In this document: positions 1 to 64,000 of the stretch, piece by piece
Layout of the letters: each line of letters starts with the position of its first letter
Numbering within the stretch: position 1 is the stretch's first letter
DNA from: Streptosporangium saharense
GTDB taxonomy: Bacteria > Actinomycetota > Actinomycetes > Streptosporangiales > Streptosporangiaceae
Assembly (NCBI RefSeq): GCF_014203715.1
Contig: NZ_JACHJP010000006.1
Coordinates: 124,001-188,000, forward strand
Direction: 5' to 3'
Length of the DNA stretch: 64,000 nucleotides
The notes under the pieces: generated by a model
What the model saw: the letters and a program-made list of their open reading frames with translations, nothing else
Database searches by the model: none
What the model was told of the DNA's origin: nothing
Translations under genes and position numbers: made by a program

Positions 1-11
1 CCGATACCGTA

Positions 12-1430
12 GTGTCCACCATGTCATCCCGCCGAACCGCATCGCTGATCACGCTGGGCTGCGCGCGTAACGAGGTCGACTCAGAGGAGCTCGCCGCGCG
101 TCTTGAGGCTGCCGGCTGGCAGGTGGGCGACGACGACCCCGATGTCATCGTCGTCAACACCTGCGGCTTCATCGACTCAGCGAAAAAGGACTCCATCGAC
201 ACACTGCTGGCCGCGGCCGACTCGGGGGCCAAGGTGGTCGCCGCGGGCTGCATGGCGGAAAGGTACGGTGACCAGCTCGCCGACGCCCTGCCCGAGGCGT
301 CAGCCGTCATCTCCTTCGACGACTACACCCAGATCGGCGCGCGCCTCGACGACGTGCTCGAAGGCAGGTCGCTCGTCCCGCACAGCCCGCGCGACCGCAG
401 GACCCTGCTGCCGATCTCCCCGGTCGAGCGCGCCGCGGCCCCCAAGACCAACATCCCCGGCCACGGCGAGCTGCCCGAGGGCCTGGCCCCGGCCAGCGGT
501 CCCCGGCCACTGCGCAAGCGCCTGGGGGACGGCCCCGTCGCCTCGCTGAAGCTGGCCTCCGGGTGCGACAGGCGCTGCACGTTCTGCGCCATCCCCGCCT
601 TCCGCGGCGCCTACGTCTCCCGTGACCCCGCCGAGCTGCTCGGTGAGGCCACCTGGCTGGCGGAACAGGGCGTCAGGGAGCTCGTCCTGGTCAGCGAGAA
701 CTCCACCTCCTACGGCAAGGACCTGGGCGACCTGCGGGCGCTGGAGAAGCTGCTGCCCTCCCTGGCCGCCGTCGAGGGGATCGAGCGGGTGCGGGTCAGC
801 TACCTGCAGCCCGCCGAGCTGCGTCCCGGCCTGCTTGAGGCGATCTCCTGCACCGAGGGCGTCGCGCCCTACTTCGACCTGTCCTTCCAGCACGCCAGCG
901 GCTCCGTGCTGCGGCGGATGCGCCGTTTCGGCGACCCGAGGCGCTTCCTCGACCTGCTGGAGACGATCAGGGCCAAGGCGCCCGAGGCCGGGGTCCGTTC
1001 CAACTTCATCGTGGGCTTCCCCGGTGAGACCGAGGAGGAGTTCGGCGAGCTGGTCTCCTTCCTGGAGCAGGCCAGGCTCGACGTGGTCGGCATCTTCGGC
1101 TACTCCGACGAGGAGGGCACCGAGGCGGCCGACCTGCCGGGCAAGCTGGAGCAGGAGGTCGTCGACGCCAGGGTGGCCACGCTGACCGAGCTGGCCGACG
1201 AGCTCATGGCCCAGCGGGCCGAGGAGCGCATCGGCACCGAGGTGGACATCCTCATCGAGGAGGACCTCGGCGACGGCGGCTACGAGGGGCGTGCCGAGCA
1301 CCAGGGCCCCGAGGTGGACGGGTCCGTCACGGTCCAGGGCATCGGCCTGGTGCCCGGGCAGATCGTCAGGGCCGTCGTGGTCGACTCAGAGGGAGTGGAT
1401 CTGATCGCCCGCATCAAGGCCGCGCCGTGA
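12..1430 (+). CDS. rimO: Ribosomal protein S12 methylthiotransferase RimO
   Basis: This radical-SAM enzyme adds a methylthio group to the conserved aspartate of ribosomal protein S12 in the cytoplasm. The order of parts is the family's: an N-terminal methylthiotransferase domain with three cluster cysteines (LGCARN near residue 17, NTCGF near 51, AGCMAE near 80), a radical-SAM CxxxCxxC motif near 185-192 ([10 protein letters not shown]), and a C-terminal TRAM region. About 470 residues is normal length. The start is uncertain because the gene begins at the window edge: GTG at 12 gives the longest frame, ATG at 21 would give MSSRRTASL, and neither has a visible ribosome binding site. It is followed after 25 bases by pgsA, as in many actinomycetes. 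Confidence 0.95.
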
Positions 1431-1455
1431 GCGCGCCACCGGGCCGGGAGACCGT

Positions 1456-2061
1456 ATGACCAACCCGCCAGAGACCGGCACCGGCGCGACGCCGGCGACC
1501 ACGCGCCCGAAGGTGAGCGCGTGGAACATCGCCAATGTCGTGACGGTGATACGGCTGGCGATGGTCCCCATCTTCGCGCTCTGCCTGTTCGTGCCGGGCA
1601 CCGGCTGGCGGTTCACCGCGCTTGCCGTCTTCCTGGTCGCCTCGCTGACGGACCTGCTCGACGGTGAGCTGGCCCGGCGCTACGGCCTGATCACCGACTT
1701 CGGCAAGATCGCCGATCCGATCGCGGACAAGGCGCTGATCGGCGCGGCGCTCATCAGCCTCTCGCTGCTCGACGAACTGCCCTGGTGGGTCACGATCGTG
1801 ATCCTCGGCAGGGAACTGGGCATCACCGTGCTGCGGTTCGCGGTCATCAGGCACGGCGTGATCCCCGCCAGCTACGGCGGCAAGGTGAAAACCGTCCTGC
1901 AGATCGCCGCGATCGTCTCCTACATGTGGCCTGGGGTTCCCGGGCCGATCCGCGTGGTCGTCATGGGCGCCGCCGTCCTCGTGACGGTGGGCACCGGGCT
2001 CGACTACGTGATCCGGGCGGTCAAGCTGCGGCAGGTGGCCAGGAGGGCACGGGGCGAATGA
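1456..2061 (+). CDS. pgsA: CDP-diacylglycerol-glycerol-3-phosphate 3-phosphatidyltransferase family
   Basis: This integral membrane enzyme of the CDP-alcohol phosphatidyltransferase family makes phosphatidylglycerol phosphate from CDP-diacylglycerol and glycerol 3-phosphate. The family signature D-x2-D-G-x2-A-R-x8-G-x3-D-x3-D is complete (DLLDGELAR then GKIADPIAD, residues about 68-95). Several hydrophobic helices flank it. The 201-residue length is usual. The ATG has GGGAG upstream. The stop overlaps the next start as ATGA, so translation of cinA is probably coupled. The exact lipid substrate among CDP-alcohol transferases is inferred from gene order and overall similarity. Confidence 0.92.
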   Translation: MTNPPETGTGATPATTRPKVSAWNIANVVTVIRLAMVPIFALCLFVPGTGWRFTALAVFLVASLTDLLDGELARRYGLITDFGKIADPIADKALIGAALISLSLLDELPWWVTIVILGRELGITVLRFAVIRHGVIPASYGGKVKTVLQIAAIVSYMWPGVPGPIRVVVMGAAVLVTVGTGLDYVIRAVKLRQVARRARGE

Positions 2062-2561
2062 GCCACCGACTGCTCGCCGCGACCAGCGTGCTGTCCCTTC
2101 TCGTCCGCAGAGGAGAGACGGTGGCGGTCGCCGAGTCGCTGACCGCAGGGCTGATCGGCGCGGCCCTCAGCGCGCCTCCTGGGGCCTCGGGGGCCTTCGT
2201 GGGGGGCGTGCTGTCCTACGCGACCGAGCTGAAGCACAGGCTGCTCGGCGTCCCCGCGGACCTGCTCGGCCGGGAGGGGGCGGTCCACCCCGACGTGGCC
2301 GCCGCGATGGCCGAGGGCGTGCGTGAGCTGACCGGCGCCTCGTACGGCCTGGCGGCGACCGGTGTCGCCGGTCCTGAGCCGCAGGACGGCAAACCGGTCG
2401 GCACCGTGCACCTGGCCGTTAGTGGCCCCGATGGGCGGGTATGGCACCGGGATCTCCACCTCGCAGGCACGCGTGAGGAAATTCGCCAATCGACAGTCAA
2501 GGAGGCCGTGGACCTGCTTTTAGGTGTGCTGGAGTCGAACTTGGGGGAACATTCCGGGTGA
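2058..2561 (+). CDS. cinA: CinA C-terminal family nicotinamide-nucleotide amidohydrolase
   Basis: This 167-residue protein is the stand-alone amidohydrolase domain of the CinA/PncC family, which deamidates nicotinamide mononucleotide in NAD recycling. It carries the conserved blocks AESLTAGLIG, GGVLSYATELKHRLLGV and ATGVAGPEPQDGKPVGTVHLA. The molybdopterin-like N-terminal half of full-length CinA is absent, as is normal when the gene follows pgsA in actinobacteria. The ATG at 2058 overlaps the pgsA stop by four bases. A longer in-frame extension upstream lies inside pgsA and is not a real start. Confidence 0.9.
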   Translation: MSHRLLAATSVLSLLVRRGETVAVAESLTAGLIGAALSAPPGASGAFVGGVLSYATELKHRLLGVPADLLGREGAVHPDVAAAMAEGVRELTGASYGLAATGVAGPEPQDGKPVGTVHLAVSGPDGRVWHRDLHLAGTREEIRQSTVKEAVDLLLGVLESNLGEHSG

Positions 2562-2572
2562 TTACCGCGTTA

Positions 2573-2587
2573 CGTCCCCAGCGAACA
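2573..2587. promoter_or_regulatory. Candidate ClgR box upstream of clgR
   Basis: The sequence CGT-N5-GCGAACA is the reverse complement of GTTCGC-N5-ACG. This differs at one position from the GTTCGC-N5-GCG box I recall for Streptomyces ClgR. It lies about 180 bases before the chosen clgR start. Autoregulation is an inference. A second small palindrome, CGTTC-GAA-GAACG at 2694-2706, lies closer to the gene. Confidence 0.35.
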
Positions 2588-2768
2588 TGCTCACCACGGT
2601 CTGCCGCAGGGTTGGTGGATACAGGTACGGTGGAGCTGTGAGTGAGGTAAAGGTCAAGCGATGATGACGGCGAGGAGTATGTACGAAGGGTCGCGTTCGA
2701 AGAACGGGCGGCACGAACCGATCGCGCGGAGTGTCGTGAAGGCGCCCGCGCCGGGGAGGGAGCGACAG

Positions 2769-3131
2769 ATGGTCCTGCTGCGTCAGCTGCTCGGTGACGT
2801 GCTGCGGCGGCTGCGGGTGCGGCAGAGTCGCACCTTGCGTGAGGTGTCCACACTGGCTCGTGTTTCCCTCGGATACCTGTCCGAGGTGGAGCGGGGTCAG
2901 AAGGAGGCCTCCTCCGAATTGCTCGCGTCGATCTGCGGTGCCCTCGGTGTGCCGCTCTCACAGGTTCTGCGTGAGGTCTCCGACCAGTTCGCGCTGGCCG
3001 AGCTTCAGCACGCCCCGGTGCTCGCCGGTGACGTGCCCGAGCGTGAGCGCCTGCCGATCGCCGAGACCGTGGTGTCCGGTGCCATTACGGACTCCGTCTT
3101 TCCCGAGGTCAACGACATGGTCGCGGCCTAG
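2769..3131 (+). CDS. clgR: ClgR-type XRE-family activator of clp genes
   Basis: This helix-turn-helix regulator activates clpP/lon-type protease genes in actinomycetes. The protein (120 residues) begins MVLLRQLLGDVLRRLRVRQS, like Streptomyces ClgR, and its XRE helix-turn-helix spans about residues 20-75 (TLREVSTLARVSLGYLSEVE). I chose ATG 2769 because GGAGGG stands just upstream and because the family begins there. An ATG at 2661 would add 36 residues of low-complexity sequence. The C-terminus is MVAA; a terminal Ala-Ala in Streptomyces ClgR serves as a ClpP degradation signal. The gene's last bases overlap the convergent nei gene. Confidence 0.9.
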   Translation: MVLLRQLLGDVLRRLRVRQSRTLREVSTLARVSLGYLSEVERGQKEASSELLASICGALGVPLSQVLREVSDQFALAELQHAPVLAGDVPERERLPIAETVVSGAITDSVFPEVNDMVAA

Positions 3132-3919
3132 CCGGTCCCTCGTTCCGGCTGGCAGCGACGACACCAGATGATCAGCCGTTCCTGCGGCTTTTGCCCCATC
3201 TCGCCACGACTGATCCGGTTCCCGCAGCGTAGGCAGGCCCGTCCGGCCCTGCCGTAGACCCAGGTGTTCCGGCCAGGGCGTGTGTCTCCTGTCGTCACCC
3301 TGTTGGGGCGCTCCCTGTTCACGTGCAGCAGCCGCTGCGCGATCTCGACCACCCTCTCCAGGTCCTCGACCGCGCCGACGGGCGTCCACGGCCACAGACG
3401 GGCCAGGAACAGCGTCTCCGCCCGGTAGATGGTCCCGATTCCCGCGAGGTTGCGCTGGTCGAGCAGCGCCTCTCCGATCGTCGTCTCCGGGGCGGCGGAC
3501 AGCCGCCGTACGGCCTCTCCGGGGTCCCAGTCCGCACCGAGCAGGTCGGGGCCCAGATGCCCGACGACCCTCGCCTCCTGCCGGGTCGGCAGCAGATCGA
3601 CCATGCCGAGCCGTACTCCCGTGGCCTGCCATTCCTCGTTGGCCAGCAGCAGGCGTACGACGTCTCCCGGGGGCGTGCCCTGACCCGGTCTGGAGATCCG
3701 CCAGCTTCCCTCCATCCGCAGATGGGTGTGCACGGTCAGGCCGCCCTCGATCCGGGTGAGCAGGTGCTTGCCCCGGGAGTGGGTCTCCAGCACGGCCCGG
3801 CCGGTCAGGTCGGCGGTGGCGTGCGCGGGCACGCGGAAGTCGGAGCGGGTGAGCACCCGCCCGTCGAGCGCGAGACCGAGCCGTCTCGCGGTGAGATGGA
3901 CGACGTCACCCTCGGGCAT
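3128..3919 (-). CDS. Nei/Fpg-family DNA glycosylase (Nei2-like)
   Basis: This base-excision repair enzyme removes oxidised bases and nicks the abasic site. It begins MPEGD, so the N-terminal proline nucleophile after Met removal and the catalytic glutamate are present. A helix-two-turn-helix segment (LLDQRNLAGIGTIYRAE, about residues 155-172) and a C-terminal zinc finger (CLRCGN then CRRCQ) complete the family pattern. The 263-residue length is usual. It is convergent with clgR and overlaps it by four bases at the stops. Fpg begins MPELPE, so MPEGDVV favours the Nei2 branch; substrate preference is not visible. Confidence 0.92.
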   Translation of the reverse strand: MPEGDVVHLTARRLGLALDGRVLTRSDFRVPAHATADLTGRAVLETHSRGKHLLTRIEGGLTVHTHLRMEGSWRISRPGQGTPPGDVVRLLLANEEWQATGVRLGMVDLLPTRQEARVVGHLGPDLLGADWDPGEAVRRLSAAPETTIGEALLDQRNLAGIGTIYRAETLFLARLWPWTPVGAVEDLERVVEIAQRLLHVNRERPNRVTTGDTRPGRNTWVYGRAGRACLRCGNRISRGEMGQKPQERLIIWCRRCQPERGTG

Positions 3920-3940
3920 GGGCCCTGTCCCGGACGGGGA

Positions 3941-4390
3941 TCAGTCCCACGCCGAGGGGTCGGCGGCGAGCTGACGGACCCGCTCGGGCAGCACACCGGT
4001 GGCCACGCTGTCGAGCGTGACCTCCTCCAGGATGGCCCGCTCACTGGCCCGCAGCGCGATCCAGACCTGCTGCAGCGCCTCCGCTGGACCCCGGTAGCCG
4101 ACGTGCTCGGGGCGCTCGCCCCGCACGTTGGCCAGCGGCCCGTCGACGGCACGGATCACGTCCGCCAGGGTGATCTCAGAGGCGGCGCGGGCCAGCACGT
4201 AGCCACCCTCGGGGCCTCGCTGGCCCCGGACCAGACCGGCTCGCCGCATCTGCAGGAGAATGTTCTCCAGGTACTTGGGCGGCATGTCCTGCTCCTTGGC
4301 CAGCTCACCCACGGTGGTAGGTCCGTCACCCGCGGCGGCGAGTTCGGCGGCGGCACGTAGGGCATAGTCGACACGAGCGGATAGACGCAT
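3941..4390 (-). CDS. Rrf2-family transcriptional regulator without cluster cysteines
   Basis: This 149-residue protein has the Rrf2 winged helix (MRLSARVDYALRAAAELA at the N-terminus, then PPKYLENILLQMRRAGLVRG). It lacks the cysteine triad that binds Fe-S in IscR, NsrR or RsrR; the short protein contains no cysteine, so it is more like the CymR branch. Its ATG at 4390 lies a few bases from a GATAAT hexamer, which suggests a leaderless transcript. The gene sits between the core block and the biosynthetic locus, and whether it regulates either is unknown. Confidence 0.85.
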   Translation of the reverse strand: MRLSARVDYALRAAAELAAAGDGPTTVGELAKEQDMPPKYLENILLQMRRAGLVRGQRGPEGGYVLARAASEITLADVIRAVDGPLANVRGERPEHVGYRGPAEALQQVWIALRASERAILEEVTLDSVATGVLPERVRQLAADPSAWD

Positions 4391-4397
4391 GTAATCG

Positions 4398-4403
4398 ATT
4401 ATC
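4398..4403 (-). promoter_or_regulatory. -10 element (GATAAT) of the Rrf2 gene
   Basis: GATAAT on the minus strand ends seven bases before the ATG of the Rrf2 gene, the spacing expected for a leaderless mRNA. The -35 region is poor. The element lies in the 20-base gap after the stop of the upstream condensation gene. Confidence 0.5.
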
Positions 4404-4410
4404 CCGCCTG

Positions 4411-6087
4411 CTATTGACTGCTTACGCGCGAGGTAGCGGAAAAAACGAACTCGCGTCCGCAGCCTTCGGTGACGACAGGGGCTCGCAGCCACGCGTCCGC
4501 GGGCGCGGGCTGGTGGATCACGTAGTGGTGCGGGGCCATCGCGGAGGTACGGCCCGGCAGCAGGGCCACGCACGCGGCGTGGATCTCCTCGGGCGTTCCC
4601 CCTGAGACATGGCAGGTCAGGCGGCCTTCGGCGTCGCAGACGACCCGGTGGGGGCGGCCCGCGACGGCCTCGCCGACCAGCCGTTCCACGGCGTCGAGGT
4701 TCACCCAGCAGGAGTCGGTGTGGACCCAGCCGGAACCGTACTCGACGGGGGTGACGCCGCACAGGTCCGCCACCTCCGGCAGTGGGACCACCCGCCGTCC
4801 CGCCTCGATCAGCAGCCTGACCAGGCCGACGCCGAAGTTCTCCGCCTCGGCCCGCGACATGACCCGGGGGTCGATCCAGAACGTCAGGTCCACCTCGTCC
4901 TCAAGACGGTTGGTCCACAGCGCCAGGTGGGCGGGGAAGGACGCCTCGGGCAGCCACCGGCACTCGATGTCGCCGGAGGGCGGTGGCTCCCGCTCGGCCA
5001 GGGCGACCCCGCTCATGTCGCTGAAGACGCAGTCGCGGGCGAAGTCGACTCCCCGCTCGGTGTTGACGGTCCCGATCAGGTCCCACAGGGCGATCGAGTC
5101 GAACCTGGTGTGCTGGTAGCCCGTGAGGGAGGCGGTGCGGAAGCGGCGGACGGCCTCGTCGAAGGTGGGGACGTCCAGGTCGGCGGTGATCAGCGCGTCC
5201 TGGGCGAGCGGGCCGACGTAGTCGCGCACCTCGGGGCGGATCCTGTTGCTCGTCAGCGAGGCGATCACACAGGTCCGCTGGACGGCCCGTGCCCCGATCA
5301 GCGTCCCGAGCGCGGCGAGCGTGACCACGGACCTGCTCGCTCCTGTACGGCGCGCGACGGCGCCGAGCGCCTCACCCGCCACCGTCGAGCGCACCCGCAG
5401 CCGGGGCCTGAGCGCCTCGGGATCGGCGGCCTCGTCGACGGCGAACATCGACTGCGGCACCCGGGTGAGCTGGTTGCCCCAGTGCCGCAGGGCGGCGGCG
5501 GTGCGCACCTGGGTGGGCGGGGCCTTCTCCTCAAGGGCGAGGTCGAGCGGCTGGGTCGGGCACGGCTCGGGTACGGCCTCGCCCCTGATGAGCCGGTCCC
5601 AGTCGCGCATCACGGTGGCCAGGCCGACCTCGTCGACCGAGGTGTGCGTCAGCACGAAGACCATCCTGAGGGGGATCTCCCCCTCGGTGATCACCGCGAC
5701 CCGGATGGGAAGCTCGTTCTCCACGTCGAACCGGGCGCCCTGCAGGCGCTGGCCGACCTCCTCGGCGAGTTCGTCCACGGCGTCGTGCGCGGGGTCGTCC
5801 TCGACGACGTGGACCTCGACGGGCAGGGTGCCCGATCCGGAGACGAGTTGGGTGCCGCCCCGGATGGTGGCCCGCAGGCTCTCGTGCCTGGCCAGCAGCA
5901 GTCCGACCGCCTCGACGACGGCGGCCAGGGTGGTGCCGTGGGGGAGGGGTCTGGTCTCGCGGAAGTTCATGTGCAGGGGAGGGTCACGCAGCACGCAGCG
6001 GGCCATGTTCGCCTGGCCCATCGTGACGGGGCCGTGCCGGGTCGGTCGTCCCGCGTAGCAGGCCGAGATCCTGATGACGGTTTCCAT
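4411..6087 (-). CDS. Stand-alone condensation-domain protein with C-terminal extension
   Basis: This 558-residue protein belongs to the NRPS condensation/acyltransferase superfamily. Near residue 170 it reads LTHTSVDEVG where the family has HHxxxDG: the second histidine and the aspartate are kept, while the first histidine is Thr and the glycine is Glu. N-terminal blocks (LLARHESLRATI) match condensation domains. About 120 further residues follow the domain core and resemble nothing I can name with confidence. I chose ATG 6087 because the longer frame upstream (to 6201) would cover a sequence that looks like the operator repeated elsewhere in the locus. It is the leftmost gene of the NRPS locus and could condense a carrier-bound acyl group in trans. 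Confidence 0.75.
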   Translation of the reverse strand: METVIRISACYAGRPTRHGPVTMGQANMARCVLRDPPLHMNFRETRPLPHGTTLAAVVEAVGLLLARHESLRATIRGGTQLVSGSGTLPVEVHVVEDDPAHDAVDELAEEVGQRLQGARFDVENELPIRVAVITEGEIPLRMVFVLTHTSVDEVGLATVMRDWDRLIRGEAVPEPCPTQPLDLALEEKAPPTQVRTAAALRHWGNQLTRVPQSMFAVDEAADPEALRPRLRVRSTVAGEALGAVARRTGASRSVVTLAALGTLIGARAVQRTCVIASLTSNRIRPEVRDYVGPLAQDALITADLDVPTFDEAVRRFRTASLTGYQHTRFDSIALWDLIGTVNTERGVDFARDCVFSDMSGVALAEREPPPSGDIECRWLPEASFPAHLALWTNRLEDEVDLTFWIDPRVMSRAEAENFGVGLVRLLIEAGRRVVPLPEVADLCGVTPVEYGSGWVHTDSCWVNLDAVERLVGEAVAGRPHRVVCDAEGRLTCHVSGGTPEEIHAACVALLPGRTSAMAPHHYVIHQPAPADAWLRAPVVTEGCGREFVFSATSRVSSQ

Positions 6088-6124
6088 GTCGAGACCTGCC
6101 TCGCCACACGCCGCAAGAGTCTTA

Positions 6125-6142
6125 CTGAAAAGAATCTTTACC
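6125..6142. promoter_or_regulatory. Shared operator copy 1 (long-spaced form), condensation gene promoter
   Basis: CTGAAAAGAATCTTTACC stands 38 bases before the start of the leftward condensation gene. It shares AAAGAATCTTTAC with the copy in front of the acyl ligase at 44.6 kb. The 327-base gap 6088-6414 holds only this copy, the copy at 6331 and the start of the ROK gene; I see no gene in it. Confidence 0.6.
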
Positions 6143-6330
6143 ATTTCCCGTTTCCCGGAGTGTTCCACGCGACGGGCGGACGTCGCAAGCCCTGATTTCA
6201 CGGCGATCCCGCGCTGTGAGGAGGCGGTGGGCGCGGGTGGGGGTGGACGGCGAGCTGGGTGGGGAGGACGAATGACATGCCGGAAGAGGCCCCCTTGGCC
6301 TCCCCTCGGCCCCCTTCGGGGCTAAACTAT

Positions 6331-6347
6331 CAGGAAGCTTTATTAAT
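6331..6347. promoter_or_regulatory. Shared operator copy 2, ROK1 promoter
   Basis: CAGGAAGCTTTATTAAT follows a GGGGCTAAACT segment whose TAAACT is a probable -10 hexamer (6323-6328). The same GGCTAAACT plus operator order precedes the second ROK gene at 28.2 kb. A ROK protein bound here would block its own promoter. Confidence 0.65.
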
Positions 6348-6414
6348 GAATAGAACCGCTATTCTTACCTGAATGTAATTGCGACGGGGAAACGGCGAAC
6401 AAGAGAGCATGCGT

Positions 6415-7593
6415 ATGGAGCGACGTCCTGGCGTGCCCAGGCTGCTGAGGGAGATCAACGACCGGGCCGCCCTGGAGCTGTTGCTGGATTCGGGACCGCT
6501 AACGCGGGGCCAGATCGGGGAGCTCACCGGCCTTTCCAAGGTGACGGCGTCCCAGACGCTCGCGCGCCTTGAGGAGCGTGGCCTGGTCGAGGTGGCAGGA
6601 GAACAGGCGGGGGGAAGAGGCCCCAATGCCGCGCTTTACGGGATCATTCCCTCCTCCGCTTATGTGGCGGGTCTGGATGTGGGCCCGGAATTCGTGACGA
6701 CCGCCATCGCGGATATCCACGGCGACATCGTGGCCGAGGTGACGGTCGCGCCGAACGGGCACGACGACCCGGTCGCGCTCGTGCACAGCGCGGTCGTCAA
6801 GGCGTGCAGGTCGGCGAAGGTCGCCCTGTCCAAGCTGAGGTCGGTTGTGATCGGCACCCCGGGTGTCGTCGATCCCAGGACGGGCGACGTGCGCTTCTCC
6901 TTCGACCTGCCGGGCTGGCACGAGGGAATCCACGAGGCGCTCGCCCGTGACCTGCGGCGCGACGTCAGGATCGAGAACGACGTCAACCTCGTCGCGGTCG
7001 CCGAGCGCGCCCGTGGCGCGGCGCGCGGGGCCGACGACTTCGTGCTGCTGTGGGTCGGCCGTGGCATCGGCCTCGGTGTCGTGCTCGGCGGCAGGCTGCA
7101 CCGCGGCCTGTCGGGAAGCGCGGGTGAGATCGGCTACCTGCCGGTGCCCGGGGTGCCGCTGGCCGAGGACATCCGCGCGGTTCCCGGGCGGCTGCCCTCG
7201 CTGGCCGGTGGTCTGCAGTCGCTGGTCAGCGCCGAGGCCGTGATGGAGCTGGCCGCGACCTTCGGGTTCACCGGCGAGAACGCGACCGAGTGCGTGGCCG
7301 CCGCGGTCGAGGCCGGGGAGCGGGGAGAGGTCCTGCTCGACGAGATCGCCGGGCGGCTGGCCCTGGGGGTGGCCTCGGTCTGCGTCGTGCTCGACCCCGG
7401 GCTCGTGGTGCTCGCCGGGGAGATCGCCCAGGCGGGCGGGGACGTGCTCACCTCCAGGATCGAGGAGGCGGTCGCCAGGATCTGCCCGGTCCGCCCGCAG
7501 GTCGTGCCGAGCCAGGTGATCGGGAACCCGGTCCTGCGCGGGGCCGTGCTGGCCGCGCTCGACCAGGCGCGTGAGGAGATCTTCGCCTCCTAG
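6415..7593 (+). CDS. ROK-family transcriptional regulator 1
   Basis: This 392-residue repressor-type ROK protein has an N-terminal winged helix-turn-helix (PLTRGQIGELTGLSKVTASQ) and a sugar-kinase-like ROK domain with ENDVN near residue 190 and GSAGEIGYLPV near 236. The CxCGxxGC zinc motif and the histidine of GEIGH found in NagC/Mlc-type proteins are absent, so sugar binding is not assured. It is closely similar to the regulator at 28.3 kb, including an almost identical recognition helix. I chose ATG 6415 because it aligns with that paralogue and has GAGAG seven bases upstream; ATG 6409 is the alternative. An operator copy lies in its promoter and a hairpin follows it. Confidence 0.85.
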   Translation: MERRPGVPRLLREINDRAALELLLDSGPLTRGQIGELTGLSKVTASQTLARLEERGLVEVAGEQAGGRGPNAALYGIIPSSAYVAGLDVGPEFVTTAIADIHGDIVAEVTVAPNGHDDPVALVHSAVVKACRSAKVALSKLRSVVIGTPGVVDPRTGDVRFSFDLPGWHEGIHEALARDLRRDVRIENDVNLVAVAERARGAARGADDFVLLWVGRGIGLGVVLGGRLHRGLSGSAGEIGYLPVPGVPLAEDIRAVPGRLPSLAGGLQSLVSAEAVMELAATFGFTGENATECVAAAVEAGERGEVLLDEIAGRLALGVASVCVVLDPGLVVLAGEIAQAGGDVLTSRIEEAVARICPVRPQVVPSQVIGNPVLRGAVLAALDQAREEIFAS

Positions 7594-7602
7594 GGACGTG
7601 CG

Positions 7603-7633
7603 GGGAGTGCTCCGGGGACGCCGGAGCACTCCC
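7603..7633 (+). terminator. Hairpin terminator after ROK1
   Basis: Arms GGGAGTGCTCCGG and CCGGAGCACTCCC pair perfectly over 13 bases around a five-base loop, ten bases after the ROK1 stop. No long T-run follows, as is usual in high-GC actinomycetes. Confidence 0.7.
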
Positions 7634-7701
7634 GGCGGCAAATGGAACGTGCCATTTTTTCCGACTTTTTCGGGACTTGTCGGTTCGGTCGTGATCACCC
7701 G

Positions 7702-7729
7702 TTGCGGCGCCAGGAAGATCGTCTATGCT
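7702..7729 (+). promoter_or_regulatory. Candidate promoter of the methyltransferase/deacetylase pair
   Basis: TTGCGG and TATGCT are separated by 16 bases and lie 55 bases before the methyltransferase start. No copy of the shared operator is seen in this gap. Confidence 0.5.
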
Positions 7730-7783
7730 GGCGCGGAAATGTCATGAAACTGACACTCTTCCGTGATCGGGGAGCGGGGATCT

Positions 7784-8923
7784 GTGACAGCCGTCATCGC
7801 CGTGCTGCATGCCGAGGACGTGGCCCTTGAGTTCCTGTCCGTCCTGAGGCGACATGCCGAGGAGGACGTCGGGGTCGTCATCGGGCGTCCGGCCACCCGG
7901 GTGACCCTCCCCGGCGGCCTGTCCCTGCGGGAACGCCTCGAACTGCTCGCGCCGTTCGTCGCGCCGGGGGGCAACACCGCCGCCCTGCCCGGACCCGAGG
8001 AGGTCGCGGGCCTGCTGGGCGGGGCGCCGGGGGAGGTCTGGACCCACTCCCCGGCCGACCACCGTATCCGCAGGGCCAGGTTCGGCTGGACCGTCTCCAA
8101 AGCGCTGACGGGCAGGGCCGTGACGTACTCGGTCGGGGACAACCTGTTCCTGCAGACCGTGCCCGGCCACGTGGCGGGGCTCACCGGGGCCGAGGCCGCC
8201 GCGAAGATCGACTTCATCAACCGGCACGCGGGGGAGCTGCTGCGCAGCCGCGTGCCCGACCGGCTCGTCACCACCGACCGGGTGCCGGTGGTCGAGCGCT
8301 TCTTCACCGTGGACACAGAGCGGGCGAACCGCCTCTACGCGCTCATCTCCAGCCTGGGGGAGGACGCGGCCGTCGCCGACGACCCGTGGGAGTTCGGGCG
8401 CTCGCCGTACGAGGCGGACCGGCTGGACGCGACGGCGGCCTGGGTCGGGCGATGGTGCGCGCCGGGCGAGGGGCCGCTGGTTGAGGTCGGGGCCTGCGAG
8501 GGTGAATTGACCCGCAGGCTGGTCGGCAAGGGGTACACCGTCCAGGCGACCGAGCCGAACGCCTCCTTCCTGGCCAGGCTCAGGGAACGGGACCTGGGGG
8601 CCGAGCTGTCCCAGGAGAGCCTGGAGGAGCTGGCCGTCGGGCGGTCGAGGCCCGCGGCGGCCTACCTGCTGATCGAGATGCTCTACTACGACCAGGATCT
8701 CGCACTGCTCGACGACCTGCCGACCGACCGGATCCTGCTGGCGCTGGAGACGGAACGGCTCAACGACATGGTCTGGCCCTGGCTCAGGGAGCAGTCGGTC
8801 TGGCGGGTGGCCGAACGTGTCGAACTGGCCCCGCCGACGCTTGAGTTCGTCTGCGACGACCTTGCCTACCTGCGTAAACGGGGCAGTCGCGGGCTCGTGC
8901 TGACCAGGAACGGACAGGTGTGA
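7784..8923 (+). CDS. NodS-like SAM-dependent methyltransferase
   Basis: The C-terminal half (about residues 195-379) is a class I SAM methyltransferase: DPWEFGRSPYEADRLDA followed by the SAM loop LVEVGACEGELTRRL resembles NodS, which N-methylates a deacetylated amino sugar. The N-terminal 190 residues contain THSPADHRIRRA and may be a degenerate PIG-L-like domain; this is only a resemblance. I chose GTG 7784 (GGGGA just upstream) over GTG 7763. The stop overlaps the start of a PIG-L deacetylase, so a deacetylate-then-methylate pair acting on an amino sugar or N-acyl intermediate is plausible. The substrate is not known. Confidence 0.75.
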   Translation: MTAVIAVLHAEDVALEFLSVLRRHAEEDVGVVIGRPATRVTLPGGLSLRERLELLAPFVAPGGNTAALPGPEEVAGLLGGAPGEVWTHSPADHRIRRARFGWTVSKALTGRAVTYSVGDNLFLQTVPGHVAGLTGAEAAAKIDFINRHAGELLRSRVPDRLVTTDRVPVVERFFTVDTERANRLYALISSLGEDAAVADDPWEFGRSPYEADRLDATAAWVGRWCAPGEGPLVEVGACEGELTRRLVGKGYTVQATEPNASFLARLRERDLGAELSQESLEELAVGRSRPAAAYLLIEMLYYDQDLALLDDLPTDRILLALETERLNDMVWPWLREQSVWRVAERVELAPPTLEFVCDDLAYLRKRGSRGLVLTRNGQV

Positions 8924-9648
8924 TGAGCTGGCGGACGATCGTGGTCTCCCCGCACTTCGACGACGCGGCCATGTCGGTCGCGGGCGTGCTCGCCAGGGAC
9001 GAGGGGCCCTCGGTGATCGTCACGGTGCTCGGCGGCGCCGCGGCGGAGCGGGAGTCGGCCTGGGACCGGCTGTGCGGGTTCGGCTCCGCTGAGGAGACGG
9101 CCAGGGAACGGCTCGCCGAGGACGCCAGGGCGTGCGAGGTGCTCGGCGCCGACCAGGTGGCGCTGGACTATCCCGACGTGCCCGCGCGGGCGCTGCCGCT
9201 GCCCGGCCTGACGGACTTCCTCGCCGCCAACGTCACGCCGGACACCCGGGTGCTGGTCCCGATGGGCATCGGCAACGCCGACCACGAGGCGGTCCGTGAC
9301 CGGGCCCTCGACGCGCTGCGCGGGCTCGGCGCGGGGGAGGTCCTGGCCTACGCCGACCTGCCCTACGCCTCCGCGGCCCGCGAGTGGGGCACCTCGCAGG
9401 CCGCGGAGGCGCTGGCGGACAGGCGGCCGGTGCTGGCGCTCGCCGAGCGGCACCGGCTGCGTCCCGAGCCGCCGGTACGGCTCAGCGAACGGGAGTGGGC
9501 GCTCAAACGGCGCGCCGTCCTGTCCTACGCCTCGCAGATCGCGCCACTGGCCTGCGAGTACGGGGAGTTCGTCGCGATGCCGGGGCCGTTGCAGCACGAG
9601 CTGCTGTGGACCCTCGAAGAAGAGGGCGCGGAGACGAACTCACGGTGA
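8923..9648 (+). CDS. PIG-L/LmbE-family zinc deacetylase
   Basis: This zinc-dependent N-deacetylase has the family motif PHFDD (SPHFDDAAMS, residues about 9-18) and a later NADHEAV histidine motif. The family removes acetyl groups from GlcNAc-type sugars, mycothiol precursors and some antibiotics. The ATG overlaps the methyltransferase stop by one base; a GTG three bases earlier is also possible. The length of 241 residues is usual. It ends four bases from the convergent GH3 gene. A role in tailoring the peptide, or in handling sugars released by the GH3 enzymes, is inference. Confidence 0.85.
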   Translation: MSWRTIVVSPHFDDAAMSVAGVLARDEGPSVIVTVLGGAAAERESAWDRLCGFGSAEETARERLAEDARACEVLGADQVALDYPDVPARALPLPGLTDFLAANVTPDTRVLVPMGIGNADHEAVRDRALDALRGLGAGEVLAYADLPYASAAREWGTSQAAEALADRRPVLALAERHRLRPEPPVRLSEREWALKRRAVLSYASQIAPLACEYGEFVAMPGPLQHELLWTLEEEGAETNSR

Positions 9649-9652
9649 ACTC

Positions 9653-11167
9653 TCAGGCGGGGGCCAGGCCCGTCACGGCGGTCCTGCCGGAGAGCAGTTC
9701 GGCCACGGCCTGGCCAGAGGCGGTCGTCGCGCCGTGGGTGGTGATGTGCGCGCCCCCCGGCGTGAGCGGCCCCGGCAGGCCCATCTCGACCACGATCGCG
9801 TCGGGGCGCCGGGCGAGCAGGGCGTCGAGCCCCGCGGAGACCCAGGCGTGACGGTGGGCGTCGCGGACCACGACCACCAGCGGGCGACCGTCGGCGGGCA
9901 CGGGAAGCGGGTCCTCTGGGCCGAGCCGTACGCCGTCGGTGCCGGGAAGCAGCGCGGCCAGCGGCTCCGCGACGCCCCACGGGGTGACCCGGTCGATGGC
10001 GATGTTGGTCTCGGAGACGAACTCGACAACCTGCGGCGCCGTGACGAGCGGGAAGCCCTCGCCACGGACCCGCAGGGCGCGCCTGGCCGCGGCCAGACCG
10101 GAGGGGTCGGACTCCGTCCCGCCGGTGACCCAGGTCGCCCCGCGCTGCTCGGCCGACCACGCGGCCAGGCGGCGCACCCGCTCGGCGGCGTCGGCCAGGC
10201 GCTCCTCGGGCAGCGTGCCGTCGATCACCGCGGCCATGATGGCGTTGCGCATGAACCCGACGACGCCCGCGCCCTTGCGCTCACCGCCGACGCAGATGGC
10301 GTCGGCCCCGGCCGCCAGGGCGCGCACCGCGGCGCCGGTCACGCCGTAGCGCTCGGCGACCGAGGGCATCTCGACGGCGTCGGTCACGATCAGGCCGTCG
10401 AAGCCGAGCTCCTCGCGCAGCAGCCCGACCAGCAGCCGGTGGCTCAGCGTCGCCGGGAACTCGGTGTCGTAGGCGGGCACCAGCAGGTGACCGGTCATCA
10501 CGGCCCGCACCCCGGCCTCGATGGCGGTCCGGTACGGCGGAAGCGTGGTCGCGGCGAGCTCCTCTGCCGAGTAGGAGACCGTCGGCAGGTCGTTGTGGGA
10601 GTCGACGGCGGTGGCGCCGTGCCCGGGGAAGTGCTTGGCGCAGGCCGCGACCCCGGACGCCTGGAGGCCGGTGACCCAGGCCGCGGCGTGCCGGGCGACC
10701 AGCCACGGGTCGGAGCCGAAGGCACGGGTGCCGACGACCGGGTTGTCCAGGTCGGAGTTGACGTCGATCACGGGGGCGTAGTTGAGGGTGACGCCCGCCC
10801 GCGCCAGGTCGGCGCCGATCCCACGGGCCACCAGCTCGGTCAGCTCGGGGTCGTCGACCGCGCCCAGGGCGAGGTTGCCCGGGCGGGAGCTGCCGGTGAG
10901 GGCCTCAAGGCGGGTGACGTCCCCGCCCTCCTCGTCGGTGGCGATCACCACGTCCGGGTTCTCCGCCCGCAGCGCGGCCGTCAGCGCTCTGATCTGGGGA
11001 CCGTCCACCAGGTTCCTGGAGTAGAGAGCCACCCCGCCGAGCCCCTCGGAGAGCCGTCTGCGCAGCCAGTCGGGCACCTCGGTCCCCACGAAGCCCGGCT
11101 GCAGCACGGTGTCCGCAAGCTTGGCCAGCTCGGGACTCGCGCCACTCAGGCCCCCGCGAACGCTCAT
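9653..11167 (-). CDS. Glycoside hydrolase family 3 beta-N-acetylhexosaminidase (NagZ-like), copy 1
   Basis: This 504-residue enzyme should cleave terminal beta-N-acetylglucosamine. It has the NagZ signature KHFPGHGATAVDSH (catalytic His/Asp loop) and a nucleophile region VTDAVEM. About 160 residues follow the barrel and resemble the second domain of Streptomyces GH3 hexosaminidases. No signal peptide is visible, so it should act in the cytoplasm. I chose ATG 11167 because GGAGG precedes it; an upstream in-frame start lies in the promoter. It faces the NRPS1 operon across an operator-bearing gap and is paralogous to the GH3 gene at 23.3-24.8 kb. Confidence 0.88.
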   Translation of the reverse strand: MSVRGGLSGASPELAKLADTVLQPGFVGTEVPDWLRRRLSEGLGGVALYSRNLVDGPQIRALTAALRAENPDVVIATDEEGGDVTRLEALTGSSRPGNLALGAVDDPELTELVARGIGADLARAGVTLNYAPVIDVNSDLDNPVVGTRAFGSDPWLVARHAAAWVTGLQASGVAACAKHFPGHGATAVDSHNDLPTVSYSAEELAATTLPPYRTAIEAGVRAVMTGHLLVPAYDTEFPATLSHRLLVGLLREELGFDGLIVTDAVEMPSVAERYGVTGAAVRALAAGADAICVGGERKGAGVVGFMRNAIMAAVIDGTLPEERLADAAERVRRLAAWSAEQRGATWVTGGTESDPSGLAAARRALRVRGEGFPLVTAPQVVEFVSETNIAIDRVTPWGVAEPLAALLPGTDGVRLGPEDPLPVPADGRPLVVVVRDAHRHAWVSAGLDALLARRPDAIVVEMGLPGPLTPGGAHITTHGATTASGQAVAELLSGRTAVTGLAPA

Positions 11168-11247
11168 CAACGCCTCCGTATTTTCAACATCGTCTTTCGC
11201 TTGTTTCAGACGTACCACATGTGTAGCATTCGGGTTGCGTAATTAGA

Positions 11248-11264
11248 CAGGAAACTTTACTAAT
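11248..11264. promoter_or_regulatory. Shared operator copy 3, between GH3 copy 1 and the NRPS1 operon
   Basis: CAGGAAACTTTACTAAT is the clearest copy of the shared motif and is followed by a half-site AAGGTTTCCTT at 11268-11278. It lies between two divergent transcription units and could control both. The rest of the 301-base gap (11265-11468) is a GC-rich leader of the NRPS1 operon in which I see no gene. Confidence 0.7.
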
Positions 11265-11468
11265 AAAAGGTTTCCTTGCGGTCCTATGCCCGTGTCGCCT
11301 GCCCGAAGACAAGTCACCCACGAGGGAGACGGACCGGATGTCGCACACCCGCTCCGCACCGTCGTCTCCCCTCGTCGCAGCGCTGCCCTCTCGCACGTCC
11401 CCGGGTCCCTTTCCTGTGGGAGCCGGGCCACAAGAGCCGGTCAAGACCGAACCTGAGGAGGAGTCCCC

Positions 11469-11753
11469 GTGACCGACCTGTTCTCCCCGGCCAAGGAAAC
11501 CGAGCCCCTGGACCGGGAGGACCCGGCGATCGCCGAAGTACGCGAGATCTGGCAGGAGGTCCTGCGCATCGACGACATCGGTCCCGACGAGGACCTCTAC
11601 GACCTCGGCGGCCACTCGCTGACCATCACGCAGATCATCGCCAGGGCCCGCCGCAGGCTGGGCGTCGAGGTCTCCCTGGACGTCTTCTTCGACAATCCCA
11701 CCGTCGCGGGCATGGCCGAGGAGGTCACCCGGCTGCGGGGAGAGCAGGCGTGA
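11469..11753 (+). CDS. Stand-alone carrier protein 1
   Basis: This 94-residue acyl/peptidyl carrier protein has the phosphopantetheine site DLGGHSLTITQIIAR, with the Ser near residue 48. It starts at GTG with a strong GAGGAGGAG site. The region from DLGGHS to NPTVAGM is nearly the same as in the carrier at 47.4 kb, so the two probably arose by duplication. The stop overlaps the NRPS1 start as GTGA. It is likely to present an acyl or aminoacyl group to the NRPS1 condensation domain. Confidence 0.9.
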   Translation: MTDLFSPAKETEPLDREDPAIAEVREIWQEVLRIDDIGPDEDLYDLGGHSLTITQIIARARRRLGVEVSLDVFFDNPTVAGMAEEVTRLRGEQA

Positions 11754-14700
11754 ACGCCCTCCCCTCCGCGGCCTCCGCTGTCTCCGCTGTCTCCGCGCAC
11801 GGGCTGTCCCCCGCGCAGGAACGGATGTGGTTCCTCGACCGGCTCTCCCCGGGGAACGGGGCCCACAACATGGTCGTCTGCGAGCGGCTGACCGGGCCGC
11901 TCGACGCCGGGGCCCTGGAACGGGCGCTGAGCGAGGTCGTCGCCAGGCACGAGGCGCTGCGCACCGTCTTCCCCGAGCGGGAGGGCGTCCCGGCGGCCAG
12001 GGTGCTCGCCCCCGAGCCCGTGGCCGTCGAGCGCCTCGACGCCGGGGGTGAGCCGTCCCCCGAGCTTCTCGCCGAGTACAGCAACCGGCCCTTCGACCTG
12101 GTCACGGGGCCGATGCTGCGCGCGGCCCTGATCCGCGTGGGGCCCGAGGAGCACATCCTCCACCTGGTCGTGCACCACATCGCGGGGGACGCCTGGTCGA
12201 TCGAGCAGATCCTCTTCCCCGAGCTGACCGCGCTGTACTCCGCCTTCCTCGCGGGACGGCCCTCGCCGCTGGAGCCGCCGCGACGCCATCACGCCGACCA
12301 CGTGCGGGAGCAGCGCGAGCGCCTCGCCGACGTCGCGGGCCCGGTGCGGGAGCTCGACGGTGTCCCCGCGCTCGAACTGCCGACCGACAGGCCACGGCCC
12401 GCCGTACGGACGACCGAGGGGGACCTGGTGATCCACCGCGTCCCGATCGGGCTGTGGCGGCGGGTCACCGAGCTGGCCAGGGCCGAGCGGTGCACCCCGT
12501 TCATGGTGCTGCTGGCCGCCTACCAGGTCCTGCTGTCGCGCTACAGCGGCCAGGAGGACTTCTGCGTCGGCACCCCCGTCGCAGGACGCGACCTCCAGGA
12601 GGACGAGGAGGTCTTCGGTCTTTTCATCAACACCCTGGCCCTGCGTGCCGACCTCGGGGGTGACCCGACCTTCAGGGAGCTTCTCAAGCGGGTACGGCGC
12701 CGCGCCTTCACCATGTACGGCCACGCCGGGGTGCCCTTCGAGCGGCTGGTGGCCGAGCTCCGGCTCGGCGGGGACCCGGCCAGGACCCCGCTGATCCAGA
12801 CGATGCTGACGCTCGGCAACCCCGACGGGGGCTCGCTCGACCTGGAGGGGCTGCGCGCCGAGCCGGTGGTCTCCGGGCTGGTCTCGGCCAAGTTCGACCT
12901 GTCGCTGAGCGTGGTCGTCTTCCCCGACCACCTGCGGCTCATGTTTGACTACAGCACGGCCCTGTACGACCGGGAGACCGTCGAGCGGATGGCCGTCCAC
13001 CTGGAGACGCTGCTCGGCTCCGTCACCGCGGCCCCGGGCAGCCGCCTGTCCGAGCTGGAGATCCTGCCGGAGGCCGAGCGCGCGGCCCTGCTCGGCGAGC
13101 CCCCCGAGGAGCTGGCCTGGGAGGCGGGCGCTCTCCTGCTCGACCACCTGGTCGCCAGGCAGGCCGCCCGCACCCCGGAGGCGCCCGCCGTCGTCACCCC
13201 GGAGTCGACGCTCACCTACGGCGACCTCGACCGGGCCGCCGACGCCGTCGCCGCGCGACTACGTCCCCTGCTCAACCCGTCGCGGAGAGTCGGGCTCGCG
13301 CTGACCGCGAGCCCCGAGGCGATCGTCGCCCTCCTCGGTGTCCTCAAGACGGGCGCCGCGTACGTGCCGCTCGACCCCGCCCAGCCCGCCGAACGGCTGG
13401 CCGCGCTGGTCGAGGACGCGGGGGTGGCCGTGGTGATCGCGGACGAGGCCGGGTTCGCCGGGCTGACCGGGACGGTCGTCACCCGTGCCGACCTCGCCGC
13501 CTGGACCGCCGAGGCCCCCTCCGCGTCTGTGAGGACCACCCTCAGGCACCCGGACCAGGCCGCCTACGTGATCTACACCTCCGGCTCGACCGGCAGCCCC
13601 AAGGGCGTGGTCGTCGGGCACCGTACGCTGTCCCACCTGGCCAGGTCCTTCCGCGACCTGCACGGTTTCGGGCCGGGGGAGCGGGTGCTCATGGTCCCGC
13701 CGCTCAGCTTCGACGCCTCGGCCGGGGACGTCTTCCCCGCGCTGATCAGCGGCGCCGCCCTGGTGCTGCACCCGGACCCCGCCTCGCTGACCGGGCCCGC
13801 CCTCGCCGCGCTGTGCGACGAGCTCTCGGTCACCATGGTCGACACCGCCTGCGCGCTGTGGCAGCAGTGGGTCGAGGAACTCGACCGGGAGGGCCTGCGG
13901 CCCGGCAAGTCGTTGACCACGATGATGGTCGGCGGCGAGAGCGTCCCGGTCGCGCGGCTGCGGACCTGGGCCGGGCTGACCGGGGGCCGGGTGGCCTTCC
14001 ACAACCACTACGGGCCGACGGAGGCCACCGTCTGCGCCACCTCCTACCGCACGCTGGACGGCTCGGAGGTGGACGCGCCCCACCTGCCGATCGGTACGGC
14101 GCTGCCGCACACCCGTGTCTACGTGCTCGACCGGCACGGCAACCCGGCGCCGACCGGCGTGCCCGGGGAGGTGCACATCGGCGGGGAGTGCCTGGCCCAC
14201 GGCTATCTCGGCCGTCCGGGGCTGACCGCGGAGCGCTTCCTGCCCGACCCGTTCTCGCCTCGGGCCGGGGCCAGGATGTACGCGACGGGGGACCTGGCCA
14301 GGTGGCTGCCCGACGGCAACCTGGACTTCCTCGGCAGGACCGACCGGCAGGTGAAGGTCAACGGCGCCAGGATCGAGCCCGGCGAGGTCGAGGCCGCGTG
14401 CCTGGCCCACCCCGGGATCCGCGAGGCCGTCGTCGTCGCCGGGGCGGGACGGCTGGTCGCCTACCTCGTCGGGGAACTGGTCGGCCTCGCCCGGCTGCGG
14501 GCCTTCCTGGCGGGCAGGCTGCCCGGCTACATGCTGCCCGGGGCCGTCGTCATGCTCCCGGCGCTGCCGCTCACCCCGCACGGCAAGATCGACCACCGGG
14601 CGCTGCCCGAACCGGATGGACGCTCGGCTCCGCCGTACGAGGCGCCGAGGACGGGCACCGAACGGGAGCTGGCCGCGATCTGGGCGGGGCTGCTGGGCGG

Positions 14701-16021
14701 CGAGCCGGGGCGCGGGGACAACTTCTTCGACCTGGGCGGCACCTCGCTGCTCGTCCCGAGGGTCGTCTCGGGGATCACCGCCAGGCTCGGGGTCACGGTG
14801 CCGATGGGCGAGGTCTTCGCGGCCCCCGACCTGGCGGGGCTGGCCGAGCTCGTCAACGGCGGGTCCGTCGAGGACGTGGACCTGCGGGCCGAGGCGGTCC
14901 TGCCCTCCGACGTCGTGCCCGGGGGGCCGCTCGTCACGGGGCCGCCGCGGCGGGTGCTGCTCACCGGCGCCACCGGGTTCCTGGGCGCCTACCTGCTGGC
15001 CGAGCTGCTGGGCCGTACCGGGGCGGACGTCCACTGCCTGGTCAGGGGGGACGCGCCGGAGGAGCGGCTGCGCGCCGGGCTGGAGCGCTACGGGCTGTGG
15101 GAGGAGTCCTTCGCGGGGCGGATCGTCGTCGAGTCGGGTGACCTGGGCCTGCCCGGTCTCGGGCTGCCGGAGGGGCGCTTCGCCGAGCTGGCCGCCACTG
15201 TCGATCTCGTCGTGCACAACGGGGCCGTGGTCAACTTCGCTCTGCCGTACCGGAGCCTGCGGGCGGCCAACGTGGACGGCCTCGTCGAGGTGCTGCGCCT
15301 TTCGGTCGGCGGCGGCAGGACCGTCCCCGTCCACCTGGTCTCGACGCTCGGCGTCCACCTGACGCCCGGTGAGCGCACGGTCAGGGAGCGGGACCCGCTG
15401 CCCGACCCGGAGCCGCTCACCCTCGGCTACGACCGGAGCAAGTGGGTCGCCGACCGGATCGCCGGGCAGGCGCGCGAGGCCGGGCTGCCGGTCTCCATCC
15501 ACCGCCCCGCGAGGATCTCCGCCGACAGCCGCACGGGGAAGGCCGCGCACGACGACTTCCTCGGCAGGTTCTTCGAGACCTGCGCGCGTCTCGGCTCGGT
15601 GCCCGACGGGGAACGGCTGGACATGGCGCCGGTCGACCATGTCGCGGCGGCGATCGTCCACCTGGCGCTGGAGGGGGCCGTCGGCGACTTCCACCACCAC
15701 AACCCCCGCCTGCTGCGCCCCGCCGTACTGGCCGAGGGGCTCGCGGAACGCGGTTTCCCGGTACGGCTGACGCCCGGCGACGAGTGGCGCAGGCTCGCCA
15801 GGGACCGGGTCGCGGTCGGCGACGACCTGCCGATCGGCCTCTACCCGGCCTTCATCGCCGAGTACGGCGGGCAGGCCGGTCCCTCCTTCGACTGCTCGGC
15901 GACCGAGGAGAGGCTCGCCCCGGCGGGGCTGGTCTGCCCGCCCGCGGACGCCGTGCTGCTCGGCCGCTACCTGGACCACTACGTGGCCTCAGGGGTGCTC
16001 GTGGGGGGCCGTCGTGGATAG
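11750..16021 (+). CDS. NRPS1: C-A-T-reductase module
   Basis: This 1,423-residue cytoplasmic synthetase has one module and a reductive release domain. In order: condensation (HHIAGDAW near 141; the usual DG is DA), adenylation (about 455-960, core YTSGSTGSPKG near 608), carrier (DLGGTSLL near 997) and thioester reductase (TGATGFLGAYL near 1071, YDRSK near 1226). Aligning by eye to GrsA gives the specificity code DAGDMGHVCK, which I cannot assign; it does not match the common codes I know. Release by NAD(P)H reduction would give an aldehyde, imine or alcohol. The start is GTG 11750, overlapping the carrier gene. It is followed by an exporter and tailoring enzymes. Confidence 0.93.
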   Translation: MNALPSAASAVSAVSAHGLSPAQERMWFLDRLSPGNGAHNMVVCERLTGPLDAGALERALSEVVARHEALRTVFPEREGVPAARVLAPEPVAVERLDAGGEPSPELLAEYSNRPFDLVTGPMLRAALIRVGPEEHILHLVVHHIAGDAWSIEQILFPELTALYSAFLAGRPSPLEPPRRHHADHVREQRERLADVAGPVRELDGVPALELPTDRPRPAVRTTEGDLVIHRVPIGLWRRVTELARAERCTPFMVLLAAYQVLLSRYSGQEDFCVGTPVAGRDLQEDEEVFGLFINTLALRADLGGDPTFRELLKRVRRRAFTMYGHAGVPFERLVAELRLGGDPARTPLIQTMLTLGNPDGGSLDLEGLRAEPVVSGLVSAKFDLSLSVVVFPDHLRLMFDYSTALYDRETVERMAVHLETLLGSVTAAPGSRLSELEILPEAERAALLGEPPEELAWEAGALLLDHLVARQAARTPEAPAVVTPESTLTYGDLDRAADAVAARLRPLLNPSRRVGLALTASPEAIVALLGVLKTGAAYVPLDPAQPAERLAALVEDAGVAVVIADEAGFAGLTGTVVTRADLAAWTAEAPSASVRTTLRHPDQAAYVIYTSGSTGSPKGVVVGHRTLSHLARSFRDLHGFGPGERVLMVPPLSFDASAGDVFPALISGAALVLHPDPASLTGPALAALCDELSVTMVDTACALWQQWVEELDREGLRPGKSLTTMMVGGESVPVARLRTWAGLTGGRVAFHNHYGPTEATVCATSYRTLDGSEVDAPHLPIGTALPHTRVYVLDRHGNPAPTGVPGEVHIGGECLAHGYLGRPGLTAERFLPDPFSPRAGARMYATGDLARWLPDGNLDFLGRTDRQVKVNGARIEPGEVEAACLAHPGIREAVVVAGAGRLVAYLVGELVGLARLRAFLAGRLPGYMLPGAVVMLPALPLTPHGKIDHRALPEPDGRSAPPYEAPRTGTERELAAIWAGLLGGEPGRGDNFFDLGGTSLLVPRVVSGITARLGVTVPMGEVFAAPDLAGLAELVNGGSVEDVDLRAEAVLPSDVVPGGPLVTGPPRRVLLTGATGFLGAYLLAELLGRTGADVHCLVRGDAPEERLRAGLERYGLWEESFAGRIVVESGDLGLPGLGLPEGRFAELAATVDLVVHNGAVVNFALPYRSLRAANVDGLVEVLRLSVGGGRTVPVHLVSTLGVHLTPGERTVRERDPLPDPEPLTLGYDRSKWVADRIAGQAREAGLPVSIHRPARISADSRTGKAAHDDFLGRFFETCARLGSVPDGERLDMAPVDHVAAAIVHLALEGAVGDFHHHNPRLLRPAVLAEGLAERGFPVRLTPGDEWRRLARDRVAVGDDLPIGLYPAFIAEYGGQAGPSFDCSATEERLAPAGLVCPPADAVLLGRYLDHYVASGVLVGGRRG

Positions 16022-17339
16022 CGGTGTGCGCAGGTTCGTCGTCATCTGGGCCGCGCAGCTGCTGTCGATCATCGGTTCGAGCCTGACCGGGTTCGTGCTC
16101 GGGGTGTGGGTCTACCAGCGCACCGGTTCCGCGACCCAGTTCACGTTGATCATGCTCTGCGCGGTGCTGCCCGAGGTGCTGCTGTCGCAGCTCGCCGGGG
16201 CGACGGCCGACCGCCTCGACCGCAGGCGGCTGCTGATGGCCGCCGACGCCGGGGCCGCCGTGGTGACCCTGGCGCTTGCCGTACTGCTGGCGACCGGTTC
16301 GCTGCAGGTCTGGCACGTCTACGTGGTCACGACCGCGGGGGCCGTCTGCGGGACGTTCCACATGGCCGCCTACCACGCGATGATGCCGTTGATCATGCCG
16401 AGCAGGCACCTGGGCCGGGCCAACGGCCTGATGCAGGTCGCCGACGCGGTCCACATCGCGGCCCCGCTGCTCGCGGGCACGCTGCTGGTGACGGTCGGCG
16501 TCACCGGCGTCGTGGTGATCGACCTGGTGACGTTCCTGGTCACGACGGCGGTCATGTTCGCCGTACGGCCGCCGCGCGAGGCCACCCGTCCCGGCGCGGT
16601 CGTCGCTCCCGAGCCGCTCCGCGGCGACCTCGTCTTCGGCTGGCGTCACCTGCGGGCCAGGCCGGGGCTGCTCCTGCTGGTCGCGCTGCTGGCCGCGCAC
16701 AACCTGCTCTTCGGCGCCTCCGGCGTGCTGGTCCAGCCGCTCATCCTGTCGTTCGGCTCCCCGGCCGTGCTCGGCGCGCTGATGTTCGCCGGGGGCGCGG
16801 GCGTCTTCGCCGGAGGGCTGGTGCTGAGCGCCTGGGGCGGTCCCCGGCGCAGGGTGCGGGGCGTCGTGGCGTTCATGGCGCTCGGCGGGGTGCTGCTCGC
16901 GCTGCACAGCCTGGCGCCCTCGCCGTGGCTGATCGCGGTCGTGGCGCCCGCCTTCCTGTTCACGCTGCCGTTCGTGCAGGGCACGGCGATGACCGTGCTC
17001 CAGGCCAAGACGGAGCCCGCCGCGCTCGGCCGGGTGCTCAGCACCGTGCGGACCCTCACCCAGACGGCGACCGTGCTCGCCTACCTGGCCGCGGGCCCGC
17101 TCGCCGACCGGGTCCTCGAACCCGCGATGGCCCCCGGCGGCGCTCTGGCGGACGTCCTGGGCGGGGTGATCGGCACCGGCCCAGGGCGGGGCATCGCTGC
17201 CGTCTTCCTCCTGTCCGGCCTGGGGCTGCTGGTCCTGGCCCCGCTGCTGTATCTCCAGCCCCGCCTGCGCGGGGTCGAGGCCGAACTTCCCGACGCGCGT
17301 CCCGAGTCCGATCCCGAACGGGCCGCCCAGACCGTGTGA
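16014..17339 (+). CDS. MFS exporter
   Basis: This membrane protein of 441 residues has about 12 hydrophobic segments and the MFS loop ADRLDRRRLL after helix 2. It is of the kind often placed beside NRPS genes. It shares blocks such as GGALADVLGG and IGTGPGRG with the transporter domain fused to NRPS3, so the two exporters are relatives. The GTG start overlaps the NRPS1 stop by eight bases. It probably exports the product or an intermediate; direction and substrate are inferred. Confidence 0.9.
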   Translation: MDSGVRRFVVIWAAQLLSIIGSSLTGFVLGVWVYQRTGSATQFTLIMLCAVLPEVLLSQLAGATADRLDRRRLLMAADAGAAVVTLALAVLLATGSLQVWHVYVVTTAGAVCGTFHMAAYHAMMPLIMPSRHLGRANGLMQVADAVHIAAPLLAGTLLVTVGVTGVVVIDLVTFLVTTAVMFAVRPPREATRPGAVVAPEPLRGDLVFGWRHLRARPGLLLLVALLAAHNLLFGASGVLVQPLILSFGSPAVLGALMFAGGAGVFAGGLVLSAWGGPRRRVRGVVAFMALGGVLLALHSLAPSPWLIAVVAPAFLFTLPFVQGTAMTVLQAKTEPAALGRVLSTVRTLTQTATVLAYLAAGPLADRVLEPAMAPGGALADVLGGVIGTGPGRGIAAVFLLSGLGLLVLAPLLYLQPRLRGVEAELPDARPESDPERAAQTV

Positions 17340-17385
17340 CCCGCCCCGGACGGGGGCGAGGAGCCGTACGCCGAGCAAGTCCTGC

Positions 17386-17425
17386 CATGTCGTGACATGT
17401 CGTGCTAAGTCGTGCTAAGTCGTGC
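17386..17425 (+). repeat. Four tandem 10-bp repeats before the methyltransferase
   Basis: The units CATGTCGTGA, CATGTCGTGC, TAAGTCGTGC and TAAGTCGTGC follow one another without gaps, ending 12 bases before the methyltransferase start and next to its AAGGAG site. They may affect translation or bind a protein; slippage of a short repeat is an equal explanation. Confidence 0.8.
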
Positions 17426-17437
17426 AAGGAGATAGCG

Positions 17438-18475
17438 ATGCCGCTCTACCTCGACCCCGAGGAACTCCGCCACCAGGCGCCGGGACCACATCTCGACCTG
17501 ATCGGGGCCATGGCCTTCCGCGCGGCGGGGGCGGCCCAGCGATTAGGGATCTTCGAGGCGCTCACAGCCGGGCCGCTGTCCGCCGCCGAGCTGGCGGCGA
17601 GGACCGGCACCGACCCCGGCACGCTGCCCGTCCTGCTGGACGGCCTCGTCAGCCTCGGCTATCTCGACAGGGGACCGGAGGCGGTCTACGCCAACAGCCT
17701 GATGACGGCCAGCTCGCTCGACCGGCGCGACCCGTGGAGCTACGCCCCGGCCCTGGCCTTCTGGAGCGACCTGCTCGGCGAGCTGTGGGACGGCCTTGAG
17801 GAGACCGTCAGGACGGGCAAGCCCCAGGCCGACTTCTACACCTGGCTCGAAGGCCGTCCGCGCACGCTGCGCGACTTCCAGACCATGCTGGACGGGATGG
17901 CCGTCGGCACCGCCCCCCTCGTCGCCGAGACCGCGCCCGACCCGGGGGAGCGGCTGCTCGACCTCGGCGGCGGGCACGCCCGCCACACCATCGCCTTCTG
18001 CCAGGTCCACCCGCGCCTGACCGCGACGATCGTGGACCTGCCCGGCGCCGTCGAGGGCGGCAGGGCCAGGATCGAGGAGGCGGGACTCGGTGAGCGCGTC
18101 ACCCTCGTCCCCGGCGACCTGGCCACGGCCGACCTGGGCACCGGCCACGACACCGCATTGCTATTCAATGTCTGCCACGGCTTCGACGCGGCGGCCAACC
18201 GCGCGCTGCTCGGCAGGGTCGCCGCCGCGCTGCGCCCCGGCGGCACGCTGCTCGTCCTGGAGACCTTCGCCGACCTGCCCGAGGGGACGCCCCCGGTCGT
18301 GGAGGCCTTCCTGCGCTCCTTCGGCCTCAACCTCGCCGTCACCCAGGGCGGACGCCTGCACTCCTTCGCGGACGTGGCCGGATGGCTGGCCGAGGCGGGA
18401 TTCGTCCATGTGGAACGGCGCCGCCTCGCGGGCCCGGACGAACTGCTCGTCGCCACGACGGGGGAGGAAGGATGA
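17438..18475 (+). CDS. O-methyltransferase-family enzyme (PF00891 type)
   Basis: This 345-residue SAM-dependent methyltransferase has an N-terminal dimerisation winged helix (AAQRLGIFEALTAGPLSAAE) and a SAM loop LLDLGGGHARHTI near residue 172, followed by VDLPG. Members methylate phenolic oxygens, and some methylate aromatic carbon. It starts at ATG 17438 after AAGGAG, and its stop overlaps the next gene as ATGA. Next to a kynurenine-3-monooxygenase-like gene it recalls SibL/SibC of sibiromycin biosynthesis, where a 3-hydroxykynurenine is ring-methylated. That parallel is an inference from gene pairing only. Confidence 0.85.
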   Translation: MPLYLDPEELRHQAPGPHLDLIGAMAFRAAGAAQRLGIFEALTAGPLSAAELAARTGTDPGTLPVLLDGLVSLGYLDRGPEAVYANSLMTASSLDRRDPWSYAPALAFWSDLLGELWDGLEETVRTGKPQADFYTWLEGRPRTLRDFQTMLDGMAVGTAPLVAETAPDPGERLLDLGGGHARHTIAFCQVHPRLTATIVDLPGAVEGGRARIEEAGLGERVTLVPGDLATADLGTGHDTALLFNVCHGFDAAANRALLGRVAAALRPGGTLLVLETFADLPEGTPPVVEAFLRSFGLNLAVTQGGRLHSFADVAGWLAEAGFVHVERRRLAGPDELLVATTGEEG

Positions 18476-19797
18476 CCCGCCGGATCATCGTCATCGGGGC
18501 GGGGCCCGCGGGCACGCTCCTGTCCTGCTACCTGGCGCGGCGAGGTTTCCAGGTGGACGTCTACGAGCGGCGGCCCGACCCCCGCCTCCTCGACGAGGAC
18601 GAGAGCAGGTCGATCAACCTCGGCCTGTCCGCCAGGGGCATCAAGGCGCTCGACGACCTCGGCCTGATGGAGACGCTGCGCCCGCTCGTCGTGCCGATGC
18701 GCGGCAGGGCCATCCACCTGCCCGGCGGCGCGCTCCCCTTCCAGCCGTACGGCGCGCACGAGGGCGAGATCCTCCACTCGGTGCTGCGCCGCGACCTCAT
18801 CACCACCCTGGTAGACCACGCGGAGGCACAACCGGGGGTGCGCTTCCACTTCGGGCACCGCCTCGTCGAACTCGACCGCGAGGCGGCGGCCGTACGGCTC
18901 GTGACGGGGGAGGACGAGGAGGTCACCGCGGCCGGGGACGCGGTGATCGGCGCGGACGGGGTGTTCTCCCGGGTGCGGGCCCACATGCAGCGCGGGCTGC
19001 GGGCTGATTTCCACCAGGAGTTCCTCGAATGGGGCTACAAGGAGCTGACCATCCCGGCCGCCGACGACGGCTCACCCAGGACCAGGCTTGAGGCGCTGCA
19101 CGTCTGGCCGGGCGAGGACGCCCTCATCGTCGCCCACCCCAACCGGGACAACTCGCTGACCGGGACCCTGTTCCTGCCGTTCGAGCGGTTCGACGAGATC
19201 ACCGACCCCGAACGGTTCCTGGCCGAGCGCTTCCCGGACACCCGTGAGCTCATGCTGTACCTCGCCAAGGAGTTCGCCGAGCACCCGGTCGGGCACCTCG
19301 TCTCGGTCCGCACCTCGGTCTGGCACCACCGGGACCGGGTGGCGCTGATCGGCGACGCCTGCCACGCGGTCTACCCCTTCTACGGCCAGGGCATGAACTC
19401 GGCGCTTGAAGACTGCACGGTCCTCGACCGGTGCCTCGGAGACCACCCGGACGACCTGGGCGCGGCCTTCGCCGCCTACCAACGGCTGCGCAAACCACAC
19501 ACCGACGTGCTGGACGAGCTGTCGAAACAGAACTTCGTCGAGCTACGCGACCGGCTGCGCTCCCCGCTCCACCTGGCCCGCAAGAAGGTCGACCTGCTGC
19601 TCGCCAGGCTGCTGCCCGGCCGGTGGGTGCCGCTCTACACGATGGTCTCGCACACCACGATCCCGTACGGCGAGGCGCTCGACCGCGCCGAACGCCAGGA
19701 CGCGCTGTTACGCGGGGCGGTGACGGCGGCAGGAGTCGCGCTGGCGGCCACGCTCGCCCTCGCCGTACGACGCGGAAGGGGTGGGCGGCGATGCTGA
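18472..19797 (+). CDS. Kynurenine 3-monooxygenase-like FAD hydroxylase
   Basis: This 441-residue flavoprotein has the Rossmann motif GAGPAGTLL near the N-terminus, the KMO-type block SINLGLSARGIKALDDLGL, and GDACHAVYPFYGQGMNSALE, which binds FAD and is very close to KMO. It should hydroxylate an aromatic ring next to an amine with NAD(P)H and oxygen. The last 30 residues hold a hydrophobic stretch (AAGVALAATLALAV) followed by RRGRGG, a likely membrane anchor. It overlaps the methyltransferase gene by four bases. No tryptophan dioxygenase or kynureninase gene is in the window, so the true substrate may be a carrier-bound or different aromatic. Confidence 0.85.
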   Translation: MTRRIIVIGAGPAGTLLSCYLARRGFQVDVYERRPDPRLLDEDESRSINLGLSARGIKALDDLGLMETLRPLVVPMRGRAIHLPGGALPFQPYGAHEGEILHSVLRRDLITTLVDHAEAQPGVRFHFGHRLVELDREAAAVRLVTGEDEEVTAAGDAVIGADGVFSRVRAHMQRGLRADFHQEFLEWGYKELTIPAADDGSPRTRLEALHVWPGEDALIVAHPNRDNSLTGTLFLPFERFDEITDPERFLAERFPDTRELMLYLAKEFAEHPVGHLVSVRTSVWHHRDRVALIGDACHAVYPFYGQGMNSALEDCTVLDRCLGDHPDDLGAAFAAYQRLRKPHTDVLDELSKQNFVELRDRLRSPLHLARKKVDLLLARLLPGRWVPLYTMVSHTTIPYGEALDRAERQDALLRGAVTAAGVALAATLALAVRRGRGGRRC

Positions 19798-20510
19798 CCG
19801 ATCCGGCCGACCCCACGCGCCTGCTCATCGAACCGTCCGACCTGGACGGTGAGCTTTCCGACCCGGGCGGCGAGCTTTCCGACCTGGGCGGCGGGCACGA
19901 GCTGGTCCGCAGGTACGGCGTGCCGCTCAAGGAGACCGTGGTGTGGGCCAGGGAGTATCTATGCCGACCCCACCCCGACCTGGGCAGGAAGGGACCCGTC
20001 TGCCCCTACGCCCAGACCTCGCTCGACCGGGGCGTCTTCTACCTGGCGGTGCAACCGGGGACACCGGACGGCGCCCTGGTGGCCGAGGCGCTCGACGGCT
20101 ACCGCGACTGGTTCCGCGCGCTGGTCACGCCGCCGGGGACCTCCCCGCAGTACCGGACGATCCTGGTGCTCTTCCCCGACCTGCCGGAGGCGGAGGCCGC
20201 GCGGACGATCGACGCCGCGCAACGGCTGCTCAAGCCGCGCTACGTCGGGGAGGGGCTGATGATCGGGGAGTTCTACCCCGGGCCGCCGCCCAAGGCGGGA
20301 CTGTGGAACCCGGACTTCCTGCCGCTGGGCAGCCCGGTCCCGATGCTGGTGATCAGGCACATGGTGGCCACGGACTTCGCGTTCCTGCGCGAGGACAGGG
20401 AGCAGCTCGCGGCCTATCTGGAGCGCTTCGGAGACCGGCCGCCCGCGGCGCTGCGAACGGAGGTCGAGGAGGCGGCGCGGCTGCACGGGATCACCGTCAG
20501 AACGGCGTGA
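19791..20510 (+). CDS. Conserved protein of unknown function (DUF6875-like)
   Basis: I recognise no enzymatic motif. The most conserved-looking block is REYLCRPHPDLGRKGPVCPY followed by GVFYLAV (residues about 55-85), which I recall from proteins annotated DUF6875; this family name is from memory and unverified. The N-terminus contains a short internal repeat (DLDGELSDPGGELSDLGGG). At 239 residues it is soluble-looking. It is the last gene of the NRPS1 operon, overlaps the monooxygenase gene by seven bases, and has a GGAAGGGG site, so it is probably part of the pathway. Its 3' end is duplicated at 23.1 kb. Confidence 0.75.
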   Translation: MLTDPADPTRLLIEPSDLDGELSDPGGELSDLGGGHELVRRYGVPLKETVVWAREYLCRPHPDLGRKGPVCPYAQTSLDRGVFYLAVQPGTPDGALVAEALDGYRDWFRALVTPPGTSPQYRTILVLFPDLPEAEAARTIDAAQRLLKPRYVGEGLMIGEFYPGPPPKAGLWNPDFLPLGSPVPMLVIRHMVATDFAFLREDREQLAAYLERFGDRPPAALRTEVEEAARLHGITVRTA

Positions 20511-20536
20511 CGCGAGGTTCGTGACGCTTCGGGACG
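20484..20536 (+). repeat. Left copy of a split direct repeat flanking the carbamoyltransferase segment
   Basis: CACGGGATCACCGTCAGAA (20484-20502) and CGTGACGCTTCGGGACG (20520-20536) recur exactly at 23075-23093 and 23097-23113. The left copy spans the end of the DUF6875-like gene and contains only one arm of the hairpin that is complete at the right copy. The gap 20537-20762 is less GC-rich and shows no gene I can support. Confidence 0.8.
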
Positions 20537-20762
20537 GATTTTCCCGTCCTGGAGCTGTCCTCGGCAACGCATCGGCTCACGCCTTAAGCAGGCATAGACG
20601 TTGTTGCGGAAGCTGAAGGACTCTACACAGGTGGCATCGTTCGGCAGACTTGTAGTAATCAGCAGCGGCTCGGCACCGCACATGATCACTCAAAGCCGTC
20701 TCGCCGTCCGCGAAACGATCAAACCCTGCTCAGCACAACGCTCAGGAGGACAAAGAACAAGT

Positions 20763-21230
20763 TCAGCCAGTGAAGGCGAAGGGGACGTCCGGGGCCCCAC
20801 CGGAGAGAAAGCGGTCGATCAGCTCTGTGAGCCCGACCGGGTAGACCGTCTGGTCGGTGGCGCTCAGGTCCGTCAACGTCCACCATTCCCAGGTCAGGAT
20901 GCCATCGGTCTGGGTGGCCCGGGCCGGGTCAACACGGCTGGCCGCCAAGCAGACGACGAAGTAGCGCTCGACCTGCTGGACGGCTTCTCCCTGAACCAGG
21001 TGCTCCTTGGTGCGGGTGGCGATCTGCGGGCCGAGTTCCACATCCGCGACGCCGAGTTCCTCACCCAGTTCCCTGCGAACGGCGGTCTGATAGTCCTCCC
21101 CCGGGTCGAGCGCTCCTCCGGGAGTGGCCCAGAAGACCTTGCCACTCTCGTTGTAGCGGAGCAGCAGGATGCGATCGTTCTCGTCCAGGACGACGGCACG
21201 GGCTGCCTCGCGGATTCTTGGAGTGCTCAT
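20763..21230 (-). CDS. NUDIX hydrolase
   Basis: This 155-residue protein has the complete Nudix box (GGALDPGEDYQTAV then RRELGEELGV, residues about 38-61), which binds Mg2+ and hydrolyses nucleoside-diphosphate-linked compounds. The substrate cannot be told. It starts at 21230 with GGGGAGGA upstream. It lies 15 bases downstream of the carbamoyltransferase gene and is probably co-transcribed. Both lie in the segment bounded by the direct repeats and are visibly less GC-rich than their neighbours. Confidence 0.88.
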   Translation of the reverse strand: MSTPRIREAARAVVLDENDRILLLRYNESGKVFWATPGGALDPGEDYQTAVRRELGEELGVADVELGPQIATRTKEHLVQGEAVQQVERYFVVCLAASRVDPARATQTDGILTWEWWTLTDLSATDQTVYPVGLTELIDRFLSGGAPDVPFAFTG

Positions 21231-21245
21231 TTCTCCATCCTCCCC

Positions 21246-22865
21246 TCAGAGCTTCTCCACCAGGTATTCGCCCAGGCACAAGGCGTCCAGGTCGCTCGCC
21301 TGGAAGGTCGCGAGGGCATCCGCCGGGGTCTCCACGATCGGTTCGCGGTCGTTGAAGCTGGTGTTGAGTACGACGGGCACGCCGGTGAGTGCCCCGAAGT
21401 TTTCGATGAGTGCGGCGAAGCGTGGAGAGGCCGCAGGGTTGACGGTCTGAACGCGGGCGGTTCCGTCAACATGAACCACACCGGGGATCCGGCTCCTGGC
21501 GCCGTAGCGGACGACGGGCGCGAGCAGCATGAACGGAGATGGGCCGTCCAGGTCGAACCAGCGGGAGGCGTCGGCGGCGAGAACAGCGGGGGCGAACGGC
21601 CGGAAGGGTTCGCGGTGCTTGATCCGGTCGTTCAGCGCGTCCCTGCCCGCGGTGCCGCGTGGGTCGGCCAGGATCGAGCGGTTGCCCAGTGCCCGGGGTC
21701 CGAGCTCGCTACCGCCCTGGAACCAGCCGACCAGACGCCCGTCGGCGAGCATCTGTGCGGCGCGGGCGGCGATGTCGCTCTCCCGACGCCAGGTGAAGGG
21801 GACGAAGCGACGCTCGACGAGCCCTGAGCGGGGATCGCGGTTCAACGCCAGTTCGATCTCCTCGTCGGAGTAGGAACGGCCGAAGGAGTCCACGGTCAGG
21901 GGGCGACGAGGTAGTTCGCCGGTGAGCTGGTGCAGGCCGTACAGGGCGTTGCCAAGAGCTTGGCCACGGTCGGAGGCCGGAGGGGGGACGAACAGACCGC
22001 TCACCTCGGGCAGGCGGCGAATCCTGTCGTTGGCGACGCAGTTGAGCGCGACTCCACCGGCCATGCACACCTCGCTCACCCCGATGGCCGAGACGACGGC
22101 TTGGATGAGCGCGCACAGTACCTGTTCCACCTGGTCCTGGAGGTAGGCTGCGGCATCGATGCCACGCGGGTGGTCACCCCGGCTGTCGGGCGGACCGAAG
22201 TCGAAACCGGTCGTCGCGGCGAGCGCGGCCACGCCTCGGGCATGGGTGCTTTCCAGCCGTCCGTAGACGCGGGTGTCGTGGAGGTCGAACAGCGGAGCGA
22301 GGTAGGCGGTCGGGTCGCCGTAGGCGGCCAGCGCCATGGTCTTTCCCGCCTCCTGAGGGTGCCAGCCGAGGTGCTCGGTGAATGCCTCGTAGGTGGCGCC
22401 GATCCCGCCGTAACGGCCTCGGTTGTGATCGTTGCTGCCGAGTCGTTCGATCCCGCCTGGTCCAGCCAGATAGAAGGTCTCGGTGTCGGCGCGGTTGCCC
22501 GCGCCGTCGGCAACCAGCACGGTGGCCACGTCGTAGGGGCCCAGGCAGTAGGCGGTGTAGGCGTGGGAGAGATGGTGGTCGAGAACGAGGATCCGCTCCT
22601 CCTCGACTCCGAGGTGTGACAGCCCGGCGGCGGACGGGACGGCCGGATTACGTCCGACGTTGCTGATCACGACCAGGTCGATGTCGTCGAGGCGTAGTCC
22701 GGCGGTGCGCAGACAGTACAGCAGAGCGGCCTGCCAGCCGGGGCTGTAGCGGGTGCGGTTGAGACGCTCCTCGCCGATCGCGATCATCACCTCGGGGGTG
22801 ACCAGAGCGGCGCCGCCATCGTGCCCGAGGTTGACGCCCACCGCGCACGGTGTCTTCCTGCTCAT
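21246..22865 (-). CDS. NodU/TobZ-family O-carbamoyltransferase
   Basis: This 539-residue enzyme transfers carbamoyl from carbamoyl phosphate to a hydroxyl group through a carbamoyladenylate. It shows VNLGHDGGAALV at the N-terminus, the metal-binding LDHHLSHAYTAY near residue 95, and the C-terminal YrdC-like part with GSELGPRALGNRSIL and REPFRPFAP. ATG 22865 has GGAGG seven bases upstream. It is co-directional with the NUDIX gene and opposite to the NRPS1 operon. Because it sits in a probable insertion, its link to the peptide pathway is uncertain, although carbamoylation is a common tailoring step. Confidence 0.9.
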   Translation of the reverse strand: MSRKTPCAVGVNLGHDGGAALVTPEVMIAIGEERLNRTRYSPGWQAALLYCLRTAGLRLDDIDLVVISNVGRNPAVPSAAGLSHLGVEEERILVLDHHLSHAYTAYCLGPYDVATVLVADGAGNRADTETFYLAGPGGIERLGSNDHNRGRYGGIGATYEAFTEHLGWHPQEAGKTMALAAYGDPTAYLAPLFDLHDTRVYGRLESTHARGVAALAATTGFDFGPPDSRGDHPRGIDAAAYLQDQVEQVLCALIQAVVSAIGVSEVCMAGGVALNCVANDRIRRLPEVSGLFVPPPASDRGQALGNALYGLHQLTGELPRRPLTVDSFGRSYSDEEIELALNRDPRSGLVERRFVPFTWRRESDIAARAAQMLADGRLVGWFQGGSELGPRALGNRSILADPRGTAGRDALNDRIKHREPFRPFAPAVLAADASRWFDLDGPSPFMLLAPVVRYGARSRIPGVVHVDGTARVQTVNPAASPRFAALIENFGALTGVPVVLNTSFNDREPIVETPADALATFQASDLDALCLGEYLVEKL

Positions 22866-23023
22866 GAGCCTGCCTCCGTGAACTGGCTGGGCCCGAGGGG
22901 GTTCCAGAGGAAGACAGCATGCTGGACGGCTTCATCGTGTAAATCGGCTTCGTCCTCGAACCACGTGACCCCAGCTTTTTAACCTCAGTTACTGCGGTGC
23001 GAGGGTCGGCGGAAGGCACGGGC

Positions 23024-23101
23024 ATGAAAAGCAGGGAGGACGTGTTCGCCCACATCGTGGATAGGGAGTCCCACCACGGGATCACCGTCAGAATGTCGTG
23101 A
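23024..23101 (+). pseudogene. Short ORF, possible 5' remnant of a transposase gene
   Basis: A 25-codon frame begins MKSREDVFAHIVDRE and runs into the right copy of the direct repeat, which supplies its last residues and stop. The first residues loosely resemble the N-terminus of IS21-type transposases (MKSR..FA.I), but this is a weak match made by eye. The 455-base stretch 22866-23320 otherwise holds the carbamoyltransferase promoter region, the repeat, a hairpin and a tandem array. Confidence 0.25.
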
Positions 23102-23113
23102 CGCTTCGGGACG
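23075..23113 (+). repeat. Right copy of the split direct repeat
   Basis: The two blocks match 20484-20502 and 20520-20536 exactly, but the spacer here is 3 bases instead of 17. The right copy leads directly into a complete terminator hairpin, so it probably carries the original downstream flank of the DUF6875-like gene. Confidence 0.8.
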
Positions 23114-23133
23114 AGGGGTCCGTCCCGAAGCGT
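23101..23133. terminator. Strong hairpin, probable terminator
   Basis: ACGCTTCGGGACG and CGTCCCGAAGCGT pair perfectly over 13 bases around a seven-base loop. It lies beyond the 3' end of the GH3 copy 2 operon and may stop transcription from that side. In the inferred ancestral arrangement it also ended the NRPS1 operon. Confidence 0.75.
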
Positions 23134-23173
23134 GACGTACCGGGGGGCGGGCGAAAAACCCGGCGCGGGCGGT

Positions 23174-23314
23174 CCGGTTCAGGGGGGCCGGTCAGGTGGG
23201 ACCGGTTCTGTGGGGTCTGTCCCAGGGGGGTCGGCTCAGTGGGGCCTGAGCCGGGGGACTTGACTCGGGGGACCTGACACGTGGGACCTGGATCGGCGGG
23301 CCTGCTCAGGGCCG
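23174..23314. repeat. Degenerate 14-bp tandem array, about ten units
   Basis: Ten consecutive units of 14 bases (one of 15) fit CCTGNCTCGGGGGA loosely; examples are CCGGTCAGGTGGGA, CCTGAGCCGGGGGA, CTTGACTCGGGGGA and CCTGACACGTGGGA. The array fills the space between the hairpin and the end of GH3 copy 2. No open frame is favoured across it, and there are no unique spacers. Confidence 0.75.
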
Positions 23315-23320
23315 CGAGGC

Positions 23321-24775
23321 TCAGATGCTCAGCAGCTCGGCGGCGGCCTGGGCGTTGGCGCGGGCGGCGCCGTACGTGGCGAGGTAGGTCGCCCCCTTGG
23401 GCCGCCAGATCGGCAACCCCATCTCGACGACCGTCGTGTCGGGACGGGCGGCCAGCACCGCGGAGACAACCGACTGGCTGATCTCGTAGCGGTGGGCGTC
23501 CTTGACCACGACGACCAGGGAACGGCCGCTGGCACGCTCCAGGATGTTCGGCACGTCCGCCTCCTCCGGCTTGACCCGGACGACCTCCGCCTGCGGCATG
23601 AGCGGGGAGAATCCCCACGGCACGTCGCCGACGGCGATGGTCGGCGGGGTCTCCATCTCGACCACCAGCGGATCGACCAGCGGGGAGGACGGGCCGGTGA
23701 GGGTGACGGCGCGGCGGGCCGCGGTGAGACCGATCAGGCTCTCCTCGGCACGCTCGGGCTGGGGCGTGCCGAACCAGGAACGCAGCTTGGCCACGCGGGC
23801 CGCGGAGGCCTCCAGCCGCTCGGCGGGCAGGCGCCCGTCCCGCACGGCGGCGACGATCTCGTCGACGATCGCGCGGACGTCCGCCTGGGTCGGCAGCGGA
23901 CCGAGGCAGAGCAGGTCCGCCCCGGCGGCGAGGGAGAGCACCGCGCCACCGGCGAGGCCGACGCTCTCGGTGATGGCGTGCATGTCGAGGGCGTCGGTGA
24001 CGATCACGCCGTCGTAGCCGAGTTCGCCGCGCAGCAGACCGCCGAGGGCGGCGGCCGACAGGGTCGCGGGCTCGGTACCGGTCACCGAGGGGACCCGGAC
24101 GTGCGCCGTCATGATGGACATGGTCCCGGCCTCGATCGCGGCGCGGAAGGGAACCAGCTCGCGCTCGCGCAGCAGCTCGACCGAGGCGTCGACCAGCGGG
24201 ATCTCCAGGTGGGAGTCCTGCCTGGTCGCCCCGTGGCCGGGGAAGTGCTTGACGCAGGCGGCCACGCCGGCCGACTGCAGGCCCTGTACGGCCGCGACGG
24301 TGTGCCGGGAGACGAGCCCGGTGTCCGACCCGAAGGAACGGGTGCCGATCACGGGGTTGTCGTCGGCGGTGTTGACGTCGGCGGACGGGGCCATGTCCAG
24401 GTTGATGCCGCAACGGGCCAGGTCGTCGCCGATGGAACGGTAGACGCGCCGGGTCAGTTCGACGTCGTCGACCGCGCCCAGGGCGGCGTTGCCGGGGTAG
24501 GGACTGCCCACGTGGTAGGCGAGACGGGTGACGTCGCCCCCCTCCTCGTCGAGTGAGATGACCGGGTCACCGGCATCGCGCAGGCGGGAGGTGAGCGCCG
24601 AGAGCTGGGCGGGGTCGGCGACGTTGAAGCCGAACAGGGTGACCCCCCCGAGACCGTTCTCCAGATCGTGGAGAACCCAGTCGGGGGCGGTGGTGCCCTG
24701 GAACGCGACGAGCAGCGTTCCGGCTGCGAGACGCCGCAGCACCTGATCGCTGGAAGCCGCGATGAGCTCAGACAT
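23321..24775 (-). CDS. Glycoside hydrolase family 3 beta-N-acetylhexosaminidase, copy 2
   Basis: This 484-residue enzyme has the NagZ-type loop KHFPGHGATRQDSH and VTDALDMHAI, and, like copy 1, a C-terminal domain with VVVVKDAHRY and VVEMGLP. No export signal is visible, so it should act in the cytoplasm on imported disaccharides. It starts at 24775 with AAGGAG upstream and follows the two permease genes by 101 bases. The order binding protein, two permeases, GH3 matches Streptomyces dasABC-dasD, which imports and splits chitobiose. This suggests GlcNAc-containing oligosaccharides as substrate. Confidence 0.88.
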   Translation of the reverse strand: MSELIAASSDQVLRRLAAGTLLVAFQGTTAPDWVLHDLENGLGGVTLFGFNVADPAQLSALTSRLRDAGDPVISLDEEGGDVTRLAYHVGSPYPGNAALGAVDDVELTRRVYRSIGDDLARCGINLDMAPSADVNTADDNPVIGTRSFGSDTGLVSRHTVAAVQGLQSAGVAACVKHFPGHGATRQDSHLEIPLVDASVELLRERELVPFRAAIEAGTMSIMTAHVRVPSVTGTEPATLSAAALGGLLRGELGYDGVIVTDALDMHAITESVGLAGGAVLSLAAGADLLCLGPLPTQADVRAIVDEIVAAVRDGRLPAERLEASAARVAKLRSWFGTPQPERAEESLIGLTAARRAVTLTGPSSPLVDPLVVEMETPPTIAVGDVPWGFSPLMPQAEVVRVKPEEADVPNILERASGRSLVVVVKDAHRYEISQSVVSAVLAARPDTTVVEMGLPIWRPKGATYLATYGAARANAQAAAELLSI

Positions 24776-24826
24776 GGCGGTAGATGCTCCTTACCTGAGG
24801 TGAGTAGGGGACAAACGAGGACAGGG

Positions 24827-24866
24827 CTGGTACGGCCAGCTCCTTGTGGGGGCATGGCCGTACCAG
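24827..24866 (-). terminator. Stem-loop between the permease and GH3 genes
   Basis: CTGGTACGGCCA and TGGCCGTACCAG pair perfectly over 12 bases around a 16-base loop, just after the stop of the second permease gene. It may reduce read-through into GH3 copy 2 or protect the upstream mRNA. Confidence 0.65.
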
Positions 24867-24876
24867 CACCGCGGGT

Positions 24877-25728
24877 TTAGCCCTTGACAGCGCCGGCGAC
24901 GAGGCCGGAGACCATTCGCCGTTGCACCAGGAGAAAGAAGACGACGACGGGGATCGTCATCATCGTGGAACCGGCCATGATGGCGCCCCAGTCGGTGCCC
25001 CGTTGCCCGAAGAAGAACTGCAGGGCGACGGGCATCGTGTAGCCCGAGGAGTCCGACATCAGGATGAGCGCGAAGACCAGCTCGTTCCAGGCCGTGATGA
25101 AGGAGAAGATGCTCGTGGCGACCAGGCCGGGGGCCACGAGCGGGAACAGGACCTTCCAGAAGGTCGTGAACCGGCTCGCGCCGTCGATCCAGGCGGCCTC
25201 CTCCAGCGACTTGGGTACGGCGGCCACGAATGTGCGCAGCATCCAGATACCGAAGGGGAGGGTCAGTCCGACGTTGATGACGATCAGGCCGAACAGGTGG
25301 TCGTAGAGGCCGAGCCGCTTGACGTTGAGGAAAAGCGGAATGAGCAGGGCCTCCGCCGGGATCATCTGGACGATCAGCAGCAGGACCAGGAAGCTGGTGC
25401 GTCCCTTGAACCTGAAGCGGGCGATGGCCGTGGCCGCCAGCAGGGCCAGCGCGGAGCCGATGAGCACGGTGCCCAGGGCGACGATCGCGCTGTTGCGCAG
25501 GTAGAGCCAGATGGAGTTACCCGCCACACCCTTGGTGAGCACCCGGTCGATGTGGTCGAAGGTGATCTCGGTGGGGAACGGGATGAACTCCGTGGTGAAG
25601 ATCTGGTCGTTCGTCTTGAACGCGGTCGAGACCATCCAGTAGACGGGGAACACCGCGAACAGGAAGATCAGAACGCCAGCCGTGTTGAGAGCCGCCCTTC
25701 CGAGGCGCTTGCGGGCGATCGGAGACAT
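24877..25728 (-). CDS. Carbohydrate ABC transporter permease, MalG type
   Basis: This 283-residue inner-membrane protein has six hydrophobic segments and the EAA loop (EEAAWIDGASRFTTFWKVLF) that docks to the ATPase. The start at 25728 overlaps the stop of the other permease by one base. No ATPase gene is present, as is usual for actinomycete CUT1 systems that share MsiK. A longer frame upstream lies inside the other permease gene and is not used. Confidence 0.9.
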   Translation of the reverse strand: MSPIARKRLGRAALNTAGVLIFLFAVFPVYWMVSTAFKTNDQIFTTEFIPFPTEITFDHIDRVLTKGVAGNSIWLYLRNSAIVALGTVLIGSALALLAATAIARFRFKGRTSFLVLLLIVQMIPAEALLIPLFLNVKRLGLYDHLFGLIVINVGLTLPFGIWMLRTFVAAVPKSLEEAAWIDGASRFTTFWKVLFPLVAPGLVATSIFSFITAWNELVFALILMSDSSGYTMPVALQFFFGQRGTDWGAIMAGSTMMTIPVVVFFLLVQRRMVSGLVAGAVKG

Positions 25729-26738
25729 CAGAGCTCCTCCGTCTTCACGATCTGCCGGACGTAGACCGACGTCACGACGAGCAGGAGCAGGGTCAGGACC
25801 ACCGCGATCGCCGCACCGCTTCCCATCTTGGGCGGGCTGCGGAAGGCCTCGGCGAAGGAGAACATCGAGAGGTTGAACGCCTCGCGGTTGGTCGGGCCGT
25901 TCATCAGCACGTAGAGCTGGCTGAAGACCTTGAAGTTCCAGATGATGGACAGGATCGTCAGGACCGAGAAGACCGGCTTGAGCAGGGGGAAGGTGATCTT
26001 CCTGAAGGTCCGCCACGGGGTGGACCCGTCGACCTTGGCCGCCTCGTAGAGCTCCGAGGGGATCCCCTTCAGACCGGCCAGCACCGAGACGGCGATGAAC
26101 GGGAACGACGCCCAGACCACACAGATGATCAACACGATGTAGATCGTGATCGCGTCGTTGAGCCAGGGCTCACCGGTCCAGTCGCTCCTGCCGAACAGCA
26201 GGTTGGACAGCCAGTCGGGCAGCAGGTTCAGCGTCCAGTTGATGATTCCCGCGTCCGCGTCGAACAGCCAGCGCCAGATGACGCCCTGGGCGACCGGGGG
26301 TACGGCCCAGGCGGACATGATGCCGATGACCACGAACAGGGACATCCTGCCGCTCAGTTTGTTGAGCAGTGTGCCGACGGCCGTCCCGAGAACCAGGGTC
26401 AGGGTCACGGTGATGACCGCGAACAGCACGGTGTTGCGGAGTGAGGACCAGAAGATCTCGTTGGCGAAGACCTGGCTGTAGTTGTCCCCGCCCACCCATT
26501 CGGCGGGTACGCCGCGGATCTGGCGCAGCCCCACCTTCTGGAAGGACATGATGATCATCTGGATCAGCGGATAGAGAAGCAGCCCGGCGATGACCAGCAG
26601 ACCGGGGACAAGCAGAACGTAGGGGACGAGCCACGGGGGCATCCCACTCGGTCTGCCCGCCCGCCGGTCACCGTCACGGCGCCGCCCCGGGGTGGCGGAC
26701 CGACCGTCACCCCGGGGGATCGTAGACGTGTTCGTCAT
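25728..26738 (-). CDS. Carbohydrate ABC transporter permease, MalF type
   Basis: This 336-residue inner-membrane permease has a basic, disordered N-terminus of about 30 residues, then six or more hydrophobic segments and an EAA loop (YEAAKVDGSTPWRTFRKITF). It starts two bases after the stop of the binding-protein gene and overlaps the second permease gene, so the three form one operon. With its partner it would pass an oligosaccharide into the cell. The sugar is inferred from the GH3 neighbour, not from this sequence. Confidence 0.9.
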   Translation of the reverse strand: MTNTSTIPRGDGRSATPGRRRDGDRRAGRPSGMPPWLVPYVLLVPGLLVIAGLLLYPLIQMIIMSFQKVGLRQIRGVPAEWVGGDNYSQVFANEIFWSSLRNTVLFAVITVTLTLVLGTAVGTLLNKLSGRMSLFVVIGIMSAWAVPPVAQGVIWRWLFDADAGIINWTLNLLPDWLSNLLFGRSDWTGEPWLNDAITIYIVLIICVVWASFPFIAVSVLAGLKGIPSELYEAAKVDGSTPWRTFRKITFPLLKPVFSVLTILSIIWNFKVFSQLYVLMNGPTNREAFNLSMFSFAEAFRSPPKMGSGAAIAVVLTLLLLVVTSVYVRQIVKTEEL

Positions 26739-26740
26739 GA

Positions 26741-28078
26741 TTACTGCTGGTTCAGAATTTCTTCGATCTCGCCGTTGGCCTTGGCGAGGGCGTCGTCGGG
26801 GTTGGCCTTACCCTCGATGACCGAGCGGGCGGCGTTCTGCAGAACGGCCTTGGTCTCGTTGGCCTCGGTCCAGTTGGGGTCGGCCGGGAAGGCCTTGGCC
26901 TTGGCGAAGGAGGCCGCGAACGGGGCCAGAGCCGGGTCCGAGCTCAGCTTCGCGAGCGCCTCGGGGTAGATCGGCAGCAGGCCACCCTCGGTGGCGTACC
27001 GGCCGGCCCACTCCTTGTTCGTGGCCAGCTTGATGTACTCGGCGGCGAGTTCCTTGTTCTTGGCGTCCTTCCAGATGGCGATGTCGTTGCCACCGAAGAA
27101 GGAGGGGGCCTCACCGCCGGACTTGGCGGGCAGGGGGAAGAAGGCCAGCTTGTCGCCCTTGATCTTGCCGTTGCTGTCCTCCTCGATGCCCGGGAGGTCC
27201 CAGCCGGCGGTCAGGTACATGCCGACCTTGTTGTTGGCGAACCGCTTGCGGATGTCCACCGTGTTCTGGGTGAGGCGGGACTTGCTGGACAGGCCGTCGG
27301 TGACCAGGCTCGTGTAGGTGGCGAAGCCGGCCTTGAAGGCGGGGTCGGTCAGCTTGCCGACCCACTTGCCGTTCTCCTTGACGGCGTACTCGCCGCCCTC
27401 GGACCAGGCGAGCGCGCCCAGGAGGTGGTTGGCGTCGGAGCCGCCGTTGAAGGCGAAGCCGTCGACGTCCTTGCCCTTCTTCTCCTGGATCTTCTTGGCC
27501 GCGGCGACGACCTCGTCCCAGGACTTCGGGACCTCGATGCCGAGCTCCTTGAACCAGTCCTTGCGGTAGAGGACGGCGCGCGAGCCCGCGCCCCAGGGCA
27601 GGGCGTAGACCTGGTCGTCGATGGTCTCCAGGCCGAGCAGGTTCTTCGGGATCTCCGCCTGCTCACCCGCGGAGGCCAGGTCGGTGACCGGCTCAAGGGC
27701 GTCCTGGCTCTGCCAGAGCGGCACCTGGTCGTTGCCGATCTCGGTGACGTCCGGGCCGGCGCCGCCCGCCGCGGCGGCGGTGAACTTGTCGTTCACCTGG
27801 GGCCAGGAGATCCACTCAAGCTTGACGGTGGCGCCGCTCTGCTTCTCGAACTCCGCGTTCAGGGCGTCCATGTACTTCTGGGCGGCCGGGTTGCTGTCGC
27901 CGAGGCGCCACATGGTCAGGGTCTGACCGGCGAACTTCGCGCCACCGCTGGAGGGGGCGCTGGAGGCGTCCGCGTTGGACTGCGCGGGCGTGGTGGGTTC
28001 ACTGCTGCCGCACGCGGCAAGACCCAGGGCGAGGGCGGCGGTGGTTGCCGTCGTGGTGGCGATTCTCGCGAACTTCAC
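26741..28078 (-). CDS. Lipoprotein sugar-binding protein of the ABC transporter
   Basis: This 445-residue extracellular solute-binding protein has a lipoprotein signal peptide with lipobox LAAC and modified Cys at 23, followed by a Ser/Ala-rich linker. The body has type-1 sugar-binding features (LTMWRLGDSNPAAQKY, GPDVTEIGNDQVPLW, GGNDIAIWK). The GTG start has GGAAAGGGAG upstream. It is the first gene of the dasABCD-like operon and faces the second ROK gene across a 212-base gap holding an operator copy. A GlcNAc oligosaccharide is the best guess for the ligand. Confidence 0.9.
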   Translation of the reverse strand: MKFARIATTTATTAALALGLAACGSSEPTTPAQSNADASSAPSSGGAKFAGQTLTMWRLGDSNPAAQKYMDALNAEFEKQSGATVKLEWISWPQVNDKFTAAAAGGAGPDVTEIGNDQVPLWQSQDALEPVTDLASAGEQAEIPKNLLGLETIDDQVYALPWGAGSRAVLYRKDWFKELGIEVPKSWDEVVAAAKKIQEKKGKDVDGFAFNGGSDANHLLGALAWSEGGEYAVKENGKWVGKLTDPAFKAGFATYTSLVTDGLSSKSRLTQNTVDIRKRFANNKVGMYLTAGWDLPGIEEDSNGKIKGDKLAFFPLPAKSGGEAPSFFGGNDIAIWKDAKNKELAAEYIKLATNKEWAGRYATEGGLLPIYPEALAKLSSDPALAPFAASFAKAKAFPADPNWTEANETKAVLQNAARSVIEGKANPDDALAKANGEIEEILNQQ

Positions 28079-28202
28079 TTGAGTTCTCCCTTTCCGGCTT
28101 TCGACGGGGTAGGCGCTCAGCTGCTTTTTTGGCTTGGGTCCCCGCGACCCTCTTGCTCACGGTCAGTGACCGGAGTTGCGACAACCCGCGGCGCGGTCGC
28201 TC

Positions 28203-28230
28203 TTGCCTGCGGGCTGACTAGGGCTAAACT
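28203..28230 (+). promoter_or_regulatory. Promoter of ROK2
   Basis: TTGCCT and TAAACT are separated by 16 bases. The operator begins three bases after the -10 element. The same GGCTAAACT precedes the ROK1 operator. Confidence 0.6.
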
Positions 28231-28232
28231 AA

Positions 28233-28249
28233 CAAGAAACTTTCTTAAA
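28233..28249. promoter_or_regulatory. Shared operator copy 4, between the ABC operon and ROK2
   Basis: CAAGAAACTTTCTTAAA contains AAGAAACTTTCTT, a palindrome with one central mismatch. Its place between divergent genes suggests control of both the transporter operon and the ROK2 gene. Confidence 0.65.
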
Positions 28250-28290
28250 AGAAACGATCGTTAGCGGATCGTGACGGGGGGAAGCCGATC

Positions 28291-29451
28291 TTGTCCAGAC
28301 GTCCGGGAACCCCTCGACTGCTGCGTCAGCTCAATGACCGCGCGGCACTTGAGCTCCTGCTTTCCAGTGGGCCTCTCACCCGCGCCGAGCTGGGAGAACT
28401 CACCGGTCTCTCCAAGGTGACCGCCGGTCAGTTGCTCGCCAGACTTGAGGAACGCAGGCTCGTCGCCATGGTCGGGGAGCAGGCGGGCGGGCGGGGACCG
28501 AACGCGGCGCTCTACGGCGTCGTGCCCTCCTGCGCCTATGTCGCGGGGCTTGACGTGCTGCCCGACCGGATCTGCGCCGGGGTGGCCGACATCACCGGGG
28601 AGACCGTCGCCGAGGTCGCCGTCGATCCCAGCGGTCACGACGACCCGGTGCGGCTGGTGCGCGGCGCCGTGCAGAAGGCGTGCGAGACCGCGGGCATCAC
28701 CCTGGACCTGCTGCGCGCCTTCGTGATCGGCACCAGGGGCGTCGTCGATCCCCGCACCGGCGACGTGCGCTTCTCCTTCGACCTGCCCTCCTGGCACGAG
28801 GGCGTGCTCGCCCAGCTTCGCCGCGACCTCAACGTCCCGGTGACGATCGAGAACGACGTCAACCTGGCCGCGCTCGCCGAGCGCTTCTGCGGCGCGGCCC
28901 TTGAGGTCGAGGACTTCGTGCTCGTCTGGGCCGGGGTCGGCCAGGGGCTCGGGGTCATGCTCGGCGGGCGTCTGCACCGGGGCTTCACCGGGGGCGCGGG
29001 CGAGATCGGCTGGCTGCCCGTGCCCGGGGAGCCGTTGCCGACCGAGGTGACCGAACCCCAGTCCGGCTCGTTCCAGCGCCTGGTCGGCGGTGACGCCCTG
29101 GCCAGCCTGGCGGACGCGCACGGCATCCAGGGGCACTCACTGGCCGATCATGTCCACCGGGCCGTCATGGGCGACGCGGGGGGCTTCCTGGACGAGCTGG
29201 CCGGGCGGCTGGCGGTCGGCGTCGCCGCGGTCGCCGTGGTGCTCGACCCCGGGCTGATCGTGCTCAGCGGCGACATCGGCAGGGCGGGCGGGCAGGTGCT
29301 CGCGGCCAGGGTCGAGGAGGCCGTGGCCAGGGTCTGCCCGAGCCAGCCGAGGGTCGTCGTCTCCGAGGTCGAGGGCAACTCCGTGCTGCGCGGGGCCCTG
29401 GTCTCGGCCCTGAGCCAGGCCCGCGAACAGGTCTTCTCAGAGACGGTGTGA
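28291..29451 (+). CDS. ROK-family transcriptional regulator 2
   Basis: This 386-residue regulator is very similar to ROK1: winged helix PLTRAELGELTGLSKVTAGQ, ENDVN near residue 190, and GGAGEIGWLPV where sugar-binding ROK proteins have GEIGH. The zinc motif CxCGxxGC is absent here too. It begins with TTG after GGGGGAAG; MSRRPGTPRLL aligns with the chosen ROK1 start. Its stop overlaps a possible GTG start of the VanX-like gene. It probably represses its own gene and the divergent transporter operon, and, through the same motif, the biosynthetic operons. Confidence 0.85.
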   Translation: MSRRPGTPRLLRQLNDRAALELLLSSGPLTRAELGELTGLSKVTAGQLLARLEERRLVAMVGEQAGGRGPNAALYGVVPSCAYVAGLDVLPDRICAGVADITGETVAEVAVDPSGHDDPVRLVRGAVQKACETAGITLDLLRAFVIGTRGVVDPRTGDVRFSFDLPSWHEGVLAQLRRDLNVPVTIENDVNLAALAERFCGAALEVEDFVLVWAGVGQGLGVMLGGRLHRGFTGGAGEIGWLPVPGEPLPTEVTEPQSGSFQRLVGGDALASLADAHGIQGHSLADHVHRAVMGDAGGFLDELAGRLAVGVAAVAVVLDPGLIVLSGDIGRAGGQVLAARVEEAVARVCPSQPRVVVSEVEGNSVLRGALVSALSQAREQVFSETV

Positions 29452-30107
29452 GAATTGCGGCTATGCACGACATCGTTCTGATCTCCGATCCCCGGGTGGC
29501 CGCGATTCCGGTCGAGGAGTCCGGCGAGCGGCTGGTCGACGTCAGGGGGCGGCTGCGGGTCGACGAGAGGATGGCCGATCCCGACGGGGCCTTCGCCCAC
29601 CTCAGGCAGGGGCTGGTGGCCAGGCTTGAGGAGGCGCAGCGGCGGCTTCCCGAGGGCTACCGGCTGCTGATCGTCGAGGGGTACCGGCCGCCGGCGATGC
29701 AGCAGCAGATCTTCAACGAGTACTCGGCGGAGCTCCGGGCGACATTTCCGGAAATGTCGCCCGAGGAGATCGTCGCGGCGGCCAGCCGCTACGTCTCGCC
29801 GGTCGAGGTCGCCCCGCACACCGCGGGCGCGGCCGTGGACCTGACCCTGTGCACCGAGGACGGCGTCGAACTCGACATGGGCAGCCCGCTCAACGCGACC
29901 CCCGAGCAGAGCGAGGGCGCCTGCTACACCGCCGCCCCCGACATCTCCCCGCAGGCCCGCCGCAACCGCGAGGTCATGGGCGCGGCCCTCGACGCGGCCG
30001 GTCTGGTCAACTACCCCACCGAGTGGTGGCACTGGTCCTACGGCGACCGCTACTGGGCCATGACCACCGGAGCCCCCTCCGCCCTCTACGGTCCCCGCGC
30101 CATCTGA
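29448..30107 (+). CDS. D-alanyl-D-alanine dipeptidase, VanX/DdpX family
   Basis: This zinc peptidase splits D-Ala-D-Ala. It has the metal motif APHTAGAAVDLTL (HxxGxAxD) and the catalytic EWWHW near the C-terminus. The length of about 219 residues fits VanX. GTG 29448 overlaps the ROK2 stop as GTGA; ATG 29463 is a possible alternative start. No vanH or vanA genes are nearby, so glycopeptide resistance is not indicated. Coupled to a ROK regulator and near NagZ-like enzymes, a role in cell-wall turnover or in guarding against a wall-active product is plausible. Confidence 0.85.
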   Translation: MRIAAMHDIVLISDPRVAAIPVEESGERLVDVRGRLRVDERMADPDGAFAHLRQGLVARLEEAQRRLPEGYRLLIVEGYRPPAMQQQIFNEYSAELRATFPEMSPEEIVAAASRYVSPVEVAPHTAGAAVDLTLCTEDGVELDMGSPLNATPEQSEGACYTAAPDISPQARRNREVMGAALDAAGLVNYPTEWWHWSYGDRYWAMTTGAPSALYGPRAI

Positions 30108-30127
30108 AAAAGGGCACAATCGACCCC

Positions 30128-33100
30128 ATGCGGTTCGGCATCCTCGGCCCCCTGGAGGTCCGCTCCCCGGCCGGTGAGGCGATCGCCGTACCCGGGCCGA
30201 AGCCGCGCGCCCTGCTCGTGATGCTGCTGCTCGAAGCGGGCCGGGTGGTGACCGTCGAGCGCCTCATCGACGGCCAGTACGGCGACGCCCCTCCCTCGGG
30301 CGCGGCCAACGCCGTACAGGCCCAGGTGTCCCGGCTCCGCCGCGTCCTGCCCGCCGAGCTGGTCGAGTTCCATGGGAACGGCTACCGGCTCGCGGCCGAC
30401 CCCGAGGACGTGGACGTCCACCGCTTCGAGCGGCTCACCCGCGAGGGACGGCTGCTGCTGTCCTCAGGGCACCACGCCGCCGCCGCGGCCACGCTGCGGG
30501 AGGCGCTCGGTCTGTGGCGGGGACCCGCCCTGGGGGACCTGCCCTTCGCCGGGGCGCAGGTGGCCCGCCTTGAGGAGCTGAGGCTGACCGCGGCCGAGGA
30601 CCTCGCCGAGGCCGAACTCGCCCTCCCCGAGGCCGACCCGGTGGCCGAGCTGCGGCGCCTGACGGCCGCCAACCCGCTGCGGGAGCGCCTCAGGGGCCAG
30701 CTGATGCGCGCGCTGAGCGCGGCCGGACGCCAGGCTGAGGCGCTTGAGGTCTTCGAGGAGACCCGGCGGCTGCTGGCCGAGGAGCTTGGCGCCGACCCCT
30801 CACCCGAGCTGGCCGAGGTCCACCTGGCCGTGCTGCGCGCCGAACGCCCGGCCCCGGCCCGCAGGAGCGGCCTCACCGCCCAACTGACCAGCTTCCTCGG
30901 GCGTGAGGAGGAGCTGGAACGGCTCGCCGCGCTGCGCGGGAACCGGCTGGTCACGATCGTCGGCCCCGGCGGCACCGGCAAGACCCGCCTGGCGGTCGAG
31001 GCGGCGGGGCGCACCGGGCGCACCGGGCGTGAGGTGTGCTTCGTCGATCTCTCCCCGCTGGCCGACCGGGCGGGGGCCGTCACGGCGCCCCAGGTGGCCC
31101 AGGCGGTGCTCGGCGCCCTCGGGCTGCGCGAGACGGGCCTGCACTCGCTGAGCGCCCCCGACCCGGTGGCGCACCTGACCTCCGCCCTGGCCGGGCAGGA
31201 GACACGGCTGCTCCTCGACAACTGCGAGCACGTGGTCGAGGCCGCCGCGACCCTGGTCCGGGAGCTGCTCGGCGCCTGTCCCGGCCTGTCGGTCCTGGCG
31301 ACCAGCCGCGAGCCGCTGGGCATCACCGGCGAGACGCTGGTCCCGCTCGCGCCGCTCGCCGTACCGCCCCTGGACGCGCCTTCGGAGCTGGCCATGGCCT
31401 GTCCCGCCGTACGGCTGTTCGCCGACCGGGCGGCGGCCGTACGGCCCGGCTTCGAGATCGGTGAGGACAACGTCGCGGCGGTCACCCGGATCTGCGCGGC
31501 GCTCGACGGGCTGCCGCTGGCGATCGAGCTGGCGGCCGCGCGGCTGCGCTCCTTCACCGTCGAGGAGATCGCCGTCCGTCTGGCCGAGCACGGCCGCTTC
31601 CGGCTGCTGTCCCGGGGGGACCGTACGGCCGCCGCCCGCCACAGGACCCTGCACGCGGTCGTCGAGTGGAGCTGGGACCTGCTCACCCCCGAGGAGCGGG
31701 TGCTGGCCAGGCGCTTCGCCGTCTTCTCCGCGAGTGCCTCTCTGGCGTCGGTCGAGGAGGTCTGCGATGTCGAGGACGCCGCGGGCCTGCTGGCCGACCT
31801 GGTGGACAGGTCGCTGGTCGAGACCGACGGCGACCGCTACCGGATGCTCGACACGATCCGGCTGTTCTGCGCGGAACGGCTGGCCGAGGCGGGGGAGCGG
31901 GAGCGGTTGGACCGCGCCCACGCCCGCCACTTCCTCGCCCTGGCGCGCCGGGCCGACCCTTACCTGCGCGGGGCCGAGCAGCTGACGTGGCTCGCCGTGC
32001 TCTCCGTCGACCACGGCAACCTGATGGCCGCGCTGCGTGGGTCCGTGGCCGGGGCGCGGGCCGGTGACGAGGAGGCGTGCCGTACGGCGCTGCGGCTGGT
32101 CACCGCGCTTGCGGCCTACTGGTGGCTGAGCGGACGGCGCGGCCAGGTGGGGGAGATCGCGGCGCGGTTGCTTGAGATGGTTCCCGAGCCCGTCGAGGGG
32201 TTCGAGGAGGAGTACGTCATGTGCGTGGTGCACGCCGTACCCCGTGCGCTGCCCGAGCACTGGCGGCGGGCAGAGGAGACCGTGGCGGGGCTTGAACGGC
32301 TGCGCCATCCCTTCACCGTCGCGCTGTGGGGCATGGCCGCGGGGCCGCCGAGGAAGGCCGAGCTGCGCACGCTCGCGGGCTCGGACGCGTGGCTGCGGAC
32401 CCTGGAGACGCTGAGCGTGTCCCTGCTCGCGCTGCTGGGCGGCGAGCCCGCGCGGGCCGAACGGGGGCTGCGGGAGGCGCTGGCCGGGTTCGACGCGCTG
32501 GGGGAGCGGTGGGGGACGGCCCAGGCGCTCGACTGGCTGGCCACGATCGCGGGCAGGCGCGGGGAGTGGACGCGCGCCCACGACATGTGGACCCGGGCGC
32601 TCGGGCTGTTCGAGCAGCTCGGCACGGCGGAGGAGACGGCGGACGTGCTGGTGCGCAGGGCGGAGGGGCTGGTGTGCCAGGGGGAGGTGGCCGCCGCCGT
32701 CGCCGACTACCGGCGCGCGGGGGAGCTGGCCCGCACCACCGGCAGGCCGGGCGCCGCGGCCACGGCCCACCTGGGGCTGGCGGAGGTCGCCAGGCACGAC
32801 GGCGACCTCGCGGAGGCCAGGCGCCTGCTCGATCTCGCGTCCGAGGCCGCGCGGGACGGTGACTTCGGCATCGAGGGGACACAGGCCCGCGTGCTGGTCG
32901 CGCTCGGCAGGCTCGCCGAGGCCGAGGGCGACCGGGAACGGGCCCGGCTCAGGCACCGCGAGGCCCTCGCCGTCGCGCGCAGCTCCCCGCTGGCCGCCGA
33001 CCTCGCCGACGTCGTCGAGGGGTGGGCCGGGGCCGTACTGCTCGACGGGGCGGGCCGGGAGGCGGCGACGCTGCTCGGCATGGCGGTCGCGCTGCGCGGC

Positions 33101-33250
33101 ACGGTCGTCGCCGGGGACCGCGACGTCGCCAGGATCACCGACGCCGCCCGCGACCTCGTCGGCGCCGAGGTCTTCGCCGAGGCGTTCGCCAGCGGTGCCA
33201 CCATGAGCCACGAGGAGGTGCTGACAGCGCTCGACAGGCACGCCGGGTGA
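30128..33250 (+). CDS. SARP/AfsR-like regulator with NB-ARC and TPR domains
   Basis: This 1,040-residue regulator starts MRFGILGPLEVRS, the standard SARP beginning. A winged-helix DNA-binding domain (about 1-95) is followed by a bacterial transcriptional activation domain (about 97-240), an NB-ARC ATPase (Walker A GPGGTGKTR near 279, Walker B LLLDNCEH near 361) and a TPR-rich C-terminal third. ATG 30128 lies 20 bases after the dipeptidase gene; longer frames run through that gene. Three heptamer repeats of SARP type lie directly after it, in front of the next gene. It may activate that gene and perhaps the cluster. Confidence 0.9.
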   Translation: MRFGILGPLEVRSPAGEAIAVPGPKPRALLVMLLLEAGRVVTVERLIDGQYGDAPPSGAANAVQAQVSRLRRVLPAELVEFHGNGYRLAADPEDVDVHRFERLTREGRLLLSSGHHAAAAATLREALGLWRGPALGDLPFAGAQVARLEELRLTAAEDLAEAELALPEADPVAELRRLTAANPLRERLRGQLMRALSAAGRQAEALEVFEETRRLLAEELGADPSPELAEVHLAVLRAERPAPARRSGLTAQLTSFLGREEELERLAALRGNRLVTIVGPGGTGKTRLAVEAAGRTGRTGREVCFVDLSPLADRAGAVTAPQVAQAVLGALGLRETGLHSLSAPDPVAHLTSALAGQETRLLLDNCEHVVEAAATLVRELLGACPGLSVLATSREPLGITGETLVPLAPLAVPPLDAPSELAMACPAVRLFADRAAAVRPGFEIGEDNVAAVTRICAALDGLPLAIELAAARLRSFTVEEIAVRLAEHGRFRLLSRGDRTAAARHRTLHAVVEWSWDLLTPEERVLARRFAVFSASASLASVEEVCDVEDAAGLLADLVDRSLVETDGDRYRMLDTIRLFCAERLAEAGERERLDRAHARHFLALARRADPYLRGAEQLTWLAVLSVDHGNLMAALRGSVAGARAGDEEACRTALRLVTALAAYWWLSGRRGQVGEIAARLLEMVPEPVEGFEEEYVMCVVHAVPRALPEHWRRAEETVAGLERLRHPFTVALWGMAAGPPRKAELRTLAGSDAWLRTLETLSVSLLALLGGEPARAERGLREALAGFDALGERWGTAQALDWLATIAGRRGEWTRAHDMWTRALGLFEQLGTAEETADVLVRRAEGLVCQGEVAAAVADYRRAGELARTTGRPGAAATAHLGLAEVARHDGDLAEARRLLDLASEAARDGDFGIEGTQARVLVALGRLAEAEGDRERARLRHREALAVARSSPLAADLADVVEGWAGAVLLDGAGREAATLLGMAVALRGTVVAGDRDVARITDAARDLVGAEVFAEAFASGATMSHEEVLTALDRHAG

Positions 33251-33251
33251 C

Positions 33252-33280
33252 TGTCAACGCGCTGTCGGCGGGCTGTCAGC
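33252..33280 (+). promoter_or_regulatory. Three SARP-type heptamer repeats
   Basis: TGTCAAC, TGTCGGC and TGTCAGC recur every 11 bases (4-base spacers), the known arrangement of SARP binding sites. They end 22 bases before the flavin monooxygenase start. Confidence 0.7.
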
Positions 33281-33302
33281 GCCCGCGCCGAAGCTCGTCG
33301 AC

Positions 33303-34457
33303 ATGAAGAACACCACGGTCCTCATCTCCGGCGCGAGCATCGCCGGACCCGCCCTCGCCCACTGGCTCAGCCGCGCGGGCTGCACGGTCACCGTCGTCGA
33401 GAAGGCCCCCGTCTTCCGGCGGGGCGGCCAGGCCGTCGACTTCAAGGGAGCCACCCACCTCGCCGTGCTCGACCGCATGGGCATCCTCGATGAGGTACGG
33501 CGCCGCCAGACGGGCGGGACCGACCAGGAGATCGTCGACGCCAACGGCAGGCGCCTGGCGGTCATGCCCGGGGAGTTCAGCGGCGGCGAGATCGAGATCC
33601 GCCGCGGCGATTTGGCCGTCCTGCTGTACGAGCGGACCAGGGAGAGCTGCGAGTACGTCTTCGGCGACTCCATCACCTCGCTGACCGAGACGGCCGACGG
33701 CGTGCACGTCACCTTCGAACGCGGCGCGCCACGCACCTTCGACCTGGTGGTCGGCGCCGACGGCATCCACTCCAACGTGCGGCGCCTGACCTTCGGCCCC
33801 GAGTCCGACCACGTGAACTTCACCGGCTACTACTACGCGCTGGTCGGCCTGGACTTCGACCACCCGCCCGCGATGTACAACGAGCCGGGCAGGATGGCCG
33901 CGCTCGGTGGCCCCAAGGCGCCCGCGTTCCTCGTCTTCGCCTCGAAGCACCTCGACTACGACCGCTACGACGCCGGGCAGCAGAAGCGGATCCTGGCCGA
34001 CGCCTACCGGGGCATGGGCTGGAAGGTCCCCGAGCTGATTGCCAGGCTGCGCGACGCCGAGGACGTTTACCTCGACTCGATCAGCATGGTCAAGATGGAC
34101 GACTACTCCAGGGGGCGGGTCGTGCTGCTCGGCGACGCCGCCTACGGCAACACCCTGGGTGGCTTCGGCAGCGGCCTGGCGATCGTCGGCGCCTACGTGC
34201 TGGCCGGGGAACTGGTCGAGGCGGACGGCGACCACAGGGCCGCTTTCCGGAAATATCAGGAAATCATGCATGGCTACGCGACGGTAGCCAGGCAGGGCAG
34301 CGCCGGACCCTTCCTCGCGCCGCCCTCGCCGCTGCGCATCACGATGCGCAACTGGATGTTCAAGAGCAGGTTCCTGCTCGGGATGATGCTGAAGATGACC
34401 GACAGGTTCGCCACCTCCGTCGACCTCAAGGACTATCCCGCCCTCGTCACACGGTGA
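33303..34457 (+). CDS. FAD-dependent monooxygenase (TetX/PHBH-like)
   Basis: This 384-residue group A flavoprotein has the dinucleotide-binding GASIAGPALAHWL at the N-terminus, VVGADGIHSNVR near residue 155 and GDAAYGNTLGGFGSGLAI near 279. It would hydroxylate an aromatic or lipophilic compound. It directly follows the SARP gene and its heptamer repeats, an order common in actinomycetes outside NRPS clusters, so it may be a detoxifying enzyme rather than a pathway enzyme. Its stop lies inside a large hairpin shared with the convergent operon. Confidence 0.85.
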   Translation: MKNTTVLISGASIAGPALAHWLSRAGCTVTVVEKAPVFRRGGQAVDFKGATHLAVLDRMGILDEVRRRQTGGTDQEIVDANGRRLAVMPGEFSGGEIEIRRGDLAVLLYERTRESCEYVFGDSITSLTETADGVHVTFERGAPRTFDLVVGADGIHSNVRRLTFGPESDHVNFTGYYYALVGLDFDHPPAMYNEPGRMAALGGPKAPAFLVFASKHLDYDRYDAGQQKRILADAYRGMGWKVPELIARLRDAEDVYLDSISMVKMDDYSRGRVVLLGDAAYGNTLGGFGSGLAIVGAYVLAGELVEADGDHRAAFRKYQEIMHGYATVARQGSAGPFLAPPSPLRITMRNWMFKSRFLLGMMLKMTDRFATSVDLKDYPALVTR

Positions 34458-34485
34458 GGCGCGGTTCACCGGGTGACGAGGGCGG
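34438..34485. terminator. Bidirectional hairpin between convergent operons
   Basis: CCGCCCTCGTCAC and GTGACGAGGGCGG pair over 13 bases, with an inner CGGTGA/TCACCG pair. It overlaps the 3' end of the monooxygenase gene and ends ten bases before the stop of the dimethylformamidase-like gene. Confidence 0.7.
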
Positions 34486-34494
34486 AAGAACGGG

Positions 34495-36330
34495 TCAGCG
34501 GTCCGGCAGGGGAGGACGCTGGAACAGCGGACGGTCGGGGCCGGTGCCGATCAGCAGGCCCGCGTGCGCCGTCAGGACGGTGCAGCCGCCCGCGTCGCAC
34601 AGGTCCTCCCACCCGGCGGGACCGACGACCGGCGGGCGGGTGCGGATCCTGCCCTCGGCGTCGGCGATGTAGAGGCGGCCGTTCATCGCGGTGAGGCTCA
34701 CGGCGTCGCCGGAGGGACCGGCCAGGACCCACTCCGAGGTCTCCGGGCCCAGCTTCCACAGCCCCTCGGCGTTGACCGCGAAGAACTCCCCGTTCACCAT
34801 GCCCAGGCCGACCGAGGCGGCGGGCGCCTCGGCCAGCGTGGTCCAGCCGTTCTCCTGGTCGTCGAAGACGAGCCGCCCGTCCGCGGTGAGGCCGTACAGC
34901 CCGATGGGGTGCACGGCGGTGGCCTCCCTGGGGGTGGCCATGGCGACGACGCCGGGGGCGGTTCCCACCCGCTGCCAGCGCAGGTTCTGGGCCGCGACGT
35001 CCCGCACGAGCAGCGAGTCGTCGGGGGCCACGCCGTACAGGCGGGAGCCGAAGACCGTCAGCGCGCGCGGGGAGCCGGCACCGCCGACGATCTGCCAGCC
35101 GCCGACCGGCTCCGACAGGCGGTCGAGCACGTTGCGGGTGATCCGGTCGACCATCGGGTCGTGCAGGGCGTTGCCCCAGTTCACGGTGGAGGCGGTGAAG
35201 ACCGTCCCGGAGCCGAGACCGAAGACGCCCATGGTCGCCATGCCGCCCTGGCCGTAGCGGTGCCAGTGGCGCAGGTCGGCGGTGGCGAGGATGACGAACG
35301 AGGGCGGGGTGCCGTCACGGCCGGTGGCCAGCGGGACGCCGTCCACCTCGACGAAGTCGCAGGCGTCGGTCTCGTAGCCGATGGCGCCCTGGCCGAACTT
35401 GTCGCCCTCGCCGAGCCCGGTCCCCTCGAACGCCCAGTGCTCGGGGAACCTGACCGTGTAGGACTCCTCGTGCATGAGTTGCATGTACGGTCCCCACGTC
35501 CCGGCGCCGCGCCTGAAGCTGACGCCGGTCAGCGTGTTCTCCGGGCGGTTCACCGGGGCGCTCGACCACTCGACCGTGGTCAGGCCGGGCTCGACCGTGG
35601 CCATCGGGTCCATGGCCGCGTCGCGGTAGCAGACCATGGTCCGGCCCTCGTCCTCAAGGCGGAACTGCCACCAGCAGGTGTTGCCGGAGAACACCGCCAG
35701 GTTGCCGCCCCGGGCGACGAACGCCTCGACGTTGTCGCGCATCCCGGCCGTCCAGTACTCGTCGTGGCCGTTGACGACCAGCAGCCGGTAGCCGCCGAGC
35801 AGTTCGGCCCCGTCGTGCAGGTCGAGCCCCGAGCAGTAGTCCACGTCGTAACCGGCCGGGCCGAGCCAGCGGAGCATGCCCTCCTCCCAGCGCTCGGGCG
35901 GCGGACCCCCGCCGGGCCGGGTGAAGGAGACCTTCGCGGCGCGGGTCGGCTCCTCGGTCCAGTAGATCGACTCCCCGGGGATGCCCGCCCTGTTGTAGGC
36001 CTGCCAGGTCGGGAACGGGATCGACAGCAGGACCGGCGAGGACGGCTTCGCCGCCCTGACCACGAAGTAGACGTCGGAGAGACCCTCGGCGGAGCCCTCC
36101 CCCTCCTCGGAGGTGAAGACCGCGCGGTAGAGCGAGCTGGACCAGTCGGCGGGGACGTCGAGCGTCCACACGGGGCCGTCGAAGCGCGCGGTGAGCACTG
36201 GCCTGTCGGCGGCGACGTCCTCGACCGTGACCGTGCCGCGCGCCGGGGCCCGCGAGGTGCGGGTGAGGTGGAAGCGCAGCGACCCCTCCTGGACGCACGA
36301 GGTGGACTCGGCGTAGGCGTAGACCGTCAT
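34495..36330 (-). CDS. N,N-dimethylformamidase-like protein with five-blade propeller
   Basis: The first 400 residues of this 611-residue protein resemble the catalytic part of the N,N-dimethylformamidase large subunit: PFPTWQAYNRAG, then LLVVNGHDEYWT and GGNLAVFSGNTCWW. That enzyme hydrolyses a small amide using iron. From about residue 405 there are five repeats of about 40 residues, each with W then a GRLYGL-like strand (for example GSRLYGVAPDDSLL, IGLYGLTADGRLVF, NGRLYIADAEGRIR), as in five-bladed tachylectin-2-type propellers. No signal peptide is seen. It is the last gene of the NRPS2 operon and overlaps the condensation gene by four bases. An amidohydrolase role in tailoring is inferred. 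Confidence 0.75.
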   Translation of the reverse strand: MTVYAYAESTSCVQEGSLRFHLTRTSRAPARGTVTVEDVAADRPVLTARFDGPVWTLDVPADWSSSLYRAVFTSEEGEGSAEGLSDVYFVVRAAKPSSPVLLSIPFPTWQAYNRAGIPGESIYWTEEPTRAAKVSFTRPGGGPPPERWEEGMLRWLGPAGYDVDYCSGLDLHDGAELLGGYRLLVVNGHDEYWTAGMRDNVEAFVARGGNLAVFSGNTCWWQFRLEDEGRTMVCYRDAAMDPMATVEPGLTTVEWSSAPVNRPENTLTGVSFRRGAGTWGPYMQLMHEESYTVRFPEHWAFEGTGLGEGDKFGQGAIGYETDACDFVEVDGVPLATGRDGTPPSFVILATADLRHWHRYGQGGMATMGVFGLGSGTVFTASTVNWGNALHDPMVDRITRNVLDRLSEPVGGWQIVGGAGSPRALTVFGSRLYGVAPDDSLLVRDVAAQNLRWQRVGTAPGVVAMATPREATAVHPIGLYGLTADGRLVFDDQENGWTTLAEAPAASVGLGMVNGEFFAVNAEGLWKLGPETSEWVLAGPSGDAVSLTAMNGRLYIADAEGRIRTRPPVVGPAGWEDLCDAGGCTVLTAHAGLLIGTGPDRPLFQRPPLPDR

Positions 36331-37691
36331 CCGACCGGCTCCAGCGTCTCGTGGAAGGCCGCCTCGACCAGCAGCGACTCCAGGTCGCGCAGATAGCGTT
36401 CCATGCCCTCTCTCGGCAGGTAGCGGGTGTCGGCGGTCAGCGAGACGCCGAGGCCGCCCCGCTCCCCGGTCATGTGCAGGCAGAACCGGCAGTTGAGCTG
36501 GTCCTGGCTGAGCGGCCAGGTCAGCGTGGTCTCCTCCATCGCCAGCCGTACGGTCCGCTCGTCGTGGGAGGCGTCAACCCGGTCGATGAAGCGCATGTCG
36601 TTGAAGCAGCAGTAGGGGTGGACCCGGGTGCCCCGGTCGCGGCTGACCCGCTCGGTCAGCCGGTCCCTGTCCCCGGGGTCGTGGTAGGCGGAGCGGTAGG
36701 CGCGCAGCGCGGCGGGCTTGGCGGCCCTGAGCACCTCGGTGAAGGAACGCCCGCCGACGTCCAGCACGAACAGGCCCTCCTGGGAGAGGGTGGTGACGGC
36801 CTGGGCGGCGTCCTGGCGGAAGCGGTTGCCCACGATGGGCAGCATCGCGCACACCTCGTGCCCGGTCACCGCGCCGACCAGCATGCTCGATGCGGCCAGC
36901 AGCACGGTCGAGGTGCTCGTGCCGTACACCGCCGCGATCCGCTGCACGGCCAGGTCCATCGCCCGCGAGACGAGCTGCGCGCGCCAGATCGGCGGCTCGT
37001 CGGGAGCCGCGACGCGCCGGTCGAACATGGTGGGCGGGATGCGCCGGTACTCGTGCTCCCAGTGCTCGGCGGCGATGCGGGCGACCCGTCTTCCCTGCTC
37101 CGCGCGCTGCCAGCGGGCCAGGTCGAGCGGCGAGGGCGGCGGCGGTCCCGGTACGGCTCCGCGCAACAGCAGCAGTCTCAGGTCGGTGACCGCGACCTCG
37201 GCGCCGAGCCCGTCGGCCGCGAGATGGCAGAAGACCAGCACGACGTGGGACACCGTGCCGTCCTCGTCGACCACCAACCCGACCCGCAACGGCCACTCAC
37301 CGGCGTAGTCGAACGCCGTCGCGGCCAGCTCCTCCATCAGCCGCTCCGGGTCCTCGCGGGAGATCGTCACCGGGATGCTCCCGGCCGTCCCGAGGACCTG
37401 CGACGGTTCGGCGTCCGGTGGTACCCGTGGGGACGGAGCCGCCCCTGGCCCCGTGCTCAGCCCCACAGTCAGTTTGGTACGCAGTGACTCGTGCCGCTCG
37501 ACCAGGGCGCCCAGGACCTCGGCGGCCCGCGCCACGGTCAGCGGCCTGGCCCGTCTCGGCACCGCGAGCACCCGGCCGAAGTTGAAGTAGTGGTCGTCCG
37601 GTGCCGTCTTCCTGATCGCGTCCCAGATCGCCCGCTGTCCCCAGGTCAGCGGAGCCGTACCCGACCGGCTCCCCGAGAACCGGATGTCCAT
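36327..37691 (-). CDS. Stand-alone condensation-domain protein 2
   Basis: This 454-residue protein is a free condensation domain: TWGQRAIWDAIRKT near the start, LVERHESLRTKL, and the catalytic CHLAADG near residue 155 (HHxxxDG with Cys for the first His; the catalytic second His and DG are kept). No adenylation or carrier part is attached. It lies between a free carrier protein and a dimethylformamidase-like gene in the NRPS2 operon. It may join a group held on carrier protein 3 to the NRPS2 product. Confidence 0.85.
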   Translation of the reverse strand: MDIRFSGSRSGTAPLTWGQRAIWDAIRKTAPDDHYFNFGRVLAVPRRARPLTVARAAEVLGALVERHESLRTKLTVGLSTGPGAAPSPRVPPDAEPSQVLGTAGSIPVTISREDPERLMEELAATAFDYAGEWPLRVGLVVDEDGTVSHVVLVFCHLAADGLGAEVAVTDLRLLLLRGAVPGPPPPSPLDLARWQRAEQGRRVARIAAEHWEHEYRRIPPTMFDRRVAAPDEPPIWRAQLVSRAMDLAVQRIAAVYGTSTSTVLLAASSMLVGAVTGHEVCAMLPIVGNRFRQDAAQAVTTLSQEGLFVLDVGGRSFTEVLRAAKPAALRAYRSAYHDPGDRDRLTERVSRDRGTRVHPYCCFNDMRFIDRVDASHDERTVRLAMEETTLTWPLSQDQLNCRFCLHMTGERGGLGVSLTADTRYLPREGMERYLRDLESLLVEAAFHETLEPVG

Positions 37692-37743
37692 GTTGTCTCT
37701 CCCCGTTCGAAAAACGCCTCCGACCGCTCTGTCAGGGGGCGTC

Positions 37744-37995
37744 TCAAGGACCGGGGCGTCCGGCCTGGGTGATGTGGCGTTCGAGGGCTCCCAGGTCGTC
37801 CAGCAGGTCGAGGCCGTCGCCCGACAGGTCGATCTCGACGCCGAACTCCGTCTCGACCGCGTCGATCAGCCGCATCTGGGCCAGCGAGGTGACCCCGAGG
37901 GCGGACAGCGGGACCGTGGCGTTCAGTGCCTCCTCGGCGGTGACGGCGCCGTCCGACGCGGAGGCGACCATCGCGGCCAGCCGTTCCCTAACCAT
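37744..37995 (-). CDS. Stand-alone carrier protein 3
   Basis: This 83-residue acyl carrier protein has the phosphopantetheine site LGVTSLAQMRLIDAVE with Ser near residue 34. It belongs to a different subtype from the two GGHSL carriers and looks more like PKS or fatty-acid ACPs. ATG 37995 has the strong site GGAGGGGGAG; the longer frame upstream runs into mbtH. The start overlaps the end of a 24-codon frame, which suggests coupled translation. Confidence 0.88.
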   Translation of the reverse strand: MVRERLAAMVASASDGAVTAEEALNATVPLSALGVTSLAQMRLIDAVETEFGVEIDLSGDGLDLLDDLGALERHITQAGRPGP

Positions 37996-38062
37996 TGGCG
38001 CTCCCCCTCCGGTGCGGGCCGCGGATGTCGTCCCGCGAGACCCAGATCCACTCCTCGGACAT
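37988..38062 (-). CDS. 24-codon small ORF between mbtH and the carrier gene
   Basis: This frame begins MSEEWIWVSRDD and ends RRGSANG. It has GAGGGAG seven bases before its ATG, starts one base after the mbtH stop, and its end overlaps the carrier protein start. I recognise no family. It could be a true small peptide, a translational coupler that carries ribosomes to the carrier gene, or a chance frame. Confidence 0.45.
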   Translation of the reverse strand: MSEEWIWVSRDDIRGPHRRGSANG

Positions 38063-38063
38063 G

Positions 38064-38237
38064 TCAGGACTCCCTCGCGCTGAGCGGACGAAGGTCGGTC
38101 CACACCCTGTCGATGTGGGCCAGGCACTCCTCCTTGGGGCCGGAGAAGCCCTCAAGGCGCCAGCCGTCCGGCAGCCGCCTGCCCTCCGGCCAGACCGAGT
38201 ACTGCTCCTCGTGGTTGACCACGACGTGGTGACTCAT
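38064..38237 (-). CDS. MbtH-like protein
   Basis: This 57-residue protein is an MbtH-like chaperone that binds and activates NRPS adenylation domains. It has the full family pattern: [19 protein letters not shown], the glycine block [14 protein letters not shown], and VWTDLRPLS at the C-terminus. Its ATG overlaps the NRPS2 stop as ATGA. It probably serves NRPS2 and perhaps the other synthetases, as no second mbtH gene is seen in the window. Confidence 0.95.
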
Positions 38238-41200
38238 CTCGCTTCCCCGTTTCCTTGAGGTCCTTGAGGCGTCCGCACGAGACCCTCGGCCTCGTCGTCG
38301 GACAGTTCCGCCAGCTCGGCGATCAGCGTCTCCTCGATCGAGGCGGCGAGCCCCGCCACGGTGCTGTGCGCGAACAGCACGCGGATCGGCACGTCGATCT
38401 CGACGAGGGCGCGGATCCTGGCGATGACGCGGGTGGCCAGCAGCGAGTGCCCGCCGAGGGCGAAGAAGTCGTCGAAGGCGCCGATCTCCTCGATCCCCAG
38501 CACCTCGCCGAACACGTCGGCCACCAGTTGTTCGGCGTCGCTACGCGGGGCGACCCGCTCCCTGGGGGCCGCCTGCGGCGCGGGCAGCGCGGCCCGGTCG
38601 ATCTTGCCGTTGCGGTTCAGCGGCAGCGCGTCGAGCCGTACCCACAGGGAGGGCACCATGTAGGCGGGCAGCGTGGCCCCGAGCAGCCGGGCGAGGTCCT
38701 CCCCCTCGGGAGTGCCGACGATGTATCCGACCAGCACCCCGTCCCGTACGGCGACGGCCGCCTGGCCGACTCCCGGGCAGGCCAGCAGCCGCGCCTCGAT
38801 CTCACCCAGCTCGACCCGGAAGCCCCTGACCTTGACCTGGTCGTCGTCGCGGCCGAGGAACTCCAGTTGCCCGTCGTTGCGCCAGCGCACCCGGTCGCCG
38901 GTGCGGTAGACACGCGAGCCGCCGGGGCCTGGCACGAACCGCTCCGCGGTCAGCGCGGGCCTGCCCAGATAGCCCTGGGCGACGCCCGCCCCGGTGACGC
39001 ACAGCTCACCGGCCACGCCGGGCGGCACCGGCTCGCCGTGCTCGTCCAGGACCAGGACGCGGGTGCCGCCGACGGGCACGCCGATGGGCGGGCGTCCCGG
39101 GGAACCGTCCAGCTCCGCCGTGGTCGCGATGATCGTCGTCTCGGTCGGGCCGTAGGTGTTGACCAGCCGTACCCGGTCGCCGAAGCGCTCCCGCCAGCGC
39201 GCCACGGCGGCCTCGTGCACCTGCTCGCCGCCCAGGATGACCAGCCGCAGCGTGTCCGGCCACGGGACCTCGTCGATCTGGTCGACCAGCGCGTGCCAGT
39301 AGGCAGTCGGCAGGTCGAGGACCGTCACCCCGGCCAGGTGGTCGGGCAGCGTGACGCCGCCGTCGGGAAGCAGTTCGACACGCGCCCCCGCCGCCAGGGC
39401 CGGGTAGATCTCCTCGGCGTGCGTGTCGAAGCTCAGCGAGGCGAACTGCACGACCCGGTCGCCGGGGTGCAGGCCGTACGCCTGACGCATCCACGTCACC
39501 CGCGCGGCGAGCCCGTCGTGCCCGACCACCACGCCCTTGGGGGTGCCGGTCGAGCCCGAGGTGTAGATCACGTACGCGGCGGCGCCGTGCGGCAGAGGCT
39601 CCATCGGCTGTACGGCCTCGGGCACGGCGTCGAGCACGTAGGACGCCCCGCTGTCCTCGACGAGGAAGGCGAGCCGTTCCGCCGGGTAGTCGGGGTCCAG
39701 CGGCAGGTAGGCGGCCCCGGCACGCCAGACGGCCAGCAGCGCCGCGATCGTGTCGGGCGTCCTGCCGAGCCGTACGCCGACCACGTCTCCCGGGGCGACG
39801 CCGCGCGAGCGCAGCAGACCGGCCAGCTCGTCGGCCCTGGCGTCCAGCTCGGCGTAGGTCAGCGCCTGCGGCCCGCAGCCGACCGCGACGGCGTCGGGCG
39901 ACCGCCGTACGGCCGCCGCGACCAGCTCCGGCACCGAGGGCGTCTCGGGCAGGGCGGGTCCCTCGCCCAGACGGGCGAGCAGCGTCTCGTCCTGCTCGGT
40001 GCGCAGCGGCAGCGCGGAGATCCGCTCGTCCGCGGCACCGGGAAGCGCGGTGAGCAGCAGCCGCAGCCGCGCGCCCAGCGCCTCGACCGTCGCCCGGTCG
40101 AACAGCGCGGTGTCGTAGACCAGCGTGAGCAGCAGCTCGTGCTCGTCCTGCCAGGCCTCAAGGGCGAGTTCGAGCTTGGCCTGACGCATGCCGTGCTCGA
40201 ACGCGCTCGCCGTCAGCCCGGCGAAGGCGTCGCCGTCCTGGCCGCCGTCCTGGGTGTGCAGGATGAACATGGTCTGGAACAGCGGGGTGCGGGTGAGGTC
40301 GCGCTCGGCCCGCAGCGCCGTGACCAGCTCCTCGAAGGGGACGCCCTGGTGGGAGAAGGCGTCCAGGACGCTGATCTGGGTGCGTTCGAGCAGTTCGGTG
40401 AAGACCGGGTCGCCGGACAGGTCGCCGCGCAGCACCAGCGTGTCGCTGAGGTAGCCGACGACGGGTTCGAGCTGGACCCGGTCCCTGCCCGCGGTCGCGG
40501 TGCCGACCAGGATGTCGTTCTGTCCGGTGTGCCTGGCCAGCAGCGTCTGGTAGGCGGCGAGCAGCACCATGAACATGGTGGCGCCGTGCCGCCTGCCGAG
40601 CAGGGCCAGCTCACGGGCCTGCTCCGCAGTCAGCCTGACCTCGACCACGTCGCCGTCCCTGGTGCTCGCCGCGGTGCGTGGCCGGTCGAGCGGCAGGTCG
40701 AGCGGGGTGGGGTCGGTGAGCCGTTCGCGCCAGTGGTCGAGCAGCGCGGAGGTGTCGCGCTCCCGCTGCCAGCGGGCGACGTCGCCGAACTGCAGCGGCA
40801 GCGGGGGCAGCTCGCCACCCCCCGAGTAGAGGTGGCCGAGCTCCTCGAAGATGAGGTTGAGTGACCAGCCGTCGCCGAGGATGTGGTGGACGACCACGCA
40901 CAGCACGTGGTCCTCCGCGCCGATCCTGACGAGCACGGCCCGCAGCGGCGGCCTGGTGGCCAGGTCGGCGAAGGGCCGGTTGGTGAGGTCCGCGACGACG
41001 TCGAGCGCCTCGGCCTCCCCGGTGACCGTGACCTCCTCGACGGGCACGGGTCCCGGCGGGTCGATGACGACCGAGGGGGCGCCGTCCACGTCGGGGAAGC
41101 GGGTGCGCAGGCTCTCGTGCCTGGCGGTGACGCCGTCCAGCGCCCTGGCGAGAGCCTGCCGGTCGAGCGGCCCCCGCAGCCGCCTGACCAGGCACATGTT

Positions 41201-44200
41201 GTAGGAGGCGTCGTCCGGGTCGAGCCGGTTGAGGAACCAGAGCCGCTCCTGCCCGAAGGACAGCGGCGGGACGCTCCCCTCCGGCCTCGGCCGGGGTCCC
41301 TCGTCGTCGCGTGCGCCTTGCGCGGGCTCGGCTCCGGTGAGCAGCTCGGCGAGCGCTGCCACACCCGGCCGCAGGAAGACCTCCCTGACCGGCACCTCGA
41401 TCCTGGACAGTACGGCAAGCCGCGCGGTGACCATGGTCGCCAGCAGCGAGTGGCCGCCGAGGGCGAAGAAGTCGTCGTGCGCCCCGACGGAGGGCACGCC
41501 GAGCACCTCGGAGAAGACCTGGGCGACGAGCCGTTCCGCGGGGGTGCGGGGCGCGGTCGCGGCGGTCTGCGGGGCCGCCTCGACGTCGGGAAGCGCCTTG
41601 CGGTCGATCTTCCCGTTGGGGGTGAGCGGGAGCGCGCCGACCTCGACGAGCACGCCGGGCACCATGTAGGAGGGCAGTTGCCGTCCCGCGTGCTCCCTGA
41701 CGGCGTCGAGGAGCTCGGGGTCACCGGGCTCCACCGGTACCACGAAGGCGGCCAGCCGCTCACCGCGCACCGCGACGACGGCCTGCGCGACCCCGGGGCA
41801 GGTGTCGAGGACCGCCTCGATCTCACCGAGTTCGATGCGGTGGCCGCGCAGCTTGACCTGGTTGTCGGTGCGGCCGAGGAACTCCAGGGTGCCGTCGGCC
41901 CGCCAGCGGGCCAGGTCCCCGGTGCGGTAGACGCGCGAGCCGCCGGGGCCGGGCACGAACCGCTCGGCGGTCAGCGCGGGACGGCCGAGATAGCCGGTCG
42001 CCACCCCGTCGCCGCCGATGAGCAGCTCACCGGGCACGCCGATCGGCGCGGGCGAACCGGCCGGGTCAAGCACGTGCACGACGGTGTTGGCGATCGGGCC
42101 GCCGATGACGATCTCGCCGGGCTCCTCGGGAACCTCCCAGGCCGTGGACCAGATCGTCGTCTCGGTCGGGCCGTAGACGTTGACGAGCCGCGCGACCCGG
42201 GGCCGAAGCTCCCTGGCGAGCTGCGGCGCGAGGGGTTCGCCACCGGTCAGCGCCGTCACCCGGGGCAGGTCCCCGCTGAGCAGGACCCGCCAGCCGGACG
42301 GTGTCGCCTGCACGTGGGTGACGCCCTCGTCCCTGACCAGGCGGGCCAGCGCGGCGCCGTCGCGGGCGGTGTCGGCGTCGGCGACGACGATCCTGCCCCC
42401 GGTCACCAGCGGGAGATACAGCTCAAGGGCGGAGATGTCGAACGACAGCGAGGTCAGCGCGAGCCACACGTCCCGCGACGTCGAGCCGACCAGCGTCCGC
42501 ATGGCGAGCAGGAAGTTCGTCAGCGCCCGGTGCGGCACGACGACGCCCTTGGGCCGTCCCGTCGAACCCGAGGTGTAGAGGACGTAGGCGGTGTCGCCGG
42601 GGCGGGGCCGTACGGGAACATCGGCGGTGGCGGGCGGCAGGTCGTCCAGGCTCGTCAGGACCAGGGCGGCGCCGGAGTCCTCGATCACGTAGGCGACGCG
42701 GGCCCGCGGGTAGTCGGGATCGACGGGCAGGTAGGCCGCCCCGCTCATCGCCACGCCGAGCAGCGCGACGACCATGTCCGTCCCGCGTTCCATCTGGACG
42801 GCGACGAGCGCGTCCCGCCCGATGCCCGCGGCGGCCAGCCGTCCGGCCAGGTCGGCGGCCCGCGCGGTCAGCTCGGCGTAGGTCAGCGCGCCGACGGCGA
42901 CGGCGTCGGGGGTGGCGGCGGCCTGGTCCAGCACGAGGTCGACCAGGGTCAGCTCGGGCAGCTCGGCCGAGGTCTCGTTCCACGCGGCCAGCAGGTCCAG
43001 CTCGGCCTCGGGAAGCATGGGCAGCGAGCCGATCGGCGTCTCCGGGGCGGCTACCGCGGCCCTGAGGAGTTCGACGAACCTGGCGACCATCCGCTCGGCC
43101 GTCCTGTGCTCGAACAGGTCGGTGCTGTAGAGCACGGTGCCGAGCACGTGGCCCTCGGGCAGGGGCGTGAGGTCCATGGACAGGTCGACCCTGGCCCTGG
43201 TCCAGCCGTGCGGGAAGGGGGAGGCGTCGAGGCCGGGCAGCGGGTCGCCGGCCTCGCCGTGGGTGTGGAAGGCGAACAGGGTCTGGAACAGCGGGGTCCG
43301 GCTGAGGTCCCGCTCGACGTCGAGTTCGGCGACGAGCCGCTCGAAGGGCACGTCCTGACGGGACAGCGCGTTGAGCACGACCTTGCGGGTGCGCTTGAGC
43401 AGGTCGGCGAAGGTGGGGTCGCCGGACACGTCGCAGCGCAGCGCCAGCGTGGTCGACAGGAAACCGATCATGGTCTCCAGCTCGGTGGTCCCGCGCCCCG
43501 CCGACGGCGTGCCGACGCAGAAGTCCTCCTGCCCCGCGTGCCTGGCCAGCAGCACCTGGTAGGCGGAGAGCAGCACCATGTACGGCGTGCAGCGCGAGCG
43601 CCTCGCCAGCTCGGTGATCCCGGCGGTCAGCTCCTCGTCGAGTTCGAAGTGCACCTCGCCGCCCTCGCCGCCGCGCTGGGCGGGACGGGGCCGGTCGGCG
43701 GGCAGGTCGAGGGGGGAGACCCCGGTCAGATGCTCGACCCACCAGCGCAGCTCGGTGTCCTCGGCGGCGCGTTGCGCGCGGGCGTGCTCGCCGTACTGCA
43801 GGGGCAGGGCGGGCAGGTCGGCGGCGCCGCCACCGGCGTAGAGGATGGCGACCTCGGAGCACAGCACGTTCAGCGACCAGCCGTCGCCGTTGATGTGGTG
43901 CAGCACGACGCAGAGCACGTGGTCGAGCGGGCCCAGCTCGATCAGCGCCACCCGGAACGGCGGCGCGGCGGCCAGGTCGAATTCGGTGTTGGTGACGCCG
44001 GAGACAAGCGTGCGCGCCTGTTCCTCGTCCGCCGCGCTCAGCCGTTCGACGACGACCGGGGCCGGGGGTTCGACGACCGCGACCGGCTCTCCTGCCACCT
44101 CGCGGAATCGGGTGCGCAGGCTTTCGTGCCGCGCGGCGACCGCGGTGAAGGAGGCTTCCAGAGCGGCGGTGTCAAGACGACCTTTCAACCTGTAAACATA

Positions 44201-44323
44201 GGATGTGTTGTAGGTTGAGTCGCCGGGGTCGAGGCGGTGAAGAAACCATAACCGCTGCTGGCCGTACGACAGCGGATACTCCGTCCAGGACTGGCCGGGG
44301 GAAATGGTCTCTGGCTGAAGCAC
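38234..44323 (-). CDS. NRPS2: C-A-T-C-A-T, predicted Gly then a basic residue
   Basis: This 2,029-residue synthetase has two complete modules and no release or epimerisation domain. Motifs: HHINGDGW near 144, [11 protein letters not shown] near 584, LGGHSLL near 958; then HHILGDGW near 1146, [11 protein letters not shown] near 1589, LGGHSLL near 1958. Codes read by eye against GrsA are DILQLGVIWK (one change from a known glycine code DILQLGLIWK) and DTEDIGTIIK; the acidic residues at positions 2-4 fit Lys, Orn, Arg, beta-Lys or diaminobutyrate. GTG 44323 with AAGGAG upstream is preferred to the longer frame. The chain must pass to another protein for release. An operator copy lies upstream. 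Confidence 0.93.
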
Positions 44324-44434
44324 GCAGAGCTCCTTCGGCGGCCGCGGGATCGCACGCACATGAGCACGCCTCGTAAATGGGTATGCGAAAGCCCGCTCCG
44401 CGCATATTTGCCGAGTTGAGCACAGAAGACGAAG

Positions 44435-44462
44435 GGTTTCTTTCTGGAAAGAAACCTTTCAG
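44435..44462. promoter_or_regulatory. Shared operator copy 5, NRPS2 promoter
   Basis: GGTTTCTTTC and GAAAGAAACC form a perfect 10-base inverted repeat around TG (44435-44456). On the minus strand it reads CTGAAAGGTTTCTTTCC after CCTAACT, a layout like the ROK promoters. It lies 112 bases before the NRPS2 start. Confidence 0.7.
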
Positions 44463-44606
44463 TTAGGTCTGGGTCGTTAGTGTTACACCTCTTCCCCAGC
44501 TTCGCAAGGCCCGCCATCTCTGGGGACTCCCGGCCTATCCTGACAACCTTCCCAAAGGGCTTGCGTGGCCGTGGCGATCATGTAAGACTGGCGCTCGTTT
44601 TACAAT

Positions 44607-44624
44607 AGTAAAGATTCTTTCCTG
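44607..44624. promoter_or_regulatory. Shared operator copy 6, acyl ligase promoter
   Basis: CAGGAAAGAATCTTTACT on the minus strand shares AAAGAATCTTTAC with copy 1 at 6125. A TACAAT hexamer directly precedes it on the plus strand as a possible -10. The 366-base gap 44324-44689 contains copies 5 and 6 and no gene that I can see. Confidence 0.65.
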
Positions 44625-44689
44625 TAGCGACTCGGACGCTCGATACGCGTCGGGTTCTATACATCCGATCTTTGTGGGAGGTTCACTTG

Positions 44690-46138
44690 GTGAACCTGAC
44701 CGTTCCCCAGTTGCTCAGAGACCGGGCGGCAGCCGACCCCGACGGGGTCGCGCTGATCGTGCACGGCTCGGCGTCGCTCACCTATCTCCAGTGGCACGAA
44801 CGGGCGACCGCAATTGCGAACGGCCTGGTCGCCCGGGGTGTGACCAGGGGCGACAGGGTCGGTCTCGTCTTCGGGAACGCGGACTGGGCGGACTACGCGG
44901 CCGCCTTCTGCGGGGTGCTCGCGGCCGGGGCGGTCGCCGTACCCCTCTCCGACCGGCTGGCCGTCGCCGACCTGCGCTTCATGCTGGAGCACTGCGGGGC
45001 GAGCGGTGTCGTCCACGCCGCGGGACTCGACGTGCCCGAGGTCGGCTGGAGCGCGACCACGGACGGGCTGCGTGCGGAAACGTCCTATGAGATCGCCGAT
45101 CCCGCACCCGGGGACCTCGCGCAGATCCTCTACACCTCCGGCACGACGGGCCGTCCCAAGGGCGTCTCGGCCACCCACGCCAACCTCGCCTACGGCTGCG
45201 GCGCCAAGCGCCGTCCCTTCGCGCACTCGCGTCACCTGGTCCACGCCTTCCCGATCGGCACGAACGCCGGCCAGGCCATGCTGATCAACGCCCTGGACGC
45301 GCACCCCGCCGTGGTGACGCTGCCGCGCTTCACCCCGGGCCGCTTCGCCACGCTGATCGAGGCCTACCGGGCGGGCACCGTGTTCCTGGTGCCCGCGATG
45401 GCCATCGAACTGCTCAACGCCGGGGTCGGCGACCGTCACGACCTGTCCAGCGTGCTGCTGCTCGGCTCGGCCGCGGCGCCGCTGCCCTCCGCCGTCGCCG
45501 AGGCGCTCACCGCCGCCTTCCCCAACGCGACGATCACCAACTACTACACCTCGACCGAGGCCGCCCCCGCGCAGACGGTCATGATGTTCGACCCGGAGCG
45601 CCCCGGCAGCGTCGGCCGCGCCATCGCCGGGGGACGGGTCAGGATCGCCACCGTGGACGGCCACCCGCTGCCGCCCGGCGAGACCGGCGAGGTGTGGATG
45701 CGCTCCCCGGCCGCCCCGCGCGCCTACTACGGCGACCCCGACAGCTCCACCTTCCGCGACGGCTGGGTGCGGATGGGCGACCTGGGCCGCATCGACGCCG
45801 ACGGCTACCTCTATCTCATGGACCGTGAGGGCGACGTGGTGAAGTCCGGCGCCTACAAGGTCTCGACCATCCACGTCGAGGAGGCCGTCTACCAGCACCC
45901 CGCCGTGGTCGAGGCCGCCGCCTTCGGCGTGCCCCACCCCGTGCTCGGCACCGTCGTCGCCGTCGCCATGGTCACCAAGGTCCCGCTCGCCGCCGAGGAG
46001 CTGCGCGTCTTCCTCAAGGACAGGCTCGCCCAGCACGAACTGCCCGCGCACGTGACCACCCTCGACGCCCTGCCGCGCAACAACGGCGGCAAGGTGGACA
46101 AGCGCGCCCTGCGCGCGAGCCTGGAGCGGGTGCCGTGA
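44690..46138 (+). CDS. Acyl-AMP ligase (class I adenylate-forming enzyme)
   Basis: This 482-residue enzyme activates a carboxylic acid as an acyl adenylate for transfer to CoA or a carrier protein. It shows the P-loop-like YTSGTTGRPKG near residue 147, TNYYTSTEA, MGDLGRIDADGYLYLMDREGD and the C-terminal lysine in RNNGGKVDKRAL. It is shorter than most acyl-CoA ligases. GTG 44690 with GGGAGG eight bases upstream is chosen; the longer frame runs into the promoter. It overlaps the next gene by four bases, and a carrier protein lies two genes on, so it likely loads that carrier. The acid is unknown. Confidence 0.88.
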   Translation: MNLTVPQLLRDRAAADPDGVALIVHGSASLTYLQWHERATAIANGLVARGVTRGDRVGLVFGNADWADYAAAFCGVLAAGAVAVPLSDRLAVADLRFMLEHCGASGVVHAAGLDVPEVGWSATTDGLRAETSYEIADPAPGDLAQILYTSGTTGRPKGVSATHANLAYGCGAKRRPFAHSRHLVHAFPIGTNAGQAMLINALDAHPAVVTLPRFTPGRFATLIEAYRAGTVFLVPAMAIELLNAGVGDRHDLSSVLLLGSAAAPLPSAVAEALTAAFPNATITNYYTSTEAAPAQTVMMFDPERPGSVGRAIAGGRVRIATVDGHPLPPGETGEVWMRSPAAPRAYYGDPDSSTFRDGWVRMGDLGRIDADGYLYLMDREGDVVKSGAYKVSTIHVEEAVYQHPAVVEAAAFGVPHPVLGTVVAVAMVTKVPLAAEELRVFLKDRLAQHELPAHVTTLDALPRNNGGKVDKRALRASLERVP

Positions 46139-47376
46139 ACGCCGCGCACGAGGTCACGTTCACCCAGCAGGGGATGTGGGTGACCGAGCAACTCGTCGGC
46201 GCGGGCACCGCCTACCACATGCCGCTCCTGGTGAACCTGGACGGCGACCTCGACGCCGACGCGCTGCTCGCCGCGTGCGCCGCGCTCGTCGAACGCCACC
46301 CCATGCTGGGCCAGGTCGTCGTGGAGGCGGAGGGCGGACTGCGGCTCGTCCCCGGCGCCGAGGTGCCGTTGACAAAAGCGAGGGTCACCGGGGGCGTGGA
46401 CGCGGCCGTGCGGGAGGAGATCCTGCGCGGCTTCGACCTGGAGAAGGGGCCGCTGGCCAGGTTCACCCTGCTGGAGACGGCGCCGGAGCGCCACGTGCTC
46501 GTCTTCGTCGCCCACCACCTGGTCTTCGACGGCCACTCCAAGGACGTACTGGTACGTGACCTGGCGGCCCTGTACAACGGGGAGCCGCAGACACCACTGG
46601 CGACCGTCGACCACGGCGCCGTGGAACGGGAGCGGGTCGCCGCCCTGCTCCCCGAAGCACGGGACTTCTGGAAGTCCCGCTGGCAGGATCCGGGCGAAAC
46701 CGTACTGCTCGGACAGGCACTGCGCTCGGGACGGGCGGGTGAGGGACGGGAGCTGAGCTTCACCGCGGAGCCGGCGGCCGTCCCCGGGCTGACCCGTTTC
46801 GAGACGCTGCTGGCAGCCCTGCACGTCCTGCTCAGGGGATACGGAAACGACCGGGTGACCACCGCCGTCGATCTGTCCACCCGGCCGAAGGAGGCGGCGG
46901 GCCACATCGGCCTGTTCGTCAACGAACTTCCCGTCTCCTCACAACCCCAGGTGGAGGAGAGCTTCCTCTCCTTCGCCGTCGCACTCCGCGCGGGGCTGCG
47001 CGAGGTCTACCGGTTCCGTCAGGTTCCGCTGGTCCGCGCGATGCCCCGTATCCGGCCGCACGCCGCGCTGGTTCCCGTCTCCGTCAGCTACCGCACCCGC
47101 CACGACGCCGACCCGGTCTTCACCGGTCTCGACGCCTCGGTGGAGTGGACGGTCTCCAACCACGCGGTCAGAGGCGCCCTGCACCTGCAGTGCGTCGACG
47201 GCCCCGGCGGGCTCGTCGTCAGCCTTCGCTACGACCCCGAGGTGGTTTCGGACGCCCAAAAAGTGGCCGATGACCTGCGTCTTCTTCTGGAACGCGCCAC
47301 CTTCGCCCCCGAACGACCGATCAACACGCTACTGAACGACACTCTGGAGAAGAGATGGGTTCCGTCACCACCCTGA
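46135..47376 (+). CDS. Stand-alone condensation-domain protein 3
   Basis: This 413-residue free condensation domain has an intact catalytic motif HHLVFDG near residue 125, with FTQQGMWVTEQL near the start and LFVNELPV near 265. It overlaps the ligase gene as GTGA and the carrier gene by 22 bases. It could transfer the acyl group held on carrier protein 2 to an amine or hydroxyl acceptor, such as the first residue of an NRPS chain. Confidence 0.88.
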   Translation: MNAAHEVTFTQQGMWVTEQLVGAGTAYHMPLLVNLDGDLDADALLAACAALVERHPMLGQVVVEAEGGLRLVPGAEVPLTKARVTGGVDAAVREEILRGFDLEKGPLARFTLLETAPERHVLVFVAHHLVFDGHSKDVLVRDLAALYNGEPQTPLATVDHGAVERERVAALLPEARDFWKSRWQDPGETVLLGQALRSGRAGEGRELSFTAEPAAVPGLTRFETLLAALHVLLRGYGNDRVTTAVDLSTRPKEAAGHIGLFVNELPVSSQPQVEESFLSFAVALRAGLREVYRFRQVPLVRAMPRIRPHAALVPVSVSYRTRHDADPVFTGLDASVEWTVSNHAVRGALHLQCVDGPGGLVVSLRYDPEVVSDAQKVADDLRLLLERATFAPERPINTLLNDTLEKRWVPSPP

Positions 47377-47585
47377 CCGACCAGGTACGCGAGATCTGGG
47401 AAGAGGTCCTGGGCATCTCGCCGATCGACGAGCACGACGACATCTTCGACCTGGGTGGCCACTCACTGACCATCACCCAGATCATCGCCCGGATGCGCAA
47501 GCGGCTCGACGTCGAGGTCTCCCTTGACGACTTCTTCGACAACCCGACCATCGCCGGGATCGTGGAGTCCCTCGGAGATGACTGA
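47355..47585 (+). CDS. Stand-alone carrier protein 2
   Basis: This 76-residue carrier protein has DLGGHSLTITQIIAR with Ser near residue 37 and is a close relative of carrier protein 1. Its gene overlaps the condensation gene before it and the E1alpha gene after it. This puts it between an acyl ligase and a pyruvate-dehydrogenase-like complex, so its acyl group may come from either. In naphthyridinomycin biosynthesis a comparable complex loads a glycolyl unit onto a carrier protein. Confidence 0.92.
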   Translation: MGSVTTLTDQVREIWEEVLGISPIDEHDDIFDLGGHSLTITQIIARMRKRLDVEVSLDDFFDNPTIAGIVESLGDD

Positions 47586-48513
47586 GATCCTCGACCGGCT
47601 CAGGCTGTCGCGCCTCGGCGACGACGACCTGGAACTACTGCTCCTGATCAGGCACTTCGAGCTGAAGCTTCTTGAGCTGTACGGCAGGGGCGACCTGAAC
47701 GGCACGACCCACACCTGCCTCGGGCAGGAGTACGTCCCCGTCGCGCTCGCCCCGCTGCTCGGCGAGCACGACCACGTCTTCAGCAACCACCGGGGTCACG
47801 GCCACTACCTGGCGAGGTTCCGCGACCCGCACGGTCTGCTCGCCGAGATCATGGGCAGGCAGGGCGCCGTCTGCGGGGGCGTCGGCGGCAGCCAGCACAT
47901 CCACCGGGACCGTTACATGTCCACCGGGGTGCAGGGCGAGAGCATGCCCGTCGCCGCGGGCGTCGCCCTGCACCTCAGGCGTGCCGAGTCCGGCGTGCTC
48001 GCCTGCGTCTACATCGGCGACGGCACCTGGGGGGAGGGCGCCGTCTACGAGGCGCTCAACCTCGCCTCGCTCTGGCGCCTTCCGCTGCTGGTCGTCGTGG
48101 AGAACAACGGCATCGCCCAGTCGACCCCGACCACCGCGCAGATGGCCGGGAGCGTGGCGAGCAGGGCGGCGGCCTTCGGCGTCACCCACCACCTCGTCGT
48201 CTCCACCGACGTCAACGAGATCAGGACCTCCCTTGAGGAGCCGGTCGCCGCGGTGCGCGCGGGCAGGCCACTGGTCGTCGAGTTCGCCACCCACCGGCTC
48301 GGCCCGCACAGCAAGGGCGACGACATCCGCCCGGCCGACGCCGTACAGGCCGCGCGGGACAACGACTGGTACGTCCGCTACGCCAACGACCACCCCGACC
48401 AGTTCCACCGGCTCGACGGGACGATCAGGGCCCGGGTCGAGGCCATCGCCGAGGAGATCGCCGCCCGCCCGCCGTCCCGCTGGGAGGCGTCTTCTTCGTG
48501 GGAGGCGTCGTGA
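47578..48513 (+). CDS. Pyruvate/acetoin dehydrogenase-type E1 alpha subunit
   Basis: This 311-residue subunit binds thiamin diphosphate with E1 beta and decarboxylates a 2-oxo acid or cleaves a ketose. The thiamin motif runs from GDGTWGEGAVYEA to VVENN near residues 160-192, and FSNHRGHGHYLARF is typical of the family. ATG 47578 overlaps the end of the carrier gene. E1 beta and E2 genes follow with overlapping ends. No E3 gene is present, so the common cellular E3 would be needed to reoxidise lipoamide. A place inside an NRPS operon points to making an acyl-carrier unit. Confidence 0.9.
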   Translation: MTEILDRLRLSRLGDDDLELLLLIRHFELKLLELYGRGDLNGTTHTCLGQEYVPVALAPLLGEHDHVFSNHRGHGHYLARFRDPHGLLAEIMGRQGAVCGGVGGSQHIHRDRYMSTGVQGESMPVAAGVALHLRRAESGVLACVYIGDGTWGEGAVYEALNLASLWRLPLLVVVENNGIAQSTPTTAQMAGSVASRAAAFGVTHHLVVSTDVNEIRTSLEEPVAAVRAGRPLVVEFATHRLGPHSKGDDIRPADAVQAARDNDWYVRYANDHPDQFHRLDGTIRARVEAIAEEIAARPPSRWEASSSWEAS

Positions 48514-49484
48514 GAGTCGCGGAGAACCTCAACGAGGCCCTGCACGGGCTGCTCGACGACGACCCCACCGCCTACGTGATCGGCGAGGACGTCCTCGACC
48601 CGTACGGCGGAGCCTTCAAGATCACCAAGGGTCTCTCTGTGCGCTTCCCCGGCAGGGTGATCGGCACCCCGATCAGCGAGGGCGCCCTGACCGGCGTCGC
48701 CGCGGGCCTGGCCCTGACCGGCAACACGGCGGTCGCCGAGATCATGTTCGGCGACTTCGTCGCGCTCGCCTTCGACCAGATCTGCAACTTCGCCAGCAAG
48801 TCGGTCTCCATGTACGGCAGCCGCCTGCCGCTGCGGATGATCGTGCGCTGCCCCAGCGGCGGCGGCAGGGGCTACGGCCCCACGCACAGCCAGAGCATGC
48901 AGAAGCACTTCATCGGCATGCCCGGCCTGTCGCTGTACGAGATGTCGCCCTTCCACGACAACCGCGAGGTCCTCGCCTCGATGCTGGAGCGCGGCGAACC
49001 CTGCCTGTTCTTCGAGGACAAGATCCTCTACACCCGGCAGATGGGTCAGACCGACCCGATGTTCCCCGTGCGCCGCGACGGCGAACTCGCCATCGCCGAG
49101 GCCGACGACAGACCCGACTGCGTGATCATCGCACCGGGCGGCATGGCGCACCGGGCCCTGGCCGCGATGCGGACCCTGCTGCTGGAAGACGAGATCTCCT
49201 GCCGCCTGCTCGTCCCCTCCCGGCTCTACCCGCTGGACGTCGAGGCGCTGCTGCCGTACGTGAACGGCGTCGTCATCGTCGCGGAGGAGAGCACGGCGGG
49301 CGGCACCTGGGGCAGCGAGGTCGCCCACCTCCTGCACGGGCGCGTGTGGGACCGCCTGCGCGGCCCCGTCCGCCTCGTCCACTCGCGGGACAGCGTCATC
49401 CCCACCGCTGCCCACCTGGAGAGCGAGGTCCTGGCCGGGGAGTCCACGATCCACCACGCCGTACGAGAGGCCCTGCGTGGCTGA
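48510..49484 (+). CDS. Pyruvate/acetoin dehydrogenase-type E1 beta subunit
   Basis: This 324-residue subunit pairs with E1 alpha. It has the family blocks IGEDVLDPYGGAFKITKGL, GTPISEGALTGVAAGLA, MFGDFVALAFDQI, and GRGYGPTHSQSM, with the catalytic-loop histidine. GTG 48510 overlaps the E1 alpha stop as GTGA and has GGGAGG upstream. The substrate cannot be read from the sequence; acetoin, branched-chain and glycolyl-forming versions all look alike at this level. Confidence 0.9.
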   Translation: MRVAENLNEALHGLLDDDPTAYVIGEDVLDPYGGAFKITKGLSVRFPGRVIGTPISEGALTGVAAGLALTGNTAVAEIMFGDFVALAFDQICNFASKSVSMYGSRLPLRMIVRCPSGGGRGYGPTHSQSMQKHFIGMPGLSLYEMSPFHDNREVLASMLERGEPCLFFEDKILYTRQMGQTDPMFPVRRDGELAIAEADDRPDCVIIAPGGMAHRALAAMRTLLLEDEISCRLLVPSRLYPLDVEALLPYVNGVVIVAEESTAGGTWGSEVAHLLHGRVWDRLRGPVRLVHSRDSVIPTAAHLESEVLAGESTIHHAVREALRG

Positions 49485-50583
49485 CATCCGCGTCCCCAAG
49501 CTCAACAACAACGACAGCGAGTACCTCGTCGTGGCGTGGCTCGTCGAGGACGGCAAGCCGGTCAGGGCCGGTGAGCCCGTCGTGGTCCTGGAGACCTCCA
49601 AGGCGGCCGACGAGCTGGAGGCCGAGGAGTCCGGCTACCTGCACCACGACGCCGCGCTCAACACCTGGGTCACCCCCGGCGCCCTGCTGGCCAGGATCAC
49701 CGAGGGCCCACAGGCCGCACCCGCACCCGCGCCTGCTCCGGAGGCCGCCCCGGCTGGCACCTCGGCGCCGCGTGACGCCGTCATCACCGAGCCCGCCCGC
49801 GCCCTCATCGCCGAACTCGGCATCACCCCCGAGCAGGTCGCCTCCCTGGGCCTGGGCGTCGTCCGGCGCGCAGACGTGGAACGCCTGGCGGGAGCCGTAC
49901 CGGAGCAGGAGCAGCCGGCCGTACCCCAGGAGACCAACAGGCACGTGCTCTCCCGGGTGCAGCGGGCCGTGGCCAGGGCCGTCACCACCTCGCACAGCAC
50001 GATCCCCGCCGCCTACACCGTCGTGAAGTTCGACGTCGGCCCCGCCCTGGCACGCACCAAGGACCTGAGCAGACAGGTACGCAGACCGGTCGGCCTCGCC
50101 GAACTGTTCGTGCAGGCCGTCGCCACGCTGCACCCCACCTTCCCGCTGTTCTTCGCCGCGGTCGACGGCGACGGCGCCAGGCTCTCCGACGCCCCGCGCG
50201 TCGGCGTCACCTTCGACATGGGGGAGGGGCTCTACGTCCCGGTGGTCCGCGAGACCGGGACGCTCAGGGACATCGCCGACACGCTGATGCGCTACCGCCT
50301 CGCGGCGGCGGAGGGCGACTTCAGGGAGCGGGACCTCACCGGCGCCAACATCGCCGTCACCCTGCACACCGACGCCGATGTCGTCCTCGCGGTCCCCTTC
50401 GTCTTCCCGGGGACGGTCTGCGCGCTCGCGATCACCTCGCCACAGCCCGAGCTCGCCCTCGGGGAGGACGGCGCGGTGACGACGAGGACCGTCGCCAACA
50501 TCGGCCTCGCCTACGACCACCGACTGATCAACGGCCGGGACGCCGCGCTCTTCCTCGCCGCCCTCCGGATGGAGCTGCAATGA
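49477..50583 (+). CDS. Dihydrolipoamide acyltransferase-like E2
   Basis: This 368-residue protein has one N-terminal lipoyl domain (LETSKAAD, lipoylated Lys near 42), an Ala/Pro-rich linker, a short subunit-binding-like segment (TEPARALIAELGI) and an acyltransferase domain of about 210 residues. The catalytic motif reads DHRLINGRDAA; most E2 enzymes have DHRxxDG, so the aspartate is Asn. It overlaps E1 beta by eight bases and NRPS3 by four. It would move an acyl group from lipoamide to a thiol acceptor, here perhaps the carrier protein encoded three genes upstream. Confidence 0.88.
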   Translation: MADIRVPKLNNNDSEYLVVAWLVEDGKPVRAGEPVVVLETSKAADELEAEESGYLHHDAALNTWVTPGALLARITEGPQAAPAPAPAPEAAPAGTSAPRDAVITEPARALIAELGITPEQVASLGLGVVRRADVERLAGAVPEQEQPAVPQETNRHVLSRVQRAVARAVTTSHSTIPAAYTVVKFDVGPALARTKDLSRQVRRPVGLAELFVQAVATLHPTFPLFFAAVDGDGARLSDAPRVGVTFDMGEGLYVPVVRETGTLRDIADTLMRYRLAAAEGDFRERDLTGANIAVTLHTDADVVLAVPFVFPGTVCALAITSPQPELALGEDGAVTTRTVANIGLAYDHRLINGRDAALFLAALRMELQ

Positions 50584-53500
50584 CCGAGACAACGCTGTCG
50601 GACGCCAAACGGGCACTGCTCGCCCAGCGGCTCCGGCGCCGGGAGGAGTCCCGGACCATCACGGCCCGGGACCCCTCCGTCACCCCGCCCCTGTCCCACG
50701 CGCAGGAACGCCTGTGGTTCCTTGAGCAGTACCGCCCGGGAACCACCACCTACACCGTCCCCGTCGCGGTGCGCCTGTACGGCGAGCTGGACGAGGACGC
50801 GTTACGCCGCGCCCTCGACGAGATCGTCACCCGGCACGAGGCCCTGCGGATGCGCTTCCTCACCACCGAGGACGGCACCCCGGAGCTGGTCGTCGACGAG
50901 CCCCGCCCCGCCGAACTGCGCGTCACCGAGGCCGCCGACCTGGACGCCGCCGTCGAACTCATCGACGAGGAGGTCGCGACGCCGTTCGACCTGGAGACCG
51001 GTCCGCTGTTCAGGACCCTCCTGGTACGGCTCGCCCCCGACGACCACGTCCTGCTGCTGGCCGCCCACCACACCGTCGTGGACGGCTGGTCCATCGACCT
51101 GATGATCCGCGAGCTGCTCGCGCTGCACGACGGCAAGACCCTCAAGCCCGCCCAGGTCGGCTACGGCGACTACGCCATCTGGCAGCGCGGACGCGACCAC
51201 CGCCGCGAGGTCGACCACTGGCGCGACAAGCTCGCCGGGCTGCCCGCCATCGAGCTGCCGACCGACAGGCCGCGCCCCGCCGAGCAGGGCTACGAGGGCG
51301 CCTCCCTCGACTTCTCCATCGACGCCGACCTCACCGCCCGTCTGGCGGAGCTGGCCAAGTCCTCCGGCGCGACGCCGTACATGACGTTGATGGCGGCCTT
51401 CCAGGTGCTGCTGGCGCGCTACTCGGGACAGTCGGACTTCGCGGTCGGCTCCCCGGTCGCCGGGCGGGGGCTGCCCGAGCTCGACGACGTCGTCGGCATG
51501 TTCGTCAACACGCTGGTGCTGCGCGCCGACCTGGCCGACGACCCGGCGTTCACCGACTTCCTGGCCCGCACCCGCGAGACGGCGCTCGACGCCTTCGCCC
51601 ACCAGGAACTGCCGTTCGACCAGCTCGTCAGCGAACTGAACGTCGTTCGCGACGTCAGCAGGTCGCCGCTGGTCCAGGTCACCTTCGCGCTGCAGAACTA
51701 CAAGGCGGGCGAGGAGGACGGGCGCGTCTCCTACGTCTCGCTGCCCGTCAGGACCACCCGCTACGACCTGGCCCTGTACCTCTTCGAGAGCCCCGACGGC
51801 CTGGTCGGCAACTTCACCTACAACACGGCGCTGTTCGACCCGGAGACCGTCGAGCTGCTCGGCTCCCGCTTCGACACCCTGCTGCGCTCCATCGTCGAGT
51901 CCCCGGACACCCGGGTCGGCGAGCTGTCGCTGCTGTCGGAGGAGGAGAGGGAACTCGTCCTGGGCTTCGGGTCGAGCACCGACCTCGTCCCCACCGGCCA
52001 CGACCTGCTGCACGACCTGGTCACCGCGCAGGCCGCGCTCACCCCGGACGCCCCGGCCGTGACCCACGAGGACGACACCTACACCTACGCCCAGCTCGAC
52101 GAGCGCTCCGCCCGGATCGCCGCCCTGCTGCGCGGCCGGTACGGCATCGGCCCCGACAGCAGGGTCGGCGTGCTGCTCGACCAGTCCGTGGACGTGGCCG
52201 CCGCGCTGCTCGGCGTGCTGAAGTCCGGCGGCGCCTACGTGCCCCTCGACCCCAAGCAGCCCCGCGACCGCCTCGCCTACATGCTTGAGGACTCGGGGGC
52301 GGCCGTGGTCGTCACCACCGAGGACCTGGCCGACCTGGTCTCCGGCCCCCCGGTCGTCACGCTCGACGCCGAGACGCTCGACGAGACCTCCTTCGAGGAC
52401 CCCGGCGTCACCCCGGAGAACCTGGCCTACGTCATCTACACCTCCGGCACCACCGGGCGTCCCAAGGGCGTCGGCGTGCAGCACCGGCAGGTGCTGAACT
52501 ACCTGGCCGGGGTCAGGGAGCGCTTCGCCGTCGAACCGGCGGGCGTCTACACGCTGCTGCAGTCGCTGTCGTTCGACTTCGGTGTGACGATCTTCTACCT
52601 GTCGCTCATGACCGGTGGCGAACTGCACCTGGTCGATCCGCAGGCGCCGGTCGAGGAGCTCGCCGAGCAGCTCGGCTGTACCGACTACATCAAGATGACG
52701 CCGTCCCACCTCGCGTCGCTGCTCGCCGACCCCGACGTGAGCCCCGCCGAGCTGCTGCCGCGCAAACTGCTCGTCCTCGGCGGCGAGGCCTCCAAGTGGA
52801 GCTGGGCCCGCGAGCTGACCGAGCACACCACGGTCATCAACCACTACGGCCCCACCGAGGCCACGGTCGGAATCTCCACCCACGCCGTCACCGACGAGGC
52901 CGAGCGCGCGCTGAACCTGCCCATCGGCAGGCCGCTGCCCGGCGCCAGGCTCTACGTGCTCGACGAGCACCTGCGGCTCGTCCCGCCCGGTATGACCGGT
53001 GAGATCTATCTCGGTGGCGACCGCCTCGCCCGCGGTTACCTCGGCCAGCCCGGCCTGACCGCCGACAGGTTCCTGCCCGACCCGTACGGCGAGCCGGGCG
53101 CCCGCATGTACAAGACCGGTGACCTGGGCCGATGGCTGCCCTCCGGGGACCTGTGCTTCCTGGGCCGCCGCGACCTGCAGGTCAAGGTCCGCGGTTACCG
53201 GGTCGAACTGTCGGAGATCGAGTCCGTCCTCACCGACCAGCCCGGCGTTGCCCACGCCGTCGTGGACCTGCGCGACGACCGTCTCATCGCCTACCTTGTT
53301 GGGGAGAAGACGACAGTCGGCGAACTGCGCACCGCGCTCGGCGAACGCCTTCCCGAATACATGATCCCGGCACGCTTCGTCTGGCTGGACGAGCTGCCAC
53401 TGAAGTCGCACGGCAAGGTCGATCGGGCCAGGCTGCCCGAGCCCGACGAGGAACGCCCCGACCAGGAGGCGGGGTTCGTCCCGCCGGAGACACCGGTCGA

Positions 53501-55994
53501 GGAGGCCATCGCCTCGGTGTGGGCCGCGGTGCTCGGCCTGGTCCAGGTCGGCGTGCTGGACGACTTCTTCGACCTGGGCGGACATTCGCTGCTCGCCGCA
53601 CAGGTGGTGGCCCGCCTGCGGAAGGCTCTCCCCGCAGGCGGGCGCCAGGTCAGCATCCTGGACCTGTTCAAGTACAGGACCGTGCGTGAGCTGGCCCAGA
53701 TCGTCGAGTCGGGCGAGAGCGGCCCGCGCATGCTGCTGCACCGCCTCACCCCGGCCCGCACCACCACCTCAACCCTCGTCTGCGTGCCGTACGGCGGCGG
53801 CAGCGCGGCCATCTACCAGCCGCTTGCCGACGCGCTGCCCAAGAAGTGGGCGCTGCACGCGGTCGCGGTGCCCGGCCAGGAGATGGGCCTGATCGAGGAG
53901 ACCCGCCCGGTGGCCGAGGTCGCCGAGGGGTGTGTCGAGGAGATCCTCAAGGGGGTCAAGGGCCCGCTGACGCTCTACGGCCACTGCGGTCTCGGCGTCA
54001 TGCTGACCGTGGAGATCGCCAGACGCCTTGAGGCGGCGGGCCGCCAGGTCGACGCCATCTACCTCGGCGGTGTCTTCCCCTTCGCCAGGCCGCAGTCGGC
54101 GCTGGCGTGGATGGCGAACCTGACCGACAAGCTCCGCAGCGACCAGGTCTGGGCCAACGCCCTGCAGGCCGCCGGTCTCGACGTCGACGACCTCGGCCGC
54201 GAGGAGCTGAAGCTGGTCATCGACAACCGCCGCAAGGGCACCAGGGAGGCCGAGCGCTACTTCACCCGCCTGTTCGAGGAGGGGGTCGAGCCGCTCAAGG
54301 CGCCGATCATCTCCGTGGCGGGCGAACGCGACCCGGCTACCGAGTTCTACCAGGAGCGCTTCCGCGAGTGGCACCTGCTGACGAACTCGACCGCGGCGGT
54401 CGTGCTCGACGAGGCGGGCCACTTCTTCCTCAAGTACCGAGCCCAGGAACTGTCGGTCATCCTCACCGGCACTCACAAGGCCATCGCCTCCGGCGAGACC
54501 GAGCCGCTGCGCCGTACGGCACGCTCCACGTGGTGGCTTGAGGGCGTCTCGGACCGGGACCCCTCCGCGCCCGCCTCTCCCGAGGCCGCGGAAAGCGCGG
54601 CGCCGAGGACCGGGCCGAAGCCGAGCATGCGGCGCTTCGCCGCGGTGGCGGCGGGCCAGCTCATCTCGATCGTCGGATCGTCCCTTACCGAGTTCGCGAT
54701 CCCCCTGTGGATCTACATCCACACCGGCTCGCTCGTCAGGTTCGCGCTGTTCGCGGTGCTGGCGCTGGTGCCCGGCATGCTGGTCGCCCCGATCGCGGGC
54801 ACCCTCGTGGACCGCTACGACCGGCGAACGATCATGCTCATCGGTGACATCGGGGCCTTCGGCACCCAGTTCATCATGGGCGTGCTGTTGTGGACCGGCA
54901 ATCTGGACGTCTGGCAGATATACCCGCTCCTGGTGGTGCTGTCGGTCGCGCTCACCTTCCAACGGCTCGCCTACAACTCGGCGATTCCACAGTTGGTCCC
55001 CAAGCGGTTCCTCGGCCACGCCAACGGCGTCGTCCAGATGATCACCGGTACCGCCCAGCTCATCGTCCCGCTGGTCGCCGTCGGCCTGATGTCGCTGATC
55101 GGCCTGGAGGGCATCCTCGCCATCGACGTCGCCTCCTACGTCTTCGCCATCTCGGTCCTGCTGTTCGTCCGCTTCCCCAAGACCATGGCCTGGAAGCGCA
55201 GGGAGACGCTGGTCGCGGAGATGGTCGAGGGCTGGAAGTTCTCCTGGGGCATCAAGGGCTTCCGCGCGATGCTGTTCTTCTTCGCCTTCCTCAACGTCTT
55301 CCTGTCCCCGCTGTTCCTGCTCATCTCCCCGCTGGTGCTGGGCTTCGCGACCCTTGAGGACGTGGGCCGGGTCTCCTTCTTCGGCGGCCTGGGCGTCTTC
55401 CTCGCCGGAATGGCCATGACGATCTGGGGCGGTCCCAGGCGTCAGAGGCTGCGCGGCGTGATGCTCTCCACCCTCGTGCTGTCGGTCTTCTGCCTGATCG
55501 TCGGCTTCCAGCGCAACCTGGTCATCGTCTCCATCGGTGTCTTCGGGATGTCGTTCTGGCTGAGCATGCTCAACGGCGTCTACGCCACGATCATCCAGGT
55601 CAAGGTGCCGCAGCGCTTCCACGGCCGGGTCATCGCCCTGAACACGCTCATCGCGTGGTCCACGCTGCCCATCGGCTTCGGCCTGGTCGCGCCGTACGGC
55701 AGTGCGATCTTCGACCCGCTGATGATGCCGGGCGGCGCGCTCGCCGACACCGTCGGCGCCGTGATCGGCACGGGCCCGGGACGCGGCGTCGGCCTGATGT
55801 ACGTCCTGTTCGCCTTCGCCATCGCCGCCATCGCGCTGGTCGGGATGCGGACTAGGACGCTGTCCAGGTTCGACGAGGAGGTCCCGGACGCGCTCCCCGA
55901 CGACCTGGTCGGCTTCCAGACCCTCCAGCGTCGTCAGGAGTCGCTCGCCGAGGTCGTCCCGATCACCACCAAGAAGCAGCCAACCGGAGTGTGA
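50580..55994 (+). CDS. NRPS3: C-A-T-thioesterase fused to an MFS transporter
   Basis: This 1,804-residue protein joins a complete module, a release domain and a membrane exporter. Condensation: HHTVVDGW near 161. Adenylation: YTSGTTGRPKG near 619; code DFTKVGHVGK, close to the aspartate code DLTKVGHVGK. Carrier: LGGHSLL near 1000. Thioesterase (about 1055-1310): GHCGLG near 1134, so the nucleophile is Cys instead of Ser, with GERDP and AGHFF as likely acid and His. MFS domain: about 1350-1780, 12 hydrophobic segments, DRYDRRTIML loop, and GGALADTVGAVIGTGPGRG as in the stand-alone exporter. The frame is open through all joins. The fusion would tether the last step of assembly to the membrane. 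Confidence 0.93.
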   Translation: MTETTLSDAKRALLAQRLRRREESRTITARDPSVTPPLSHAQERLWFLEQYRPGTTTYTVPVAVRLYGELDEDALRRALDEIVTRHEALRMRFLTTEDGTPELVVDEPRPAELRVTEAADLDAAVELIDEEVATPFDLETGPLFRTLLVRLAPDDHVLLLAAHHTVVDGWSIDLMIRELLALHDGKTLKPAQVGYGDYAIWQRGRDHRREVDHWRDKLAGLPAIELPTDRPRPAEQGYEGASLDFSIDADLTARLAELAKSSGATPYMTLMAAFQVLLARYSGQSDFAVGSPVAGRGLPELDDVVGMFVNTLVLRADLADDPAFTDFLARTRETALDAFAHQELPFDQLVSELNVVRDVSRSPLVQVTFALQNYKAGEEDGRVSYVSLPVRTTRYDLALYLFESPDGLVGNFTYNTALFDPETVELLGSRFDTLLRSIVESPDTRVGELSLLSEEERELVLGFGSSTDLVPTGHDLLHDLVTAQAALTPDAPAVTHEDDTYTYAQLDERSARIAALLRGRYGIGPDSRVGVLLDQSVDVAAALLGVLKSGGAYVPLDPKQPRDRLAYMLEDSGAAVVVTTEDLADLVSGPPVVTLDAETLDETSFEDPGVTPENLAYVIYTSGTTGRPKGVGVQHRQVLNYLAGVRERFAVEPAGVYTLLQSLSFDFGVTIFYLSLMTGGELHLVDPQAPVEELAEQLGCTDYIKMTPSHLASLLADPDVSPAELLPRKLLVLGGEASKWSWARELTEHTTVINHYGPTEATVGISTHAVTDEAERALNLPIGRPLPGARLYVLDEHLRLVPPGMTGEIYLGGDRLARGYLGQPGLTADRFLPDPYGEPGARMYKTGDLGRWLPSGDLCFLGRRDLQVKVRGYRVELSEIESVLTDQPGVAHAVVDLRDDRLIAYLVGEKTTVGELRTALGERLPEYMIPARFVWLDELPLKSHGKVDRARLPEPDEERPDQEAGFVPPETPVEEAIASVWAAVLGLVQVGVLDDFFDLGGHSLLAAQVVARLRKALPAGGRQVSILDLFKYRTVRELAQIVESGESGPRMLLHRLTPARTTTSTLVCVPYGGGSAAIYQPLADALPKKWALHAVAVPGQEMGLIEETRPVAEVAEGCVEEILKGVKGPLTLYGHCGLGVMLTVEIARRLEAAGRQVDAIYLGGVFPFARPQSALAWMANLTDKLRSDQVWANALQAAGLDVDDLGREELKLVIDNRRKGTREAERYFTRLFEEGVEPLKAPIISVAGERDPATEFYQERFREWHLLTNSTAAVVLDEAGHFFLKYRAQELSVILTGTHKAIASGETEPLRRTARSTWWLEGVSDRDPSAPASPEAAESAAPRTGPKPSMRRFAAVAAGQLISIVGSSLTEFAIPLWIYIHTGSLVRFALFAVLALVPGMLVAPIAGTLVDRYDRRTIMLIGDIGAFGTQFIMGVLLWTGNLDVWQIYPLLVVLSVALTFQRLAYNSAIPQLVPKRFLGHANGVVQMITGTAQLIVPLVAVGLMSLIGLEGILAIDVASYVFAISVLLFVRFPKTMAWKRRETLVAEMVEGWKFSWGIKGFRAMLFFFAFLNVFLSPLFLLISPLVLGFATLEDVGRVSFFGGLGVFLAGMAMTIWGGPRRQRLRGVMLSTLVLSVFCLIVGFQRNLVIVSIGVFGMSFWLSMLNGVYATIIQVKVPQRFHGRVIALNTLIAWSTLPIGFGLVAPYGSAIFDPLMMPGGALADTVGAVIGTGPGRGVGLMYVLFAFAIAAIALVGMRTRTLSRFDEEVPDALPDDLVGFQTLQRRQESLAEVVPITTKKQPTGV

Positions 55995-56070
55995 CCCTTC
56001 CATCTGTTCTGTCTGTTCGACGCTTTTCGACCGGGCTCCGGCGCGTGATCTGGAGCCCTTGATCCGGACT

Positions 56071-56155
56071 CCCGTCCGCCGCTTCCCCGCGGAAGTACCT
56101 CCCCGCAGGGGGCGGCGGACGGGACCTCCCCCACCGAGCGCCCGGTGGGGGGAGG
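56071..56155. terminator. Two tandem hairpins after NRPS3
   Basis: The first has perfect 12-base arms CCCGTCCGCCGC and GCGGCGGACGGG; the second has CCTCCCCCACCG and its complement with one bulged G. Together they probably end the rightward operon. The 302-base gap 55995-56296 shows nothing else that I can support. Confidence 0.65.
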
Positions 56156-56296
56156 AGCCTCTGCGGACGGCGAGGACGACGCGGTGTGGGGCACCTGCGC
56201 TCGTCCCCGCCTCACCCGACGAGGCAAAGACAGGCACGGCGGGGTGAGGACCTCCCCGGACCCCCTTGCCGGGACCCCCACCCCGCCGCGCCCGTC

Positions 56297-56500
56297 TCAC
56301 CCGCCGCCGTCACCGAACCAGACGAGGTCGGAGCGAAGCCGCTTCGCGGCACTCTGAGCGCTGTTCCACAGCCCATGCGCCCCACCGTCGGCCCTCACGG
56401 TAGCCGCCTGCCCACCCGGCAGGGTCACCCCATAGGCCAACACCTCCCCCCGAACCAGCGCGAACGCCTGGGGAACGTGCTTCTCGTCGGTGTTCTCCAT
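56297..56500 (-). CDS. Small hypothetical protein (67 aa)
   Basis: I do not recognise a family. The protein begins MENTDEKHVPQAFALVRGE and contains YGVTLPGGQAATVRADGG and SAAKRLRSDLVWFGDGGG; it has no signal peptide or membrane segment. ATG 56500 has GAGGAG seven bases upstream; an in-frame start at 56638 lies in the promoter. It is divergent from a GntR gene, with a TTGACT/CACTAT promoter and a GTTCTAG site between them, so that regulator probably controls it. Confidence 0.65.
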   Translation of the reverse strand: MENTDEKHVPQAFALVRGEVLAYGVTLPGGQAATVRADGGAHGLWNSAQSAAKRLRSDLVWFGDGGG

Positions 56501-56590
56501 GTCGGTACTCCTCTTCGATGGACTTCCGATGCGTTTCTCCTGCGACACAGGCAGGTCACCATCCCTCGCCTTTCGAGCGAGGTCAGCTCT

Positions 56591-56644
56591 ATAGTGTTCT
56601 AGAGCGGTACTGAAGTCAACGGGTGATTCAGAGTGCACTAGAAC
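56591..56644. promoter_or_regulatory. Divergent promoter with GTTCTAG/CTAGAAC operator pair
   Basis: On the minus strand TTGACT and CACTAT are 17 bases apart (56619-56591). GTTCTAG (56596-56602) overlaps this -10, and its inverted copy CTAGAAC (56638-56644) lies 12 bases before the GntR start. This is the layout of an autoregulated repressor with a divergent target. Confidence 0.6.
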
Positions 56645-56656
56645 AGGGGTTTTGTG

Positions 56657-57394
56657 ATGGGTGACGGTTTTGAGGGGCTGGCACCGTACAGGCGGATCGC
56701 CGCGCGGATCAGAGTCAGAATCGAGAGCGGTGAGATCCAGCCGGGCGACCGCATCCCCTCGGTGCGGGAGATCGTGCGAGACGAGGGAGTGGCGACGGCT
56801 ACCGCCACCCGGGTCGCCGCCGTGCTGAGGGCGGAGGGCTACGCCACGTCGGTTCCGGGCATCGGAACGATCGCCGTACTTCCTAGGAAGCTCACCACGG
56901 GTCCGGACCGGCTCCAGATGCTGCGGGCCACGGGAAGTGGCTACCGCCCCGGGGAGCAGGCCGAGATCCTGGGCGCCGATCTCGCTCCCGCGTCAGAGGA
57001 AGTCGCCGACGCGTTGGGCGTGGAGACCGAAACTCCCGTGATCCGCCGTCGTCGGGCGTACCGGGACGACGCGGGCATCGTGGCGCTGTCGACGTCGTGG
57101 CTTCCCGGAGGCCTGGCTGAGGCGGTTCCGGAACTGCTGGTCACCGAACCACTGCCCGCGATGACCTTCGGCCTGGTCGAGGAGCGGACTGGTCGCCGTG
57201 CCGTACGACGGCGTGACGTGATCGCCATCAGGCCAGCGCCTGCAGACGTGGCCGAGCTGCTCGGGGTAGGGGAGGACACGCCCGTCCTGACCATGACCAA
57301 CCACTACTGGGACCAGCATGGGGAGGTGACCGAATACGCCGTGGACTTCCTCGCCCCCGGCCGGGAGCTCTCCGTTGACCACGACCTTGAGTAG
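56657..57394 (+). CDS. GntR/HutC-family regulator 1
   Basis: This 245-residue regulator has an N-terminal winged helix (YRRIAARIRVRIESGEIQPG then PSVREIVRDEGVATATATRV) and a C-terminal UTRA ligand domain (ALGVETETPVIRRRRAYRDD, then TNHYWDQHGEVTEYAVDFL). ATG 56657 is preferred to the GTG directly before it. It faces the small 67-residue gene across an operator pair. The ligand is unknown. Two further intact GntR-type genes and a broken one follow in the same direction. Confidence 0.85.
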   Translation: MGDGFEGLAPYRRIAARIRVRIESGEIQPGDRIPSVREIVRDEGVATATATRVAAVLRAEGYATSVPGIGTIAVLPRKLTTGPDRLQMLRATGSGYRPGEQAEILGADLAPASEEVADALGVETETPVIRRRRAYRDDAGIVALSTSWLPGGLAEAVPELLVTEPLPAMTFGLVEERTGRRAVRRRDVIAIRPAPADVAELLGVGEDTPVLTMTNHYWDQHGEVTEYAVDFLAPGRELSVDHDLE

Positions 57395-57456
57395 GACACG
57401 GGGCGTCTGACATCGTGGGCCTTCCACGGACGTGATTCGGGGCTGGAATCATTTAT

Positions 57457-57517
57457 GTACTACGTACTTCATAAACCGAACATCGGGATGTGGCAAGCGG
57501 AATGAAGTACGTAGTAC
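57457..57517. promoter_or_regulatory. Inverted 16-bp operator pair upstream of GntR gene 2
   Basis: GTACTACGTACTTCAT (57457-57472) and its exact reverse complement ATGAAGTACGTAGTAC (57502-57517) are 29 bases apart. A TAGGAT hexamer at 57527-57532 ends seven bases before the start, as for a leaderless transcript. Confidence 0.7.
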
Positions 57518-57539
57518 AGCGCTGGCTAGGATCGGACGT

Positions 57540-58328
57540 ATGTCCGCTGCCAGCCAGTACCGTGAGATCGCCAATATCGTCCGGATTCGCGTCCAGGACG
57601 GGACCTACGCGCGAGGTGGTCAGCTTCCTCGTGAGGAGGACCTGGCCGCCCAGCTCGGGGTCAACCGGGTGACGGTGAACAGGGCGTTGAAGGTCCTCGT
57701 CGCCGAAGGGCTTCTGCGCGTTCACCGGGGGAAGGGAACTTTCGTCCGCGACCTTCCTCCGCTTCCTCGGCACGCCGCCGTCAGGCACAGCCGGGAGCAC
57801 CGGGAACGCGGAGAATCCCGGGGAGCGTTGGCCGCCGAGTTGACGGAGCTGGGCTACGAGCTGCGCTCGGACAACACGGTCGGTCCCGGTAGGCCGCCGG
57901 AGCACGTCGCCGAGATCCTCGGTGTGGCCCCCGGGACGGACAGCGTCATCGTGCGCGGGCGTCACATGAAGGTGATCCCTTCCGAGGGCCGCGGAGAGGT
58001 GCCCGTCCAGATCGCGACGAGCTACATCCCGCGTGTCATCGCCGACGGCACGCCGATCGCCGAAGACGACTCCGGTGTGGGCGGCATCTCAAGCCGCCTG
58101 GCGGAGCTGGGGTACGGCCAGCGGGAGATCGAGGAGCGCATCACGGTCCGGCCGCCGACCGAGGAAGAGTCCAGACTGCTGGAGATGGCCGACGACCAGC
58201 GGGTCTACGACATCACCCACATCGGGTGGACTGCCGACGACCGCCCCGTGAAGGTGACGACCTACGTCATGCCCACCCACCAGTGGGACCTGAGATACCG
58301 CTATCCGGTGGATCCGACGGACGGCTGA
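57540..58328 (+). CDS. GntR/HutC-family regulator 2
   Basis: This 262-residue regulator has a winged helix (YREIANIVRIRVQDGTYARG then LAAQLGVNRVTVNRALKVL) and a UTRA domain ending RPVKVTTYVMPTHQWDLRYR. ATG 57540 is chosen because the upstream in-frame extension covers the palindromic operators. The perfect inverted operator pair in its promoter suggests tight autoregulation. I see no obvious target gene beside it other than itself and the degraded copy downstream. Confidence 0.85.
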   Translation: MSAASQYREIANIVRIRVQDGTYARGGQLPREEDLAAQLGVNRVTVNRALKVLVAEGLLRVHRGKGTFVRDLPPLPRHAAVRHSREHRERGESRGALAAELTELGYELRSDNTVGPGRPPEHVAEILGVAPGTDSVIVRGRHMKVIPSEGRGEVPVQIATSYIPRVIADGTPIAEDDSGVGGISSRLAELGYGQREIEERITVRPPTEEESRLLEMADDQRVYDITHIGWTADDRPVKVTTYVMPTHQWDLRYRYPVDPTDG

Positions 58329-58422
58329 CACGAAAACTTCCTTCCAGGGGGCTGGTCGCGCGGCCTCCTGAGGGCTCTCATGGGAAGAACACGGGGGACG
58401 GGAAGCTGTCGGTGGGGGTTCC

Positions 58423-58964
58423 ATGATCGGGCGACTGGACCGTTTCGGCTCTCGGCGGCATCTCAGTTCCCAGCGCCCCGAAGGCACCGGTCCGCTCGAA
58501 GCCGAGGCCGCCGACCAGGGTGTTCACCGTGAGCTGTCCTCAGAGAGGTCGAGTCGGCCGCTCCTATGCGGGACATCGCGGATCTGCTGAGGATCGCCGT
58601 GGACATTCCGCTCGTCGTGCGGCGCCACCTCGTCGTTCTGGACGGCCATCCGGCGGCGACCGCCGACTCCTACATTCCAGCTCATCTGGTCGAGGGAACC
58701 CGGATCGCCCGTCCGGAGAAAATCCCCGGGGGCGTGCACGCCGCCCTCGCCGAGATCCTCGGAGCACCACTCACCCGCGCGGTGGAGACACTCGTGGCCC
58801 GGATGCCCACCCTGGTCGAGACGGAGACACTGCAACTCCTGCCGGGTACGCCCGTGGTCGAGCTCGTTCGCACGATCCACGCGGGGGATCGGCCGGTCGA
58901 GGTGACGGCCTGGTTGTTCGATGCGAGCCGTCACCGGTTCGTCTATGACGTACCGATGGACTGA
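58423..58964 (+). pseudogene. Degraded GntR/HutC gene: UTRA domain with a frameshift
   Basis: From 58423 one frame reads GTGPLEAEAADQGVHRELS, the start of a UTRA domain; near 58540 the homology moves to another frame (VESAAPMRDIADLLRI) and continues to the stop at 58964 with SYIPAHLVEGTRIA and PVEVTAWLFDASRHRFVYDV. An in-frame TGA blocks the second frame upstream. No winged helix is found in the 94 bases before it. It is a decayed relative of the two neighbouring regulators. Confidence 0.7.
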
Positions 58965-58995
58965 CGCTCTGCAGGGATCTCAACGGAGGGAAGAC

Positions 58996-59712
58996 GTGAA
59001 GCCCGATACCCGAGACCAGTCCGAGCGGATCGCCGCTGATCTTCGTGTTCAGATCACGACCGGACAGCTTCCACCCGGCGCGCGGCTTCCGTCCATTCCG
59101 GTGTTGGCCGCTGAACGTGGTGTCTCAACGACCGCTGTGCAGGCCGCCTGGGACATTCTCAAGGCGGAGGGCTATCTCGTCAGCGAGACGGGAAAGGGTG
59201 TGTCCGTGCGCGACCATCACCAGTTCACGATGGACGTCACCGCGTATTTCGATCCCGCCGAGCGAGGGATCGAATACAGGGTGCTCGTCGTCGCCGAGGT
59301 GGAGGCGCCCGTCGATGTAGCCGCTGCCCTTGGTGAGGAACGAGCCGTTCTGCGACACCGACTGATGCTTCATCAGGATGAGCCCGTGGAACTGTCCTGG
59401 TCCTACTATCCGGTCAGCCTTGCCGTGGGGACTCCGCTGGCGGAACAGCGGAAACTTCAGGGAGGAGCGCCCAGGGTTCTCCGAGAACTCGGCTATCCCG
59501 AACGCGAGTTCGTGGACCGGTTGTCGGCTCGTCTGCCGACGATCGAGGAGGCGGAGGCCCTCGACATCCCCCAAGGGGTTCCCGTTCTCCGGCAGTTCCG
59601 CACGGTGTATTCCACCGATGAACGACCGGTGGAAGTAAGCGTGATCATCAAGCCGGGGCACCTCTACGAACTGTCCTATCGCCAGTCGGTCTCCGTGGAT
59701 GACCAGAGGTAA
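58996..59712 (+). CDS. GntR-family regulator 3
   Basis: This 238-residue protein has a GntR winged helix (SERIAADLRVQITTGQLPPG then LAAERGVSTTAVQAAWDILK) and a UTRA-like C-terminal domain ending RPVEVSVIIKPGHLYELSYR. GTG 58996 has GGAGGG five bases upstream. It follows the degraded copy by 31 bases and ends 12 bases before the convergent MarR gene. The C-terminal domain is less typical than in the other two. Confidence 0.82.
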   Translation: MKPDTRDQSERIAADLRVQITTGQLPPGARLPSIPVLAAERGVSTTAVQAAWDILKAEGYLVSETGKGVSVRDHHQFTMDVTAYFDPAERGIEYRVLVVAEVEAPVDVAAALGEERAVLRHRLMLHQDEPVELSWSYYPVSLAVGTPLAEQRKLQGGAPRVLRELGYPEREFVDRLSARLPTIEEAEALDIPQGVPVLRQFRTVYSTDERPVEVSVIIKPGHLYELSYRQSVSVDDQR

Positions 59713-59724
59713 TCATCACTTGGG

Positions 59725-60177
59725 TCAGGACGAGGACTTGCGGAGTTCTCGGGTGGCGGCTCGGTAGGCGTGGCCTATGTGGGAGAGCAGGCCCAGGAGC
59801 ACGGGGATCTGTTCCGGCGTGTAGCGCGCGCCGATCGCGTCCAGGTGGCGTCTCGCGGAGTCGCGGGTGGCCTCGTAGTCGCCTAGGCCGTCTTCGAGCA
59901 GTTCCACGGTGACCGTACGGCGGTCGCGTTCGCCGCGCACCCGCCGTACGTAACCCGCCTTCTCCAGGCGGTCGATCAGCCGGGTCGTCGAGGCCGACGG
60001 CAGCCCGAGTTCCTCGGCGATGGCCCCGACGGCGAGAGGGCCGCGCATCTCCAGCAGGATGACGGCGGCGACGTCGGCCGGTTGCAGGCCGAGCCGGTTG
60101 GCCACCGCCTCGTTGTGCTGCACGACCGCGATCAGGAACTCGCGGTAGATGTCATCTTCCGGGTTTTTGTGGGCCAC
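59725..60177 (-). CDS. MarR-family regulator
   Basis: This 150-residue regulator has the MarR winged helix (GAIAEELGLPSASTTRLIDR then LEKAGYVRRVRGERDRRTVTV, the wing). The GTG start at 60177 lies 62 bases from the divergent flavin monooxygenase start. A perfect palindrome in the gap is the likely operator. MarR proteins usually release DNA on binding a phenolic or drug-like compound, which the monooxygenase might then modify. Confidence 0.88.
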   Translation of the reverse strand: MAHKNPEDDIYREFLIAVVQHNEAVANRLGLQPADVAAVILLEMRGPLAVGAIAEELGLPSASTTRLIDRLEKAGYVRRVRGERDRRTVTVELLEDGLGDYEATRDSARRHLDAIGARYTPEQIPVLLGLLSHIGHAYRAATRELRKSSS

Positions 60178-60211
60178 TCGTCCAACCTACTCCAGCTCGG
60201 TATATCTTCAT

Positions 60212-60228
60212 ATCGGAGATACTCCGAT
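60212..60228. promoter_or_regulatory. Palindromic operator between MarR and monooxygenase genes
   Basis: ATCGGAG-ATA-CTCCGAT is a perfect inverted repeat with 7-base arms, 11 bases before the monooxygenase start and 34 bases from the MarR start. Confidence 0.65.
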
Positions 60229-60239
60229 TTGGGGGAAAT

Positions 60240-61361
60240 ATGGACATCATTGTCGTTGGCGCCGGAGTGGGTGGTCTGGCTGTGGCGCGTCACCTGCTGG
60301 CCGCCGGTCATCGGGTGCGGGTTTTCGAGCGGGCCGCTGCCAGACGGACGGGCGGGGCAGGATTGACCATGTTCAGCAACGGCGTCGCCGTACTGAACGA
60401 TCTCGGTGTCAGTCTTGACGGCGCCGGAGGGCGCATCGACAGGATCGACGCGCTCACCTCCGACGGCCGGTTGCGCACCACCATGGACCTGGTCCACACC
60501 GCCGCCCATTTCGGGTTCGAGAACAAGTCGGTCTCCCGGAACGTCCTGCTGGACCGTCTCGCCGAGGGGTTGCCCGAGGGACTTGTCCACTACAGGACGG
60601 GCTTCCGGAGTGTGACGCAGGACGACGACAGGGTCACCGTGACCTTCGACGACGGCTCGACCGCCACCGGAGACCTGCTCATCGGGGCCGACGGTCACCA
60701 TTCGGAGGTGCGGCGGCAGCTCTGGGGGGAGGACGTCGTCCGTACGGCGACCTTCGGCACCTGGCAGGCGCTCAGCCCGATCGACATCGACCTGACCCAC
60801 ACCCACCTCCACCTGATGATCACCGGGAAGGAGGGGGCGTGCGGGCTGATCCCCGGGGGCGACGGGCTGTTGCAGTGGTGGTTCGACGTGCGCTGGTCGC
60901 CCTCCGACCCACGGCCCACCGCGCCGCTGGCCGAGCTGAGGCGCCGCTTCGGACACTGGGCCTCGCCCGTCCCCGAGGTGCTCGCCGCCGCCCGCGAGGA
61001 GGATCTCGGCTTCTTCGGCCACCACTGGAACAGGGTCCGTCCCGTCTGGGGACAGGGCCGCGTCACCCTGATCGGCGACGCCGCCCACACCATGCCGCCG
61101 ACTCTGGGCCAGGGCGCCAACCAGACCCTTGAGGACGTGTGGGTGCTCGGCCGCGAACTCGCCAAGGGCGGAGATCTTCCGGTACGGCTGCGCGCCTACG
61201 AGAAGGACCGCTACCCGAAGGTGTCCCTGGTCTCCCGGCTGGCCAGGCGCAGTCCCGCGAACTGGCGCATCCCTCCGGCGATCGGCCGCCTGTTCCCCGA
61301 GACCTCCCAGACCACCATGCTCTCCCGCTTCAGCAACCGCCTCACCGCCGTGACGGGGTGA
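60240..61361 (+). CDS. FAD-dependent monooxygenase (PHBH family)
   Basis: This 373-residue flavoprotein has GAGVGGLAVARHL at the N-terminus, DLLIGADGHHSEVR near residue 145 and LIGDAAHTMPPTLGQGANQTLED near 277 as the FAD-binding blocks. It starts at ATG 60240 after GGGGGAAAT. The MarR gene and palindrome beside it suggest induction by the substrate. The family hydroxylates aromatic acids, urate or antibiotics; the substrate is not visible. The last 20 bases overlap a convergent small gene. Confidence 0.87.
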   Translation: MDIIVVGAGVGGLAVARHLLAAGHRVRVFERAAARRTGGAGLTMFSNGVAVLNDLGVSLDGAGGRIDRIDALTSDGRLRTTMDLVHTAAHFGFENKSVSRNVLLDRLAEGLPEGLVHYRTGFRSVTQDDDRVTVTFDDGSTATGDLLIGADGHHSEVRRQLWGEDVVRTATFGTWQALSPIDIDLTHTHLHLMITGKEGACGLIPGGDGLLQWWFDVRWSPSDPRPTAPLAELRRRFGHWASPVPEVLAAAREEDLGFFGHHWNRVRPVWGQGRVTLIGDAAHTMPPTLGQGANQTLEDVWVLGRELAKGGDLPVRLRAYEKDRYPKVSLVSRLARRSPANWRIPPAIGRLFPETSQTTMLSRFSNRLTAVTG

Positions 61362-61611
61362 CCCGGAGTTCCTCTTCGAGGGCGTCCAGGATCGCTCTCG
61401 TCGCCTGGCGGAGCCGTGCACGGCGGGCGATGAGATCCTCGGCGAACGTCCTGGCCTTCGGCCCCACCCATACCGGCTGACCGGTGAACTGCCGGTGGGC
61501 CGGGTCGAGCGCGGCCTCAAGGATGGCGATTCGTGCCTTGACCTCCACCAATGTCTGTTCGAGCATCTGACGCCGGGGATTGGGAATCGCGTCCGCCGGT
61601 CCAGAGTTCAT
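61342..61611 (-). CDS. Small WXG100-like helical protein
   Basis: This 89-residue protein looks all-helical and contains PVWVGPKARTFAEDL followed by a long charged helix, a layout seen in WXG100/ESX-related proteins of Streptosporangiales; the match is by eye. ATG 61611 has GAGGGAG four bases upstream; an upstream in-frame ATG at 61638 is possible. It lies just beyond the large protein gene on the same strand, with a lipoprotein gene between them on the other strand. Confidence 0.6.
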   Translation of the reverse strand: MNSGPADAIPNPRRQMLEQTLVEVKARIAILEAALDPAHRQFTGQPVWVGPKARTFAEDLIARRARLRQATRAILDALEEELRVTPSRR

Positions 61612-61685
61612 GTTCTCCCTCTCCGGATGCGGATTCATTGGACATTATTGGATCTACAACATATCGGCCGGTTCCGGAGGAAACA

Positions 61686-62129
61686 GTGGGGTGTTCTGTA
61701 CGGCTCGGCGTCGTGGCCTGTGCGACGGTGCTGCTGACGGTGACCGGCTGCGGCGAAAGCGGCCCCACGGCGGCCCAGGCGGGGGAGACCCTGAAGGCCC
61801 ACATCACCGAGTTGATGAGACAGCGCCACGCCTTGGACGTCCAGATCACCGACCCTGGAGGGCGTGATATCCGCTGTGGTGAAGGCAGGGCCAAGCGAAC
61901 CTTCGCGGCAGTTGGGAGAGATCCCGCTCCGGAGACCGGGGGAGACTCACTCAATGACCTTCTACTGGGTGCGCTTTCCAGGGTCGCCCCTTATCGGATC
62001 ACCGAAGACCGTGGTGATGCTCCCATCTGGCTCGCCAACGACGAATACAAGACGACGATCATTCTGGAGTCGCCAGGTAATGGGCGGTACAGAGTCAGAG
62101 GAGAGACCGCGTGTCTCTCAATCTCATGA
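61686..62129 (+). CDS. Putative lipoprotein
   Basis: The 147-residue product starts at GTG with GGAGGAAACA upstream and has a short lipoprotein signal (VRLGVVACATVLLTVTGC, modified Cys at 22). The mature part has no motif I know; it includes ETLKAHITELMRQRHALDV and a C-terminal NGRYRVRGETACL. It would be anchored outside the cell membrane. It is divergent from the WXG100-like gene and ends one base before the convergent large gene. Confidence 0.7.
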   Translation: MGCSVRLGVVACATVLLTVTGCGESGPTAAQAGETLKAHITELMRQRHALDVQITDPGGRDIRCGEGRAKRTFAAVGRDPAPETGGDSLNDLLLGALSRVAPYRITEDRGDAPIWLANDEYKTTIILESPGNGRYRVRGETACLSIS

Positions 62130-62130
62130 G

Positions 62131-64000
62131 CTAACTGTCGAATACCAGGGCGCGTTCCCGTCCTCGTTGGTTACGGCTCTCGAATCTGTCTGCGAACCGA
62201 CTGGACAGTGTTCCCAGTGAGAGCTTGTCATCGCTTCCCATGCCGTTGGCCACCGTCCACTTCTCGAAAGCCTCAAGTCCCTTGTTGCCCTGCTTGATGA
62301 GCTCTGGGAACGGTCTGAGGTTTCCATGGACGTCGGCGATGGCCACACCGTGCGGATAGGCGGCCTGGAACTGGGCGGGTGTCACCTTCGGTTTGAAGCC
62401 GTTGGCCATGAGGATCTGGGCGTAGGTGTGCTGACGTCCGAGTGTCGCGATGTCGTCCTCCTTGTTGACCCGGTCCATCCGGGTTTCGTCGTCTCCGCCG
62501 AAGGCCCCCTCGGCGGAGAGACCGGTGCTCAGCGCCAGCCAACCGAGAGCCAGGGGCATGGTCGTCGCGGTGAGCGTGCTCGTCACCCCGACGCCCGTGT
62601 CACGGATGAAAACCAGCAGGTCATCCCGCTGCTTGTCGAGAAGGTCCAGATTTCCCTGAACTTTCTCGACGGCCGCCAGCTCGAAACCGCGCACGTTGCC
62701 CAGAGCCGTGAACACCCGGTCCATGTGCTCGACGTTCCCGGTTCTGCGGGTCGTCGCCGAGGCGTCGGTGATCACCTTCTGGGAGAAGCGGCCCATACCC
62801 TCGTCGAACGGCGTCAGGTTCTTCGCCGAGTTAGCGAAGGTCTTCAGAAAGCGGTAGGTGTCCTTCGGGCTCAAAGTGAATGCCGACTTCGTGCCGAACG
62901 CCGAGGTGGCGGGCTTCAGGGCGCTGTCCTCGATCATGTTCGCATCGCCGATGTTGGCGCCCTCGGTGATTTCGGTGGCGTACGCGCCCGCGATCTCGGC
63001 CAGGTGCTTTCTGACCTCCTCGCCGAGTTCGAGGTCGTCGAACGTCGTCATCACGGTGAAGGCGAACGCGGCGGATTTCTTGCTGTGAGCGCCATCTTCT
63101 TCGTCGTAGGCGCCGGAGGCTGCGGCGAGTAGCCGGCCGAAGGCGTCATCGTCGAAGGCGTCGGTCCCCGAGGCGTCATACGGGCCATGAACGTGGTCGT
63201 TGTGGTTCTTCAGGAACTCCTTCAGTTTCGAAGGATCCTTCTCGTACGGCCCGACCAGCGCCGTGATCGCCTGGCGCGCGGCGGCGGGATTGTTGCCCAG
63301 GGCGTACAGGATTCCAGGGCTGGTCTTTCCGGACTTGGAGAACCCCTGGGCCAGTGCTGCTCCGGCCAGCCATTCGGTGGGGAACTTCCCGGCGCTCAGC
63401 AGGAGGCTGGCTCCGAACCGGTCCTCACCTGACTGGCCGGGCTGCCGTACCGCGTCCATGACCTTGGCGAATCCGGGGACGCGCGATCCTCCGGTGACGG
63501 CCGTGCCGAGAGCCTGGCTCACGGTGCGGAGGGCCTCGTCATCGGGGCGGGGTGGGCCAAGGGTCGCCTGGGGACGGGAACTGTCCAGGTTCCCGCGCAG
63601 CAGTACGGGAAGTCCCAGGGTTCCTTTCACGCCGAGGGCGGCGAAGAAGGCCGCGGTGTAGTCGGCGTCGTTCTTGTTGGCGGCCAGTTGGCCGAGGACC
63701 TTCTCGTATTCCTCGGACGAGGTACGTCCGAACCAGGGGACGCTGCCGACAGACTCGATGTCCATCAGGCGTTTGGCGAGATCAGTGCCCTTTTTCCTGG
63801 CTTCCTCGGGAGAGAGGTGTTTCCCCTCGTCGTAGGCGAGCAGCCCGGCGCCAGGGAGCCAGGTCAGGTCCTCGCCCGCCTGGATCGTTGCCCCGCGTCT
63901 GCGCAGTCCTGGCAGCTCATCGTCGATCCACCCCTCGATCTCCTTGACCTGGCGTAGTGCCGTCGCCGGGACCTCGGCTGCGGTGAGGAGTTGGCGGATG
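62131..64000 (-). CDS. Large hypothetical protein next to WXG100-like gene (partial, DUF6571-like)
   Basis: The frame stays open to the window edge, so the N-terminus is missing; at least 622 residues are present. The visible part is mostly helical, with EEARKKGTDLAKRLMDIES near the start, a middle FDDLELGEEVRKHLAEIAG, and a hydrophobic stretch GVTSTLTATTMPLALGWLAL that may be membrane-active. I recall such proteins near WXG100 genes as DUF6571, but this name is unverified. A type VII secretion-related or toxin-like role is only a guess from context. Confidence 0.65.
   Translation of the reverse strand, partial: IRQLLTAAEVPATALRQVKEIEGWIDDELPGLRRRGATIQAGEDLTWLPGAGLLAYDEGKHLSPEEARKKGTDLAKRLMDIESVGSVPWFGRTSSEEYEKVLGQLAANKNDADYTAAFFAALGVKGTLGLPVLLRGNLDSSRPQATLGPPRPDDEALRTVSQALGTAVTGGSRVPGFAKVMDAVRQPGQSGEDRFGASLLLSAGKFPTEWLAGAALAQGFSKSGKTSPGILYALGNNPAAARQAITALVGPYEKDPSKLKEFLKNHNDHVHGPYDASGTDAFDDDAFGRLLAAASGAYDEEDGAHSKKSAAFAFTVMTTFDDLELGEEVRKHLAEIAGAYATEITEGANIGDANMIEDSALKPATSAFGTKSAFTLSPKDTYRFLKTFANSAKNLTPFDEGMGRFSQKVITDASATTRRTGNVEHMDRVFTALGNVRGFELAAVEKVQGNLDLLDKQRDDLLVFIRDTGVGVTSTLTATTMPLALGWLALSTGLSAEGAFGGDDETRMDRVNKEDDIATLGRQHTYAQILMANGFKPKVTPAQFQAAYPHGVAIADVHGNLRPFPELIKQGNKGLEAFEKWTVANGMGSDDKLSLGTLSSRFADRFESRNQRGRERALVFDS

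Follow-up and report, generated by a model that had tools for sequence, protein, structure and literature searches.

A peptide-releasing NRPS module that runs in frame into an MFS transporter domain in Streptosporangium saharense and other actinobacteria

In Streptosporangium saharense, a nonribosomal peptide synthetase (NRPS) module with condensation, adenylation, carrier and thioesterase domains (C-A-T-TE) continues without interruption into a 12-helix domain of the major facilitator superfamily (MFS), in a single frame that opens with an ATG at position 50580 of the window (the whole 64,000-nucleotide stretch of DNA analyzed here), closes with the stop at 55994 and encodes 1,804 residues. 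Since the same layout is found in many soil actinobacteria, product synthesis and product export appear physically linked. Our preferred reading, to which we give a probability of about 0.6, is that here the releasing module of a small-peptide assembly line carries its own MFS exporter. Little is understood of how a producer lets peptide natural products out of the assembly line and the cell without being harmed itself, and a natural fusion of releasing enzyme and exporter makes the coupling of release and export directly testable within one protein. The fusion has been kept across several actinobacterial families, in places with a kinase or methyltransferase added, and it provides a sequence handle to clusters with ObiF-like Cys thioesterases, whose two characterized relatives make strained reactive rings.

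Results

The fused protein and its surroundings are laid out in Table 1. A GGAG sequence lies shortly 5′ of the ATG, all Pfam domain scores on the protein exceed the curated cut-offs, and the carrier motif GGHSL is seen in its sequence. C, A, T and TE follow one another in this order with their active-site residues, as in a terminal NRPS module, and the MFS part combines 12 transmembrane (TM) helices in the MFS fold with motif A, as is proper to the superfamily. The uninterrupted passage from module to transporter claimed by the sequence-only reading is thus borne out, and the membrane-tethered releasing module that it envisaged is real, conserved and furnished with an exporter domain that looks intact. 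Its phrase “final module” suits the window by architecture but does not carry over to every homologue: at six loci (L034, L051, L057, L060, L089 and L091), the fused gene is itself followed, on its own strand, by one more gene for a C-A-T module.

Table 1. Features of the fused gene and of the genes around it (window coordinates).
Feature	Coordinates	Strand	Remarks
DMFA2_C-type protein and C-like protein	34495..37691	-	
C-A-T-C-A-T synthetase	38234..44359	-	
AMP-dependent acyl ligase	44672..46138	+	first gene of same-strand run
Stand-alone condensation-type protein	46135..47376	+	Pfam
E1 alpha, E1 beta and E2 of 2-oxoacid dehydrogenase	47524..50583	+	Pfam
C-A-T-TE-MFS fusion protein	50580..55994	+	1,804 aa; ATG overlaps E2 stop (ATGA)
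Condensation domain	50688..51956	+	aa 37-459, Pfam PF00668
Adenylation domain	52026..53417	+	aa 483-946; Pfam AMP-binding 483-821, AMP-binding_C 879-946
Carrier (T) domain	53505..53702	+	aa 976-1041, Pfam PF00550 (PP-binding)
Thioesterase	53772..54464	+	about aa 1065-1295; Pfam Thioesterase 1065-1218; ObiF1-like
TWWLEGVS	54528..54551	+	aa 1317-1324; linker motif, predicted beta strand
Variable low-complexity linker up to TM1	54552..54626	+	
MFS domain	54627..55859	+	12 TM helices; Pfam MFS_1 1357-1694; motif A GTLVDRYDRR (aa 1407-1416)
Conserved C-terminal tail F-D-x-x-V-P-D-A-x-P-D-D-L-V-G	55869..55913	+	

It might be objected that two genes have been joined by error near 54.5 kb, or that an internal start yields a separate MFS protein, and a conserved Met just before TM1 in 48 of the 62 aligned fusions could be cited in support. 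We find this hardly credible. Another contig of this genome carries a further C-A-T-TE-MFS gene (1,809 aa, 51% identical over its length), and a homologue scan of 84,980 species, with one genome per species, led to 61 loci from named records, 60 of which have TE and MFS in a single open frame; the exception, L071, is a 4.1-kb contig that stops short of the MFS part. Moreover, an SD-like sequence before the Met preceding TM1, or before the codon aligned with it, is present in only 4/62, below the background of 11.7%. The open frames and the second copy counter the sequencing-caused fusion for which the sequence-only reading had allowed, and the low SD-like count leaves the internal start unsupported as well.

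Mapped across the actinomycetes, the fusion recurs in several actinobacterial families. The 61 loci include Streptosporangium, Planobispora, Acrocarpospora, Herbidospora, Nonomuraea and Sphaerisporangium, and also Streptomyces, Kitasatospora, Pseudonocardia, Kibdelosporangium, Dactylosporangium, Nakamurella and others. At E <= 1e-40, a TE-MFS query had matches in 129 of the 297 genomes of the family and in 24 of the 394 of the class, counts that include the source genome and may take in stand-alone MFS genes; 4 of 396 phylum genomes were matched, one being the source genome and the other three contributing stand-alone MFS genes. The 55 rows of the class search merge to 40 places, and 35 of these have TE and MFS in one frame (a tally made by hand from the result rows, like that of 56 out of 65 given below); the remainder consist of one contig end (G463:C251), one half-MFS remnant (L084) and three stand-alone MFS genes. 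Because the genome searches scored 2-7 candidates per genome, copy numbers are lower bounds. Among the matches listed for the family search, no open frame is shorter than 1,347 aa. One fused copy is carried by a megaplasmid of Streptomyces clavuligerus and another by an Embleya replicon; a second Embleya record and two more from S. clavuligerus were matched as search rows only. The arrangement can also change or decay, given that L083 is without an A domain and that L084 has half an MFS without a TE: there (10610-11577), the NRPS frame stops after the T domain, the half MFS follows, no TE match is found, and the locus is possibly decayed.

The catalytic triad of the thioesterase reads, by alignment, as Cys1136, Asp1251 and His1281. 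The nucleophile is Cys in 60 of the 62 aligned fusions, window included, and in 7/7, 2/2 and 20/20 further fused loci (sets that may share species); the idea that the fusion always follows a Cys-type TE therefore holds nearly throughout, but L064 and L067 have Ser. The catalytic Asp is found in all 62, and in the window it aligns with the Asp of GGQDP in ObiF1. As a single sequence, the TE has ObiF1 as its best PDB match (1.4e-19), and a profile built from 11 of the 62 aligned fusions again puts ObiF1 (6n8e) at the top (3.7e-40, 141 bits), with the next entry at 86.5 bits and 8w2c, presumably SulM, at 58 bits. According to the two published reports (PMC6668435, PMC11298585), the hallmarks common to the ObiF and SulM TEs are a Cys nucleophile and an Asp in a RifR-like position, and the window TE has both. 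Since type II TEs share this Asp position, it is not specific to the ObiF and SulM enzymes, and its presence together with Cys does not prove ring formation. A nucleophile elbow seemingly one residue longer than that of ObiF1 was dropped from consideration, as it rests on gapped alignments.

A TE-only search of the 394 class genomes (E <= 1e-20, at most 6 candidates scored per genome, 29 loci read afresh) returned 65 matches, of which 56 run in frame into an MFS, 8 lack the fusion and one (L158) is truncated by the end of its contig. Those without the fusion are no more than 36% identical to the TE of the window; two of them (L133 and L145) have a GHC motif, and in the other six the motif pattern recognized none. 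With no unfused TE above 36% identity, the fusion coincides with one TE subfamily in this sample. One of the unfused cases is unusual in its own right: L145 (5003-8281, minus strand) encodes C-T-TE-TE, with tandem thioesterases, the first of which is 35% identical to the window TE and bears the GHC motif.

From residue 1283, late in the TE, to the start of TM1 at residue 1352, the distance ranges from 48 to 148 residues among 44 of the 62 aligned fusions, the set used for the linker and structure comparisons after redundant sequences were dropped. Within this linker, TWWLxxVS is conserved (first Trp in 61/62, second Trp in 53/62, Ser in 57/62) and is a beta strand in an AlphaFold2 model, with a pLDDT of about 91 over the stretch; as the MFS part shows no strands, the TWWL strand presumably docks on the TE sheet. 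Apart from the motif, the linker is a variable, low-complexity sequence, and dN/dS over its whole length is 0.27-0.85 in eight pairs. Such variation in length is easier to reconcile with a flexible tether than with a fixed channel and argues against a rigid tunnel from TE to MFS.

Twelve membrane-length helices can be read from the helix list of the AlphaFold2 model of T-TE-MFS (pLDDT 86.3, pTM 0.83), which agrees with the topology first proposed from the letters. The best structural neighbor of the MFS model is SotB (6kkk; Z 35.3, rmsd 2.8, 372 aligned), and the other top-ranking neighbors are likewise solved MFS transporters, with a good share of the structures described as inward-facing; the comparison is silent on the TE fold, because its listing holds only MFS chains. 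By sequence, an MFS profile found no PDB chain at E <= 0.01. Three Arg of motif A and the Thr and Trp of TM1 are invariant in all 62 aligned fusions, and the Asp and Gly of motif A are present in 61. For eight hand-picked pairs, MFS dN/dS is 0.06-0.45, similar to the values for A and TE. Purifying selection, kept motifs and a complete predicted fold make the fused MFS domain look alive. Among NCBIfam models, the best for this part is the H+ antiporter TIGR00900, whose 174.8 bits fall below the curated cut-off of 319.6 and thus denote resemblance only; that transport runs outward is what we infer from family membership.

The stand-alone MFS at 16.0 kb, to which the sequence-only reading likened the fused exporter, is a relative (33% identity over 396 aa) but no close copy, and it falls outside the fused clade; identity and tree position together rule out a recent copy. 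That gene is overlapped by 8 bases by the end of a C-A-T-reductase NRPS (both within 11276-17339), and the pair adjoins methyltransferase and FAD enzyme genes. In a tree of 46 fused MFS domains (36 of the 62 aligned fusions and 10 others, all from outside L133-L161) and a small number, 12, of stand-alone ones, the fused domains form one clade with FastTree support of 1.0, so several independent fusions are unsupported in the sampled set. Among unfused sequences, the nearest relatives found reach 39% (Trichormus), 38% and 37% identity. Three MFS genes on cyanobacterial plasmids (39, 35 and 32%) lie 14, 32 and 1 bases 3′ of an NRPS gene, and two other unfused cyanobacterial relatives adjoin siderophore genes. 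The Trichormus protein (WP_011316899), encoded 14 bases after its NRPS gene, belongs to the same subfamily as the fused MFS but is a separate protein. An unfused MFS directly 3′ of an NRPS would be the expected precursor layout, and the simplest origin to suppose is a joining of adjacent NRPS and MFS genes. Distances between TE and MFS correlate with r of 0.81, which gives no sign of a closer tie than between other domain pairs (0.75-0.86); the chain has largely been inherited as a unit.

The genes from about 34.5 to 56 kb look like one cluster with three NRPS modules. Among the ORFs of this interval scanned with Pfam there is no other transporter, and a GntR regulator lies 3′ of the fusion. 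The C-A-T-C-A-T synthetase probably represents the upstream modules, and the 2-oxoacid dehydrogenase genes could possibly supply an acyl group; within the fetched flanks, E1/E2 genes stand beside the fusion at 8 of the 61 named loci. Of the loci that were clustered, 22 contain the C-like family, window included. The DMFA2_C protein (34495-36330) is a dimethylformamidase-like protein in an NRPS cluster, as also at L015 and L052.

With the code positions taken as in GrsA, the 10-residue A code of the window reads DFTKVGHVGK, which we take to be Asp-like. The 62 aligned fusions divide into 41 with DFTK[VIL]GHVGK, 13 with DVWH[IV]SL[VI]DK, 4 with DLYNMSLIWK and 4 others, and we regard the three named codes as Asp-like, Ser-like and Cys-like, respectively; the Ser-like and Cys-like groups are nearly identical to known codes for these residues, which suggests that the register is correct. 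A lactone would be less obvious for the window, with its Asp-like code, than for the Ser-like members. Four loci with the Cys-like code (L051, L053, L057 and L060; Pfam for L051 only) contain a separate stand-alone MFS gene, so that export need not depend on the fused MFS alone. Three of these (L051, L057 and L060) also have a carrier-bearing gene upstream (in L051 a KS-AT-carrier PKS by Pfam), an extra C-A-T gene and a KS-AT type gene; L053 shares with them, by clustering, both the KS-AT type gene and the second, stand-alone MFS.

In some loci the chain extends beyond the MFS. At L153-L157 and L160 (Pfam: L153, L155 and L157), it runs on into an APH-family phosphotransferase domain, so that L153 (1908-8660) reads C-A-T-TE-MFS-APH. 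A search of the 297 family genomes for the APH domain found it in 18 genomes, in 14 of them in frame with an NRPS and in the other 4 as a separate short frame (325-511 aa); apparent internal stops in four APH matches are the ordinary C-terminal stop. The A codes of six APH-bearing fusions are DVWHCGLVDK in five and DVWHVSLVDK in one, both of which we take to be Ser-like. At L082 (4389-8192) and L086 (4012-7053), both on the minus strand and on incomplete contigs, the chain runs on into a SAM-methyltransferase domain, with Pfam applied to L082. As all 62 aligned fusions have at most 54 residues after the conserved tail, such extensions are a minority form. In some lineages, the steps that follow release appear to be gathered in a single polypeptide, and an APH or methyltransferase domain after the MFS suggests a wider chain for release, modification and export.

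Discussion

If the fused protein is a releasing module with its own exporter, the peptide delivered by the upstream modules would gain one residue, probably Asp in the window, and would then move to the TE Cys. The TE would free it, by hydrolysis or cyclization, beside the membrane, and the fused MFS would take up the product from the cytosolic side and export it, with the proton gradient as the probable driving force. The flexible tether would raise the local concentration of product at the exporter, and the fusion would anchor the assembly line at the membrane and fix a 1:1 ratio; we propose that little free product would therefore accumulate.

Perhaps the fusion secures co-expression and a 1:1 ratio and nothing else, with the product diffusing away and release and export functionally uncoupled. 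We regard this as possible if rather doubtful. A long and variable linker would suit it, as would the unfused relatives, in which the MFS is simply the next gene downstream; but conservation of the TWWL motif within that variable linker speaks against it, and since none of the 65 TE matches (394 genomes, at most 6 candidates each) above 36% identity is unfused, splitting seems to be disfavored. It is unlikely, in our view, that the MFS serves mainly as a membrane anchor or scaffold for the assembly line, with transport secondary or lost, even though the second MFS gene in the four Cys-code loci would accord with such a role and CesCD tethers a cereulide synthetase domain to the membrane without any fusion (PMC7527721). 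For anchoring, one helix would suffice, whereas motif A and the TM1 residues have been kept and MFS dN/dS is low.

MFS proteins can transport in either direction, and LplT serves Aas by import or flipping; the fused MFS might likewise bring in or flip a substrate (an acyl acceptor or a lipid) for the synthetase rather than export the product. The 16.0-kb MFS does show a weak similarity to an acyltransferase model of the Aas kind (NCBIfam PRK08633, 1.3e-8), but the best NCBIfam model of the fused MFS is the below-cut-off antiporter TIGR00900, and the five unfused cyanobacterial relatives adjoin NRPS or siderophore genes, so that we consider import highly improbable. A more ambitious version of the preferred reading, in which the fused chains are one-chain machines that release, protect and export reactive products and so shield the producer from free electrophile, strikes us as decidedly unlikely. 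The ObiF-like Cys-TE would in that case close a strained electrophilic ring (a beta-lactone if the residue is Ser, a thiolactone if it is Cys, and some other activated ring if it is Asp) and hand its product straight to the tethered MFS exporter; in some lineages, phosphorylation by APH or methylation would add a protective step within the fusion.

Database records may name NRPS/MFS fusions; in searches of the open-licence PMC literature, we found no description of one. Known systems share single aspects of the arrangement. The poly-lysine synthetase Pls resembles the fusion in being an NRPS-like enzyme and a membrane protein in a single chain, but its helices belong to the synthetase and not to an MFS transporter, and it is not known to have a TE. 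In cereulide biosynthesis, the CesCD transporter is in physical contact with CesAB, keeps one NRPS domain tethered at the membrane and is described as crucial for biosynthesis; unlike the fused MFS, CesCD is of ABC type, is encoded by separate genes and makes its contact non-covalently through a C domain (PMC7527721). ObiF1 of obafluorin biosynthesis (C-A-PCP-TE-MLP; 6n8e) likewise has C-A-T-TE with an extra domain after the TE, together with the Cys nucleophile and RifR-like Asp, but it ends in an MbtH-like domain instead of an exporter, and its product is known; its TE forms a beta-lactone, which for the fusion TE would be a possible product (PMC6668435). The monobactam-forming SulM TE shares the Cys nucleophile and the unusual placement of the Asp, with a Gln-Cys-Asn motif where the fusion TE has His-Cys-Gly (PMC11298585).

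A separate, minor observation concerns the second fused gene of S. saharense (L009, 2672-9150), which adjoins a C-A-T gene and a TauD dioxygenase gene. The TauD neighbor gives this copy a resemblance to rimosamide and detoxin clusters that we note as a lead only, and L087 is another fused gene with a TauD gene nearby.
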